A DNA stretch of 64,000 nucleotides from Vicia villosa (lineage: Eukaryota; Streptophyta; Magnoliopsida; Fabales; Fabaceae). Shown here piece after piece: positions 1 to 64,000 of this stretch (position 1 is the stretch's first letter; every line of letters begins with the position of its first letter). The notes under the pieces were generated by a model. The model was not told where the DNA came from. It was given only the letters and a program-made list of their open reading frames with translations, and made no database searches. The stretch spans positions 22,447,915-22,511,914 of the forward strand of contig NC_081186.1 in assembly GCF_029867415.1 (NCBI RefSeq). The letters are read 5' to 3'. The translations under genes were made by a program, and so were the position numbers.

Positions 1-109
1 CGTCTGGACTTATTGAGCTTGAATACTTTCTGCAGTTCCTTCCAAACACTTCAGATTACTTCAAAAGAACACTCCAACAAAGTCACCCAAGAGTTGTAAA
101 CTTTTGCCG

Positions 110-620
110 TACTTTAGGGATTCGAGCAATGCGAGTGATGCAATGCTCAAGATAAGAGTACGTCTTGCTTATCCCTCGTGCGGGAGCCCCAAGTATAGAT
201 GTTGAAGAAGTATTCGCCCTCATAAATGGAAAGAATCTGGTATGGTCATCGAACTCAAGAGAGCTACTTGTGGTGAAGAAGACCCAAAACACGAATCTTA
301 ACCAATTGAAATTCTGACAAACGAGGAAGCAACTGGGCACAAGGCAATAGAATCACATCAATTTATTTCTCACATTATTTTTCTCTCTGTTAACAAGCAA
401 GGGCCACTGAGAAGGAAATCATGAGAAAAGACAACTGAGATATGAAGTAGAACCTTGAGGATGAGAAGCATTATGAAGAACACTCTTGATTACCACACGG
501 AAGAAGATTCTGACGAAGTCGCATAGGAATTTGTAATGCTTTTAGGGATTCGAGCAATGCAAATGGCGCAATGCTCAAGATAAGAGTACGTCTTGCTTAT
601 CCCTCGTGCGGGAGCCCCAA
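110..620 (-). repeat. Direct repeat (~85 bp, two copies ~430 bp apart) in internal region of element B
   Basis: 110-194 and 537-621 are nearly the same sequence, from TTAGGGATTCGAGCAATG to GTGCGGGAGCCCC. Each copy can form a hairpin: GAGCA-a-TGC pairs with GCA-a-TGCTC (124-148 in copy 1, about 550-574 in copy 2), with the loop changed between copies and the stem kept. Weaker similarity continues after each copy. No convincing coding sequence was seen in 1-1035; it is 3'-ward internal sequence of B. Confidence 0.6.
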
Positions 621-1035
621 GCAGATTCATTGAAGAAGTATTTGCCATCAAACATGGAGGAACCTTGTGTGGTCACCAAACTTAGAGAAGCTACTTGTTG
701 CAAGGAGAGTTCAAACACCAACTGAAACACCACCCTCCACGGATACAACTGAGCACAAGAACCTTGAGAATGAGAGATGCTTCTGCAAAACATTCTTGAT
801 TACTTTTTGAAAAAAGATTCTGACAAAGTTGCTCGAGAATTTGTGGTGTTTTCATTATTATTATACCAATGAGTTCAAACAGGGAAGTAGCCCTCTACAA
901 AACAGGAAATACTGAAATGAGAATACGGAAATGAAATGATGATCGCCATAGTTGAGGAGCCTTGACTCCATTTGGGCTTATTATCATTATTATTATTTTT
1001 TTTTTGGTGATACTTTCTGGAATACGGACATTCAC

Positions 1036-1668
1036 TTATGCATGAACTCTTCGTGTTATGTGCAGGCCATTTGGAGTGAATGATATTGCTTTGGAGTCAA
1101 TGAGATCTTGAATTTGCTGCTTCAGCGCCCTACAGTTCTCAACAACATGGCCAGGTGCCCCAGAATGGAACTCGCATCGAGCATTGGCATCAAAACTGGG
1201 GGGAAGCTTTTCAGGCATGGACAAATCGCGTAGCTCAACCAACCGAAGTTCCAGCAAGCGGGGAAGTAACTGAGCATAAGGCATCGGGATCGGATCAAGA
1301 ACCCTTTGAGTCATCTTAGGTTTTTGCCCACACATTCGGCCTCCTTGATTCATTCTAGGGACATGAACAGATTGACGTGGAGGAAACGGAACTTGAAGTT
1401 GTGGATGGACTCCACAAAACATCCCATGAATTGGAGGAGATCCTATTGGAGAGGAGAGATCAACGACCTCTGTTGCAGCAGTAGGAATAACATCACCCTC
1501 CTTTCTTAGTACCTTTTTCAGAACTTCCATGACCAAACTCACTTGAGTCTTCAACTGACTGTTTTCCTCTTTTAGTGCACCCTGATTATGGACCAATTCT
1601 TGCATTTCCAACATAAGATGACCCATTTGTTCCCTCATCTCATCCATTTCCTCACGGAGTTGTTCCAT
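1036..1668 (-). pseudogene. gag: Shortened gag of element B (N-terminal coiled coil joined to nucleocapsid-like tail)
   Basis: 210 codons. Residues 1-65 are heptad-rich (EQLREEMDEMREQM and on), matching the coiled-coil N-terminus of Ogre A gag. Near residue 122 comes DPIPMPYAQLLPRLL, matching DPVPMPYAELFPTLL of A, then CEFHSGAPGHVVENC, matching A's CPYHQGAPGHNIENC module. The ~300-residue capsid region between these two parts in A is absent, so the ORF looks like gag with capsid deleted in frame. It starts cleanly with ATG at 1668 and ends in TGA at 1036-1038. Relation to A is from motif order seen by eye. Probably a non-autonomous element's remnant rather than a working Gag. Confidence 0.7.
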
Positions 1669-2647
1669 AGTTGATCTTGGAGTTGTGGCAGTGAGAAGTC
1701 AAATCTGTTGTTGATCTTGAAATCTGAGTAGAAATGGTCCCATAAGTCTTTGAAAGAACTATGAAATGCATGATAGTATGAATGCATGTTTCATTTATGA
1801 GAGATCCTAAAGTCTTTTCACACACTTCCATTCTTCTTTTTTGGAATTAAAGCTTCTTTTTTTTTGTATAGAATATCTTTTCTTTTCTTTTTTGCTTTTC
1901 TATTTCCTTTTCTTTTACATATCTTTTCTTTTCTTTTCTTTTCTCTTTTTTTTCAGGAAATAGACTTTAGGATCTTTCCTAAATGGAGTGGATAAAACAA
2001 TGATGTCATGCAATGCAACAGCATGGGATCAAGGTCCATATAATCTTAGTAACCAATGTACAATCCTCTGAATAGCTGATATAGGTCAGATGTCATGAGA
2101 TCAAAGGTCCGACATAGGTACCACACAGCCATAGGAACAATAGTCACCAACAGAACAGAATAGTCACCAACGGTACCTGTCATGTATATCCCTCCCCACT
2201 CACAGGTGAATCTAGGTCAGGGTAGGTCAAAGAAAGCCAACAGAGGATTGAAAGTAGGCGTAATCATACGATATTGCCTCTTTCAACCAAGCTCTGTCCG
2301 TGGATACATGATCGGATCAATCAGACATACGTCTTCTGTCCGTCATGGCCACTCTATTCCTAGTTCCTAAGGTATCACTCATGGCCTGGGTATTGGGCCT
2401 TTTACCTCATAGAATAATCCCACCCAACCTGCAAACAGAGAAAATATGTGGCCCCCACGGGGACCCATAATATAGTCCAGATGCATACGGAAAGTAAACA
2501 TGATATGCAAGCAGGAAATAAACATGATATGCAAGCATATATACAAAATGTAAACACATAAACAAATAAAATAAACACCCAATAAAAGAAACAAGCAAAG
2601 GCTAGGATCGACTCGCTAAGAATGGACCAGCACAGGTCTATCAACAT
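1669..2647 (-). other. Untranslated leader of element B between PBS and gag
   Basis: No ORF of note on the minus strand, so the ORF1 that Ogre A carries here is missing. Contents seen: a pyrimidine-rich run on the plus strand at ~1850-1960 (purine-rich in the element's sense), and an inverted repeat GACATAGGTACC (~2111) against GGTACCTGTC (~2173) enclosing a short duplicated motif. Confidence 0.55.
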
Positions 2648-2664
2648 CCCCAGCAGAGTCGCCA
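2648..2664 (-). other. Primer-binding site of element B
   Basis: The minus strand reads TGGCGACTCTGCTGGGG, identical over 17 nt to the PBS of complete Ogre A at 15024-15040. It lies 2 bp inside the LTR end. The Ogre PBS is described in the literature as matching the 3' end of a tRNA-Arg; I could not check the tRNA here. It fixes the orientation of B. Confidence 0.88.
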
Positions 2665-3320
2665 GCTGTCGCACGCTCGCGAAAAATGAACAGAGTCGCC
2701 ACTAATATATTTATCCCATAAGGGAAAGGAATATCAGAAAACCTAACAAAGGGTAAGAGCAGGGTCTTGCGACCAGAGAATCAAGGTACGGGAGTCGGTT
2801 ACGCAAGGGGAAGGTATTAGCACCCCTCGCGCCCATCGTACTCGATGGTATCCACCTATGTTTGTTTCTATCTAAAGGGTGTCTAATGTCTAAAACCTAA
2901 ATGCGAAATGAATGCAAAATGTAGGGAAAATAAAGAATTGTACTCGCACGGGCCCTACCCCGCTGCCTACGTATCCTTTTCAGGAATCAGAGTTACCGTA
3001 GCTCGGCTCACGATTTTCTGTTTGTTTTTGTGTTTTTTAGTTGGGCGGAGTTAACGCTCGCGCTCTTGCATAAGGGGACAGCCTAGGATGCAATGGAGCG
3101 GAGATAACAATGCCCTTAGAAAGAAGAAAAGAGAGATTGGTTTGTGTCTTTTAGGGTAATTCCATGATGACGAAAACCCACTACAAGGCTTCGCATCACT
3201 TCCTTACTTTGTTTTAAATCTGAACATTTATTAAGTGTTTTAAGTGTTTTTGGTTGGTGTTTTTTAAAGGGAATTTATTTTGTGACTTAGATCATACCAA
3301 AAAGAGTTTTGTTTTGCATA

Positions 3321-3609
3321 TTTAGAGAACCCACATCGAGGCCTACGCCACAATCGTTTCTCTAAATAACGGTTAAGAAATACATCGAGGCTTCACACCT
3401 CAATCATTTCTTCTCCGCTAAGTAAAGGAAATACAAAAAGGAGTTCTTTTGTGAATATTTAGAGAATGCACATCGAGGCCTACGCCACAATCGTTTCTCT
3501 AAACAACGGTTAAGAAATACATCGAGGCTTCACACCTCAATCATTTCTTCTCCGCTAAGTAGGAAAGAACATACATCGGGGCCTACACCCCAATCATTTC
3601 TTTCCTACT
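3321..3609 (-). repeat. Array of five hairpins with conserved core and differing stems (element B LTR)
   Basis: Outer stems, plus-strand view: 3321-3329/3358-3366 TTTAGAGAA/TTCTCTAAA; 3375-3381/3406-3412 AAGAAAT/ATTTCTT; 3458-3466/3495-3503 and 3512-3518/3543-3549 repeat these; 3558-3569/3598-3609 AGTAGGAAAGAA/TTCTTTCCTACT. Each encloses ACATCG, a G-rich arm (GAGG or GGGG), a short loop, the matching C-rich arm (CCTC or CCCC) and CAATC. The inner pair also changes in step: GAGG/CCTC against GGGG/CCCC at 3578-3581/3588-3591. Confidence 0.75.
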
Positions 3610-5511
3610 ATGAAATATAGTAACGGTATGATCTTCATCGATATTTATTAAGTATTTTAAAAGTTGAAAAGAAAAAGGAGATGAGAAGGGAACTATTTCT
3701 AAATTCTAGTCTAAGTTGTCTATACAAGGGAAACAAAACGAAAAAACTATACAATTTATTAAAAGAAACTATACATGGAATGTGTAAAGGAAAATCAATA
3801 TGCGACAAATAAAATTGAGAACTATAGCAAACAAATGATACTCACAAGCACACATACATCCATTAATTCTATACAAAAAATCGAGACTAAAAATTAATTC
3901 ATAAGTCTATTAGAGGATTATTTACAAAGAAGTATTAATCAAAGGGAATTCAAATATATTGTGAAGAAAAAGATTTATTAAGAGGACCAAAACAATTAGG
4001 AAAAATAACAAAAATCGTGACTATTATTTACACATTCTAAAATACCTAAAATCATTTCTTATACATTTTTTTTTTATTTGAGTTAAAAGGATTGTATGAG
4101 ACAAAAGTTAATAGAAAACTAAAATTAAAATCTAAACTACAATGGGGTGCGTCAGCATTATTCAAATGAACTAAAATCAGTTATGAGCAAAACAGGGGCT
4201 AAAACAGGAGGGTGCGGATGGCAGAGGCGCCCAGGCCCATAATCAGGAACGTGTGGTGTGTTAGCAGCGGAGGGGTGAGGTTCACAAACGTTATAGGCCC
4301 AGCACAAGCGAGGCCCAACGCTCCCACTATCTACTATATTTCATTTTTATTCCATTTATTGATTTATCATGCTGATGTTGTATGGTCTACATAAAATATG
4401 TAACGAATGCTGCAGCGTAAAAAATCAATTGGTCAACTAATTACTTAACTCACTAAATGACAAAACTAAAACAACAACCAATCACAAGCTTGCATGTCGT
4501 CATCTCATCACATGAATAAGACAAAATAGCAGTAAATGGAAACATGAACCAATATTACTTAGCCACGTGTGCCAGCCATGCAAGAAAACAAAAAGAAAAA
4601 CTCAGACGCCGGAGCAAAGCTCCGGTCGTCTTCTCCGGTGGGACTGTCGGCGGGGGTACCTCAAACTTTCCAGAAGTGACAAAAGCCAACACTTTCTTAC
4701 TCGAATTTTCACACCGAATCCAAATATGCAATTAGTTTTCTCTGAATCTCGCTCTAACACGCTAACCGAACGTGATCTAAGAGACCTAACTCTATGAATC
4801 TTCACCAAAACACAGGTAAATGGCATCAAAACAATCACTACGGCACATAGAAACCAGATATGCAATCCAAACACTCATATAAACATCATCTCGTTCGCAA
4901 TCAGATACGACATTCATACGCAAGATTCAAACGGTGAAACATCAATATTTATTGCGTGGCCGAAGAAGAATTTCAAAGATCAAGGAGAAGCATCATAACT
5001 GCAACACTATATCCATGAACTAACACACATGATCTAAGATGCAAAAGAGGTTTGGAAGATTCTAACCTGAGGAACTTTGGACTTAAAGTTATGCAGAGAA
5101 CTCCATGTGCAGTGATCTAGCGCCTAAGATCTTGGAGATGGCGATGACAATGCGAGAAGTCTTGGAGGAGAAGAGATCTCTAAGGAATGAACTCAGGGAT
5201 CCGTGTCGTTCTTGGAGCTAAGGTGCAGATAAGGATTTGTTGTTGTTGCTCGCGGAGGGATGATGAGACTGATGGCGGAATGATGAAGATGATGATGTGG
5301 TTGCCAGGTGGTGATGAGGATGATGGTTGTTATGGTGGAGATCGTAGAAGATTGAAGGGGAGAGGGAGTTAGTTAGGGTGGTTGTTAAAACGGTTATGGT
5401 GGTGGTGAGAGAGAGAAGAGAATGAAGAGTTTTGGAGAGTGAGGAGAGAATCTGAAAAAATGAGTGAGAATGATGATATCTCATTTGCGAAAAGCTTTGT
5501 GTTTATATATG

Positions 5512-5519
5512 AGTGAACA
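5512..5519 (-). promoter_or_regulatory. Putative TATA box of element B LTR
   Basis: Minus strand reads TATATAAA. It sits ~1.64 kb from the LTR start, comparable to A (TATA ~1.55 kb in). Transcription would proceed toward lower coordinates, placing the 3321-3609 hairpins in the RNA leader. Motif-based only. Confidence 0.5.
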
Positions 5520-7155
5520 TAACATAGGGAGTGTATGGGAGCTTATGGTATGGAATTTGTAGCTTAACATTTCCCCATAACTCAATGACCAAGGGTAGGT
5601 ATGCAAGGTAAGCCTTCAGGGGCTTTTTCACGTGTAATCATGGACTGCATGGCATAGAGGGTAATGAGTAATAGCTTATATGCTGCAGCTACGAAGTCGT
5701 GCCCAAGCCTCACTCCGTGTGCCTATATCTTCCTCCATAGGACACCATTCATTTCAAACTCAAAAGCAACATGAAGAGGGCATATGATTGATGAGTTTTG
5801 ATGTTTGAGAGTTGTAAAGATGAGGTCTGGAACTTGCTCGAAAATGCACCCAAACATCACTTGGCATGGCTGATCCTATCTTGCACGCAGACTCAGGCTT
5901 TGGCTTAGATTCATTGCAGGGATACGACTTGGTCAGGTCATGACTTTAGGCTTTCGTATTTTGATCCACACACATTCAATGATTCCCATCCATGACTTGT
6001 TGGGAAGAGCATATGGCAAGGAGCAATCTGATATCAAGATGGATTCGAATGGATATTTGTAGAGTCCTAAAACTGGCTTCGAATTTAGCGCGCCACGTGT
6101 TTGATGAAAGGTTCACGCATGACCAGGATTCATGCCCAGCCAGATGCATAACTTGGACCAGTGTGAACATGTGACTTTGGAGCTTTGTAAATGATTCATT
6201 CTTTGTCCAAATGGCTTGATTCTTGTTTCATTGTGTAGAGGACATGGCAAAGAATGGAAGAATACCAAGTTTAAACTCATAACATTTTTGTAGAGCTAAA
6301 TAGCTAGCTTGACATTTGGCATACCAAGTGTTTGGTAAAATGCTTGGGCATGACTTGGCTCACGACTTGAATTGTGCCTAGATCAAATGAATTTTCAGCA
6401 ACTTCATGCTTCAATACTTCTCTAACCAAGCTTCAAATGAAAAAGTATCCAACTACAAAGTTGTTCTCCACCATGAGAGGAACAACTTTGATGTTGGAAG
6501 TTTCTCCAAAAAATGCCATTTGCCACGTGTAATTATGCTGTGAAGTTGACTGATCATCACACTTGAAATGAACCAAAATTTTTCTAAGTATGAAAACCTT
6601 CCATTTTTGTCGTTTTTTCCATTTTTGGCCATTTTTGTCGAACTCTCGATTTTATCCGTCCTTTGACTTTTCTTGACCGATTTTCCATCAAAAGTCAATA
6701 TTTGAGTGATTAACCTGATTTTGACCCAAAAGTCAACTGTTCTGATTTTTTCCCGATTTCAATGAAATTCCCGATTAATCTGCTTCTGACCAATGGAAAT
6801 CGACTGAACACTTCCACACAAGCATCATGCCACTTCTCCTCACAAAACCAGCTCTTGATCAATGTATTTGACCAAAAAGTCAACTGCGTTGACTTTGGTC
6901 AGGAAACCCTAATTTGGGATGACCAGATGAACAACAAGCTTGTATCCTCTAACCAATGCCTTGAGTTGAGAATGAGAAAACCATGATTTCAAAATATCTT
7001 GGACAAGATGATGACACCCCATATTAGGCTTCAAGTCTCTTCTTCTGATCAAGGACCAATGATATGGATGCATGCAATGGTATGACCTAAATGGATGTAT
7101 GTTTATTGAGTTGCAAGCCAGATAAATAAGGGTAGGACAAATTTGGGGTATGACA

Positions 7156-7294
7156 CACTCCAAGGGGGTGGACTGGAGTAGTTTAGTTAACAACGAACCA
7201 GGATAAAAATCATTATGCAAATTGTTTTTATCTTACAAGTTTTAAAGCTACACTTATTCAAACCCCCCCTTTCTAAGTGTTTTTCTATCCTTCA
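7156..7294 (+). repeat. 5' LTR remnant of copia1 (last 139 bp)
   Basis: Matches 41223-41361, the end of the copia1 3' LTR, with only a few substitutions seen (for example ACCAGG against ACAAGG). Ends TCTATCCTTCA at 7294, directly before the PBS. The rest of this LTR should lie left of element B, off the window. Confidence 0.85.
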
Positions 7295-7296
7295 AT

Positions 7297-7307
7297 TGGC
7301 ATCAGAG
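7297..7307 (+). other. Primer-binding site of copia1 (initiator Met-tRNA type)
   Basis: TGGCATCAGAG two bases after the LTR end resembles the Ty1/copia PBS TGGTATCAGAG complementary to initiator methionine tRNA, with one difference. The same variant occurs on the minus strand for copia2 at 42921-42931. Confidence 0.75.
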
Positions 7308-7380
7308 TGCCAGTTCTAAGGTGCAAGCACTTAACCGTGTTTAGAAAAGATTCAGGAAGAGAAAAACGCTTCAGTACAAG

Positions 7381-9040
7381 ATGGCTGGTGAAGATCCAAC
7401 ACCTACATCTACATCTGGCTCTACTGAGCAACACAATGGAAATGGTAACAATGGTTATACTAGACCACCAGTATTTGATGGTGAAAACTTTGAATACTGG
7501 AAAGATAAACTTGAAAGTTACTTCCTTGGTCTAGATGGTGACTTATGGGATCTTCTGATGGATGGTTACAAACATCCAGTGAAAGCTACTGGTGTAAAGC
7601 TTACAAGACAAGAGATGAATGATGATCAAAAGAAGCTATTCAAAAATCATCATAAGTGTAGGACTGTTTTGCTGAATGCTATCTCTCATGCTGAGTATGA
7701 GAAGATATCTAACAGGGAAACTGCCTATGATATATATGAGTCATTGAAAATGACCCATGAAGGAAATGCCCAAGTCAAGGAGACTAAAGCTCTTGCCTTG
7801 ATCCAGAAATATGAAGCCTTCAAGATGGAGGATGATGAAAATATTGAGAAGATGTTCTCAAGATTTCAAACGCTAACTGCTGGATTGAGAGTTCTTGACA
7901 AGGGATACACAAGGGCTGATCAGGTCAAGAAGATCATCAGAAGCTTGCCAAGAAGATGGGGTCCTATGGTGACTCCTTTCAAAATTGCCAAGAATCTGAA
8001 TGAAGTCTCTCTTGAAGAATTGATCAGTGCTATGAGGAGTCATGAAATTGAGCTGACTGCTAATGAACCTCAGAAGAAAGGTAAGTCTATTGCATTAAAA
8101 TCTAATTATAAAAAATGAACTAACGCTTTTCAGGCTGAAGAAGTAGATTCTGAAGAATCAGAATCAGAAGAAGAAGATGAACTGTCCATGATCTCCAGAA
8201 GGGTAAACCAACTCTGGAAGAGCAAGCAAAGGAAGTTCAAGAGCTTCAGAAGTTCAAAGAAGCCTGAAAGAGGAGAATCTTCTGGAGGCAGAAGATCTGA
8301 CAAGAAGAAGGTCATCTGCTATGAGTGCAATGAGCCTGGACACTTCAAGAATGAATGTCCAAAACTTCAGAAGGAGAATCCCAAGAAGAAGTTTCATAAG
8401 AAGAAGGGTCTTATGGCAACATGGGATGATTCTGAATCAGAATCAGAATCAGACTCTGAAGGCGAGCAAGCAAACCTTGCACTGATGGCCACAGTGGATG
8501 ATGGATCAGAATCTACATCAGAATCAGATTCTAAAGAGGTATTTTCTGAACAGTCTAGAGAAGAATTAGTTTCCAGTTTAACTGAACTTCTGGAACTCAA
8601 GGCTCATCTTAGTATCAAATACAAAAAGCTGAAAAAGCTATTTGAATCTGAAACTAAGAAGCTGGATGTGGAGAATTCTGAACTGAAGGAAAAAGTTTTA
8701 AAATTATCCAAAGACATTGGATCTCCTTCTGAATCAGAAAAATCCATTCCTAGCCTCAATCATATTCTGAAAGAATATGACTCGAGCTTCAGAAAGTTTT
8801 TATCTAGAAGTATTGGCAGAAGTCATCTTGCTTCTATGATATATGGAGTTTCTGGAAATAAAAGGATTGGCGTTGGCTATGAGGGTGATATCACACGTAA
8901 ATTTGAACCTGTAGATGATTTGAAAATCACATACAAGCCATTGTATGATCAGTTCAAATATGGCCACTCACATGATATTAGGCTCACCTCACATGCCAAG
9001 ATTTTTAACACTATACACACCAAGAAGCATGTGACACAAC
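7381..9040 (+). pseudogene. gag: Gag region of copia1, broken by an in-frame stop and by Ogre A
   Basis: Starts MAGEDPTPTSTSG; residues ~30-230 form the copia Gag (UBN2-type) domain (FDGENFEYWKDKLESYFLG onward). A TGA at 8116-8118 interrupts it; the same frame resumes with acidic sequence and reaches the zinc knuckle CYECNEPGHFKNEC (CX2CX4HX4C, ~8320-8361), then a Ser/Glu/Asp-rich and coiled-coil region. The frame is cut at 9040 by Ogre A; after removal of A and one target duplication it continues at 34055. The ORF reading on to 9060 ends inside the Ogre LTR and is an artefact. Normal role: virus-like particle protein. Confidence 0.85.
9036..9040 (+). other. Target-site duplication of Ogre A (left)
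   Basis: ACAAC directly before the LTR start TGTCATACCC at 9041. It matches ACAAC at 34050-34054 directly after the 3' LTR. 5-bp duplications are usual for Ty3/gypsy integrases. Removing A and one copy keeps the copia1 gag frame open across the join. Confidence 0.95.
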
Positions 9041-10585
9041 TGTCATACCCTAATTTTTGACCCCCCTGAGATGACATACCTTCAGGATTGTTCATCAGGT
9101 CAAGACAAGTACCCAGAGCAGTCATTTCTCCATCTGGTACCTAATCGAGGATGCTCAAAGACAAGAAAGCTCAGGCAAAGGATCAATCAATACAAAGACT
9201 AGTCTCTAATACAATCATGGGGCTCAAAAACTTCACTTTTCTCATCTATGATTGATTAGACAATCCAGTCATATGAGTACAGGTTTACTCAGGTCACCAG
9301 ACTAGGGTTTTGAGCCTATCAAGGACTGAAATCAGGGATCACATTTGGGAAACCCTAAAAAACCTCAGAGGGTCATTCAAAGACATCAATCATCTTCAAA
9401 TAACTCATATTACAAGGTCTACTGGACATCACACTTCAATTCAAAGTCTACAGTCATTACTTTCACATGGTCGACAAATTAGGGTTTTGACCTAATTCAC
9501 CAAGATAGTTGACTTCTGATCAGGGCATGAATCCAAAACTCAAGACATGATTCAAGGATCTCTATTACCTCCATATAATCCATTTATATCATCCATTTGG
9601 GGAGAAGATCTTATTTCTACACAAAAACCCAAAAAAATTCACTTTGTCAGGAAAAAGTCAACTGTGAAGGATCATCATTGACTTTTAAGGTTTTTGGTCA
9701 AAAAATGACTTTCAAAGATCAATATCATCAATATATGGATGTCAAAGTCATTTGGCCAAAGAAATTCAAAGAAATTCATCAAGGAGCGAAAAGTCGGGGA
9801 TTAGGGTTTTTGAAGGCATGGTGAGATCTCAAAATTTCACCTACACAACTCAAAAAACTTCCAACATGAAAGTTGTAGATCTTGCAAAATAAAACAACAT
9901 CTTACAAAGGAACTTTTTTCAAAAGATCAACCATTTATGAAGTTTTGGAAATTTTGAAGTTTAGGTCATAAACACTTAGAAATTTTTCTAAGTGTTTTAA
10001 CCTAGTTTTCATCCAACTTTGGGCTCATTTTTCACAAATTTCCTAAATGATTCTGAAGAAGACATAAACTAATGATTTGAAGTAGATGTTTAGGGCTTTC
10101 CAAATTGTGTTCAACCTTCTCCAAATTCAATTTGAGCTAGGAGTTATGCTTGTTCAAAGTTGGCCTCATGAAGTAAAATTATAGGTCATGGACACTTTTG
10201 GACTTTGCAAATTTTGTGCAAATAACCTCTCTTATGGATGATACACGACCCATAACACATCTGAAACCATGCCATGCATTCATTTTCACCATGCCATAAG
10301 GATTGAAGAAGATTCTAAAAACAAGAACATGTGATTATGTAATGATTACATTTGTGAATTTATGGCAAATTGATGAATCACCCAAGGAATCTTCTCATCA
10401 ACCAATTGGAGCTCACTTTGCATCTGAATTGTCCCCTAAGATCAGATAGAATCAATGGATAGGGGAGGTGGCTCGAAAATGCAATGATCACACTTGGATA
10501 TTCTTTGAAATTTCTTCATGGCTAAGAAACCAAACTTGCTTCACTAAGCAAGCTCACTCTCTCACTCAGTACTGAGACATTTGCC

Positions 10586-10593
10586 TATAAATA
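10586..10593 (+). promoter_or_regulatory. TATA box of Ogre A 5' LTR
   Basis: TATAAATA in the context GCCTATAAATAGGAGAGC, a standard plant Pol II TATA. Start of transcription is expected ~25-35 bp downstream, near 10615-10625. The same box is at 29626-29633 in the 3' LTR. It implies that ~4.4 kb of the LTR is in the transcript leader. Confidence 0.75.
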
Positions 10594-11550
10594 GGAGAGC
10601 ATAATTCAGTAGAAAAACACACCAAAGCAACCATATTCCTTGCTTTCCCTTTCTCTCCTCTTGTTCATTGTTTTTCAAAGTTCTTTGGCAAGAAGAATCG
10701 ATTTCTTCAAACCAAAGCTTATCTTTGGGAAGTGAGCATTCTAACATCTCAAGGGAGGTCATTTGAGGTGATCCAAGCACCTGGATCACTTCTGTAGGTG
10801 GAGGAACACCATTGTTGCTCTCACTTTGGAGCATTTGCAGTTGGAGGTCCATGGAGTGATTCAGAAGGTTTCAAGGCAAGCCAATCATCCAGACACACTC
10901 CTCAGGTCATAGTGAAGCTAACCAGATGGCTGCAGCTCATCTGTAACTCAGGATTCAACAACCTCCATGTCCACTTGAAGCTCAAATCGAGGGAGGTCCA
11001 TAGAACAATTCAGAAGGATTCAGGCTACAATAAGCATCCAGTTAGCACCATTGAGTCTCAGGGAAGCTATTGAGATCACTCATTCAAGCCCAGGTGCTCT
11101 CAATCATCCTCACGACCTCCATTTTCAGAGGTAAGTTTCTGAACTTCACCTCTCTAATTTAAGTACTCTTTGTGAAATAGCTCGATTCTATCTTGATCAG
11201 CATCATCAAAGGATTGAAAACCCTCTATCATCATCCATTTATCTTTCAGTATAGTCATTTAATTTGATTTTGAAATTTTAGGGTTCTTCACGATTTCTGG
11301 TAAATTAGTTAGATGTAGTTAATATTAGTTCATGTTAGTTACATATTCAGAATCGTGAGTGAAATTAGAGCAAGTTTCGTGTTTACATCATGGCAAATGA
11401 TTGAGAAATGAGTAAGTTCAGAAATTCAAATTCATGGAGCTTGAGGTTGAAGATGAAGATGGTGGTGGCGCGCAAAATTCAAATCTCAGGGCAGAGTTTA
11501 TTTTATTTTGAGTGATATGCGTTTTATTAATGACTAAACAACTTGCCCTA

Positions 11551-11632
11551 GTGGCCACACATGCGCCCTTAGTATCATCATGCCACAAGTCTGGGGTTCG
11601 AATCCCCCTCGCCCCAGACTTTTTGATTCTTT
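11551..11632 (+). repeat. tRNA-like module 1 in Ogre A LTR
   Basis: Contains GGTTCGAATCC (11595-11605), an exact Pol III B box, inside a T-arm-like stem with GTCTGGGG upstream and CCCCAGAC downstream. About 35-40 bp upstream, GCCCTAGTGG resembles an A box. No full cloverleaf with anticodon stem could be drawn, so it is tRNA-derived or tRNA-mimicking, not a tRNA gene. Present also in the 3' LTR (offset +19,040). Confidence 0.6.
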
Positions 11633-11692
11633 TATTTTTTAAGGATTTACAACTTGTTTTGAAACATGACCAAATGGAGGCAAGTCACTAAC

Positions 11693-11775
11693 ACTGAGCG
11701 CGCGTTGGCTCAGTGGTGTTGTTTTGGACTGGTAACCTCAAGGGCGTGAGTTCAAGCCTTGCTAGGACCAAAACC
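11693..11775 (+). repeat. tRNA-like module 2 in Ogre A LTR
   Basis: TGGCTCAGTGG (11706-11716) is an A-box match and GAGTTCAAGCC (11748-11758) a B-box-like match ~42 bp apart, close to the spacing in tRNA genes. Downstream TTGCTAGGACCA resembles the 3' part of an acceptor arm. Possibly a decayed tRNA or SINE head captured by the LTR. Repeated in the 3' LTR. Confidence 0.55.
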
Positions 11776-12336
11776 TATTTTTTTATCACTTTTCTAACTT
11801 AATTCCTTCACAACTTTAACCAATTATTTAACTTATCAAATTAATTCATTTTGACTTCATTTTTTAAACACTTGTTGATTAATATATATATTTTATAAGT
11901 AATAAAAAAAATCATAAAAATATTATTTATTTCATGTATTTTAATTAGGTTTAAAATAATATGTTTTAAATGTTTTCTTAAATACTTTGAAATACATATA
12001 TTCATTTTGTTTTAACCTAATTACTTTGTGAATAATGTTATGATAAAACCCTATTTATTTAGGTCTTAATTAGGTATAGATTTCATCTTTGCCTTAATTA
12101 AGTTGACTTTTGTCAATTTGCAAAATTGTTTTCAATCTCCGATTAAACAGACGATTAAGGTTTTCAAACAACAAAACCTTATATCATTTCAATCTTTTTT
12201 TCAACTATTTTCATAAACAGTAAATCATTTTTAAGTGGGCCTCTAATAGAGTATAAGTCCCAAAAACCTTCTCTTCTTAGCTTGTTTTCAAAACTGTATT
12301 TTCAAAATCCTCTCTCTGTTTTCAAAACATTCTTCT

Positions 12337-12830
12337 GGTATTTGAAGGGCATTATTCCCGGTGAAACTCTTCAGATACCTATGTGACCTTTGTCCATCTT
12401 CACTTCTTCTGTTTTAAAAAACCATTAACTGTTTATCATATATATATTCAACTGTTATCAACAAAACAACAAAAATACTGTTGAGGCTCTGTACATACTT
12501 CTTCAATGGCCTCCACTCCATCCAGGTTAGGCTTTACAAGCTTTCAATTTACAGTCTTTGTTTAAATTACTGTCAAATATAAACTGTGCATATATTAGTT
12601 TAGAACTACGTTTGAGTATAAACCTTAGGACAGTTAAACTATATATATATTATAGGAATATGACCTAGGATTGAGAATGTCTTCCCGGTGAAGGCTCTTT
12701 CCTAATTAGAGATCTGTAGTTCAAACCCCCAAGATGAATTATTCCCGGTGAAACATCTTGGCAAAAACCTTAGAATCCAAATAATAGGACACATCCACCC
12801 AAAGAGGAATTATTCCCGGTGAAACCTCTT
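12337..12830 (+). repeat. Hairpin array with conserved CCCGGTGAA loop (Ogre A LTR)
   Basis: Four hairpins share the loop core TTCCCGGTGAA but have different stems: 12337-12341+12343-12347 with 12369-12373+12375-12379 (GGTAT-TGAAG / CTTCA-ATACC); 12666-12675 with 12695-12704 (TAGGA..GAG / CTC..TCCTA); 12729-12736 with 12754-12761 (CCAAGATG / CATCTTGG); 12802-12807 with 12825-12830 (AAGAGG / CCTCTT). A fifth lies in the leader at 15283-15327 (AAGAT..GAGG / CCTC..ATCTT). The 3' LTR repeats the four. Confidence 0.75.
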
Positions 12831-12908
12831 ACCCATTTGCTTAGAGCCAAAATAAGTTCAAAACTACATAGCTTTCTCTTGTGCTATAACAAGGACCCTC
12901 GATTAGCC

Positions 12909-14474
12909 TCCTCTTGGGCTTTGTACAAGGACCCACAGGCTTCTTAAAAGCATTTCCAGCTTCCTCTTGAGCTTGTATACAAGGACCCATCAGGTTTCTT
13001 ATAAACATAGGAACAGGTCTTTAGTCACCTTTTAGCCTACCCTGGTGAGTTTCTTCCAATTTAAACCAGACTTTAAACAAACTAAGTTTGTCTCAATTTT
13101 GCATTGAGTACATTTTTGGAATGAGAGACATGGACAGTCTCTGTCACCCTTATCTTCATCAATCTTCTTTAGCAGAGTCTGGGATCCATGTTTGGTCACC
13201 CTCAGCATTGAGTCAGCCTTCATCTTGGGCTTTAAACAAGAAGTCTCACTAGATAATCTTTCTGCCAATCCTTTCATCCCTTAATAATTAATGGAGTGCT
13301 ACCCACATCTGTCAAAAATGTCAAAACCCCTGGAAAGGGTTAGCCTCCAAAGTCAATTAATAAAAAGAATGTCAAAAAAAATAATAAATTCATTCTCTTA
13401 GGAGATAATTTCCCCAAAAGAGTCAAAACCCCTGGAAAGGGTCAGCCTCCAAAAAAACATGATAAAGTCAGTCTTTTAACAGACAAATTCACCAGCTGAG
13501 TCAAATCCCTGGAAAGGGTTAGCTTCCAAAGAAAAACAGTCTTTTTTTTAATCTCCAGTAGAGTTTAAACCAACAAAAACAGTTAGCCTCAACCTTGGGC
13601 TTCATACAAGGCACCCAAACAATAAAACTCCCCTGTCAAGAGTCAGCCTCAACCTTGGGCATTGTACAAGGCAGATAATAGAGTCTCCCCAGTGAGTTCT
13701 TCATCATTCAGTAGCCACAACCTTGGGCTTTGTACAAGGCAGATAAACCATATCTTTCATGTGTCAAAGATTCCTAACACTTAGGATCTTTCCCCATATA
13801 GTCATCCATACTTAATTCATTTAAGAGTCCGCCACAACCTTGGGCTTTGTACAAGGCAGAAAATAATGTTTTCCCTAGCAACAGTTAGCCACAACCTTGG
13901 GCTTTGTACAAGGCACACAAATAGAGTCTCCCTAAGTAGAGTCAGCCTCAATTCTGGGCTTTGTACAGAACACAAAATACCCTGTAATTAACCCCCAGTG
14001 GAGCCATCTCCCAGAGTCAATAATATTTTAATCAATCAAAAGCCTCAAGCTTGGGCCTCATACAAGCCAGCTAAAGTCAAATCTTTTATACAGTAGATAG
14101 ACATAGCTTATCTCCATAGAGAGATATTTTTACTACTCTACCACATTCAAACAAACAAACATTTCATTTCAATTTTAATCAAGTCTCCCATTTAGGATTT
14201 TGAAAGGCATGAGCTGGCAGTAAAACCCAGACATGTGGTAACTTTCCCTAATTTGGATGAGCATCTTTCTTTCATTTAAGAGGCATTTGACTGGTATACT
14301 TGCACATACACAAGTAAGGTCCCCCTCTTGAATGAAATGAATTCAGTTATTCTGTCACTCCTTTAAATGTTTGTGGTAGAATAGTACAAATACCTCTCTG
14401 TAGAGATAATTTCATGTCTCTTTACTGTAAACAGAGATTTAATTCCAAGCTTCAACCTTGAGCTTCAAGCAAGG
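12909..14474 (+). repeat. Hairpin array with GGGCTTTGTA-like loop and changing stems (Ogre A LTR)
   Basis: About eleven copies of stem-GGGCTTTGTA-stem. Stems: CCTTG/CAAGG at 13593/13607, 13653/13667, 13721/13735, 13838/13852, 13895/13909; TCTTG/CAAGA at 13223/13237; TTCTG/CAGAA at 13952/13966; GCTTG/CAAGC at 14049/14063; CTTG/CAAG at 12913/12926 and 12966/12980; CCTTG/CAAGG with a variant loop at 14456/14470. Between them are three copies of a CCC-TGGAAA-GGG motif (near 13325, 13430, 13506). Stem changes are matched on both sides. Confidence 0.7.
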
Positions 14475-15023
14475 CACCAAAAATAATTAATTTCCCTAGT
14501 TAGTTCCCCGAACTACATTAAGCTCTGACTTCCACTAGGGATATGTAGGCATGAGGTTCACAAGGAATCTCAGCGAGCTAATAAAATACCAAAAATAGTC
14601 AGTTTGTCTGTCTGTCTGTCTTTTAAAATCAATTCAATTCTCTCTCCTAATACAAAGGAGAAACTTTCCCAATCATAGCAATAAACACAAACACAATGAC
14701 ACAGAGAAGGTTCCTGTAGAGTACTACAGATATGTAGGGTGTTTAAACACTTCCCTATGTATAACCGACCTCCCGGACTCCAGAATTTCTAGTCTAGGTG
14801 TAAATCCCCACACTTAGCAAACTCCTAGGGTTTAGTTGAGATCTTTTTTTCCCTTTCCTACTCGTAGGACAAATAAGAAAGTTCGTGTGATATCGTAGGA
14901 AGAACTGAAATAAAATTCATCCCACCACGGGCGCATTCTCCTTCCAAATTTCGCGTGAAGGGTTTAGCGTGCCGTCCTCCCAAGTGAAACGGGGAGGTAA
15001 AGAAAACGACCACCACAGAAAAA

Positions 15024-15040
15024 TGGCGACTCTGCTGGGG
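15024..15040 (+). other. Primer-binding site of Ogre A
   Basis: TGGCGACTCTGCTGGGG, 6 bp after the LTR end at 15017. Identical to the PBS of element B. Ogre PBS is reported to match tRNA-Arg; not verified here. Confidence 0.9.
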
Positions 15041-15835
15041 ATATAAGTGTTCAAAACCTTGGTTTTTCATCCAAACCAATGGTTGACCTGTTGCTGGTCC
15101 AGCCCCAATGAGGAATTAGGGATGCCAAATTCCCCCTCAAACAAGAGAGGTCCTGCCTAACCTCTGTGTCATATCATGTGTTTGTTGCATATATATTTGT
15201 TTATTTTGTTTATTCTGTATCGGGAAAGGGCTTGATTCCCCCTTGTGGTGAGAAATCCTATACCCGGATTTGAGTGCAACATAAGATAGGATGGAGGATG
15301 TCTTCCCGGTGAAGGCCCTCTAATCTTGGTTTCCAAGTCTACTCTTGGGATTTGCCTGGCTGGTTGTGATTAACTGCGCCACTGCATTCCGAGACTGATT
15401 TGTACCAGGAGGACCTAGAAACACATTAACCCCACTTAAAGCCTTTTTAGGACGTAGAGCGGTGATTACGGAAGTAATTGTCACGCAGATACTACACTCA
15501 GAGAAAACTCTCTTATAGATACCAATCAACGTATCTTTAAGGTTGAGCAAAAACTCTGAGACCCCTAGAACCCGTTCTACAGGTACAAAAATCATTAACC
15601 TTAGTTTACCATTGGGGCGGGAGATTGCGTTTTGACTTCATGACCACTATACCCTTCAACGCCATGTTTGTTTAAAACTCTTGTGTGTGCATTCATGCAT
15701 TCATGCATCATTCATTAATAAACAATTAAAAACAAAAAGAGTCTTTTTCGAGTCGTTTTTCAAGGAAACTAAATAACGAACGTTTTGAACTTCATAGAAA
15801 GAGAGAAACGGAGAAAGGACTTAAGGATCTATACC
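15041..15835 (+). other. Leader of Ogre A between PBS and ORF1
   Basis: No supported ORF. It contains the fifth CCCGGTGAA-loop hairpin (15283-15327). Short ORFs on the minus strand (91 aa at 15595) have no recognisable domain. Confidence 0.7.
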
Positions 15836-17272
15836 ATGGATTACGGAAGAAAGAGAGCTAGGAAATACACCTTCAAGATTCCCCAGGTCGAGGAACTGGG
15901 AAAGCTCGGAAAACTGGTGGTCAACCCCCAGGCTTTCAAGGAGAAGTATGGAAAACTTCTGCCTTTGCTCAATACCAACATTGTGGATGGGATCCTTCCC
16001 ACCTTGGTACAGTTTTACGATCCAACGTATCACTGCTTCACCTTTCCAGATTATCAGCTCATGCCTACGTTAGAGGAGTACTCTCGTCTGATTGGAATAC
16101 CCGTGTACGCGCAAGATCCGTACTCCGGTTTGGAAAAGAATCCTGACGACATTATCATTGCTGCAACTACTCCTTTGAACGTAGTCGACATCAGAACTCA
16201 TATGGTGAGTAGAGGAGGAATTCAAGGATTGCCCTCCAAATTCCTGTTTGATCAAGCTCGGTACTTCGTCAGCATCCAAGATATGAGCGCTTTTGAGGAA
16301 ATCTTGGCTTTGCTTATCTACGGATTGTTTTTGTTCCCTAACATTAACGATTTCGTCGACATCAACGCAATTAAGATCTTCTTAATTGGAAATCCAGTTC
16401 CAACCTTGCTTGCGGATGCTTATCACTCTGTGCATTCAAGAAACCTGCAGCGAGGAGGATTAATCACATGCTGCGTACCGCTGTTATACGAATGGTTCGT
16501 TTCACACCTGCCAAAGTCTAGCACTTTCTGGAACATGAGGGATGGCCTTTACTGGTCACAGAAAATCATGTCTCTCACTCATACAGACATTGATTGGTGT
16601 AGTCCTGACAACGACGAAACCAAGATCATCTTCAGTTGCGGAAGTTTCCCCAACATACCCCTTATTGGAACTAAGGGAGGAATTAGTTACAATCCAGCTT
16701 TAGCCCGTCGTCAATACGGCTATCCCATGAAAAATATTCCAAGTAACATTCAATTGGAGGGTCTGTTCTTCAAGAACATCGACGATCATGGCAACATGCT
16801 GAAGAAGGAAATTGTCCAAGCCTGGCGTCTTGTTCACAGCAAAGGGAGAAGATTGTTAGGAAAACATCTTTGCATCTCCCTGGATCCTTACCTTCAATGG
16901 GTACGCGTCAGAGCATTCAAGCTCAGGATGCCATATCAACATCAAGAACCTATTCCCCTAAGGGAACCAATTTACCTTTTCTCCACCGATGTTGAAAAAC
17001 TGCAAGCGGCATTAAACAAGGTATGCCAAGAAAGGAATGCTTGGAGGAATAAGTATCGAATTGTCAACACGGAAAATGTTGAAATTCAAAACATCCTAAG
17101 AAGGAAGGATGAGTTACTTGAAGTACTCGATCGACAAGTGACACAATCGTCACTTTCTCATCATATCCCTCCTGCTTCCTGGATCATCGATCAGCTCACG
17201 TCAGAGAACGCTCAGCTCAAGAAACAGAAGAAGATGTTAGAACGTGAAGTCGGCTCATCATCAAAGTTTTAG
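15836..17272 (+). CDS. Ogre ORF1 protein (plant-mobile-domain-like, function unknown)
   Basis: 478 codons from ATG at 15836; an upstream in-frame ATG at 15785 would add 17 residues, but 15836 has the better context (ACCATGG). ORF1 upstream of gag is a hallmark of Ogre/Tat elements; its role is not established. The N-terminal ~380 residues (KYTFKIPQVEELGKLGKLV, then FTFPDYQLMPTLEEYSRLIG, WCSPDNDETKIIFSCG) look like the transposon-linked plant protein family related to the plant mobile domain. The last ~110 residues are predicted coiled coil (VEKLQAALNKVCQERNAW, SENAQLKKQKKMLEREV), suggesting oligomerisation. The ORF is uninterrupted. Family assignment is from recall of motifs and needs a profile search. 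Confidence 0.85.
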   Translation: MDYGRKRARKYTFKIPQVEELGKLGKLVVNPQAFKEKYGKLLPLLNTNIVDGILPTLVQFYDPTYHCFTFPDYQLMPTLEEYSRLIGIPVYAQDPYSGLEKNPDDIIIAATTPLNVVDIRTHMVSRGGIQGLPSKFLFDQARYFVSIQDMSAFEEILALLIYGLFLFPNINDFVDINAIKIFLIGNPVPTLLADAYHSVHSRNLQRGGLITCCVPLLYEWFVSHLPKSSTFWNMRDGLYWSQKIMSLTHTDIDWCSPDNDETKIIFSCGSFPNIPLIGTKGGISYNPALARRQYGYPMKNIPSNIQLEGLFFKNIDDHGNMLKKEIVQAWRLVHSKGRRLLGKHLCISLDPYLQWVRVRAFKLRMPYQHQEPIPLREPIYLFSTDVEKLQAALNKVCQERNAWRNKYRIVNTENVEIQNILRRKDELLEVLDRQVTQSSLSHHIPPASWIIDQLTSENAQLKKQKKMLEREVGSSSKF

Positions 17273-17561
17273 AGTCCTTTCTCTCAGTTTCTCTGTATTT
17301 CCATTTTCAAAGTGTGTAAAAACGGCGTTTTCGCTTAATTAATAAAAGTTTGATGTTTCATAACGTAATTATGGTGTTTCCTTGAAAAATATTAACTTAA
17401 TTGCATATCATACATCGCTTTAGTCGTACGCACTGACACGAGAATTGTCGCGGATCTAATAGTCACTTTCCTTTCTCCAGAAAGAGAGGAGGAGAAGGAG
17501 GTGAACCAAGACTTTCAAGCTGTCTCATCCATACAACACTCGTTCAAGTCGCAAGAAAAGA

Positions 17562-20500
17562 ATGGAAGACTTTGAGCAAGAGAATGAAGAACTCAGAGAA
17601 GAGATTAATACTCTCAAAGGTACTGTTGAAAGACTCAATAGTATGGTAGAAGCCCTGGTAGTTGCGCAGAATCGACCAACGCCAGAAGAACCACAAAGGA
17701 CTGTGGTTTCCGAGATTGTTTCTACTCCTATTCCTCAGTATACCATGCCGCCTGATCGACCTTGGGGCATGCCGTATAACTTTACTCCAGAAGGGTACAT
17801 ACCTCCAGCTTCTGAAGCTCCAAAAGTCACCATGGATATGCGTCCACCGGAGGGTTACAAACCTCTGGAAATTGAAGTTCCAAGAGCAACGGCAATGGGT
17901 TTCGCACAACAGAATGCTGAGATTCCAAGATCTGCTGTCATGGCTTCTCCACAGCCCATTATGCATACTTTTCCCCCGCAAGGCGGACAAGTATATCATC
18001 ACGCTCCAAGTGAGGATGCTGGCGTGTATGAAAGATTGGACGAGTTCCAGGAACAGTTTCTGCAAATGCAGAAGGAACTCAAGACTCTCCGAGGACAAGA
18101 TCTATTTGGAAAGAATGCTGCAGACCTCTGTCTGGTTCCAAATGTTAAGATTCCTCACAAATTCAAAGTACCAGAATTCGAGAAGTATAAAGGGAATTCA
18201 TGCCCACAAAGTCATCTTGTGATGTACGCTCGAAGAATGTCAACTCAGACTGATAATCAACAATTGCTCATTCATTATTTTCAAGACAGCCTGACTGGTG
18301 CTGCACTCAAATGGTACATGAACTTGGACAGTTCAGAGATTCGTACTTTTCGAGACCTCGGAGAGGCCTTCGTCAAACAGTATAAGTACAATCTGGATAT
18401 GGCTCCCGACAGAGATCAACTCCGGGCCATGACTCAAAAGGATAGAGAAAGCTTCAAGGAATACGCTCAGAGATGGCGTGAAGTTGCTGCTCAAATTTGT
18501 CCACCACTTGAAGAGAAAGAAATGACAAAAATCTATCTCAAAACTTTGAGTCCATTTTACTACGGACGAATGGTTGCAAGTGCACCAAGTGACTTTACTG
18601 AGATGGTAAACATGGGTGTGCGTTTAGAAGAAGCAGTTCGAGAAGGACGCTTGAACAAAGAACCAGAATCTTCTATTGGTCCAAGGAAGTATGGAAGTTC
18701 TTTCCAGAAGAAAAAGGATCAAGATGTCAGCAATGTCTTGCACAAAATCAAGAAGAAATTCCAACCTCAAGTTGCAACAATAACTCCGGTTGTTAACTCA
18801 GCGCCAGCTTATCAACCTCAGGTTTCGCAACAACAAACTCAACAAAGGTCGCAGCAACCTCAGCAGCAGGTTCGACCTCCAAATTACAACAATCGGGCTC
18901 CAAGGTATCCTGCCTTTGACCCCGTACCAATGCCGTATGCAGAATTGTTTCCAACATTACTGGCAAAAGGACTCATTCAGACAAGAAGTCCTCCAAATCC
19001 TACAAACAGTTCCTCACCATGGTATAAGGCTGACCAATCTTGTCCCTATCATCAGGGGGCACCAGGTCACAATATTGAGAACTGTTTCCCTTTCAAGATT
19101 GACGTCCAACGATTAGTGAAAAGCGGAATGCTATCCTTCAAAGATACTAATCCAAACGTCCAAGCAAATCCTTTGCCGCAGCACAAAGAAGCTTCAGTAA
19201 ATCTGATAGACCAACACCCCAACGTCATTCAAATCTACGACATTCGTCAGATAGGGGAAAATCTTGTCAAGATGCACGCTAAACAAGCTGGGTACGGTCA
19301 TGTACCACCTCACAACTACTTCACATGCGAAATTTGTCCAAAGAATAATCAAGGATGTGCCGTAGTTCAAGCTGCATTACAAGAACAAATGGACTTGGGA
19401 TGGATTCAACATATCCGAGTCAGAACTGAACATGACATCAACATGGTTCAAGGATGTCCAGGAGAATACAAAATCTACAAAGTTGAAGACCTTGAAGGAT
19501 CGGTAGTCAGGTTCCACAAAACTTTAAATGGACTTGCCTACTTTGGAACAGATTTCCACGCTTACAGTAGATGCAGAATCTGCCGAAGAAATTCACAAGG
19601 ATGTTTGCGTGTTCGCAACGACATTCAAAAGCTGATGGATGACAATACCATTACTGTTCTTGCCAACAGAGAAGATGATGAAGTCTTTACCGTATCTCCT
19701 CAAATTAATCAAGTTGAACCTATGCAAGTTAAGTATGACAGCAGGAAGACAGCAGTTGCACCACTAGTCATCTACTTACCAGGTCCTGTACCGTATGAGT
19801 CCAGCAAGGCTATACCATACAAGTACAACGCTACATTCATTGAAAATGGTAAGGAAATACCATTACCGTCTGTTGTCAACATTGCTGATGTTAGTCGAGT
19901 CACCAGAAGTGGACGAGTCTTCAACAGAACAACAGAAAATGTGGAGAAACCTTCGGAGGAAGTACCACATAGGCAAGACAATCTTCCGACCAATGCTGTT
20001 CAAGCGAAAGAAAATGATGAGATCTTGAAGTTAATCCAGAGGAGTGAATACAACATTGTAGATCAATTACTACATACTCCGTCTAGGATTTCTGTTCTTT
20101 CCCTGCTATTGAGTTCTGAAGCTCATAGGGAAGCTCTACAGAAAGTTTTGGAACAAGCTTTCGTAGAACCAAGTGTTACTATAAGCCAATTCAACAACAT
20201 CGTTGCCAACATCTCCGCCGGAACTAGCCTAAGTTTCTGTGACGAAGATCTTCCTGAAGAAGGAGTGGACCACAATCTTCCACTTCACATCTCAGTTGGC
20301 TGCATGGGTGATGTACTCACAGGAGTCCTAATAGACAATGGATCCTCTCTCAACGTCATGCCTAAATCAACATTATCAAGATTATCTTTCGAAGATTACC
20401 CTCTAAGAAAAAGTCATGTCATCGTCAAAGCATTTGATGGATCAAGAAAGTCAGTTTTCGGAGAAGTAGATCTTCCCATAACTATTGGACCTCAGACGTT

Positions 20501-21767
20501 CAAAATCACTTTCCAAGTTATGGACATTCCAGCACAATACAGTTGTTTGCTAGGTCGCCCATGGATTCATGAGGCTGGGGCAATTACTTCAACACTTCAT
20601 CAGAAACTGAAGTTCATAAGGAATGACAAATTGGTAACCGTATGTGGAGAACGAGCTCTGATCGTCAGCAACCTGTCATCATTCTCCGACATAGAACCAA
20701 AAGAAGTTGTTGGAACTAAATTCCAAGCACTTTCCTTAGACAAAGGAAAGGAGAAAGCAGCGTCTATCTCTTCATACAAAGATGCAATCCAAGTTGTAAA
20801 GGATGGCACTACCAGTGGTTGGGGGCACATTAATATTCCTACCAACAACAAGAACAGAACAGGAATTGGATTCTTTCCGACATCATCAAAAGCTATCCCA
20901 GGGATTGAGGTAGTTCTCCCAATTCAAGAAACTTTCTGCAGTGGAGGTTTTCTTCAACCTGTTCAACAAACAGTCAATATCATCGATACGGAAAGCACCG
21001 ATGAAGAGGAATGGTTATCCTATCTTAACAAAGCAGGATACATCTCCCTATCAGAATCTGAACCACTTTGCTGTTATCCAAATGAAGGATCTGAAAGTAA
21101 GACTCAACCAAGCAGTGATGAAGTTACTGACAGCTTCACCACCAGAAGTCATGGTTCATCAGAAGAAGTTCCTCCTATCCCCGAAGAGACTTGGGATACA
21201 TTAGGAGAACCAAGCGGAAAATTCGACTACATGGTGAAATACTCCGCTCCTGAAAGTTCAAGAATCTCTCTTGAAGATATTGTTCCAACTGGATGGAACA
21301 GTGATTTTGAGTACCTCTCTCAGCCAAAAGAGATGTATAACCCTTGCTATTCATCATCATCGACTGGTGAAATCATCATTGAGGATTATATCCCCAAGTC
21401 ACCTTCCGAGGCTAAGGATCTAGAGTTCACATATCTAGTCAATGCCATCTTGGGAGAAGAGCAAGACCAAAATACAGAAGAGGATGATCTCGAAAGTGTC
21501 TCCGACAACGAGTCTCTCCATTCAGAAGATTGGAAGTTTCCTCAAAAGAAAGTCCGACATACTCCACTTGGAAATGGGTATGCTCACACCGCTCAGTCTG
21601 CTGAAGTAGAAGAAGATCGTCTGAGTGTTGCAAAGACAGTGGTTGGTAAATCAAGACCTACCACAGGCCAGCTTAAGCCTAAGGTTCCAGATTACTTAGT
21701 GCACAATGGGGTTCGCCACTACTGGACAGCTGTTGAAGTTTCAACTGTTGTTCGCACTCCTAAGTAG
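17562..21767 (+). CDS. gag-pro: Ogre Gag-protease polyprotein
   Basis: 1401 residues. Residues ~1-30 coiled coil (EDFEQENEELREEIN); ~185-370 retrotransposon Gag capsid domain (KFKVPEFEKYKG, LTGAALKWYMNL, FKEYAQRWREVAAQ); Gln/Pro-rich ~405-450; then three cysteine modules starting at C494 (CPYHQGAPGHNIENC), C589 (CEICPKNNQGC) and C671 (CRICRRNSQGC). Aspartic protease ~895-1010 with active-site LIDNGSSLN (D925) and the downstream LLGRPWIHEAG. The C-terminal ~300 residues are acidic with no known domain. The TAG at 21765 is probably removed by splicing in part of the RNA. Role: particle assembly and polyprotein cleavage. No lesion seen. Confidence 0.93.
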   Translation: MEDFEQENEELREEINTLKGTVERLNSMVEALVVAQNRPTPEEPQRTVVSEIVSTPIPQYTMPPDRPWGMPYNFTPEGYIPPASEAPKVTMDMRPPEGYKPLEIEVPRATAMGFAQQNAEIPRSAVMASPQPIMHTFPPQGGQVYHHAPSEDAGVYERLDEFQEQFLQMQKELKTLRGQDLFGKNAADLCLVPNVKIPHKFKVPEFEKYKGNSCPQSHLVMYARRMSTQTDNQQLLIHYFQDSLTGAALKWYMNLDSSEIRTFRDLGEAFVKQYKYNLDMAPDRDQLRAMTQKDRESFKEYAQRWREVAAQICPPLEEKEMTKIYLKTLSPFYYGRMVASAPSDFTEMVNMGVRLEEAVREGRLNKEPESSIGPRKYGSSFQKKKDQDVSNVLHKIKKKFQPQVATITPVVNSAPAYQPQVSQQQTQQRSQQPQQQVRPPNYNNRAPRYPAFDPVPMPYAELFPTLLAKGLIQTRSPPNPTNSSSPWYKADQSCPYHQGAPGHNIENCFPFKIDVQRLVKSGMLSFKDTNPNVQANPLPQHKEASVNLIDQHPNVIQIYDIRQIGENLVKMHAKQAGYGHVPPHNYFTCEICPKNNQGCAVVQAALQEQMDLGWIQHIRVRTEHDINMVQGCPGEYKIYKVEDLEGSVVRFHKTLNGLAYFGTDFHAYSRCRICRRNSQGCLRVRNDIQKLMDDNTITVLANREDDEVFTVSPQINQVEPMQVKYDSRKTAVAPLVIYLPGPVPYESSKAIPYKYNATFIENGKEIPLPSVVNIADVSRVTRSGRVFNRTTENVEKPSEEVPHRQDNLPTNAVQAKENDEILKLIQRSEYNIVDQLLHTPSRISVLSLLLSSEAHREALQKVLEQAFVEPSVTISQFNNIVANISAGTSLSFCDEDLPEEGVDHNLPLHISVGCMGDVLTGVLIDNGSSLNVMPKSTLSRLSFEDYPLRKSHVIVKAFDGSRKSVFGEVDLPITIGPQTFKITFQVMDIPAQYSCLLGRPWIHEAGAITSTLHQKLKFIRNDKLVTVCGERALIVSNLSSFSDIEPKEVVGTKFQALSLDKGKEKAASISSYKDAIQVVKDGTTSGWGHINIPTNNKNRTGIGFFPTSSKAIPGIEVVLPIQETFCSGGFLQPVQQTVNIIDTESTDEEEWLSYLNKAGYISLSESEPLCCYPNEGSESKTQPSSDEVTDSFTTRSHGSSEEVPPIPEETWDTLGEPSGKFDYMVKYSAPESSRISLEDIVPTGWNSDFEYLSQPKEMYNPCYSSSSTGEIIIEDYIPKSPSEAKDLEFTYLVNAILGEEQDQNTEEDDLESVSDNESLHSEDWKFPQKKVRHTPLGNGYAHTAQSAEVEEDRLSVAKTVVGKSRPTTGQLKPKVPDYLVHNGVRHYWTAVEVSTVVRTPK

Positions 21768-22092
21768 GAACTTTCACCGTTATTTTGTCCTCTCACCATA
21801 GCCCAGGGTGAAGAGATGTTTCATAGGGCTTTGCATTTTACTATTTCTTAGTTAAATGTCCCTCTTTGCTTCGCCCAAAGCAATAGAGTTTTGTTTTATA
21901 GGGTCTTTGTTTCAAGAAATGACTGTCCATAAATAAAAATGTCATTCTGTTCCTTCGTTTAGTTTTTCCTTTTCTTTTTTCGGAAATTGGTAATCCTAAA
22001 AAACACCCTTAAAAAACATCAAAAAAAAATTATTAACTGCATACACCGAGTCTTCCCTCGTTGTCTAAATAAAACTTATCACACATATGCAG
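21764..22092 (+). other. Putative intron between protease and RT of Ogre A
   Basis: A GT at 21764-21765 (CTAA|GTAGGA) and an AG at 22091-22092 (CACATATGCAG|A) delimit 329 bp. Splicing would remove the gag-pro stop at 21765 and place the gag-pro frame exactly in the pol frame: two bases of a codon remain upstream and the first exon-2 base completes it; the pol frame is open from 22093 to its ATG. Introns at this place are established for Ogre elements. The donor is not canonical GTAAGT, so other donors are possible. Confidence 0.6.
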
Positions 22093-22129
22093 ATTAATCA
22101 TAAAATACCCCGTTGAAACGTGCGACCGT

Positions 22130-25100
22130 ATGACTTCTCCAAGCTTTGAGTTTCCTGTATTCGAGGCAGAGGAAGAAGAAGACGAAGAAATATCAAAGGA
22201 AATTTCACGGTTACTTCAACAAAAGGAAGAGGCCATTCAGCCATACAATGAGCCTCTAGAGATCATTAACCTTGGTTCCGATGGAAACAGAAGAGAGGTT
22301 AAGATTGGAGCTTCGCTCAGTTCAGAGATCAGAGAGAGTTTGATACAGCTACTCAAAGAATTCTCAGATGTCTTCGCTTGGTCTTATCAAGATATGCCAG
22401 GGTTGGATACCAGTATAGTGGAGCATCACTTGCCGTTAAAAGCAGAATGCCCTCCGGTCAAGCAAAAATTGAGAAGAACTCATCCGGAGATGGCCATGAA
22501 AATCAAAGAGGAAGTTCAAAAGCAGATCAACGCAGGTTTCCTCGTCACTTCAGAATACCCTCAGTGGTTAGCTAACATTGTTCCCGTTCCTAAGAAAGAC
22601 GGAAAAGTCCGCATGTGCGTCGACTACAGAGATTTGAACAAAGCTAGCCCTAAGGATGATTTTCCTTTACCACATATTGATATGTTGGTAGACAGTACAG
22701 CAAAATCCAAAGTTTTCTCATTCATGGACGGATTTTCAGGATACAACCAAATCAAAATGGCACCTGAAGACATGGAAAAAACAGCTTTCATCACCCCCTG
22801 GGGCACGTTCTGCTATCGTGTTATGCCTTTTGGACTAAAGAACGCAGGGGCAACTTATCAAAGAGCCATGACTACACTTTTCCACGACATGATGCATAAA
22901 GAAGTGGAAGTCTATGTGGACGACATGATTGCCAAATCAGAAAATGAAGAAGATCACATACAGAATCTGACAAAGTTATTTCAACGCTTACGGAAGTTTC
23001 AGCTTCGCCTGAACCCCAACAAGTGTACCTTTGGTGTCTATTCAGGAAAACTCCTTGGTTTCATTGTCAGCAAACGAGGAATTGAAGTAGATCCAGACAA
23101 AGTCAAGGCAATTCAAGAAATGCCTTCGCCCAGAACCGAGAAACAAGTTAGAGGATTTCTTGGACGTCTGAATTACATCTCGAGATTCATATATCTCATG
23201 ACTGCAACTTGCGCTCCTATTTTCAAACTTCTACGGAAAAATCAAAGTTGCGTCTGGACAGACGATTGTCAGAAAGCGTTCGACAGCATTAAGGAATATC
23301 TGCTCGAACCACCCATCTTGTCTCCTCCAGTGGAAGGAAGACCTTTGATAATGTACTTAACCGTCTTAGAAGATTCCATGGGTTGTGTCCTTGGACAGCA
23401 AGACGAGACAAAGAGAAAAGAGCATGCCATCTACTACCTGAGCAAGAAATTCACTGACTGTGAATCCCGCTACTCCATGCTCGAGAAGACGTGTTGTGCT
23501 TTGGCCTGGGCTGCCAAGCGTCTCCGCCAGTACATGATTCGACATACTACTTGTTTGATCTCTCATATGGATCCAATCAAGTACATCTTTGAGAAGCCTG
23601 CTTTAACCGGGAGAATTGCCCGTTGGCAGATGTTGTTATCAGAATATGACATTGAGTATCACGCACAGAAAGCCGTGAAAGGAAGCATTCTAGCTGAGCA
23701 CCTGGCTCACCACCCACTCAATGGTCATGAATCAACCAGTTTCGACTTTCCGGACGAGGACGTCATGTACCTCAAGATGAAAGATTACGACGAGCCACTA
23801 CCAGACGAAGGACCTGAGATAGGATCCCAGTGGGGCTTAATCTTTGACGGAGCTGTCAATGCTTATGGACGAGGAATTGGGGCAATCATTGTTACACCTC
23901 AGGGTACCCATATTCCATTTACTGCCAGATTAACTTTCAAATGCACAAACAATGAGGCCGAATATGAAGCTTGCATCATGGGTCTCGAAGAAGCCATGGA
24001 TCTAAGAATCAAACACTTGGATGTATATGGAGATTCTGCTTTGGTCATCAATCAAATCAAAGGAGAATGGGAAACACGCCAACCAGGGCTAATTCCTTAC
24101 AAAGACTACGCGAGAAGATTATTACCATTCTTCGACAGGGTAGATTTTCATCACATTCCTCGTGAAGAAAACAACTTGGCTGATGCATTAGCCACACTCT
24201 CTTCCATGATTAGGATAAATCATTGGAATGACATTCCTCGGATCGATGTTATGCGCCTGGATAGGCCCGCTCATGTTTTCACAGTAGAAGCAATCATCGA
24301 CGACAAACCGTGGTACTACGACATCAAGAACTTTCTTCAAAAGCAAGAGTACCCTCTTGGGGCGTCAAAGAAAGATAGAAAGACTTTGAGAAAGTTAGCT
24401 TGTAGATTCTTCCTGAATGAAGATGTTCTGTACAAGAGAAACTTCGACATGGTTCTGCTCAGATGCGTTGACAGAAAAGAAGCAGAAATACTCATGAGAG
24501 AAATACATGAAGGTTCCTTTGGTACTCACACCAATGGACATACCATGACAAGGAAAATACTGAGAGCAGGATATTATTGGCTGACGATGGAGTCAGATTG
24601 CTACCAGTACGCAAAGAGGTGTCACAAATGCCAGATCTACGCCGATAGAATTCATGTGCCACCATCTCTGCTCAACATACTCTCTTCCCCTTGGCCTTTC
24701 TCCATGTGGGGAATCGACATGATTGGAATGATCGAACCAAAAGCGTCCAACGGACATCGCTTCATCTTGGTAGCCATAGACTATTTCACCAAATGGGTTG
24801 AAGCAGCTTCATATGCAAACGTTACAAGACAAGTTGTCGTCAGGTTTATCAAGAATCACATCATCTGTCGCTACGGCATTCCTAGCAAGATAATCACTGA
24901 CAATGGGTCAAATTTGAATAACAAAATGATGAAGGAGCTTTGTGAAGAATTCAAGATCGAACATCACAACTCATCTCCTTACAGACCAAAGATGAATGGA
25001 GCTGTAGAAGCAGCTAACAAAAACATCAAGAAAATCATTCAGAAGATGGTCATCACTTACAAAGATTGGCATGAAATGCTCCCGTATGCTCTTCATGGTT

Positions 25101-25558
25101 ACCGTACATCAGTACGTACTTCGACTGGAGCAACTCCTTTCTCCCTTGTATATGGCATGGAGGCAGTCCTACCTATAGAGGTTGAGATTCCATCAATGAG
25201 AGTTTTGATGGAGGCAAAATTAACAGAAGCCGAGTGGTGTCAAAGCAGATTCGATGAATTGAACTTAATCGAAGAAAAGCGCATGACAGCTTTATGCCAC
25301 GGACAGCTATATCAACAAAGAATGAAGAAAGCTTTCGACAAAAAGGTTCGACCTCGCACAATCAAAGAAGGCGACCTTGTACTCAAAAAGATTCAATCTT
25401 TTCTCACAGATTCGAGAGGGAAATGGACTCCCAATTATGACGGCCCCTACGTGGTCAAGAGAGCTTTCTCAGGAGGAGCCTTAATACTCACGACTATGGA
25501 TGGAGAAGAATTCACCCGTCCTGTGAACGTCGACGCAGTCAAGAAATACTTCGCCTAA
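22130..25558 (+). CDS. pol: Ogre Pol: reverse transcriptase, RNase H, second (a)RNase H, integrase
   Basis: 1142 residues from the first ATG; if the intron is used, the frame begins upstream and is fused to protease. RT ~105-300 with YVDD at Y262-D265 and VPVPKKDGKVRMCVDYRDLN. First RNase H ~400-520 looks degenerate at its first catalytic position (IMYLTVLEDSMG). A second RNase H ~565-700 is well kept (GLIFDGAVNAYGRGIG, D573; NNEAEYEAC; YGDSALVINQIKGEW), as in Tat-lineage elements. Integrase: HHCC zinc finger ~795-845, catalytic D863, D924, E960 (35 residues between the last two). C-terminal domain with WTPNYDGPYVVKRAF. Uninterrupted. Makes and integrates the element's cDNA. Confidence 0.95.
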   Translation: MTSPSFEFPVFEAEEEEDEEISKEISRLLQQKEEAIQPYNEPLEIINLGSDGNRREVKIGASLSSEIRESLIQLLKEFSDVFAWSYQDMPGLDTSIVEHHLPLKAECPPVKQKLRRTHPEMAMKIKEEVQKQINAGFLVTSEYPQWLANIVPVPKKDGKVRMCVDYRDLNKASPKDDFPLPHIDMLVDSTAKSKVFSFMDGFSGYNQIKMAPEDMEKTAFITPWGTFCYRVMPFGLKNAGATYQRAMTTLFHDMMHKEVEVYVDDMIAKSENEEDHIQNLTKLFQRLRKFQLRLNPNKCTFGVYSGKLLGFIVSKRGIEVDPDKVKAIQEMPSPRTEKQVRGFLGRLNYISRFIYLMTATCAPIFKLLRKNQSCVWTDDCQKAFDSIKEYLLEPPILSPPVEGRPLIMYLTVLEDSMGCVLGQQDETKRKEHAIYYLSKKFTDCESRYSMLEKTCCALAWAAKRLRQYMIRHTTCLISHMDPIKYIFEKPALTGRIARWQMLLSEYDIEYHAQKAVKGSILAEHLAHHPLNGHESTSFDFPDEDVMYLKMKDYDEPLPDEGPEIGSQWGLIFDGAVNAYGRGIGAIIVTPQGTHIPFTARLTFKCTNNEAEYEACIMGLEEAMDLRIKHLDVYGDSALVINQIKGEWETRQPGLIPYKDYARRLLPFFDRVDFHHIPREENNLADALATLSSMIRINHWNDIPRIDVMRLDRPAHVFTVEAIIDDKPWYYDIKNFLQKQEYPLGASKKDRKTLRKLACRFFLNEDVLYKRNFDMVLLRCVDRKEAEILMREIHEGSFGTHTNGHTMTRKILRAGYYWLTMESDCYQYAKRCHKCQIYADRIHVPPSLLNILSSPWPFSMWGIDMIGMIEPKASNGHRFILVAIDYFTKWVEAASYANVTRQVVVRFIKNHIICRYGIPSKIITDNGSNLNNKMMKELCEEFKIEHHNSSPYRPKMNGAVEAANKNIKKIIQKMVITYKDWHEMLPYALHGYRTSVRTSTGATPFSLVYGMEAVLPIEVEIPSMRVLMEAKLTEAEWCQSRFDELNLIEEKRMTALCHGQLYQQRMKKAFDKKVRPRTIKEGDLVLKKIQSFLTDSRGKWTPNYDGPYVVKRAFSGGALILTTMDGEEFTRPVNVDAVKKYFA

Positions 25559-25578
25559 ATAAACAAAAGAACAGCTCG

Positions 25579-25728
25579 CTAAGTTGAAAACTCGCAAAGA
25601 GCGGCTTAGGCAAAAAAGAGCGTCTCGGTGAATCGAAAACCCGAAAGGGCGATTCAGGCAAAAGTTAGAGACATAAAAAAATAAATAATCAATCCCGGTA
25701 AACTTAAAACCCGAAAGGGGTAGTTTAC
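25579..25728 (+). repeat. Three hairpins sharing an AAAACCCGAAAGG-type loop, just after pol
   Basis: Stems 25579-25585/25603-25609 (CTAAGTT/GGCTTAG, two G-T pairs); 25629-25635/25650-25656 (TGAATCG/CGATTCA); 25698-25704/25722-25728 (GTAAACT/AGTTTAC). Loops are closely related (AAAACYCG.AARG). The stems share no obvious primary similarity beyond pairing. Located 20 bp after the pol stop. Confidence 0.75.
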
Positions 25729-26590
25729 GCAAAAGTTAGGGATATATGGCAAGTAACTGTGTTCAGGACAAACTTGATCATTCAAAATCCATAGCGGAGT
25801 GTTCATCAGCAGTAGGTCATCTTCTACGAAGCACGAATACAGCGCAACTCGGAGTGGAAGGGAGAGATAACGGTCGTCACGTTTCATCGTAGCCCTTTTC
25901 CCGAAAATTACCAATTTCCAACTTTGTAAATACTCCATGGAATCAAGCATTTGGCTGATTACCATTCCATATATAATAATTTGAGCCTTGTGCTTTTCCT
26001 TTGCAATCTAGTCTTATTCAGTTTCTTGAAATGCATTTTAAATTTAAACAGTCACTTTCTTGAAACAAATGTTTTCATAAAATAAAAATGAATTTACTTG
26101 CAAAAATAAAGGTGAAATTTCTTTCTGAGGTTTACAAACAGTAGGAAGAATGCAAACAGTTGCTCCGAGAACGGTTGAGACTCCGGGAACCAATATTTCC
26201 CCATGAGGTCGCTTTGCGAACATCTCCCGATGACGGATCTTCACTTCAATTCATATTACTTACTTCGGACAGCGGACAACTGGTAGCCAGATATTCCCAA
26301 CAGAGTTCGAACTCCAAGAAGAGGACATCTTCTGATCAACAAGAATTCAAGTCGTATCATTAGGATTTTACATCCGCGACAATTCTATTCACATTCACTT
26401 TACATTTTATAATTGTCATAATATTCATGCATACATTACATCACAACTGCATAGTCAAATTAGGCTTTTAATCATGAGAATGCCCGAGTCATGAGGGCAT
26501 GAACTCAAGTTTCCCCTGCAAGTCCTGGAGAAACTTTTTCCTTCAAGACAACGATCCATGTAGAGAGATTTCCCCAAGCAAGTCAACAGA
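25729..26590 (+). other. 3' untranslated region of Ogre A, upper part
   Basis: No ORF with support; short ORFs on both strands lack domains. Diverse AT-rich sequence with no repeat that I could make out. Likely transcribed as part of the genomic RNA. Confidence 0.6.
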
Positions 26591-27089
26591 TGGTAGTCTC
26601 CCTCAAGGAGATAGTTTGTTCACTTTTGGAATTCCTCAACCGAGATTCTCCTGCAAAGCAACATTCAACAGTCTTTTTCAGATAAGATAGTCTGCTTCGC
26701 ATTTTGGGCTTCCCCAAAAGTTTGGCATTTCCCCAGCAAGGTCGAGAGATGCCACTTCTTTTTCGTCAAAGAAAATAATTCAGAATCTCCCAGCAGATCG
26801 ACAAATGATTCCCCAGCAGAATCAGTGAATGGTAGTCTTCATCCAGAAGATAGTTCATGATCCCCAGCGGAGTCAACAAATGGTAGTCTTTCCCCAAGGA
26901 AAGACAGTTTGTCTGTTAAATACTCAAGAGATCGACAAATGGTAGTTTCTTCAAACAGTTTGTCTGTTTCAGGGATGTTTAGTTCCCCACAGAGTCAATA
27001 AATGGTAGTTTTCCCCTTAAGAAAACAGTTTGTTGATTCCCCAGGCACCAATCGACGAATGGCAGTTTTCACCCCGAAAACAGTTCGTC
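26591..27089 (+). repeat. Array of double-stem hairpins before the polypurine tract (Ogre A)
   Basis: At least six units share TGGTAGT ... AGTT with two nested stems that vary. Inner stems: TCTCC/GGAGA (26597/26607), TCTTC/GAAGA (26836/26846), GTCTTTCC/GGAAAGAC (26886/26898), GTTT/AAAC (26945/26953), GTTTTC/GAAAAC (27008/27021 and 27065/27076). Outer stems: TGAA/TTCA (26826/26854), ACAAA/TTTGT (26876/26908), GACAAA/TTTGTC (26934/26959), GACGAA/TTCGTC (27054/27084). Confidence 0.75.
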
Positions 27090-27177
27090 TGCCTTCAAAA
27101 CAAAGTCATTAGCCCCTCAAAAAGCATGGGCCCATATGACAATCTTTCAAAGATGCCAGGTCAAAAGGGAAGATGGC

Positions 27178-27711
27178 GAAGTTTCTTTATTACCGTCAAA
27201 TGGTATCTCATCTCCAAGTGCTGATGAGAAGTTTGATGAGGAAACAAACCCTTGAAGTTTCTTTATTACCGTCAAATGGTATCTCATCTCCAAGTGCTGA
27301 TGAGAAGTTTGATGAGGAAACAAACCCTTTGAAGTTTCTTTATTACCGTCAAATGGTATCTCATCTCCAAGTGCTGATGAGAAGTTTGATGAGGAAACAA
27401 ACCTTTGAAGTTTCTTTATTACCGTCAAATGGTATCTCATCTCCAAGTGCTGATGAGAAGTTTGATGAGGAAACAAACCTTTGAAGTTTCTTTATTACCG
27501 TCAAATGGTATCTCATCTCCAAGTGCTGATGAGAAGTTTGATGAGGAAACAAACCTTTGAAGTTTCTTTATTACCATCAAATGGTATCTCATCTCCAAGT
27601 GCTGATGAGAAGTTTGATGAGGAAACAAACCTTTGAAGTTTCTTTATTTACCGTCAAATGGTATCTTACCTCCAAGTGCTGGTAAGAAGTTTGACGAGGA
27701 AACAAACCTTT
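27178..27711 (+). repeat. 76-bp tandem repeat, seven copies, each with a hairpin (Ogre A)
   Basis: Units begin GAAGTTTCTTTATTACCGTC at 27178, 27254, 27331, 27407, 27483, 27559 and 27635; spacing 76-77 bp. Each holds the hairpin TCTCATC-loop-GATGAGA. The last unit is diverged: its hairpin is TCTTACC (27664-27670) and GGTAAGA (27681-27687), two compensatory pair changes with the loop TCCAAGTGCT unchanged. Minisatellites before the PPT are common in Ogre elements. The spurious ORFs across it arise from its periodicity. Confidence 0.9.
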
Positions 27712-28070
27712 GGAAATTTTCTCTTTATCTGAGATATTGTCCAAACGCAACTAAGACCAGTTTCGAGATTTGGACATCCGGAACGAGAGGAGGTTGTTTA
27801 CCTTTTTCTAAGTATCAACACTTAGTTAAAGAAGATGGATTGCGCATCCTACATTGCCATCCATTCACCAGAATCCACATCAAGTATTTCTGCAGGAGTT
27901 TGTCTCCTCATCCCCCGCCAAGTGCGACAACGGGATCAAATCATGCAAAGATTTTATCAATTACAACATCTCAGGAGCGCCCAAAATTCGGGCATTCTTT
28001 GATATTTAAGTCTCTTTTACGCAGGAGAGATCGAGATCTCAATCTCTCTCCCTCCAGATAAAAGAAACTT
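27712..28070 (+). other. End of the Ogre A 3' untranslated region
   Basis: No ORF with support. An inverted repeat flanks part of it: AGTCTCTTTTACGCAGG near 28009 with CTTAAATA... upstream of the PPT is weak. Nothing else recognised. Confidence 0.5.
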
Positions 28071-28083
28071 AAATAGGGGCATC
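28071..28083 (+). other. Polypurine tract region of Ogre A
   Basis: AATAGGGGCATC precedes the 3' LTR start at 28084. The purine run is short (AGGGG), as often seen in plant gypsy elements, with ATC just before the LTR. Primes plus-strand DNA synthesis. Confidence 0.7.
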
Positions 28084-31000
28084 TGTCATACCCTAATTTT
28101 TGACCCCCCTGAGATGACATATCTTCAGGATTTTTCATCAGGTCAAGACAAGTACCCAGAGCAGTCATTTCTCCATCTGGTACCTAATCGAGGATGCTCA
28201 AAGACAAGAAAGCTCAGGCAAAGGATCAATCAATACAAAGACTAGTCTCTAATACAATCATGGGGCTCAAAAACTTCACTTTTCTCATCTATGATTGATT
28301 AGACATCCAGTCATATGAGTACAGGTTTACTCAGGTCACCAGACTAGGGTTTTGAGCCTATCAAGGACTGAAATCAGGGATCACATTTGGGAAACCCTAA
28401 AAAACCTCAGAGGGTCATTCAAAGACATCAATCATCTTCAAATAACTCATATTACAAGGTCTACTGGACATCACACTTCAATTCAAAGTCTACAGTCATT
28501 ACTTTCACATGGTCGACAAATTAGGGTTTTGACCTAATTCACCAAGATAGTTGACTTCTGATCAGGGCATGAATCCAAAACTCAAGACATGATTCAAGGA
28601 TCTCTACTACCTCCATATAATCCATTTATATCATCCATTTGGGGAGAAGATCTTATTTCTACACAAAAGCCCAAAAATTCACTTTGTCAGGAAAAAGTCA
28701 ACTGTGAAGGATCATCATTGACTTTTAAGGTTTTTGGTCAAAAAATGACTTTCAAAGATCAATATCATCAATATATGGATGTCAAAGTCATTTGGCCAAA
28801 GAAATTCAAAGAAATTCATCAAGGAGCGAAAAGTCGGGAATTAGGGTTTTTGAAGGCATGGTGAGATCTCAAAATTTCACCTACACAACTCAAAAAACTT
28901 CCAACATGAAAGTTGTAGATCTTGCCAAATAAAACAACATCTTACAAGGGAACTTTTTTCAAAAGATCAACCATTTATGAAGTTTTGGAAATTTTGAAGT
29001 TTAGGTCATAAACACTTAGAAATTTTTCTAAGTGTTTTAACCTAGTTTTCTTCCAACTTTGGCCTCATTTTTCACAAATTTCCCAAAGGATTCTGAAGAA
29101 GACATAAACTAATGATTTAAAGTAGATGTTTAGGGCTTTCCAAATTGTGTTCAACCTTCTCAAAATTCAATTTGAGCTAAGAGTTATGCTTGTTCAAAGT
29201 TGGCCTCATGAAGTAAAATTATAGGTCATGCATCATTTTGGAACTTTGAAATTTTGTGCACATGACCTCAAATTATGATGCTACATGACCCATAATACAT
29301 CTGCAAACATGCCATGCATTCATTTTCACCATGCCATAAGGATTGAAGAAGATTCTAAAAACAAGAACATGTGATTATGTAATGATTACATTTGTGAATT
29401 TATGGCAAATTGATGAATCACCCAAGGAATCTTCTCATCAACCAATTAGAGCTCACTTTGCATCTGAATTGTCCCCTAAGATCAGATAGAATCAATGGAT
29501 AGGGGAGGTGGCTCGAAAATGCAATGATCACACTTGGATATTCTTTGAAATTTCTTCATGGCTAAGAAACCAAACTTGCTTCACTAAGCAAGCTCACTCT
29601 CTCACTCAGTACTGAGACATTTGCCTATAAATAGGAGAGCATAATTCAGTAGAAAAACACACCAAAGCAACCATATTCCTTGCTTTCTCTTTCTCTCCTC
29701 TTGTTCATTGTTTTTCAAAGTTCTTTGGCAAGAAGAATCGATTTCTTCAAACCAAAGCTTATCTTTGGGAAGTGAGCATTCTAACATCTCAAGGGAGGTC
29801 ATTTGAGGTGATCCAAGCACCTGGATCACTTCTGTAGGTGGAGGAACACCATTGTTGCTCTCACTTTGGAGCATTTGCAGTTGGAGGTCCATGGAGTGAT
29901 TCAGAAGGTTTCAAGGCAAGCCAATCATCCAGACACACTCCTCAGGTCATAGTGAAGCTAACCAGATGGCTGCAGCTCATCTGTAACTCAGGATTCAACA
30001 ACCTCCATGTCCACTTGAAGCTCAAATCGAGGGAGGTCCATAGAACAATTCAGAAGGATTCAGGCTACAATAAGCATCCAGTTAGCACCATTGAGTCTCA
30101 GGGAAGCTATTGAGATCACTCATTCAAGCCCAGGTGCTCTCAATCATCCTCACGACCTCCATTTTCAGAGGTAAGTTTCTGAACTTCACCTCTCTAATTT
30201 AAGTACTCTTTGTGAAATAGCTCGATTCTATCTTGATCAGCATCATCAGAGGATTGAAAACCCTCTATCATCATCCATTTATCTTTCAGTATAGTCATTT
30301 AATTTGATTTTGAAATTTTAGGGTTCTTCACGATTTCTGGTAAATTAGTTAGATGTAGTTAATATTAGTTCATGTTAGTTACATATTCAGAATCGTGAGT
30401 GAAATTAGAGCAAGTTTCGTGTTTACATCATGGCAAATGATTGAGAAATGAGTAAGTTCAGAAATTCAAATTCATGGAGCTTGAGGTTGAAGACGAAGAT
30501 GGTGGTGGCGCGCAAAATTCAAATCTCAGGGCAGAGTTTATTTTATTTTGAGTGATATGCGTTTTATTAATGACTAAACAACTTGCCCTAGTGGCCACAC
30601 ATGCGCCCTTAGTATCATCATGCCACAAGTCTGGGGTTCGAATCCCCCTCGCCCCAGACTTTTTGATTCTTTTATTTTTTAAGGATTTACAACTTGTTTT
30701 GAAACATGACCAAATGGAGGCAAGTCACTAACACTGAGCGCGCGTTGGCTCAGTGGTGTTGTTTTGGACTGGTAACCTCAAGGGCGTGAGTTCAAGCCTT
30801 GCTAGGACCAAAACCTATTTTTTTATCACTTTTCTAACTTAATTCCTTCACAACTTTAACCAATTATTTAACTTATCAAATTAATTCATTTTGACTTCAT
30901 TTTTTAAACACTTGTTGATTAATATATATATTTTATAAGTAATAAAAAAAATCATAAAAATATTATTTATTTCATGTATTTTAATTAGGTTTAAAATAAT

Positions 31001-34000
31001 ATGTTTTAAATGTTTTCTTAAATACTTTGAAATACATATATTCATTTTGTTTTAACCTAATTACTTTGTGAATAATGTTATGATAAAACCCTATTTATTT
31101 AGGTCTTAATTAGGTATAGATTTCATCTTTGCCTTAATTAAGTTGACTTTTGTCAATTTGCAAAATTGTTTTCAATCTCCGATTAAACAGACGATTAAGG
31201 TTTTCAAACAACAAAACCTTATATCATTTCAATCTTTTTTTCAACTATTTTCATAAACAGTAAATCATTTTTAAGTGGGCCTCTAATAGAGTATAAGTCC
31301 CAAAAACCTTCTCTTCTTAGCTTGTTTTCAAAACTGTATTTTCAAAATCCTCTCTCTGTTTTCAAAACATTCTTCTGGTATTTGAAGGGCATTATTCCCG
31401 GTGAAACTCTTCAGATACCTATGTGACCTTTGTCCATCTTCACTTCTTCTGTTTTAAAAAACCATTAACTGTTTATCATATATATATTCAACTGTTATCA
31501 ACAAAACAACAAAAATACTGTTGAGGCTCTGTACATACTTCTTCAATGGCCTCCACTCCATCCAGGTTAGGCTTTACAAGCTTTCAATTTACAGTCTTTG
31601 TTTAAATTACTGTCAAATATAAACTGTGCATATATTAGTTTAGAACTACGTTTGAGTATAAACCTTAGGACAGTTAAACTATATATATATTATAGGAATA
31701 TGACCTAGGATTGAGAATGTCTTCCCGGTGAAGGCTCTTTCCTAATTAGAGATCTGTAGTTCAAACCCCCAAGATGAATTATTCCCGGTGAAACATCTTG
31801 GCAAAAACCTTAGAATCCAAATAATAGGACACATCCACCCAAAGAGGAATTATTCCCGGTGAAACCTCTTACCCATTTGCTTAGAGCCAAAATAAGTTCA
31901 AAACTACATAGCTTTCTCTTGTGCTATAACAAGGACCCTCGATTAGCCTCCTCTTGGGCTTTGTACAAGGACCCACAGGCTTCTTAAAAGCATTTCCAGC
32001 TTCCTCTTGAGCTTGTATACAAGGACCCATCAGGTTTCTTATAAACATAGGAACAGGTCTTTAGTCACCTTTTAGCCTACCCTGGTGAGTTTCTTCCAAT
32101 TTAAACCAGACTTTAAACAAACTAAGTTTGTCTCAATTTTGCATTGAGTACATTTTTGGAATGAGAGACATGGACAGTCTCTGTCACCCTTATCTTCATC
32201 AATCTTCCTTAGCAGAGTCTGGGATCCATGTTTGGTCACCCTCAGCATTGAGTCAGCCTTCATCTTGGGCTTTAAACAAGAAGTCTCACTAGATAATCTT
32301 TCTGCCAATCCTTTCATCCCTTAATAATTAATGGAGTGCTACCCACATCTGTCAAAAATGTCAAAACCCCTGGAAAGGGTTAGCCTCCAAAGTCAATTAA
32401 TAAAAAGAATGTCAAAAAAAATAATAAATTCATTCTCTTAGGAGATAATTTCCCCAAAAGAGTCAAAACCCCTGGAAAGGGTCAGCCTCCAAAAAAACAT
32501 GATAAAGTCAGTCTTTTAACAGACAAATTCACCAGCTGAGTCAAATCCCTGGAAAGGGTTAGCTTCCAAAGAAAAACAGTCTTTTTTTTAATCTCCAGTA
32601 GAGTTTAAACCAACAAAAACAGTTAGCCTCAACCTTGGGCTTCATACAAGGCACCCAAACAATAAAACTCCCCTGTCAAGAGTCAGCCTCAACCTTGGGC
32701 ATTGTACAAGGCAGATAATAGAGTCTCCCCAGTGAGTTCTTCATCATTCAGTAGCCACAACCTTGGGCTTTGTACAAGGCAGATAAACCATATCTTTCAT
32801 GTGTCAAAGAATTCCTAACACTTAGGATCTTTCCCCATATAGTCATCCATACTTAATTCATTTAAGAGTCCGCCACAACCTTGGGCTTTGTACAAGGCAG
32901 AAAATAATGTTTTCCCTAGCAACAGTTAGCCACAACCTTGGGCTTTGTACAAGGCACACAAATAGAGTCTCCCTAAGCAGAGTCAGCCTCAATTCTGGGC
33001 TTTGTACAGAACACAAAATACCCTGTAATTAACCCCCAGTGGAGCCATCTCCTAGAGTCAATAATATTTAATCAATCAAAAGCCTCAAGCTTGGGCCTCA
33101 TACAAGCCAGCTAAAGTCAAATCTTTTATACAGTAGATAGACATAGCTTATCTCCATAGAGAGATATTTTTACTACTCTACCACATTCAAACAAACAAAC
33201 ATTTCATTTCAATTTTAATCAAGTCTCCCATTTAGGATTTTGAAAGGCATGAGCTGGCAGTAAAACCCAGACATGTGGTAACTTTCCCTAATTTGGATGA
33301 GCATCTTTCTTTCATTTAAGAGGCATTTGACTGGTATACTTGCACATACACAAGTAAGGTCCCCCTCTTGAATGAAATGAATTCAGTTATTCTGTCACTC
33401 CTTTAAATGTTTGTGGTAGAATAGTACAAATACCTCTCTGTAGAGATAATTTCATGTCTCTTTACTGTAAACAGAGATTTAATTCCAAGCTTCAACCTTG
33501 AGCTTCAAGCAAGGCACCAAAAATAATTAATTTCCCTAGTTAGTTCCCCGAACTACATTAAGCTCTGACTTCCACTAGGGATATGTAGGCATGAGGTTCA
33601 CAAGGAATCTCAGCGAGCTAATAAAATACCAAAAATAGTCAGTTTGTCTGTCTGTCTTTCTTTAATCAATTCTCTCTCCTAATACAAAGGAGAAACTTTC
33701 CCAATCATAGCAATAAACACAAACACAATGACACAGAGAAGGTTCCTGTAGAGTACTACAGATATGTAGGGTGTTTAAACACTTCCCTATGTATAACCGA
33801 CCTCCCGGACTCCAGAATTTCTAGTCTAGGTGTAAATCCCCACACTTAGCAAACTCCTAGGGTTTAGTTGAGATCTTTTTTTCCCTTTCCTACTCGTAGG
33901 ACAAATAAGAAAGTTCGTGTGATATCGTAGGAAGAACTGAAATAAAATTCATCCCACCACGGGCGCATTCTCCTTCCAAATTTCGCGTGAAGGGTTTAGC

Positions 34001-34049
34001 GTGCCGTCCTCCCAAGTGAAACGGGGAGGTAAAGAAAACGACCACCACA
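28084..34049 (+). repeat. 3' LTR of Ogre A
   Basis: 5966 bp, TGTCATACCC...CCACCACA; followed by target duplication ACAAC at 34050-34054. It matches the 5' LTR along its length with scattered substitutions and small indels, for example in the GTCT repeat near 33640. One patch (29230-29315 against 10190-10275) is far more diverged than the rest. It contains the same TATA box (29626-29633), tRNA-like modules and hairpin arrays. Confidence 0.95.
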
Positions 34050-34054
34050 ACAAC
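34050..34054 (+). other. Target-site duplication of Ogre A (right)
   Basis: ACAAC, the match of 9036-9040. The copia1 coding sequence resumes at 34055. Confidence 0.95.
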
Positions 34055-35790
34055 CTAGAAAATATCATGCTGCCAAACCTAAAGAATATCATGCTGTTCC
34101 TCCTGTTAATTATTATGCTAAACCCAAGTTCAATCAGAACTTGAGAAAAACTAACAAGAAAGGACCCAAGAAATTGTGGGTACCTAAGGAGAAGATGATT
34201 TCTGTTGCAGATATCCTTGGCAGCAAAGAAGACAAAGCACAAAATGTCATGGTACATGGACTCTGGGTGCTCGCGACACATGATGGGAAGAAGGTCTATG
34301 TTCCAAGACCTGGTGCTTAAGTCTGGTGGAGAAGTCAAGTTTGGAGGAGATCAGAAGGGCAAGATTATTGGCTCTGGAACCATAAGTATTGGTAACTCTC
34401 CTTCCATAACTAATGTACTTCTTGTAGAAGGATTAACACATAACTTATTGTCCATAAGTCAATTAAGTGACAATGGTTATGATATAATCTTCAATCAAAA
34501 ATCTTGCAAGGCTGTAAGTCAGAAGGATGGCTCAATCCTATTTACAGGCAAGAGAAAGAACAACATTTATAAGATTGATCTTTCTGATATTGAGAAGCAG
34601 AAGGTGACTTGCCTTATGTCTGTTTCTGAAGAGCAATGGTCTGGAACAGAAGATTAGGACATGCTAGTTTGAGAAATATTTCTCAGATTAACAAACTAAA
34701 TCTGGTCAGAGGACTCCCAAATCTGAAATACAAATCAGATGCTCTTTGTGAAGCATGTCAGAAGGGCAAGTTCTCCAAACCTGCATTCAAGTCTAAGAAT
34801 GTTGTCTCTTCCTCTAGGCCGTTAGAACTTCTGCACATTGATCTGTTTGGCCCACTCAAAACAGCATCTGTCAGAGAGAAGAAATATGGATTAGTCATCG
34901 TAGATGATTATAGCCGCTGGACATGGGTAAAGTTCTTAAAACACAAGGATGAGTCTCATTCAATGTTCTTTGAATTCTGCACTCATATTCAATCTGAGAA
35001 GGAGTGCAAAATCATAAAGGTCAGAAGTGATCATGGTGGTGAATTTGAGAACAGATTCTTTGAGGAGTTCTTCAAATAAAATGGTATTGCCCATGATTTC
35101 TCTTGTCCTAGAACTCCACAGCAAAATGGAGTTGTAGAACGAAAGAATAGGACTCTACAAGAAACGGCCAGAACCATGATCAATGAAACCAATATGGCTA
35201 AGCACTTCTGGGCAGAAGCAATAAAGACTGCATGTTATATTCAGAATATAATCTCTATAAGACCTATTCTAAATAAGACTCCTTATGAATTGTGGAAGAA
35301 TAGAAAGCCCAACATTTCATATTTTCATCCTTTTGGATGTGTTTGTTTTATTTTGAATACTAAAGATCATCTTGGTAAGTTTGATTCTAAGGCACAAAAA
35401 TGTTTCCTTCTTGGATATTCTGAACGCTCTAAAGGCTACAGAGTATACAATACTGAAACATTGGTTATAGAAGAATCAATCAATATCAGATTTGATGATA
35501 AGCTTGTTCTTGAAAAGCCAAAGCAGTTTGAGAATTTTGCAGATATAGATATTGATATATCAGAAGCTGAAGAACCAAGAAGCAAAGTTTCAGAAGCTGA
35601 AAGTCTCAGAAGCAAAGGATCGGAAGATCAAGTTGCTGCATCTTTAGAGAATCTCAGAATTTCTGAAGAGCCAACAGTCAGAAGATCTTCTAGACTCACC
35701 TCAGCTCACTCAGAAGATGTGATCCTTGGGAAGAAAGATGATCCTATCAGAACTAGATCATTTCTAAAGAATAATAGTCAGAAGCAGTGA
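34055..35790 (+). pseudogene. pol: Protease-integrase part of copia1 pol, frameshifted, RT/RNase H missing
   Basis: The gag frame runs on from 34055, then must shift near 34200-34250 to read the protease ([11 protein letters not shown] at ~34250). A second frameshift near 34636 precedes the pre-integrase zinc region (RLGHASLRNI ... CEACQKGK). Integrase core follows ([30 protein letters not shown]), cut by an in-frame TAA at 35077-35079. The usual start of the RT region (DPIRTRS) is reached at 35740-35760, after which the frame ends at 35790 and no RT or RNase H follows; the third ORF starts ~400 bp on. A deletion of about 2 kb is inferred. Not functional. Confidence 0.85.
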
Positions 35791-36203
35791 TCAGAATCAG
35801 AAGATGAAAAGCTCTATTCTCCAATACAATGCAACACAGCTGTCATCAAGTGTTTTCTAATGGTGAACACGTGTTTGCACGAATGGTAAAAGCGTGAGTG
35901 AAACTGATGGGACGCCGCCCTAGGTAACTGTGTTAAATCATTTCAATTACCATGTTCTCTCACCTAACATCACTCATCATTTAATGCATTTGATTTCAAT
36001 TGATTCTGTAACTGTTCATTCTCATAATTTAATTGTATTCTTTTTCAAATCCGCCTCTATAAATATATTTCAAATCATAACGTTTATCTTTTTCGCTCCC
36101 ATTCTCTCTCTCTTCTTGCATGCATTTTTGCAACCTCTTTGGCCTTTTCTCAAACCCTAAACGCAAACCCAGAAATATTTCTTGCAATCTCAGTACTGTT
36201 TCA
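35791..36203 (+). other. Spacer between copia1 pol remnant and third ORF
   Basis: No coding support. A TATA-like TATAAATATATT at ~36058 and a TCTCTCTCTC run at ~36105 precede the third ORF by ~150 bp, which could be a promoter for a separate message. Suggestive only. Confidence 0.4.
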
Positions 36204-39200
36204 ATGGCTGCTTCATCATCTCTCAACGCTGGTTCCTCTGTTCCTCTTCATCTTCAAGAAAAAGAACAACAGATTGTTCCTGTGATCTCTTGCTCTATTC
36301 CCAAAAAGGAGTTGGAAGTTATATGTGAACTTATGGTAGACTTTGATAGTCTGGAAGAACATGAATTTCACCTTAAAGAAGATATCATATTTCAAGGATG
36401 GACTTCGTTATTTGCTGAGTTCTGTGGACCGGTTAACCCAGATCTAGTAAAGGAATTTTGGGTGCATGCTGATGTAGCCCCTAAATCAATTCTTTCTTTT
36501 GTCCACGGGAAGTTTGTGGTCGTTACTGAAAACATCCTGAGAATGATGTTTGACCTAAGAAACCTTGAAGGTGTTCATGAAGTTGATCAAAGGGCTGATT
36601 GGGAGGAGGTTTTGGCTACTCTTTATACAGACGTAAAGAAAACAAAGCGCGTCAAGGACATGAAGGATCTCTACAAGATCTGGACCAAGATTCTTCTGGG
36701 GTGCTTCTATCACAGAAAATCAACTCATTCTGCAGACTTTGTCAACAATGAGCAGAAGTATATTCTGTATTGCATCGCTACTAAGAAGAAGGTTGATATT
36801 ATCTACATAATCTTCAATCATATGTGGAATGCTGTAAAAGATTCCAAAAACGCCTTCAGAATAAAGAAGGGTACTATTGTTCCTTTTGGAAGAATTATTA
36901 CAAACCTTCCGATCCATTCCAAGATTGTGGAGGACTTGGAAGCTCAAGGGATCATCAAATATCTTGTTGTTGACACAGGGAGCTGCTTGAATGCTCTCAC
37001 TTTGAGAAAGATGAGTGTTATTGAAGCTATCAGACAAACCCCTCAACCTCTTCCTGGAGCAAGAAACAGAAGAGATCCTGTTCTTGCTGACTTTGAAACC
37101 TTCTTCAGAAGTGAGCTGCCAGGAGTCAAAACTAGATATCTGAACTCACTCAAGGAAGAAAAAGAAAAAGGTGCTCATGCAAAAGGAGGTCGCAAGAAAG
37201 CTTCTACTTCCAGGCCTGCTACTTCGGAAGATGTTTTAGAAGCTGCTCCTGAATCTATTGTCAAGAAGGAAAGAAGGACAAAGCGAAAATTTGATCATCC
37301 TTCTGATAACCAGGAGAAGGTAGTCCAGAGTGTAGCTGCTGCTACTATTGTTGTTGAGAAAGCTGTTCAAGAAGAAGTTGTTGCTGAAGAAGCTCAGGTT
37401 GCTTTAGTTGAAAATAAAAAGAGTAAAAATGAAACTACTGAGAAGAAGAAGAAGAAGAGAAAGATGAATAACAAGAATGTGGAAGATGAAAAGGTTGTTG
37501 AAAAGAAGAAGACAAGGAAAAGAAAACTCATCATTGAAGACTCTGAGGATGAAGTAGAAGAAGTTCAAGAAGCTGTGAATCAGCAAACAGAAATCATTCA
37601 AGGACCAACAACTCAAGAAGTTGAAGGTCAGAAGGCTGTTGATAATGAGGAGGAGAGACTGGAGTCTGCCAAAAGAAGAGAAATTTCTCTTGGGAAGGCA
37701 AAGATTGTGGAAGAGTAGAAGAGTAAGAAGCAGAGGAAGCTTGAGGTTGTGTTTGAAGCAATTCAAAAGGTGTCCAAAGGTATACATCTCTCTGAACCTG
37801 ATTCTGCTCCTGCTTTACGTTCAGAAGTTGCACCAATAAATGTTGCTCAAACCCCTGAACCAGTAAATCAACCAGAAAAAGCCCCATCAGAATCACCCAT
37901 AAACATCCATGTTCTCACACCTCCTTCTTCTCCTGTAACCAATACTCTTACCCCTTCTCATTCACCCATCACAAATGTTCCCATTCCTCCATCTCCACCC
38001 ACAACCAACATTGCTTCTGACCAGGCCCTTGAAACCCCTGTTCTTGATATTCAACCCCTTCAAACTCTCTTTCCACCTCACACAAATATATCCACCTCTC
38101 AACCACTACCTCATGCACACTATGAACCCATTCCTTCCACCTCTCAAAATAATCCCTCAGTATATGATCTTCCAGATTCTGCATCACATGAGCAATTGCT
38201 CCGTGACTGCAATTACACTCCCAAGCCTCGCCCTGAAGCTGAACTGGTAGTGTTAGATTCTGAGAATGAAGCAGAATCATCCTTCCGTTTTGATAGAGAC
38301 CCTCAACCCTACCTTGTTCTGAAACCAGACTCTCCCATAACCAAAACAAATCCCGCCGAGCATACCCTATTGGTGTAATTTATGAAATGGTAAAGAGGAA
38401 TATCAGAAGAGTCTTTGATACTCTCATAATAGTTCAACATGCTGGATTGAATGATGTTGCTATGCGAAAATTCTGGAGAATCTTTCGAAGAAAAGCAGAT
38501 GCTTATTTTCAAGAACTTCAGGAAATTTGTGTGGAACTTGCTCCACGACCTTGAGGAATTCTGAGGAACTATGAAGACTTCTGGTTCAGTCGTCTTGGAG
38601 GGAGATATTGCTTTGAAGAGAAAGAATTCATTGATGAACTTGCAGAAGCATGAGTTTCTGCGGATATGGAAGCCAACCTCTGTAGGACTATTGTGGTCTG
38701 GAGACCTAAGTATCCAGTTCTGACTGGAGACTTCAAGTCACTGTTTGACTTTCTGAGAGAAAATCCTTCTGAGGAAGACCCAAATATGGTCATTCCAGAA
38801 GTTGTTGACCCGCCAGAAGTTGAAGGTCCTTCTGCTCCATGGAATCTTGCTGCCATTCTTCAAGCTCTTGAGAATGGAGATTCTGATCTTCCTGCTCCAG
38901 AATATGAAGAAGATGCTTCTAGGGAAGAAGTTGATGCTGAGATTCATCCTGAAGGGACTATTCCTGTTGAGGAAAATCAAGTTGATGATCTCACGATGGA
39001 AGTTGCAGTTGAGAATGTTGTCCCTCTGGACAGAAGTTGTGAAGCTTCTTCTGGTGAACCCTCTCTTCTGGTGAAGACTCTAGAGGTTATTCAGAAGAAT
39101 CAAGCTGAGCTAGCTTCTCGTATGGACAAGCAAGATGACATCAATGCTGAGTTCCGCTCATTCATGGAGAGGCAGACTGAGAGCAATGCTGGGATTCATG

Positions 39201-39241
39201 ACATGCTGGCCAAGATTATGTCTAAGCTAGGGTCGTCTTAG
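36204..39241 (+). pseudogene. Third ORF of copia1 (plant-transposon-protein type), broken
   Basis: ATG at 36204 (MAASSSLNAGSS) is preferred over 36120. Residues to ~300 form a folded domain (FQGWTSLFAEFCGPVNPDLVKEF ... ILRMMFDLRNLEG ... RIITNLPIHSKIVEDLEAQG) like the putative plant transposon protein domain found after pol in SIRE-type elements; sometimes called env-like, but I see no signal peptide or transmembrane segment. Then Lys/Glu-rich basic-acidic repeats and a Pro/Ser/Thr-rich stretch. Lesions: TAG at 37716, a frame change near 38350, stops at ~38551 and 38651; the tail (38666-39241) ends SNAGIHDMLAKIMSKLGSS. Function unknown. Confidence 0.75.
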
Positions 39242-40230
39242 TCCTTTGTGTCTTAATTGTTTTCTTTGTTTATTGCATCTGTCTTTTATGCATCTCCCTT
39301 GTATCTTCTGATAATTCTCTTTTGCAATCAATGAAAATTATCCTCTTTTCTCTCATATTGTTTTGTTTTTCATCTGAATCTTTTGTGTTTTTGATGTTAT
39401 GACAAAAAGGGGGAGAAACTGTGATAAATGATCTGATTTATATTATCAGTTGCTGGGAGTAAGTCTCCACATTTCTAACAGAACTTGCAAGCTCTATGTC
39501 TTTGAGTGTTTTGCAGAAATTGAAGATATTCTTAAAAGCTCAACATGAGAAACAAAGACATGAGGAAAAGCAGTTTTGTATGGAAGCAAGCTCATGGAAA
39601 TTGAAGCAAGCTGAGTGCTGTGAAGCTTCAAGATCAGAAGCAAGAAGGAAGAATGTTATGATATTCTGATGATAGAATATGCTCTAACTCATTCTTATTC
39701 CTTATATGTTCTGATGCATGTTTTTTGTTCTAAATATGCTCTAAAACATTATGGTTTTTTCTCTGATACATATTATATGTTCTGATACATATTTTATGTT
39801 CTGATTCATTCATGCTCTGACTTTTGTCGTTTAGTTTGTTCTGTAACATTTCAGGATGTAGAGATGCTCTGATGATGCTCTGGTACATTCAACAATGTTC
39901 TGATACAATCTAGCATGCAATGATTCAAGAAGAAATTCAAAGCTCTGAAGCTGTCCTATGGAAGCAAGAAGCAGAAGCTATGAATGTTCTGAAGATCTAA
40001 GCATATGTGATCGTCTCAACTGAAATGGAAAATACTCAGGGAAGTCCTTTATTTATAAATTTCTTCCAGTATTTATTTCAGGGGAGATTGTTAATCTCAG
40101 GGGGAGACATATTCACACACTATGTTTATATGCTTATGCTATAACTGTGTAATTCTTTAGCCGTCTGATATTCTGATTGCAAATTCATATCATTTATATA
40201 TGTTTTTGTCATCATCAAAAAGGGGGAGAT
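39242..40230 (+). other. 3' untranslated region and polypurine tract of copia1
   Basis: No ORF. Purine-rich AAAAAGGGGGAGA occurs at ~39400 and again directly before the LTR (40217-40229, AAAAAGGGGGAGA); the second is the polypurine tract. The interval has many short TGCTCTGAT/TTCTGATAC-like repeats. Confidence 0.75.
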
Positions 40231-41361
40231 TGTTAGAACAAGATTTGTTCTGATCAATATTCTTAGTTTTGATGATAACAATGTATATGAATTTTGTATG
40301 AGATAATGTGGTACTCTAATACTATGCAATTTCCATTTCAGGAATTGTATAAAGAGTATGCACAAAATCAACGCAAGAAGCACTACCTCAGAAGGTTCAG
40401 CATGCAACATCAGAACATGGTATGGCAAGACATCAGAAGATGGTCAAGCAGAATCAGAACATGGTCTATGGAAGCATCAGAAGAACTTGAGATCAGAAGC
40501 AGAAGCACTGAAGTTCTCATGGTATCACGCTAAGAAGCACTTCAAGGTCAAAAGACAAGAAGATGCTCTGCACCAAGCTGTTTGACTCTGATGATATTCA
40601 AACGTTGTTTACACAAACATCAGATCAGAAGCAAGTACAAGATGGCAGGCTATGCTGACTGACAAAAGGAACGTTAGAAGCTATTAAAGGCAACATCAGT
40701 AGACACAGCGAAAGCAAGGCTCGAGGTAGTTGACAAAAGAGTGAAACATTAAATGCAATGCTGTACGGATTACGCAAAGCATTAAATGCTCCCAACGGTC
40801 ATCTTCTCAAACGCCTATATATTGAAGTTCTGATGAGAAGCTGAATACAACACTTGCGCAAATATACAGAAACGCTGTCAAATTCAAAAAGCTCTCAAAC
40901 TTCATCTTCAACCTCACTACATTGCTGTTGTAATATTTTAGTGAGATTAAGCTTAAACTTAAGAGAAAATCACAGTTGTGATAATAGCTTTTTAAGAAGC
41001 ATTGTAACTCTTAAAAGAATTTGTTTACATTAATTTGTAAGAACTAGAGTGATCAGGTTGTTGATCAGAATACTCTAGAAAGTCTTAGAGGGTATCTAAG
41101 CAGTTTGTTCCTAGAGTGATCAGGTTGTGATCAGTATACTCTAGAAGACTTAGAAGTTGTCTAAGTGGAGAACCATTATAATCTTGTGTGATTAGTGGAT
41201 TAAATCCTCAGGTGAGGTAAATCACTCCAAGGGGGTGGACTGGAGTAGTTTAGTTAACAACGAACAAGGATAAAAATCATTGTGCAAATTGTTTTTATCT
41301 TACAAGTTTTAAAGCTACACTTATTCAAACCCCCCCTTTCTAAGTGTTTTTCTATCCTTCA
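40231..41361 (+). repeat. 3' LTR of copia1
   Basis: 1131 bp, TGTTAGAACAAG...TATCCTTCA. TATATATT at 40816-40823 is a candidate TATA box. Its last 139 bp match the 5' LTR remnant; the whole matches the minus-strand LTR of copia5 (61269-62414). Confidence 0.9.
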
Positions 41362-42862
41362 CAACTCTCCCACAGTAGTGGCATCTCCATTCCTGAAATT
41401 TCCCTTTTGTTTGGTTCCAATTCCTCGTTTCATGATGTCATGACATTGATGCTGACATCTGCTTAATAGGAATTGTTTCCTGTTCTGACTCTTTTGACCC
41501 TAGATTAGATTCATTTCCAAATCCTAATCCAGACCGATTTCCTCCTTTTTGACCAATTTCAAGAATCTTTTCAAGGGAGTCAGTTCCATTGTTCAGCATT
41601 CTAATTGATCGTGACATCTGATCTAGTTTGTAGTTGAAGATGCTGATTTCACCATTGAGATGTGCTACGGTTGCTAGGAGTTCTCTTTTCTCGACTTCCA
41701 ATTCTTCTAAAACTTTCTTATGTTTCTCCTTTATCCTCCACATTTCAGCACTCTTGATCCTTATATCATTGTATGAGATGGCCAGTTCTTCAAAGGTAGG
41801 GACCTTTTTGTTGTTTTTGTGATTAAGTGTACACACACTTGTTAGAGCAGCACATTCCTCTTCACTATCACTATCTGAGTTTTCATCAGATCGAGTGGCA
41901 GACATACCTTTTCTTTGCTCTTTGAGGTAGGTGGGATATTCAACTTGAATGTGTCCATATCCTTCACAACCGTGACATTGAAGATCTTTTTCCAGAGCTA
42001 CCTTTTCTTCAGCTGAGGTTCTTCTGTTAGGAGCATATGTTTTGGTAATGTCATTGGTAGTGTTCTTGACATTGAATCTGGACTTCTGACCAACCCTTTT
42101 GATAAATCTGTTGAATTGTTTTCCAAGCATGGCTATGGCTTCTGATATATCGTCATTATTTCCATCCTTATCATCTGTGTTGGTGATAAACGCTATGCTT
42201 TTGTTCTTCTCTTCAACGGGCTTACAAATGCTCAACTCAAAGGTTTGTAGAGACCCAATGAGTTCGTCCAGCTTTATTTTGCTGATGTCTTGGGCTTCCT
42301 CTATGGCAGTTACCTTCATATCAAACCGCTTGGGCAGTGATCTGAGGACCTTCCTTACCAATTTTTCTTCAGTAATTTTTTCTCCTAAGGCACTTGAGTT
42401 GTTTGATATCTCAAGAATATTCATGTAAAATTCATAAATGGTTTCATCCTCTTTCATCTTGAGATTTTCAAAATTAGTGGTGAGTATTTGAAGTCTCGAC
42501 ATCTTTACCTTGGACGTGCCTTCATGTGCTGTTTTGAGAATATCCCAAGCTTCTTTAGCCAGCTCACAGTGTTACACAAGTCTGAAGATGTTCTTGTCGA
42601 TACCATTGAATATTGCACTTAGGGCCTTGGAATTGCCCAACGCTAACTCTTCTTCAGATTTGCTCCATTGAGTTTCAGGAATTAGAACAGTGGTTCCATC
42701 TTCCAGAATTTTCTCAGGATGTTTCCATCCACTTTCAACAGCTCTCCAGGACTTGCTGTCCACTGACTTAATGACTGCTACCATACGAGGTTTCCAGTAG
42801 TCATAGTTAGAGCCATCCATGATAGGTGGTCTGTTTCCAAACACTAACAGTTCCTTCTCCAT
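41362..42862 (-). pseudogene. gag: Gag of copia2, broken
   Basis: Starts MEKELLVFGNRPPIMDGSNY at 42862. One in-frame TAA at 42572-42574 interrupts it, and the same frame continues to a stop at 41438 (MSRLQILTTNFENLKMKED, zinc knuckle [15 protein letters not shown] with the last Cys replaced by Tyr). Beyond a frame change near 41440 the second zinc knuckle begins and is cut at 41362 by copia1. Supplies the N-terminal half that copia3 lacks. Confidence 0.82.
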
Positions 42863-42920
42863 AGTACCAGAATTTTGTTATCCCTAGATCTCACCCAGAT
42901 GTAAACATGCAGGGTGTCTG

Positions 42921-42931
42921 CTCTGATGCCA
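42921..42931 (-). other. Primer-binding site of copia2
   Basis: Minus strand TGGCATCAGAG, as in copia1, 2 bp inside the LTR end at 42934. Confidence 0.75.
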
Positions 42932-42933
42932 AT

Positions 42934-43833
42934 TGAAAATTATAGTAATACACGCTCGATGTCAAACTGGATGTTATGACATCCACAATTACGCAACACA
43001 TACAATAATAACAAACGGCATAAAACAGTAAAGAATACACAGAATTGTTTACCCAATTCGGTTCAAACAAACTACTCTGGGGGCTACCAAGCCAAGGATG
43101 AAGTCCACTATTAGCAGTATCAATTCAGAGCTAAACTCCCAGTTTACAACTCCTCACTTAATCACTACCCAATGACCCTTCTACCTAGGTTCTACCTAGA
43201 TATGGAATATCTCTATTCCACTCCCCCTTAATCACAGCAGTGATAACACATACACAATAAACAATTACAGATAGAATACACACTTCAAAAACACACCTTG
43301 ATCTACTTAAAAGCTTCAATCAAGAGACACACACTCGTGCTTAAAAGCTTAGAGTGACACAACTAAAACACAAACTAATTCCAACGCAATCATCAAAGAT
43401 AATAGCGTGGATCATAAGAGACAGTTACAGAACAACCGTTCTTCACAATACACAATCTTCTGTCTGCGTTCCAAATTAGGATTGCAGTTCTTTTTATATG
43501 CAGTCTTGGGCCTTGGGCTTTTTTAGAAACACATTAGGGTTAACAAAGTTAACCTAATTCACACGCCAACTGTCTGTTACACAATGTGCTGTCAGTAGGA
43601 TCTTCTGAACGAAATTTGCAGCACTCAATAAAAAGTTTCCTAAACAGATAAAAGTGATAAATCAGGAAACACAATTAATAAAAACTAACAGCTCCTGCTG
43701 TCACACATGGATGTCATGACATCGATCATGACATTCATTACAAAACCTGTATTTGCTCCACACATATATGCAACCTGCATATACACAATCAACCAGGTAT
43801 GTTTTACCAATAATGCGGCCAACATGCAAAACA
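42934..43833 (-). repeat. 5' LTR of copia2
   Basis: About 900 bp; plus-strand ends TGAAAATTATAG and GCAAAACA. The left edge is fixed by the PBS; the right edge (43833) is inferred from the CA end and comparison with the copia3 LTR. Minus-strand TATAAAAA near 43490 is a candidate TATA box. Confidence 0.72.
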
Positions 43834-44810
43834 CCTTCAGAGTTGTTGCTCTAAATCAGCTTAAGAAGATTTGAAGATGAAGATCATGGCAAGAAGCAAC
43901 CAACATAAGAGTTGCTGCTCTTAATCTGCTTTCAGAAGAAGAAGATCTCATACAGAAGTTGAAGACAAGAAGACTACAAGATATTTTGTTTCTTGTAATA
44001 ATATGTAAAAACACATAGAGTTGTTGCTCGTAGTGTGTTATAGCTTAAGAAACTTCTGATAGATTGTTTAGGCACCAGAAGTGACTTCTAGTCAGTGTGT
44101 TGTAAACATACGTATTGAGAATAGGAGACCATCTACTTAATTGAGAAGCACACCTGTAATCTCTAGAAGATAGATGAATGTTATATCCTGATGGGATCAC
44201 TGAACGGTTCATCATCTATAGTTAGTCACGAGCAGTGGGTTTGTGCGGGGTTAGTCACAGCAGGTAGGTGTGCAAGTTACTAGATTGATGAACGTTATAT
44301 CCAAATGGGATCACTGAACGGTTCAGTCATCTAGGGGTTAGTCACTCGCAGGTAGCTTGTGCAGGGTTAGTCACAACAGTTGGCTGTGCAGGTTGTTAGT
44401 CACGATGGAGGATCATGCAGATGAAATCAAGTTTGGTTATAATGGATTAAGACCTCTGTTGAGAGAAAAATCACCTGAAGAAAGTGGGCTGGAGGTAGCC
44501 TTATTCAGAAGGTGAACCAGGATAAAAATAAACGTGTCTTTTACTTTATGCACAATTCAACTAACTCTGAACATTCACGCAGAATATCCTTAGAACTGTA
44601 CTGAGACAAGTCAGAAGTTCTGATGATACAAAGAAGTTAAACTGAATATCTCATTGGTTATGCAACTCCATTCCAAGCATGCTTCCACAATATTGTAAAG
44701 CATATCCAGAAGATGAGATACTAAGAAGTAAGAGAAGAATTTAAAGAAAGGGAATTTTTAAAGAACACAATTACATCCCCCCTTTCTTGTGTTTTTCTCC
44801 ACCTTCTGTT
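43834..44810 (+). repeat. Fragment of a copia-type LTR ('copia4'), interrupted by copia2
   Basis: Sequence ends CCCCCCTTTCTTGTGTTTTTCTCCACCTTC, the same layout as the copia1 LTR end (CCCCCCTTTCTAAGTGTTTTTC). Inside are repeats: GGGATCACTGAACGGTTCA at ~44199 and ~44308, and several GTTAGTCAC units (~44222-44405). The portion from 43919 is duplicated at 53383. Confidence 0.6.
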
Positions 44811-44919
44811 TTGACTTATTGCTTAGTATCATCTATTATGTTGACTTATTGCTTAGTATCATCTATTGTTTTGACTTGTCGATAAGTATCATCTATTGTT
44901 TTGACTTATTTCTTAGTAT
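44811..44919 (+). repeat. 30-bp tandem repeat (3.6 copies) at the D1 insertion site
   Basis: Units at 44811, 44841, 44871 and 44901 (partial): TTGACTTATTGCTTAGTATC and so on. The array stops exactly at the Ogre-type LTR start at 44920. Second copy at 54275-54383. Confidence 0.85.
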
Positions 44920-45532
44920 TGTCATACCCCAAAATTTGCCCATCTCATTTCATCATCAAGGGTTCAAGGTTCAAGGGTTTATTCGAGCAACATTCTCCTA
45001 ATCGAGGGTCTCTTAAGTTAGGGTTTGCACTTCATCAAAGGAATTTGAGTCTCTAAGGCCTCAAATGGATCTCAAGGTGTCTCATATGTCTCAGGGTATC
45101 TCCATGTCAATTATCAAGCTTCAATCCCAAGGATTTCTCATTCAAATGCTCAGGTGATCCACAATCGACTAGTTTGACCTAAAAATCAACGATGGTCAAA
45201 GTATAGTCAAAACTCCTGACTTTTGGTAAACATCAAGTATTTGAGGTTATATCCATCATTTTATCAAAGGTTGATCATGATCCATTAATAAAAACTCAGA
45301 AATGAACAAATTCAAAAGGTTCAAATTAGGGTTTTTTATAGGAGAAAGTGATCAACTCAACTTTGACTGGTCATAACTTTCACATGGAGTATCAAAATTT
45401 TCCCAACCAAAGCCTATTCTGAAGGAAATTGGATTCTCTACAACTTTGTCTCTCACATGCCAAGGCCAGAAATGCTTCATTCATGAGATATGGTCCAAAA
45501 GATTATAGGTCCTTTTCAAAGGTCAACCAAAA
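44920..45532 (+). repeat. Start of Ogre-type LTR 'D1' (first copy), cut by copia3
   Basis: Begins TGTCATACCCCAAAATTTGC. Preceded by AGTAT (44915-44919), the likely target duplication. Resembles the reverse complement of D2 (~60990-61268), so D1 and D2 are one family. The LTR resumes only after the second copia3 LTR, at 55929. Confidence 0.82.
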
Positions 45533-46464
45533 TGAAATTCTGGACTCAGACACGCGATGTCTAACAGGATGTCACGACATTACTATCTGAACGTTTTTAA
45601 ACAAAAGAACAAAGAGTAAACAGATAAACAACACAGGAAAGTTGTTAACCCAGTTCGGTGCAAACACACCTACATCTGGGGGCTACCAAGCCAGGGAGGA
45701 AGTCCACTATAAGTAATATCAATTAAAGGTAATACAAATCAAGATTATGCCTTTCACTTAATATCTACCCAATGCAACTTCAGTCTAAACAACTTAGACC
45801 AGAGATCCTACTCACTCCCCCTCAATCACAGCAGTGATGAAAACTAACCAACGAATAACAAAAGAAGACACTCTTCAAGGACACAACTTGATCTTGCTTA
45901 AAAGCTTTGATCAAGTACAATAGTACTCTTGCTTAAAAGCTTTGAGTACTTCTTACAACTCAAAACAAAACGCCTAGACCAAGACAATCATCATGATGAT
46001 TGTTTGGCTTACAAGAAAGCTACAACGAAAGACTTAAAAACAAAGAACTCTAAAAGTTTCTCAAACAAAAACCCTAACGTCAACAGCAGCACCTGCGTGG
46101 AATATATAGCCTTCATACAATACAGCAGCTGGGCCTTGGATCCACAAAATAGTTTTAACCCTAATAAAACTAATCTCCATAAATCAAGGAACTAATAATA
46201 ATAATCATCCAAGACGTCCTTGAAACAGATCAGAATCCATCATTACCAAATAAAGCGCATAGGATCTTATCAGATCACATAACCATAAATAGTAATAGAA
46301 AAGAACGAACAGCTGCGAATGTCATGACATCGGCCTTGACATCAGGTAAAGGCCTGCAAAGGAAAGACTTCACAACAGCAGAATGCATGTCATGACACCA
46401 GTTATGACAAGATAGATCCACAATTAGTTTTACCAAAAATTACAGCCAATCAACAACATCTACA
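45533..46464 (-). repeat. 3' LTR of copia3
   Basis: 932 bp; minus strand TGTAGATGTTG...AATTTCA. Adjoins the polypurine tract (plus strand AACTCCCCCTTTGG at 46465-46478). TATATAT near 46102-46108 (minus) is a candidate TATA box. Near-identical to 54997-55928. Confidence 0.88.
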
Positions 46465-46841
46465 AACTCCCCCTTTGGCAAATTTTTGGCTAAAACACTA
46501 ATAGATGTAAGCAGATATCAGAGCATACACAGCAGCCAACAACAGAAAAATAAATTCTGTAACAGAAAAATAAATTTTGTAAGCAACAACAGCAACTTGA
46601 TTAATCACCAGAAAATCAGAAAACATCTACTTAATCAACTGTTACAGAAACCACTTGTCATTGTTAGGGAGAACCAGAGAAAACCCAAAATAAAGAAAAC
46701 CACAAAACAACCATGTCCAAGAAAAACCAAAAGATCACCAAAATAACAAAACAACCATTACAACAAAACAACCACTACCACTACCAATTACTCCCCCTTT
46801 TTAGCCACAAAAGGAGCCAAAACATATTCAGCTCAGCAGAG
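46465..46841 (-). other. Polypurine tract and 3' untranslated region of copia3
   Basis: Minus-strand CCAAAGGGGGAGTT abuts the 3' LTR. A second GGGGGAGT lies at ~46790 just after the third ORF. In between is A- and CAA-rich sequence on the plus strand without coding support. Confidence 0.75.
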
Positions 46842-48833
46842 CTAATCATTAGACCCATCACTGTCTTCATCACTAGAGCCACCAGGATTGTCATCACTTG
46901 AGCTACTAGTCCATTCAGCAGCATCACTACTCCCACTCTCAGCACCCTCAGCCTCAGCATCCTCAGCTTCTTCCTCAGCCTCTTTGTCTTCATCCATATT
47001 GTCACCACCCTTTTCACCAGCAAGATCATCATCTGTAGACTGCTCAAGACTGTGGATGAGATTTTCAAGTTTCAGCTTCCTGTTGTCCAACTCTTGACAA
47101 GTCTCTTTTAGCTCAGCAATAAGAAGAGCTTTGTTCACAGATTTGCTGGGTTGTGATGTCCCAGCAGATGTCTTGTCATCAGACCTCTGCAGCAGCTTGT
47201 AGTGAAAAGACAAAGCACTCTCCCTCTTACATACAAAATCTTTACTTTTCAGAATTCCAGGGTGTTGCTTGAGGATTATTCCACATATCAGAGATGGGAA
47301 AGCAATGGGAAGCTTAGTAGCAGAGGTACCAACATGCCTCATAGTTTGATCAAATATGTAGGTCCCATAGTCAAATTTTGTCTTGGTTCCCACAGCATAT
47401 ATGAATCTTCCTAGGCCAACAGCAATGGTGGAAGTGTGATTGGTAGGCACCCAGTTAGCAGCACCAATTTTGTGCAGCAATGCATACCTGACATTAAGAG
47501 AACTAGCAGACAGTTTGCTCTTTATGGGCCACTTCTTAACCTTATCACCAGTGATTACCTTGCAAACCTCATTATCAGTCACTTCAAGCTCAGGTTGAGC
47601 CTCAGCATCTCTACCTAGATATAGGTTGATAACAGCAGGGGAAAAATCTATACACTTTCTTCTAACATACACCTTATGAAAATCATCAGTTGTTCCATCA
47701 CCACAATCTTGAGACAAATTCACAATGAATTCCTTCACAAGCATTTCATAACACTTTGAAAAATGAGTAACAGTTTTAATCAAACCTGCAGCCTTGATGA
47801 GCTTCATGACCTCTTGACATTCCAGAGCATCATTTGCTAATTCTCTTTCCAGAGCCAGCCTTCTTTGATAGACAAACTTCCACTGGATAGCATTTGAAGC
47901 ATAGTGCAAGTAAATGTTATCCAAAGGAACATCACGAACCTTTGTGGAGGATTTTGTGACAGCAATCTTCTTCTTGGATGGGATGTCAGGGACATCACTT
48001 AAGACATCATCTTCTGGGACAGAAACACTTCTTTCCTTCCTCTTCTTCACAGTAGCCTTGCTCCCTGTGGTTGAAGGTTCAGCAAGGACCTTCTTGTCCT
48101 TCTTTATAGTGACCTTCTTTTGAGGAGTAACCTGAGGTTTGGAGAAATCTTGATCACAAGCCTGTTTGCCCTTACGAGTCTTGACTCTATGAGAGATGCT
48201 AGAGATGAGTTCATCATCAGCAATGTCAATAGAATCATCCAGGTCATCCAGATTCACCACATCATGCACAGTAGGGCCTTCATTAGGGGTTTCTTTAGAA
48301 ATAGCAACAGGAACCTCTTCAGCTTTCTCAGGCTCAGGAATTTCAGCATCTTTAGTACCAGATGTTTCAACATTAACAGCTTCAGATGTCTCAACTTCTT
48401 TGGCACCTGGGATCTTCTCTTCAATGTTATCAACCGATGTCTCAACATCACCCTGATCTTTGCTAGCATCATCTTGACCATCTTGATCATCTTTGCTGTT
48501 CTCAGAAGCAGACATCTGGGCTAGAGGAACGGATATCCCATCAACCTTGTGTCCTTCATTCAAGATTCTGGTGACAATACCTGCGATCGCATTGTGAACA
48601 TAAGTAGAACCCTCTCTACCTTGAACAGAAAAGGTTTCAGGAACAGATCCCCCAGTTGATTTTCTTACATGCATCTTTCTTGGTAGATTACGAACAGTAT
48701 CGGTAGCAGGAACAGAGTTCAATGGCACAACATCCAGCACAACATCTTGATCACTCACAACATTTGGTGCCCTAGAACCTGATGTTGTTTCAGAGGTAGG
48801 AGAAGATTTCTTTGAGGGAGAACTCTGAGACAT
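46842..48833 (-). CDS. Third ORF of copia3 (plant-transposon-protein type)
   Basis: 663 residues from ATG at 48833 (MSQSSPSKKSS); an in-frame ATG upstream at 48986 lies in leader-like sequence and is less likely. Residues ~1-310 are Ser/Lys/Glu/Asp-rich and probably disordered. Residues ~315-550 form a folded region (YLHYASNAIQWKFVYQRRLA, VYVRRKCIDFSPAVINLYLG, NVRYALLHKIGAANWVPTNH) typical of the putative plant transposon protein domain. A leucine-rich coiled coil (LIAELKETCQELDNRKLKLE) and an acidic tail follow. No signal peptide or transmembrane helix seen, so an envelope role is not supported. Intact. Lies 198 bp after the pol stop, same strand. Confidence 0.8.
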   Translation of the reverse strand: MSQSSPSKKSSPTSETTSGSRAPNVVSDQDVVLDVVPLNSVPATDTVRNLPRKMHVRKSTGGSVPETFSVQGREGSTYVHNAIAGIVTRILNEGHKVDGISVPLAQMSASENSKDDQDGQDDASKDQGDVETSVDNIEEKIPGAKEVETSEAVNVETSGTKDAEIPEPEKAEEVPVAISKETPNEGPTVHDVVNLDDLDDSIDIADDELISSISHRVKTRKGKQACDQDFSKPQVTPQKKVTIKKDKKVLAEPSTTGSKATVKKRKERSVSVPEDDVLSDVPDIPSKKKIAVTKSSTKVRDVPLDNIYLHYASNAIQWKFVYQRRLALERELANDALECQEVMKLIKAAGLIKTVTHFSKCYEMLVKEFIVNLSQDCGDGTTDDFHKVYVRRKCIDFSPAVINLYLGRDAEAQPELEVTDNEVCKVITGDKVKKWPIKSKLSASSLNVRYALLHKIGAANWVPTNHTSTIAVGLGRFIYAVGTKTKFDYGTYIFDQTMRHVGTSATKLPIAFPSLICGIILKQHPGILKSKDFVCKRESALSFHYKLLQRSDDKTSAGTSQPSKSVNKALLIAELKETCQELDNRKLKLENLIHSLEQSTDDDLAGEKGGDNMDEDKEAEEEAEDAEAEGAESGSSDAAEWTSSSSDDNPGGSSDEDSDGSND

Positions 48834-49031
48834 GTTGAGAGAAAATGGAAAACTGGGTAAAGGGTTGTGAAAGCAGAAACACAGAGAGATAGCGTGAGTG
48901 TGGAGGAGAGGTTTTGGAGGAATGGAAACCGTTTGGGTAACTTGTAAAAGGGGGGGAAAATACACTTTAATGTGTAATGATATCAAAGATTTGGAGAGAG
49001 AAATAATGCTGGCCCCACACCCAATTAATTG

Positions 49032-52000
49032 CTATAATCCTTCACAAAGACAAATGCCTAGTTTGCTTCTTAGATTTTCAAATTGATTTGCATCCAAGGC
49101 TTTTGTGAAAATGTCAGCCAGTTGAAGGTTTGTAGCAACATGTTCCAAGGCAATTATTTTATCTTCAACAAGATCTCTAATGTAATGATGTCTAATATCA
49201 ATGTGCTTGGTCCTGCTATGCTGAATGGGATTCTTTGAAATGTTAATGGCACTTAAGTTGTCACAATATAATGTCATGACATCTTGTGTGACATTGTATT
49301 CTGTTAACATTTGTTTCATCCAAACAAGCTGAGAGCAACTACTTCCTGCTGCAATGTATTCTGCCTCTGCAGTGGACAAGGACACACAATTTTGTTTCTT
49401 GCTGAACCATGAAATAAGATTATTACCCAAGAAGAAACATCCTCCTGAAGTACTTTTTCTGTCATCAGCACTTCCAGCCCAATCTGCATCACAATATCCA
49501 GTGAGAATAGGTTCACACCCATGAGAGTAGAGCATTCCATATTCACAAGTACCATTCACATATTTCAGGATCCTCTTGACTTGGTTGATATGGCTGATCT
49601 TAGGATCTGCTTGATACCTTGCACACACCCCAACAGCAAAAGCAATATCAGGTCTACTGGCTGTGAGATACAGCAGACTTCCTATCATGCTTCTATATAA
49701 ACTTTGATCAACACTGGTTCCCTTTTCATCTTTGGACAACTTTAAGTGAGTAGGAGCTGGTGTTCTTTTGTGAGAAGCATTTTCCATTCCAAACTTTTTA
49801 ACAATGTTTTTAGCATACTTACTCTGAGAGAGAAAAATTGAGTCTTCCATCTGTTTAACTTGCAGCCCAAGAAAATAAGTTAATTCTCCAACTAGACTCA
49901 TTTCAAATTCTGATTGCATCTGATCAACAAAATGTCTAGTCATCTTGTCTGACATTCCCCCAAACACAATATCATCCACATAGATTTGAGCAATCAGGAT
50001 CTTTCCTCCTTCATCTTTAACAAAGAGAGTTTTATCTATTCCTCCTTTCCTGTACCCATTACCAGTAAGAAACTCAGTTAGTCTCTCATACCAAGCTCTA
50101 GGGGCTTGTTTTAAGCCATAAAGAGCTTTTCTTAGTTTGTACACATAGTCAGGATGGTTTGGATCAGCAAAACCTTTAGGTTGCTCCACATAAACTTCCT
50201 CACTCAGGTATCCATTCAAGAAAGCACTCTTCACATCCATCTGATACAGTTTGAATTTTAGAATACAAGCAACTCCTAGCAGTAATCTAATTGACTCAAG
50301 TCTAGCAACTGGAGCAAAGGTTTCATCAAAGTCAATTCCTTCAACTTGAGTGTATCCTTGAGCAACTAGCCTTGCTTTGTTTCTGACAACAGTTCCCAGT
50401 TCATCTGACTTGTTCTTGTAAACCCATTTTGTTCCAATGACATTAGTACCTTTAGGTCTTGGTACCAGCTCCCATACTTCATTCCTTTCAAACTGGCCTA
50501 GTTCTTCCTGCATGGCATTAATCCATAACTCATCTGTTAAAGCTTCCTTGACATTTTTAGGTTCAATTTTTGACACAAAACAAGAGTTTGAAACTACTTC
50601 CCTTGACCTTGTAGTAATTCCACTGTTGAGATCACCTATAATAAGTTCACTAGGATGATTTTTTTGAACTCTTATTGATGGACTCTTGTTAGGAAGTTTA
50701 GTCTCAGATTCTGTGATAGTAGGACTGCAATCATCTTCTCTTGTAGATCCTTTAGCTGTAATATCCCAGAATGTTCCGACATCTACTGTGACATCTGCTT
50801 GATTGTGGACATCATCAACTACAACATTTATGGACTCCATTATTATTCTGGTTCTTGAGTTGAACACTCGATAGGCTCTACTGTTCGTAGAGTAGCCCAG
50901 AAAGATTCCTTCATCACTCTTGGGATCCATCTTCCTTCTTTGATCTCTATCAGCAAGAATGTAACACTTACTACCAAACACATGGAAGTATTTGACAGTG
51001 GGTTTTCTTCCCTTCCAGATCTCATATAGGGTGGTAGAGGTTCCTTTTCTTAAGGTAACTCTATTATGGACATAACAAGCAGTATTCATGGCTTCAGCCC
51101 AGAAGTAGATAGGAAGATTCTTAGCATGGATCATGGCTCTGGCTGATTCTTGAATAGTTCTATTTTTTCTTTCAACAACCCCATTTTGCTGTGGAGTAAT
51201 AGGGGAAGAGAATTCATGATGTATTCCTTCAGAGGAGCAGAAATCAGCAAACTTTTGATTCTCAAATTCCTTTCCATGATCACTCCTAATTCTCACAACA
51301 CCATTTTCTTTTTCTCTTTGAACTCTTTGACATAGGTCCTTGAAAACATCAAACACATCTGATTTTTCTCTGATGAAATTTACCCAAGTGTATCTGGAGT
51401 AGTCATCTACCACCACATAAGCATATTTCTTTCCTCCAAGACTTTCTATTTGCATTGGTCCCATCAAGTCCATATGTAGCAGTTCAAGAACTCTGGAAGT
51501 AGTCAGATGTGTAACCTTTGGATGTGACATCCTGGTTTGTTTTCCTACCTGACATTCACCACATATTCTTCCTTCATCAATTTGTAGCTTAGGAATTCCT
51601 CTCACAGCTTCCAGAGAAATAATCCTTTTCATACCCCTTAGATGAAGGTGACCAAGTTTTTGGTGCCATAGCTTTGCTTCTTCTTCCTTAGAGCATACAG
51701 TAGAATAGCTGGATTCATGAGACACCCACAAATAGCAGTTATCTTTGGATCTGACACCCCTCATTACTACTTCCTTTTCTTCATTAGTAACCACACACTC
51801 AGCTTTAGTGAAGTTGACTTGGTATCCTTGGTCACAGAGTTGACTGATGCTTATGAGATTAGCAGTCAGGCCTTTGACCAACAAAACACCTTCTAAATTT
51901 GGCACTCCTGAACAGTCTAATTTTCCAACTCCTTTGATTTCTCCTTTAGCTCCATCACCAAAGGTTACATAACTAGTAGAATGACTCTTGATATCAACAA

Positions 52001-53384
52001 GCAGATTCTTGAGTCCAGTCATGTGTCTGGAACATCCGCTGTCAAAATACCAGTCTTCTTTGGCTGAAACTCTAAGAGATGTATGGGCTATTAAGGCCAT
52101 ATTTTTAGGTTTCCATTGTTGCTTCTGGACGGGCATGATCTGCTTAGGTTTGTAGTAAGGAGCTTGATCTGGGTATCCATATAATCTGAAGCAAAAAGGC
52201 TTAATGTGTCCAAATCTTCCACAGTAATGACATCTCCATCTTTGAAACTTTCTCTTCATTTCACTTTTCTCGTGATGTTGAGTCACATGTTTTGACATCG
52301 GTTTCAACATCTCAGCTTCAGGTTTAGTTCTGCTACTATCTTGGAAATGTTTCTTTGCACCAACAAATCCTATACCAGACATATCTCCTGAACTTTTTCC
52401 AACCTGCAAAATCTCCTCCAACATATCCGTGCCACTGTTCAACATTTTTACAGATTTTGACATCTGATCAAGTTTGGATTGTAACATGATAATTTCACTA
52501 TTCAGTTCAGATATAGTTTCACTAAGCCCTTTGTTATCAGCCTCCAACTGAGCTATGTATTTCTTCTGCTTTTCACCTTGTTGACACACTTCAGCACTTC
52601 TGATACATAGCTTTCTGTAGGAGGTTGCCAGCTCTTCAAAGGATAGCTCATCTTCACTAGAATCTTCATCAGAATTGCAAACTCCAGTAAGGGCTATGAC
52701 ATGTTTGGCTGATTCTTCTTCAAAATCACTCTCAGAATCTTCATCAGACCAGGAGACTGACAAACCTTTCTTTTGTTTCTTGAGATAAGTAGGGCATTCA
52801 GCACTAATATGTCCATACCCTTCACATCCATGACATTGAATCCCTTTGCTGTGATTGTACTTTTCTTCTGGTTTAGCTCTTCTGCCAGAGTCATAAGATC
52901 TACTGATGTCAGATGAGATGTTCTTGGCATTAGGTCTTGGCTTCTGATCCATTCTTCTCATAATTTTGTTGAATTGTTTGCCAAGCATAGCTATAGATTC
53001 AGATAGATTCTCTTCTCTACTTTCCTCTACTTCTTCTTGAGAGTTGGACACAAAAGCTATGCTTTTGTTCTTCTTTTCAGAATTTTCACTGATTCCCATC
53101 TCAAAGGTTTGAAGAGATCCAATTAACTCTTCTACCTTCATTTTGCTGATGTCCTGTGCCTCTTCTATAGCTGTAACTTTCATATCAAATCTCTTAGGTA
53201 GGGATCTAAGAATTTTTCTCACCAGCTTTTCATCAGACATTTTCTCTCCCAAAGCTCCTGAGGTATTAGCAATATCCAGTATATTCATATGAAAATCCTT
53301 AATACTTTCATCATCCCTCATCCTTAGATTTTCAAACTTTGTAGTTAGCAGTTGAAGTCTTGACATCTTCACTTTGTTGAAGTC
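49032..53384 (-). CDS. gag-pol: Gag-Pol polyprotein of copia3, N-terminally truncated
   Basis: Open for ~1450 codons, no lesion except the missing gag start; reading begins at the breakpoint and the first genuine shared residues are [14 protein letters not shown], corresponding to mid-gag of copia2. Two zinc knuckles: [14 protein letters not shown] (~residue 178) and [14 protein letters not shown] (~380). Protease [11 protein letters not shown] (~440). Pre-integrase and integrase ([31 protein letters not shown]). RT with [20 protein letters not shown] and YVDD (~1130). RNase H with [10 protein letters not shown] (~1294) and [10 protein letters not shown]. Product would copy and integrate the element; without the start it is presumably silent. 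Confidence 0.9.
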
Positions 53385-54383
53385 TTAATCTGCTTTCAGA
53401 AGAAGAAGATCTCATACAGAAGTTGAAGACAAGAAGACTACAAGATATTTTGTTTCTTGTAATAATATGTAAAAACACATAAAGTTGTTGCTCGTAGTGT
53501 GTTATAGCTTAAGAAACTTCTGATAGATTGTTTAGGCACCAGAAGTGACTTCTAGTCAGTGTGTTGTAAACATACGTATTGAGAATAGGAGACCATCTAC
53601 TTAATTGAGAAGCACACCTGTAATCTCTAGAAGATAGATGAATGTTATATCCTGATGGGATCACTGAACGGTTCATCATCTATAGTTAGTCACGAACAGT
53701 GGGTTTGTGCGGGGTTAGTCACAGCAGGTAGGTGTGCAAGTTACTAGATTGATGAACGTTATATCCAAATGGGATCACTGAACGGTTCAGTCATCTAGGG
53801 GTTAGTCACTCGCAGGTAGCTTGTGCAGGGTTAGTCACAGCAGTTGGCTGTGCAGGTTGTTAGTCACGATGGAGGATCATGCAGATGAAATCAAGTTTGG
53901 TTATAATGGATTAAGACCTCTGTTGAGAGAAAAATCACCTGAAGAAAGTGGGCTGGAGGTAGCCTTATTCAGAAGGTGAACCAGGATAAAAATAAACGTG
54001 TCTTTTACTTTATGCACAATTCAACTAACTCTGAACATTCACGCAGAATATCCTTAGAACTGTACTGAGACAAGTCAGAAGTTCTGATGATACAAAGAAG
54101 TTAAACTGAATATCTCATTGGTTATGCAACTCCATTCCAAGCATGCTTCCACAATATTGTAAAGCATATCCAGAAGATGAGATACTAAGAAGTAAGAGAA
54201 GAATTTAAAGAAAGGGAATTTTTAAAGAACACAATTACATCCCCCCTTTCTTGTGTTTTTCTCCACCTTCTGTTTTGACTTATTGCTTAGTATCATCTAT
54301 TATGTTGACTTATTGCTTAGTATCATCTATTGTTTTGACTTGTCGATAAGTATCATCTATTGTTTTGACTTATTTCTTAGTAT

Positions 54384-54996
54384 TGTCATACCCCAAAATT
54401 TGCCCATCTCATTTCATCATCAAGGGTTCAAGGTTCAAGGGTTTATTCGAGCAACATTCTCCTAATCGAGGGTCTCTTAAGTTAGGGTTTGCACTTCATC
54501 AAAGGAATTTGAATCTCTAAGGCCTCAAATGGATCTCAAGGTGTCTCATATGTCTCAGGGTATCTCCATGTCAATTATCAAGCTTCAATCCCAAGGATTT
54601 CTCATTCAAATGCTCAGGTGATCCACAATCGACTAGTTTGACCTAAAAATCAACGATGGTCAAAGTATAGTCAAAACTCCTGACTTTTGGTAAACATCAA
54701 GTATTTGAGGTTATATCCATCATTTTATCAAAGGTTGATCATGATCCATTAATAAAAACTCAGAAATGAACAAATTCAAAAGGTTCAAATTAGGGTTTTT
54801 TATAGGAGAAAGTGATCAACTCAACTTTGACTGGTCATAACTTTCACATGGAGTATCAAAATTTTCCCAACCAAAGCCTATTCTGAAGGAAATTGGATTC
54901 TCTACAACTTTGTCTCTCACATGCCAAGGCCAGAAATGCTTCATTCATGAGATATGGTCCAAAAGATTATAGGTCCTTTTCAAAGGTCAACCAAAA
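54384..54996 (+). repeat. Start of Ogre-type LTR D1 (second copy)
   Basis: Copy of 44920-45532. It ends with CAAAA (54992-54996) before the solo LTR and resumes after CAAAA at 55929-55933. Confidence 0.85.
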
Positions 54997-55928
54997 TGAA
55001 ATTCTGGACTCAGACACGCGATGTCTAACAGGATGTCACGACATTACTATCTGAACGTTTTTAAACAAAAGAACAAAGAGTAAACAGATAAACAACACAG
55101 GAAAGTTGTTAACCCAGTTCGGTGCAAACACACCTACATCTGGGGGCTACCAAGCCAGGGAGGAAGTCCACTATAAGTAATATCAATTAAAGGTAATACA
55201 AATCAAGATTACGCCTTTCACTTAATATCTACCCAATGCAACTTCAGTCTAAACAACTTAGACCAGAGATCCTACTCACTCCCCCTCAATCACAGCAGTG
55301 ATGAAAACTAACCAACGAATAACAAAAGAAGACACTCTTCAAGGACACAACTTGATCTTGCTTAAAAGCTTTGATCAAGTACAATAGTACTCTTGCTTAA
55401 AAGCTTTGAGTACTTCTTACAACTCAAAACAAAACGCCTAGACCAAGACAATCATCATGATGATTGTTTGGCTTACAAGAAAGCTACAACGAAAGACTTA
55501 AAAACAAAGAACTCTAAAAGTTTCTCAAACAAAAACCCTAACGTCAACAGCAGCACCTGCGTGGAATATATAGCCTTCATACAATACAGCAGCTGGGCCT
55601 TGGATCCACAAAATAGTTTTAACCCTAATAAAACTAATCTCCATAAATCAAGGAACTAATAATAATAATCATCCAAGACGTCCTTGAAACAGATCAGGAT
55701 CCATCATTACCAAATAAAGCGCATAGGATCTTATCAGATCACATAACCATAAATAGTAATAGAAAAGAACGAACAGCTGCGAATGTCATGACATCGGCCT
55801 TGACATCAGGTAAAGGCCTGCAAAGGAAAGACTTCACAACAGCAGAATGCATGTCATGACACCAGTTATGACAAGATAGATCCACAATTAGTTTTACCAA
55901 AAATTACAGCCAATCAACAACATCTACA
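54997..55928 (-). repeat. Solo LTR of copia3
   Basis: 932 bp, flanked by CAAAA on both sides (54992-54996 and 55929-55933), sitting in the D1 LTR with no polypurine tract or PBS on either side. It has the form of an LTR-LTR recombination product. It is inserted at the same base as the truncated copia3 at 45533. Confidence 0.88.
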
Positions 55929-56497
55929 CAAAAGCAATTTTTTGTCAAAGGACATATCATCAAGATAGAATCTCCAAATGAAAAATATGTTCCAAAGTGG
56001 CTTGTAGAGGACATCTTTAGGTTTCCAAAAAGTCCTAGAACTCTCTCATATATTAAAAATTGAGGGAGATATGCCTTGTCAAAGTTGGTCGATTTTGGAT
56101 AGAAAATGTGAAGCAAATAAGGGTTAAACTTGGATTTTTTCCAAATGGGCCTATTCTTTTATGATCCAAACTTGCTTATAAAGTATTAAGAAGCTCCAAA
56201 CTCAAGCCCACAATTATTTGACTTTTATTATATTTCTAGTGAATTTTTATTCATTTAAGATGCTATTTAAATAGAGATAATTGAAGAAAATATGTGAGAT
56301 TTGATTTGGCCTTATTTTCCAATCAATTTCAATCACATAAATGTCAAATATTGGCCTAATTTTCGTGCAAATAGAGATTGGTAAGAGAAGATTGAATTTT
56401 AGCCAAATTTGGAAGTTTAAAATCAAGGTTTCAATCAAGATTCAATCTCAATAATTATGGAGATTGGATCCAATATAATTGACCTAATATGATTCTC

Positions 56498-56505
56498 TAT
56501 AAGTA
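56498..56505 (+). promoter_or_regulatory. Putative TATA box of D1
   Basis: TATAAGTA in CTCTATAAGTATAG. D2 carries the same octamer on its own strand at 60437-60444. Confidence 0.55.
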
Positions 56506-57208
56506 TAGAAGCTAACACCAGGCACAGGGGGGGATTCGGACTTGGAGGAACCCTAACTAACTTCAAAAAAACTCAAAAAAAGTTCAAGAAATTTGGAATT
56601 CGATTTTGAAGTTTTAAGGAGACTCAGAGGCTTCTAAAGGTTCAACCGTATTCCTGGAGTATTGTTGATGGTTCCCCAATCAAGACGTCTGGAATCAGTG
56701 CCCACGAACTCACGGTTTGGCCAAGTTGGAAGAGCTTCGATTGCATCCATACGAGCATTATAAATACAATTTGATCTTATATTATTATTCATATTGATGC
56801 ACAATACGTTTCTGGATAGTTTAATTTGAATGTAAGTGCAGGAACTGGGAGCCACCATTTTTAGGTCTTGGAAGCTTCGTTTTAGGGCTTTAGGATTTAG
56901 GCAAAATTAGACAAAATCAGGGGCTCCATCATGCCTAGGGAACGATTCCGAATTGATTCATGGTTCTCTTTTGGATTTATATTATGTATTGGTGAATTTG
57001 AGGACTTGCAGGGCTATGGCAACAACGCAAAAACCGTGGGTATAAGCTTCTGCATTTTTCCAGAAAAGATGAAGAAGACGATGGCGTGGCAATCAGCCAT
57101 TCGTCCATTCAAATCCACGCACGCTGAATTTCACTTAAAATGTTACATTGTTCCGTTTTTAATACATATTGTTCAGCGTTCATTTTGTGTACAGAAAAGG
57201 AAAGGTGA

Positions 57209-57272
57209 ACGAGTGGCAAAAGCAAGGAGCTGATGGCGTAGGATACGCTGGTTCGATTCCCAGTCCCTGCGT
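57209..57272 (+). repeat. tRNA-like module in D1 LTR
   Basis: GGTTCGATTCC (57250-57260) is an exact B box, with CGAGTGGCAAAAGCAAGG about 35 bp upstream as a weak A box, and GGGATT-like pairing poor. Not a functional tRNA. Lies ~0.75 kb after the TATA box. Confidence 0.5.
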
Positions 57273-57734
57273 GTATTTTTATGAATTAGCAAACTCCTAG
57301 TTCACGTGCGCACTATCTCAAGGAGGTGCATGATATACCCTCTCCATTCAACCACTGGATCGTTACTAAGCAAGATCCAATGCACCTGGATTGAAGGCTC
57401 GTCACATGGACACTCAACCTAATCACATGCAATCAAAACCAGGTTTTATTGTATTTATTTTATTTACTTTATTACTTATTTATTTAGATTAAATATGAAG
57501 TAATTAGGATTAATTTAATTAAATTGCTAATTAGGGTTAGAATATAAATTAAGATTAGGGTTATAATCATTTAGGATTATTTTCCCGATTATATTCTCGA
57601 TTAGTCGACTAATTCGATTAATTTGTTTAATTAGCTTTAATTGTTAAAAATCAAACAAAACCCTGGAAAGATTATCAGGCATTAGGGTTTGCCCAATCCC
57701 ACTGGCCACTTGGCCAAAATATTAGGATTTAATT

Positions 57735-58068
57735 TATTATTCGTTTCAACTAAATTTATTGGTCGCGATGGGTAATAATCGATCATTTAATTATCAATTA
57801 AATTAAAATAAAAATACATATTATTTTGCTAAATGGTTTTAACCAAATATATTGGTTACGATGATTAGCATTCCCCCTTTAAAAATTCGTTATTATTTTT
57901 AATCAAAGCTATTGATTATGAGGGATAACGATAAAATCAATAATTAATTATTAAAATACCTCCGTTTGCTAAAAGTGATAATCGAATCAATCGATTAGAA
58001 TTGCTAGCAATCCTTCATTCAATCCGTTAACTATGGTGATCAAACCTATTGATCATCGCAACTAACGG
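57735..58068 (+). repeat. Array of five two-tier hairpins with covarying stems (D1 LTR)
   Basis: Inner stems with a 5-nt loop: 57748-57764 AACTAA/TTGGTC (imperfect), 57840-57858 TAACCAA/TTGGTTA, 57900-57918 TAATCAA/TTGATTA, 57979-57997 TAATCGA/TCGATTA, 58037-58055 TGATCAA/TTGATCA. Outer stems 5-9 nt away: 57736-57741/57774-57779 ATTATT/AATAAT, 57827-57832/57865-57870 TGCTAA/TTAGCA, 57887-57893/57925-57931 TCGTTAT/ATAACGA, 57966-57971/58005-58010 TTGCTA/TAGCAA, 58024-58029/58063-58068 CCGTTA/TAACGG. Confidence 0.8.
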
Positions 58069-58752
58069 TAACATATTAAACCAGGGTTGTACGCCATTTA
58101 AAACACTCAAAATTCATCTCTTCAATACTGCGATTTTCAAAACTACGATAAGGTATGTAATACGGTGAACTGACTTTATCAAAAGAAATGTCGCGGTAAG
58201 CAAAAGTCGCCACCGACTTTTATTTTATCCAATTGGAAAGGCTAAAAGAACAGGAAAAAGACCTTTTTAAAGATTTTGAGTTCGGGGGGTAAGTTATACA
58301 AAGGGAAGGTGTAAGGCACCCTTTGTATCCATGGTTATCCATGGGCTCTTAATTGCTTGGCTCACATTTGTCTTCAAAATGTTTGAATTGTTTGAAAAGC
58401 AGGGTGTGAACAGAAAAAATATTCGTTAAGGACTTTAGCTTGTAAATAAGCGTAGCCTTGTTTTGAAAGTATTTGAAAAGAGAGGTGTGAAAAGTAATTT
58501 GAAAGTTTGATTTGAATAGAGCAAGAAATTAGTAGCAACTACCCTAAGTTTAAAAACATTCTTTTAGCTTTTCAGGCAAAAGGGTCTATCCATACCATGA
58601 GAGGGCAGGAAGTCTTTCAATTGGATGTTAAGGGTCGTCGAGTAATCGCTCGCCATAAGACTGTCCCTTGCCATAAGACTGTCCCTTGCCATAAAGAGGG
58701 CAGGTAGTCTAAGGAAGGACATAATAGTCATTTTATCTTTTTAGGCATCATG

Positions 58753-58857
58753 CGAGGATACCTTAGCAATTTGGGGACAATTATTCTGTATAAGGCAACC
58801 TCGGGGGAGTTTCAATAACTTTGAAGGCGACAGGCAACATTGCTTTAGGTATCCTCG
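58753..58857 (-). repeat. Long inverted repeat in D2 LTR
   Basis: CGAGGATACCT (58753-58763) pairs with AGGTATCCTCG (58847-58857), and AGCAA (58765-58769) with TTGCT (58840-58844), 16 bp with a small bulge. Inside are further GGCAAC motifs. It occupies the same place in the LTR (after tRNA-like module, before LTR end) as the D1 and A arrays. Confidence 0.7.
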
Positions 58858-59516
58858 GAATCGAGGGACTTGACTATTTAGCATACTTAGAGGCAATAGG
58901 TTTATAAGGCAACATGCAACAAAGGCAACAAGAGGAATTACCTTAAAGGTGTGTGGGTGCAACAATCACGTGGTTCAATTCATATATATTATCTTGTAAT
59001 TAGTGATCTAATTTATTTAACGAAGCTTGCACTCCCTAGGATTACTAACCACAGCAGAAAAATAAAGGCAGAATTAAAACCCTACGCTATTACAATAAAC
59101 ACCTATGGGGATGGGGGAAAAATAAAACATAAAATTAACTTGCACATCTTCAGCCTTGATCTTCCTCGAACCTTCGATTGACTCTGATCATCTGAGAATT
59201 AAACGAAAAATGATAGTGGTGAGTGTAGAAGTAATTCATTGACAGTTGAAACCAATCATAATTTAAGCCTTAAGGCAAAAATTAAAATAAAAGGCAAAAC
59301 TTAGCTTTTTGATTGCCATGGCGCGTAGTCGGAAGATCTTGGCTAACCCTCAGATTGGGTGTGATGAGTCTGCGAAGGTGTATGGCGGAGCTTCACATCT
59401 GGGACGTTGGATCTGTATCACTAGAGATCTACTGGCAGCAATTTGAAGGTCCATCACGTACCCTCCTAGCATGCGCGCACCTGATCTTCTAGCAAGAAAA
59501 TTCAGAAAAAATATTG

Positions 59517-59590
59517 AGGCACAGCTGGGATCGAACCCAGGTTCTATAGGCAACAGGCGTGCACGGATGACCATTTAAGCTGCGTGTTCA
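59517..59590 (-). repeat. tRNA-like module in D2 LTR (minus strand)
   Basis: Minus strand reads GGTTCGATCCC (59527-59537), a B box, inside CTGGGTTCGATCCCAG, a perfect T-arm-like stem. About 40 bp upstream is GCTTAAATGGTCATCC, A-box-like. No complete cloverleaf drawn. Confidence 0.58.
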
Positions 59591-60436
59591 AGGTGTTTAA
59601 CTAACCACATTGACAAATTAAATATTAAACACGTTAGTTGATGAAATTTAAATACAAAAAGTCAAGAGTGGACCCCATCTGTGCGTGGTCTACCAATCGT
59701 GCGAAGAGAGAGATGCATTGGAAAGTTTGACCAACCACTGGGAGTGCGCCACGCGTGGAAAGAGAGGACAGAATGTTGGCTGGCCAATCGGTGAGCAACG
59801 CGTGGGACCACGAAGTGAGCTTCATCGTCTTCCTTGGACCTGCAATTTTTTGCTACGAAACTGCTTGCAATTTGCTACGAAATAAACTACAAAAATTCAT
59901 AGCAGAATCTGAGAAATTAAATTCGCAAAAAAAACGCGTTAGGCATACAAAAAGAAACCCCAGATCGACATAGATTTTTCTCCTGATCACGAATCCGACG
60001 TTGTTTTGGCTTAAAACTGGCTGCAAGCACGAACCCAAACTTGAAACTCTTTTGAGCCCTAACTATGGCGTCTTCCCATCCTTGCGTGTAAACTTCGATC
60101 TAAATGCTTGTATCATCTCAGAATAACGTCATGATCTTAAATAAAACATCGAAACTAATGGAAGCATGGTAATAAATAGCATACGAATTCAAGAACATAT
60201 ATGAATATGACATGCTTGGTATGAGTGTTTTACATGCTATACGAACCAAATATAAGCGTGTACTTACTCTTAGTTACCTTACAAGAAGAATGGAACGATT
60301 GGTTAAGGTTGATATGAGCTGCCAATAGGAAAACGATCGTTGATTCTTTTATGAGGTTTTTTGGAAATTTTGAGAGGTCCTTTTTTAGGCTAGGGTTCGT
60401 TCAATTCTGTTCCCCTTATTTCAGATTACCTTCAGG

Positions 60437-60444
60437 TACTTATA
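60437..60444 (-). promoter_or_regulatory. Putative TATA box of D2
   Basis: Minus strand TATAAGTA, the same as D1. The tRNA-like module and hairpins lie downstream in the direction of transcription. Confidence 0.5.
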
Positions 60445-61268
60445 GGGATGGATTTAGGGTTAGAAGTCTGGAGAAAATCAAATATTTGATTGAAAAAGAA
60501 TCGAAAGAAAATTTGATTGATTTTTTGCATGAAAACTTGCCAAGTTGGTATCAAATATTTCCAATTTTCCCTTAAACGAAATTCACTTGATTTGCCTTGA
60601 TTATTGATGATATATTGAATCAAATCTGGGACCAAATATAATCTTTGACTATTTCTAGCATTTTATTCAATTTAAATTGAATTTAAATGATTTAAACTCA
60701 AAATAAAATAGATAATAAATACTAAAAATGATGGGAATGGTCTATGGGTCGTGGATGTTCTTAAAATGAAGATTGGGTAAAAAGAAAATAGGCCCATTTG
60801 GAAATATTTGGAATTTTGGACCTTTTCTCTTCGCACATGCCCTTGGAAATAGGTGAACTTGTACACCTTTCCATTTCCTCCTACTTCAACATTTTTTCAA
60901 GTTATTGGACTTTTTAGAAACTTTAAAGAGTCCTCTAACCAATGTCTTTGGTCTCATGTCAAAATGATTTTCCATGCTCCTTGTATGTTCTTTTGAAGAA
61001 GATGACTTTTGGTTGACTTTTGAAAAGGACCTATAATGTTTTGATCCATATCTCTTAAATGAAGCATTTTTAGACTTGGCATGTGAGAGACAAATTTGTA
61101 TAGAATTCAATTTCCTTCAAAATGAGCTTTAGATGGAAAATTTATGAGGTTCCATGTAGGAGTTATGGCTGGTCAAAGTTCAGTTGACTTTCTCCTATGA
61201 AAAACCTAATTTAGAAAGTTTTGAATTTGTTGATTTCTGATCTTTCCTTGATGAACCATGATCAATTC

Positions 61269-62414
61269 TGAAGGATAGAAAAACACTTAGAAAGGGGGGG
61301 TTTGAATAAGTGTAGCTTTAAAACTTGTAAGATAAAAACAATTTGCACAATGATTTTTATCCTGGTTCGTTGTTAACTAAACTACTCCAGTCCACCCCCT
61401 TGGAGTGATTTACCTCACTTGAGGATTTAATCCACTAATCATACTTGATTACAATGGTTTTCCACTTAGACAACTGCTAAGTCTTCTAGAGTATCCTGAT
61501 CACAACCTGATCACTCTAGGAACAAACTGCTTAGACAACTTCTAAAACTTGCTAGAGTATATTGATCAACAACCTGATCACTCTAGTCCTTTACAAATTA
61601 ATGTAAACAAATTCTAAGAGTATTACAATGCTTCTTAAAAGCTATAATCACAACTGTGATATTTCTCTTAAAGTTTAAGCTTAATCTCACTATAATATTA
61701 CAACAGCAATAAGTGAGCTTGATGATGAAGTATGAGAGCTTTTGATTTGAACAACGTTTCTGCAAGTTGGTTCAGAGTTTGTAATTCGTTCGTTAACCTT
61801 TGCTTCTCATCAGAACTTCATATTTATAGGCGTTTGAGAAGATGACCGTTGGGAGCATTTAATGCTTTGCGTAATCCGTACAGCATTGCATTTAATGTTT
61901 CACTCTTTTGTCAACTACCTCGAGCCTTGTTTCTGCTGTGTCTACAGACGTTGCCTTTAATAGCTTCTAACGTTCCTTTTGTCAGTTAGCGTAGCCTGCC
62001 AGTCTAGTACTTGCTTCTGATATGATGTTTGTGTAAACAACGTTTAAATGTCATCAGAGTCAAACAGCTTGGTGCAGAGCATCTTCTTGTCTTCTGACCT
62101 TGAAGTGCTTCTGAGCGTGATACCATGAGAACTTCAGTGCTTCTGCTTTTGATTTCAAGTTCTTCTGATGCTTCCATAGACCCATGTTCTGATTCTGCTT
62201 GACCATCTTCTGATGTCTTGCCAGACCATGTTCTGATGTTGCATGCTGAACCTTCTGAGTCAGTGCTTCTTGCGCTGATTTTGTGCATACTCTTTGTATA
62301 ATTCCAGAAACGGAAATTGCATAGTATTAGAGTACCACATTATCTCTTACAAAATTCATATCCTTGTTATCATCAAAACTAAGAATATTGATCAGAACAA
62401 ATCTTGTTCTAACA
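61269..62414 (-). repeat. 3' LTR of copia5
   Basis: 1146 bp; the minus strand is homologous throughout to copia1 40231-41361 (TGTTAGAACAAG...CTATCCTTCA) with visible divergence. TATAAATA on the minus strand at 61821-61828 is a candidate TATA box (copia1 has TATATATT there). Confidence 0.88.
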
Positions 62415-63427
62415 ATCTCCCCCTTTTTGATGATGACAAAAACATACATAAATGATATGAATTTGCGATCAGAATATCAGACGGCTAAAGACAATTACAC
62501 AGCTATAGCACAAGCATATAGACAATGTGTGAATATGTCTCCCCCTGAGATTAACAATCTCCCCCTAAGATAAATAATCTCCCCCTGAAATTAATACTAG
62601 AAGAATTTTATAAGTAAAAGACTTCCCTGAGTATTTCAGTAGAGACGTTCACAAATGCTTAGATCTTCAGAACATTCACAGCTTCTGATTCTTGCTTCCA
62701 TAGGACAGCTTCAGAACATGAATATCTTCTTGAGTCATTGCATGCTAGATTGTATCAGAACATTGTTGAATGTACCAGAGCATCATCAGAGCATCTCTAC
62801 ATCCTGAAATGTTACAGAACAAACTAAACGACAAAAGTCAGCATGAATGAATCAGAACATAAAATATGTATCAGAACATATAATTATGTATCAGAGCACA
62901 TAAACATAAAATGTTTCAGAGCATATTTTGTAACTAAAACATGCATCAGAACATATAAAGAATAAGAATGAAAGTATATTCTCTCATCAGAATATCAGAA
63001 CATTCTTCCTTCTTGCTTCTGATCTTGAAGCTTTCTAGCACTCAGCTTGCTTCAATTTCCAAAAGCTTGATTCTTTATAGAATTGCTTTTCCTCATCTCT
63101 TTGCTTCTCATGTTGAGCTTTAAAGAGGATCTTCAATTCCTGCAAGACAACACTTAAAAACATAGAACTTTGCAAGTTCTGTTAGAAATGTGGAGCCTTT
63201 CTCCCAGCAACTGATAAAATAAATCAGATCATTTATCACATATTTCTCCCCCTTTTTGTCATAACATCAAAAACATAATAGATTCAGATGAAAAACAAGA
63301 CAAACACATAGAAGAAAAGGATAATTATCATTAAGTTCAAGGAGAAAAGGTTCAGAAGTACAAGAGGAAGATGCAAAAACAGATGCATCAAGGCAAAAAA
63401 AAAAAACAGTCTAAGACTCAATCTAAG
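62415..63427 (-). other. Polypurine tract and 3' untranslated region of copia5
   Basis: Plus-strand ATCTCCCCCTTTTT at 62415-62428 is the complement of the polypurine tract. GATTAACAATCTCCCCC-like units recur at ~62541, 62561 and 62575 (three near 20-bp steps), duplicating the tract. The rest is homologous to 39242-40230 of copia1; no coding support. Confidence 0.75.
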
Positions 63428-64000
63428 ATGACCCTAGCTTCGACATGATCTTGGCCAGCATATCATGAATCCCACTGTTGCTCTCATTCTGCCTTTCTTT
63501 TTAGCCTAGCCTGTTGTTTCTTCTGATCCTTCTTCTGAAGATCAGCTTTGGACAGAAGTACTCTTCCACGGATCCAAGCAGGATCAACTTCTGATTGCTT
63601 CCGTACAGAATCTTCCAAGTGATGCTTGACAGCCTTGTGAAGTTCTCGATGGAACAATGTCGCAAAACCGTCAACAGGAACTCTCCTTGACAGAATGTCA
63701 GGAAAGCTTGTACCAACAGAAGATACCGTCTGGATGAGATCAAGTCTGAACAAATCCACACCGTTGAAGATGGGACCTTGAACCACTCCAAGAAATTGGG
63801 ACGCATCAAGGGTCCTGATGGAATCCAGTAGATTGCTTTCAGTCAGAATGTCATATATCATTCTGGCGAAAGGAATAGTGTTCCTTGGAATATGAGGGTA
63901 CTTAACCCTTTCTTCTTCTCTTGACTCAAAAATGGCAGTCTTCAGATTCTCAAACAAAATGTGAGAGATGTTGAGTTCTATCTTGCTGCCAATGCAGAAG
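63428..64000 (-). pseudogene. C-terminal part of third ORF of copia5, deleted and frameshifted
   Basis: Open from the window edge on the minus strand (no true ATG; the frame enters at 64000) to TGA at 63484: SKIELNISHILFENLKTAIF ... QARLKRKAE. A frame change at ~63490 leads directly to the ending SNSGIHDMLAKIMSKLGSS at 63428-63485, the same C-terminus as the copia1 third ORF. In copia1 roughly 500 residues of Pro/Ser- and charge-rich sequence separate these parts, so copia5 carries an internal deletion. Confidence 0.7.

Follow-up and report, generated by a model that had tools for sequence, protein, structure and literature searches.

A tandemly duplicated series of two-tier hairpins with paired stem changes next to an inverted Ogre/Tat-type LTR in Vicia villosa

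Results

Retrotransposons of the locus

The window, a stretch of 64 kb of Vicia villosa analysed over its whole length, is plant DNA packed with nested LTR retrotransposons. An intact Ogre/Tat-type element with LTRs that are 99.1% identical occupies 9037-34049 and contains one ORF with DUF7745, one with gag, and pol. Its pol includes, between RNase H and integrase, an additional RNase H-like domain (RVT_3), which is the layout of Ogre and Retand according to an excerpt of PMC6317226. Self-matches reveal a tandem repeat of about 76 bp (27178-27728) in the 3' part of this element. A probable third LTR lies on the minus strand within approximate limits of about 2665-7155, with a perfect copy of the Ogre primer site at 2647 and start-like sequence at 7134-7155 (6 mismatches in 22).

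On the minus strand of 43919-55928, between two direct repeats, are a copia pol and an ORF carrying PF20167, which is env-like in Sireviruses. These repeats (43919-46464 and 53383-55928) are 2546 bp long and 99.8% identical, flank the copia gag-pol, and each hold an Ogre-type LTR start in plus orientation (44920, 54384; 4 mismatches). The copia gag match between them starts at profile position 73, and their outer flanks show no matching 5-bp duplication. The sequence to their right contains the following features:

55929-58158, plus strand: LTR-like sequence (D1), bounded on the left by the 2546-bp repeat and on the right by the inverted LTR, its ends having no mate to define them
56498-56505, plus strand: TATAAGTA, presumed promoter box of the D1 LTR; the inverted LTR has the same octamer at the corresponding aligned position (60437, minus strand)
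58159-61265, minus strand: inverted Ogre/Tat-type LTR (D-), interrupted on its right side by another repeat (61266-63497)

Positions 55929-56591 (plus strand) are 61% identical to the reverse complement of 60357-61011 over 683 columns, and 57250-57434 (plus strand) are 62% identical to the reverse complement of 59353-59537 over 188 columns. Given these identities and TATAAGTA on both sides, the region holds a tail-to-tail pair of diverged LTR-like sequences. The octamer occurs nine times in the window (8 on the plus strand, 1 on the minus strand), the intact Ogre LTRs accounting for two of these (11894, 30934). D- is tied to the intact Ogre element by a 64-column match and by a two-hairpin module described below; D1 may be related to the Ogre/Tat (OTA) LTRs through D-, itself linked by that short match and the module. 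The first-pass annotation spoke of a "D1 LTR". The resemblance to the inverted LTR is in line with this, but since neither a second copy nor a mate of D1 is present in the window, we regard its LTR status as presumptive.

By inspection against the ends of the intact Ogre and third LTRs, with a poor alignment over the final 150 bases, we place the 3' end of D- near 58159 or 58087 and the right limit of D1 at 58086 or 58158. The hairpin array, which ends before either limit, is therefore outside D- and most likely belongs to the plus-strand sequence. That it is an internal region behind the inverted LTR is unlikely, as no primer-site match lies past the 3' end placed by inspection. The primer-site sequence of the intact Ogre element has no match in 55929-64000 with up to 6 mismatches in 18, and D1 is apparently cut off before that point; the window contains none of its internal region. 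The array was annotated as lying downstream of the TATA box and as probably transcribed. Its position, about 1.2-1.6 kb downstream of TATAAGTA at 56498, agrees with the first part, and transcription from this box is a plausible possibility.

Words which we take to resemble the tRNA B box stand at mirrored places of the two facing LTRs (57240-57275 and 59515-59545); ARAGORN found no tRNA. An AT-rich segment of the inverted LTR (60651-60729) matches its reverse complement with 74% identity over 81 columns.

The hairpin array

The array of two-tier hairpins reported in the first-pass annotation is confirmed, and all stems quoted there are present at 57735-58068. It consists of five units:

57732-57780, plus strand: unit 1 (U1, B type); outer stem TTATTA/TAATAA; inner stem imperfect, with one T.G and one A.C opposition
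57825-57873, plus strand: unit 2 (U2, A type); outer stem TGCTAA/TTAGCA with a 1-nt bulge; inner stem TAACCAA/TTGGTTA; loop ATATA
57885-57933, plus strand: unit 3 (U3, B type); outer stem TCGTTAT/ATAACGA; inner stem TAATCAA/TTGATTA; loop AGCTA
57964-58012, plus strand: unit 4 (U4, A type); outer stem TTGCTA/TAGCAA; inner stem TAATCGA/TCGATTA; loop ATCAA
58022-58070, plus strand: unit 5 (U5, B type); outer stem CCGTTA/TAACGG; inner stem TGATCAA/TTGATCA; loop ACCTA

All five units (57732-58070, plus strand) align without gaps over a core of 49 nt, and successive units start 93, 60, 79 and 58 nt apart. Cores are 43-67% identical (21-33 of 49 positions in the ten unit pairs); summed over these pairs, 173 of 280 stem sites and 104 of 210 other sites are identical. 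U2-U5 have perfect inner stems of 7 bp with the consensus TRAYCRA/TYGRTYA, loops of 5 nt, perfect outer stems of 6-7 bp and an inter-tier gap of 6-7 nt, inside the 5-9 nt first proposed. The single imperfect inner stem of the original description is that of U1. The outer stem of U1 is indeed paired, but it had been given as ATTATT/AATAAT, shifted by some bases within a repetitive stretch relative to the register shared by the units. The outer stems are not "nearly unrelated" as first described, since they fall into two related types, TTGCTA-like in U2 and U4 and CGTTA-like in U3 and U5. All five loops have A at both ends and are in direct orientation. Kissing loops are unsupported as a general rule: on inspection of the five units, a 4-nt palindrome is present in the loops of U2 and U3 only.

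The block U4-U5 aligns with the block U2-U3, spacer included. Because of this alignment and the gap-free cores, we read the units as tandem duplicates and not as independent hairpins, namely as a duplicated two-hairpin module with an extra B-like unit in front.

Whether shuffled sequence gives equally regular arrays had been raised as a doubt. A strict two-tier search, which demands perfect stems and which U1 fails, detected four units in 57735-58068; no unit appeared in 1896 of 2000 dinucleotide shuffles, one in 102 and two in 2, and no shuffle had more. As no shuffle exceeded two units, a chance origin of the array is excluded. In a 760-bp stretch five units were found, compared with none in 453, one in 44, two in 2 and three in 1 of 500 shuffles. 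The whole 64 kb contains 14 strict matches, nine of them elsewhere and widely scattered. More than one match within 400 bp occurs only at 57471-58068, where there are five, the one at 57471-57504 lying outside the array.

A search of the 64-kb window with a covariance model of the five units yielded no convincing sixth member. Its best other match, leaving out the minus strands of the five units themselves, is 6852-6878 on the minus strand, the sense strand of the third LTR (17.0 bits, E 0.86), and covers the inner part only; the best additional plus-strand match has an E of 3.8. By strict search and covariance model, the array was not found in D-, in the intact Ogre LTR pair or in the third LTR, and is therefore not a lineage-wide element. 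Rfam gave no match above the gathering threshold in the window. Pattern searches of non-plant contigs, a set uninformative on the D1 family, gave 0 viral matches for the LTR pattern and for each of two hairpin patterns, 0 bacterial or archaeal matches for one hairpin pattern, and one viral stretch that pattern-matched a piece of the Ogre RT protein, none being confirmed.

Paired change in the stems

In the 7+7-bp structure of the first-pass annotation (14 pairs in five units, 70 cells), 63 cells (90.0%) are paired compared with 78.4% in shuffles, and 9 of the 14 pairs have changed on both sides compared with 3.6; neither value was reached in 500 shuffles, a control that related sequences as such can exceed. 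Four of the seven inner-stem positions were rewritten on both sides. No slid register approaches the observed pairing or number of double changes, in a comparison favouring the structure because it was read from the same five related sequences. In the number of further pair types the array does not stand out (121/500 shuffles reach its value). Allowing the U2 bulge and including a middle stem of 3 bp, in an alignment fitted to the structure, 92.9% of 85 cells are paired and 11 of 17 pairs are double-changed (0/500 shuffles), further pair types again being not unusual (386/500).

Permutation of the arms gave 120 combinations of 5' and 3' arms, among which the true one is uniquely best for inner and outer stems together and for the inner stem alone; for the outer stem alone it ties for first with one other. 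For the middle stem the true arms do no better than permuted ones (31/120 reach it, or 104/120 if only Watson-Crick pairs are counted).

Within types, we compared U2/U4, U1/U3 and U3/U5, the closest three of the ten possible unit pairs, chosen by type. These 42 pair comparisons comprise 28 unchanged pairs, 8 compatible double changes, 1 non-pairing double change and 5 single-sided changes, two of which still pair and three of which have one form unpaired. Double changes thus number 9 against 3.04 expected (1 in 200,000), and all 8 compatible ones are double transitions. In a star simulation at the observed stem divergence, the observed pairing was reached in 10 of 20,000 runs. A model built without U1 detects U1 with 37.8 bits (E 6.9e-6), compared with 13.5 bits (E 0.0075) for sequence alone, which is supporting and not decisive evidence, as a model of this kind gives a few extra bits to any hairpin. 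Paired change of the stems, as first claimed, is supported inside the array beyond independence by the arm permutation, the count control and the within-type comparisons. This suggests that the folded shape is preserved rather than the letters.

Folding and strand

Folded as RNA, the whole array has a z of -4.72 on the plus strand, with none of 100 shuffles as low, and of -2.77 on the minus strand. Folding energy alone is only moderately unusual: six of the seven listed 110-nt plus-strand windows across the array have z values from -0.81 to -2.52 and one has -5.86, in a scan of 55001-61300 and one Ogre LTR with 16 shuffles per window. As RNA, all five units are more stable on the plus strand, with unequal margins (U1, -10.8 on the plus versus -2.3 kcal/mol on the minus strand; U5, -17.0 versus -16.9 kcal/mol, a difference of 0.1). 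On the plus strand all five inner stems have mean pair probabilities of 0.78-0.99 in three sequence contexts. On the minus strand U1 never holds, with at most 0.43 across the three contexts, and the other four hairpins all hold only in the widest context, the outer stem of U3 weakly.

Wobble pairs are concentrated in the middle stem, where 8 of 15 cells are G.U and 1 is A.C. The 70 cells of inner and outer stems are 64 Watson-Crick, 2 G.U, 3 A.C and 1 other and so show no RNA-strand bias. Over columns 22-43 the whole hairpin has a G.U excess of 14 versus 6, which we do not count as strong, since the middle stem of the related units accounts for most of it. As single-stranded DNA, the plus strand, the one strand folded in this way, has a z of -3.49 versus shuffles.

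RNA on the plus strand is the favoured reading of the level of pairing, because it is the one strand on which the complete set of five hairpins forms in each of the three contexts. The preference for RNA over DNA comes from plus-strand folding and middle-stem wobble and not from the main stems; as these lack a G.U bias, DNA palindromes and template switching are possible alternatives. At either level, the array is a real duplicated, covarying series of hairpins.

A two-hairpin module at LTR 3' ends

The lowest z in the folding scan of 55001-61300 and one Ogre LTR, -6.41, is not in the array but at 58246-58355 on the minus strand, near the 3' end of D-. A second structure is located there and in other LTRs:

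58296-58344, minus strand: two-hairpin module in D- near its 3' end; a 6-bp stem (4-nt loop) followed by a 10-bp stem (13-nt loop)
14714-14762, plus strand: two-hairpin module in the 5' LTR of the intact Ogre element; 3' LTR copy at 33746-33794
2801-2848, minus strand: two-hairpin module in the third LTR; loop of 12 nt

The 6-bp stem (4-nt loop) and the 10-bp stem (12-13-nt loop) directly adjoin without a gap. In the three LTRs, 48 of 48 cells are paired and 7 of 16 pairs have changed on both sides, which none of 500 shuffles reached, the three sequences having been chosen via a short sequence match and the structure read from these same sequences; further pair types were reached by 30/500 shuffles. 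All four cells that are not Watson-Crick are G.U on the sense strand. Folded singly, in pieces that cut the small stem short, the module sequences are mildly unusual at most (z -1.39 to -2.95); the best fold of the piece from the third LTR has the 10-bp stem only. A window-wide search for the shape retrieved the three LTR types (four copies) and nothing else. The same search gave 23 matches in 20 block-shuffled windows, about one per window, and the shape alone is therefore not rare. Even so, the module is a better case than the array for selection on sense RNA in the Ogre/Tat lineage.

Discussion

We tentatively propose that a diverged Ogre/Tat-like (Ty3/gypsy) LTR-like sequence carries a tandem-duplicated array of RNA hairpins whose stems have changed in step. 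A two-hairpin module would have been duplicated in tandem to give the array, with the stems changing in step afterwards. Transcription from TATAAGTA would put the array into the R/U5 leader of the plus-strand RNA, upstream of a primer site no longer preserved at this locus. The pairing partner would be this RNA, and selection may have kept the pairing; the two-hairpin module of the three related LTRs lends support to such a reading. The first-pass annotation named packaging, dimerisation and export as conceivable functions. The array could serve as a multi-copy cis-acting structure of the genomic RNA, its most likely role being that of repeated Gag/nucleocapsid docking sites in packaging or dimer formation. 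It is less likely, and in our view doubtful, that the Ogre/Tat leader combines a lineage-wide two-hairpin module with an array that in at least one family docks its own Gag, as a plant counterpart of a retroviral packaging domain.

Leaders of Ty1 and Ty3 genomic RNA likewise have structure in the 5' part of the RNA of an LTR element, and excerpts of PMC4974528 and PMC11381356 describe short palindromes proposed for dimer contact, in the setting of packaging and dimerisation. Those leaders were studied by experiment, whereas the array is known from sequence and repeats one type of hairpin five times. The Conserved Hairpin Site of fungal GalEa copia elements is also a non-coding hairpin of LTR elements kept across families, but it consists of one hairpin, immediately behind the 5' LTR of elements without a primer binding site (PMC5445492, in excerpt).

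The palindromes may instead act as DNA, as dyad cis-regulatory or chromatin signals or as cruciforms, in the manner of Sirevirus LTR boxes. We judge this unlikely, although several observations point to it. The CpG observed/expected ratio of the array is the highest in the window, reached by none of 1274 overlapping 339-bp windows, with 13 CpG in 339 bp, 12 of them inside unit cores, at a G+C of only 91 of 339 bases; the CpG count was reached by 55 of 20,000 mononucleotide shuffles. The main stems are largely Watson-Crick with few G.U, and the plus strand also folds better than shuffles as DNA. Sirevirus RM boxes, as described in the excerpted text of PMC2829016, are short palindrome clusters inside plant LTRs and lie in CpG islands; for the array, location in an LTR is presumptive. 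These boxes are the closest known system and differ from the array in place, core and copy identity: they are upstream of the TATA box, while in the present case TATAAGTA precedes the array by about 1.2 kb; 12 of 13 elements, Tnd-1 being the exception, have a CGG-CCG core that the array lacks; and 10 of 13 have boxes with more than 85% identity, compared with 43-67% between units. The array is moreover two-tier and stands next to LTR sequence of Ty3/gypsy type. Half-site letters are not conserved in it, as the rewriting of the inner stem on both sides shows, and DNA palindromes leave the two nested tiers and the plus-strand folding unexplained. The stretch of highest CpG ratio in the window extends over 57450-58070 in AT-rich surroundings.

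Equally improbable to us is mutational homogenisation, in which template switching between arms during DNA replication or reverse transcription would produce paired change without selection. Such switching, by which the stems of RNA hairpins change in pairs without two separate mutations, is proposed and documented for rRNA genes in the excerpted text of PMC8794818, and the adjacent doubles at 4/47 and 5/46 between U1 and U3 could be one event. Against it, the array has kept internal mismatches. Position 15/35 beside the inner stem is unpaired in four of the five units and two positions beside the outer stem are each unpaired in two of five, where a copied tract should have repaired all three, and in U1 a paired change adjoins an uncorrected A.C. 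That the loops are not inverted is a weak argument, as one form of switching keeps the loop (PMC8794818, in excerpt). Because of the unpaired positions beside the stems and the direct loops, we lean towards stepwise selection rather than copying between arms; five copies are too few to settle this.

That the hairpins are small-RNA precursors recognised by the host, rather than serving the element, is very unlikely. Palindrome clusters in maize Sirevirus LTRs do attract small RNAs (Bousios 2016, as cited in an excerpt of PMC10760457), but targeting should select against structure and not for paired change. The stems of the array are also short for a miRNA precursor. Least probable of all is convergent cytosine deamination, with both arms decaying alike in the same methylation contexts: in five of the eight compatible double changes one arm or both have a CpG or CHG site, but three are in CHH contexts only, and the enrichment of CpG in the array (observed/expected 2.14 versus 0.81 in 56530-57731) argues against an origin of the paired changes by cytosine decay.

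Among the matches listed in searches of titles and abstracts, with subscription papers mostly outside their scope, none dealt with RNA structure in the leaders of plant Ty3/gypsy elements or described an array of this kind in a Ty3/gypsy LTR. Excerpts of PMC2829016, PMC10760457, PMC3601003, PMC6911290, PMC11963269, PMC5445492 and PMC12218528 contain no such Ty3/gypsy array either.

Paired rewriting within one array offers a test that can separate RNA structure, DNA palindrome and template switching in a single family. Ogre/Tat elements are a main repeat of many legume genomes. Their candidate RNA element, the module common to three LTR families, can be searched for directly and can help to locate LTR 3' ends.
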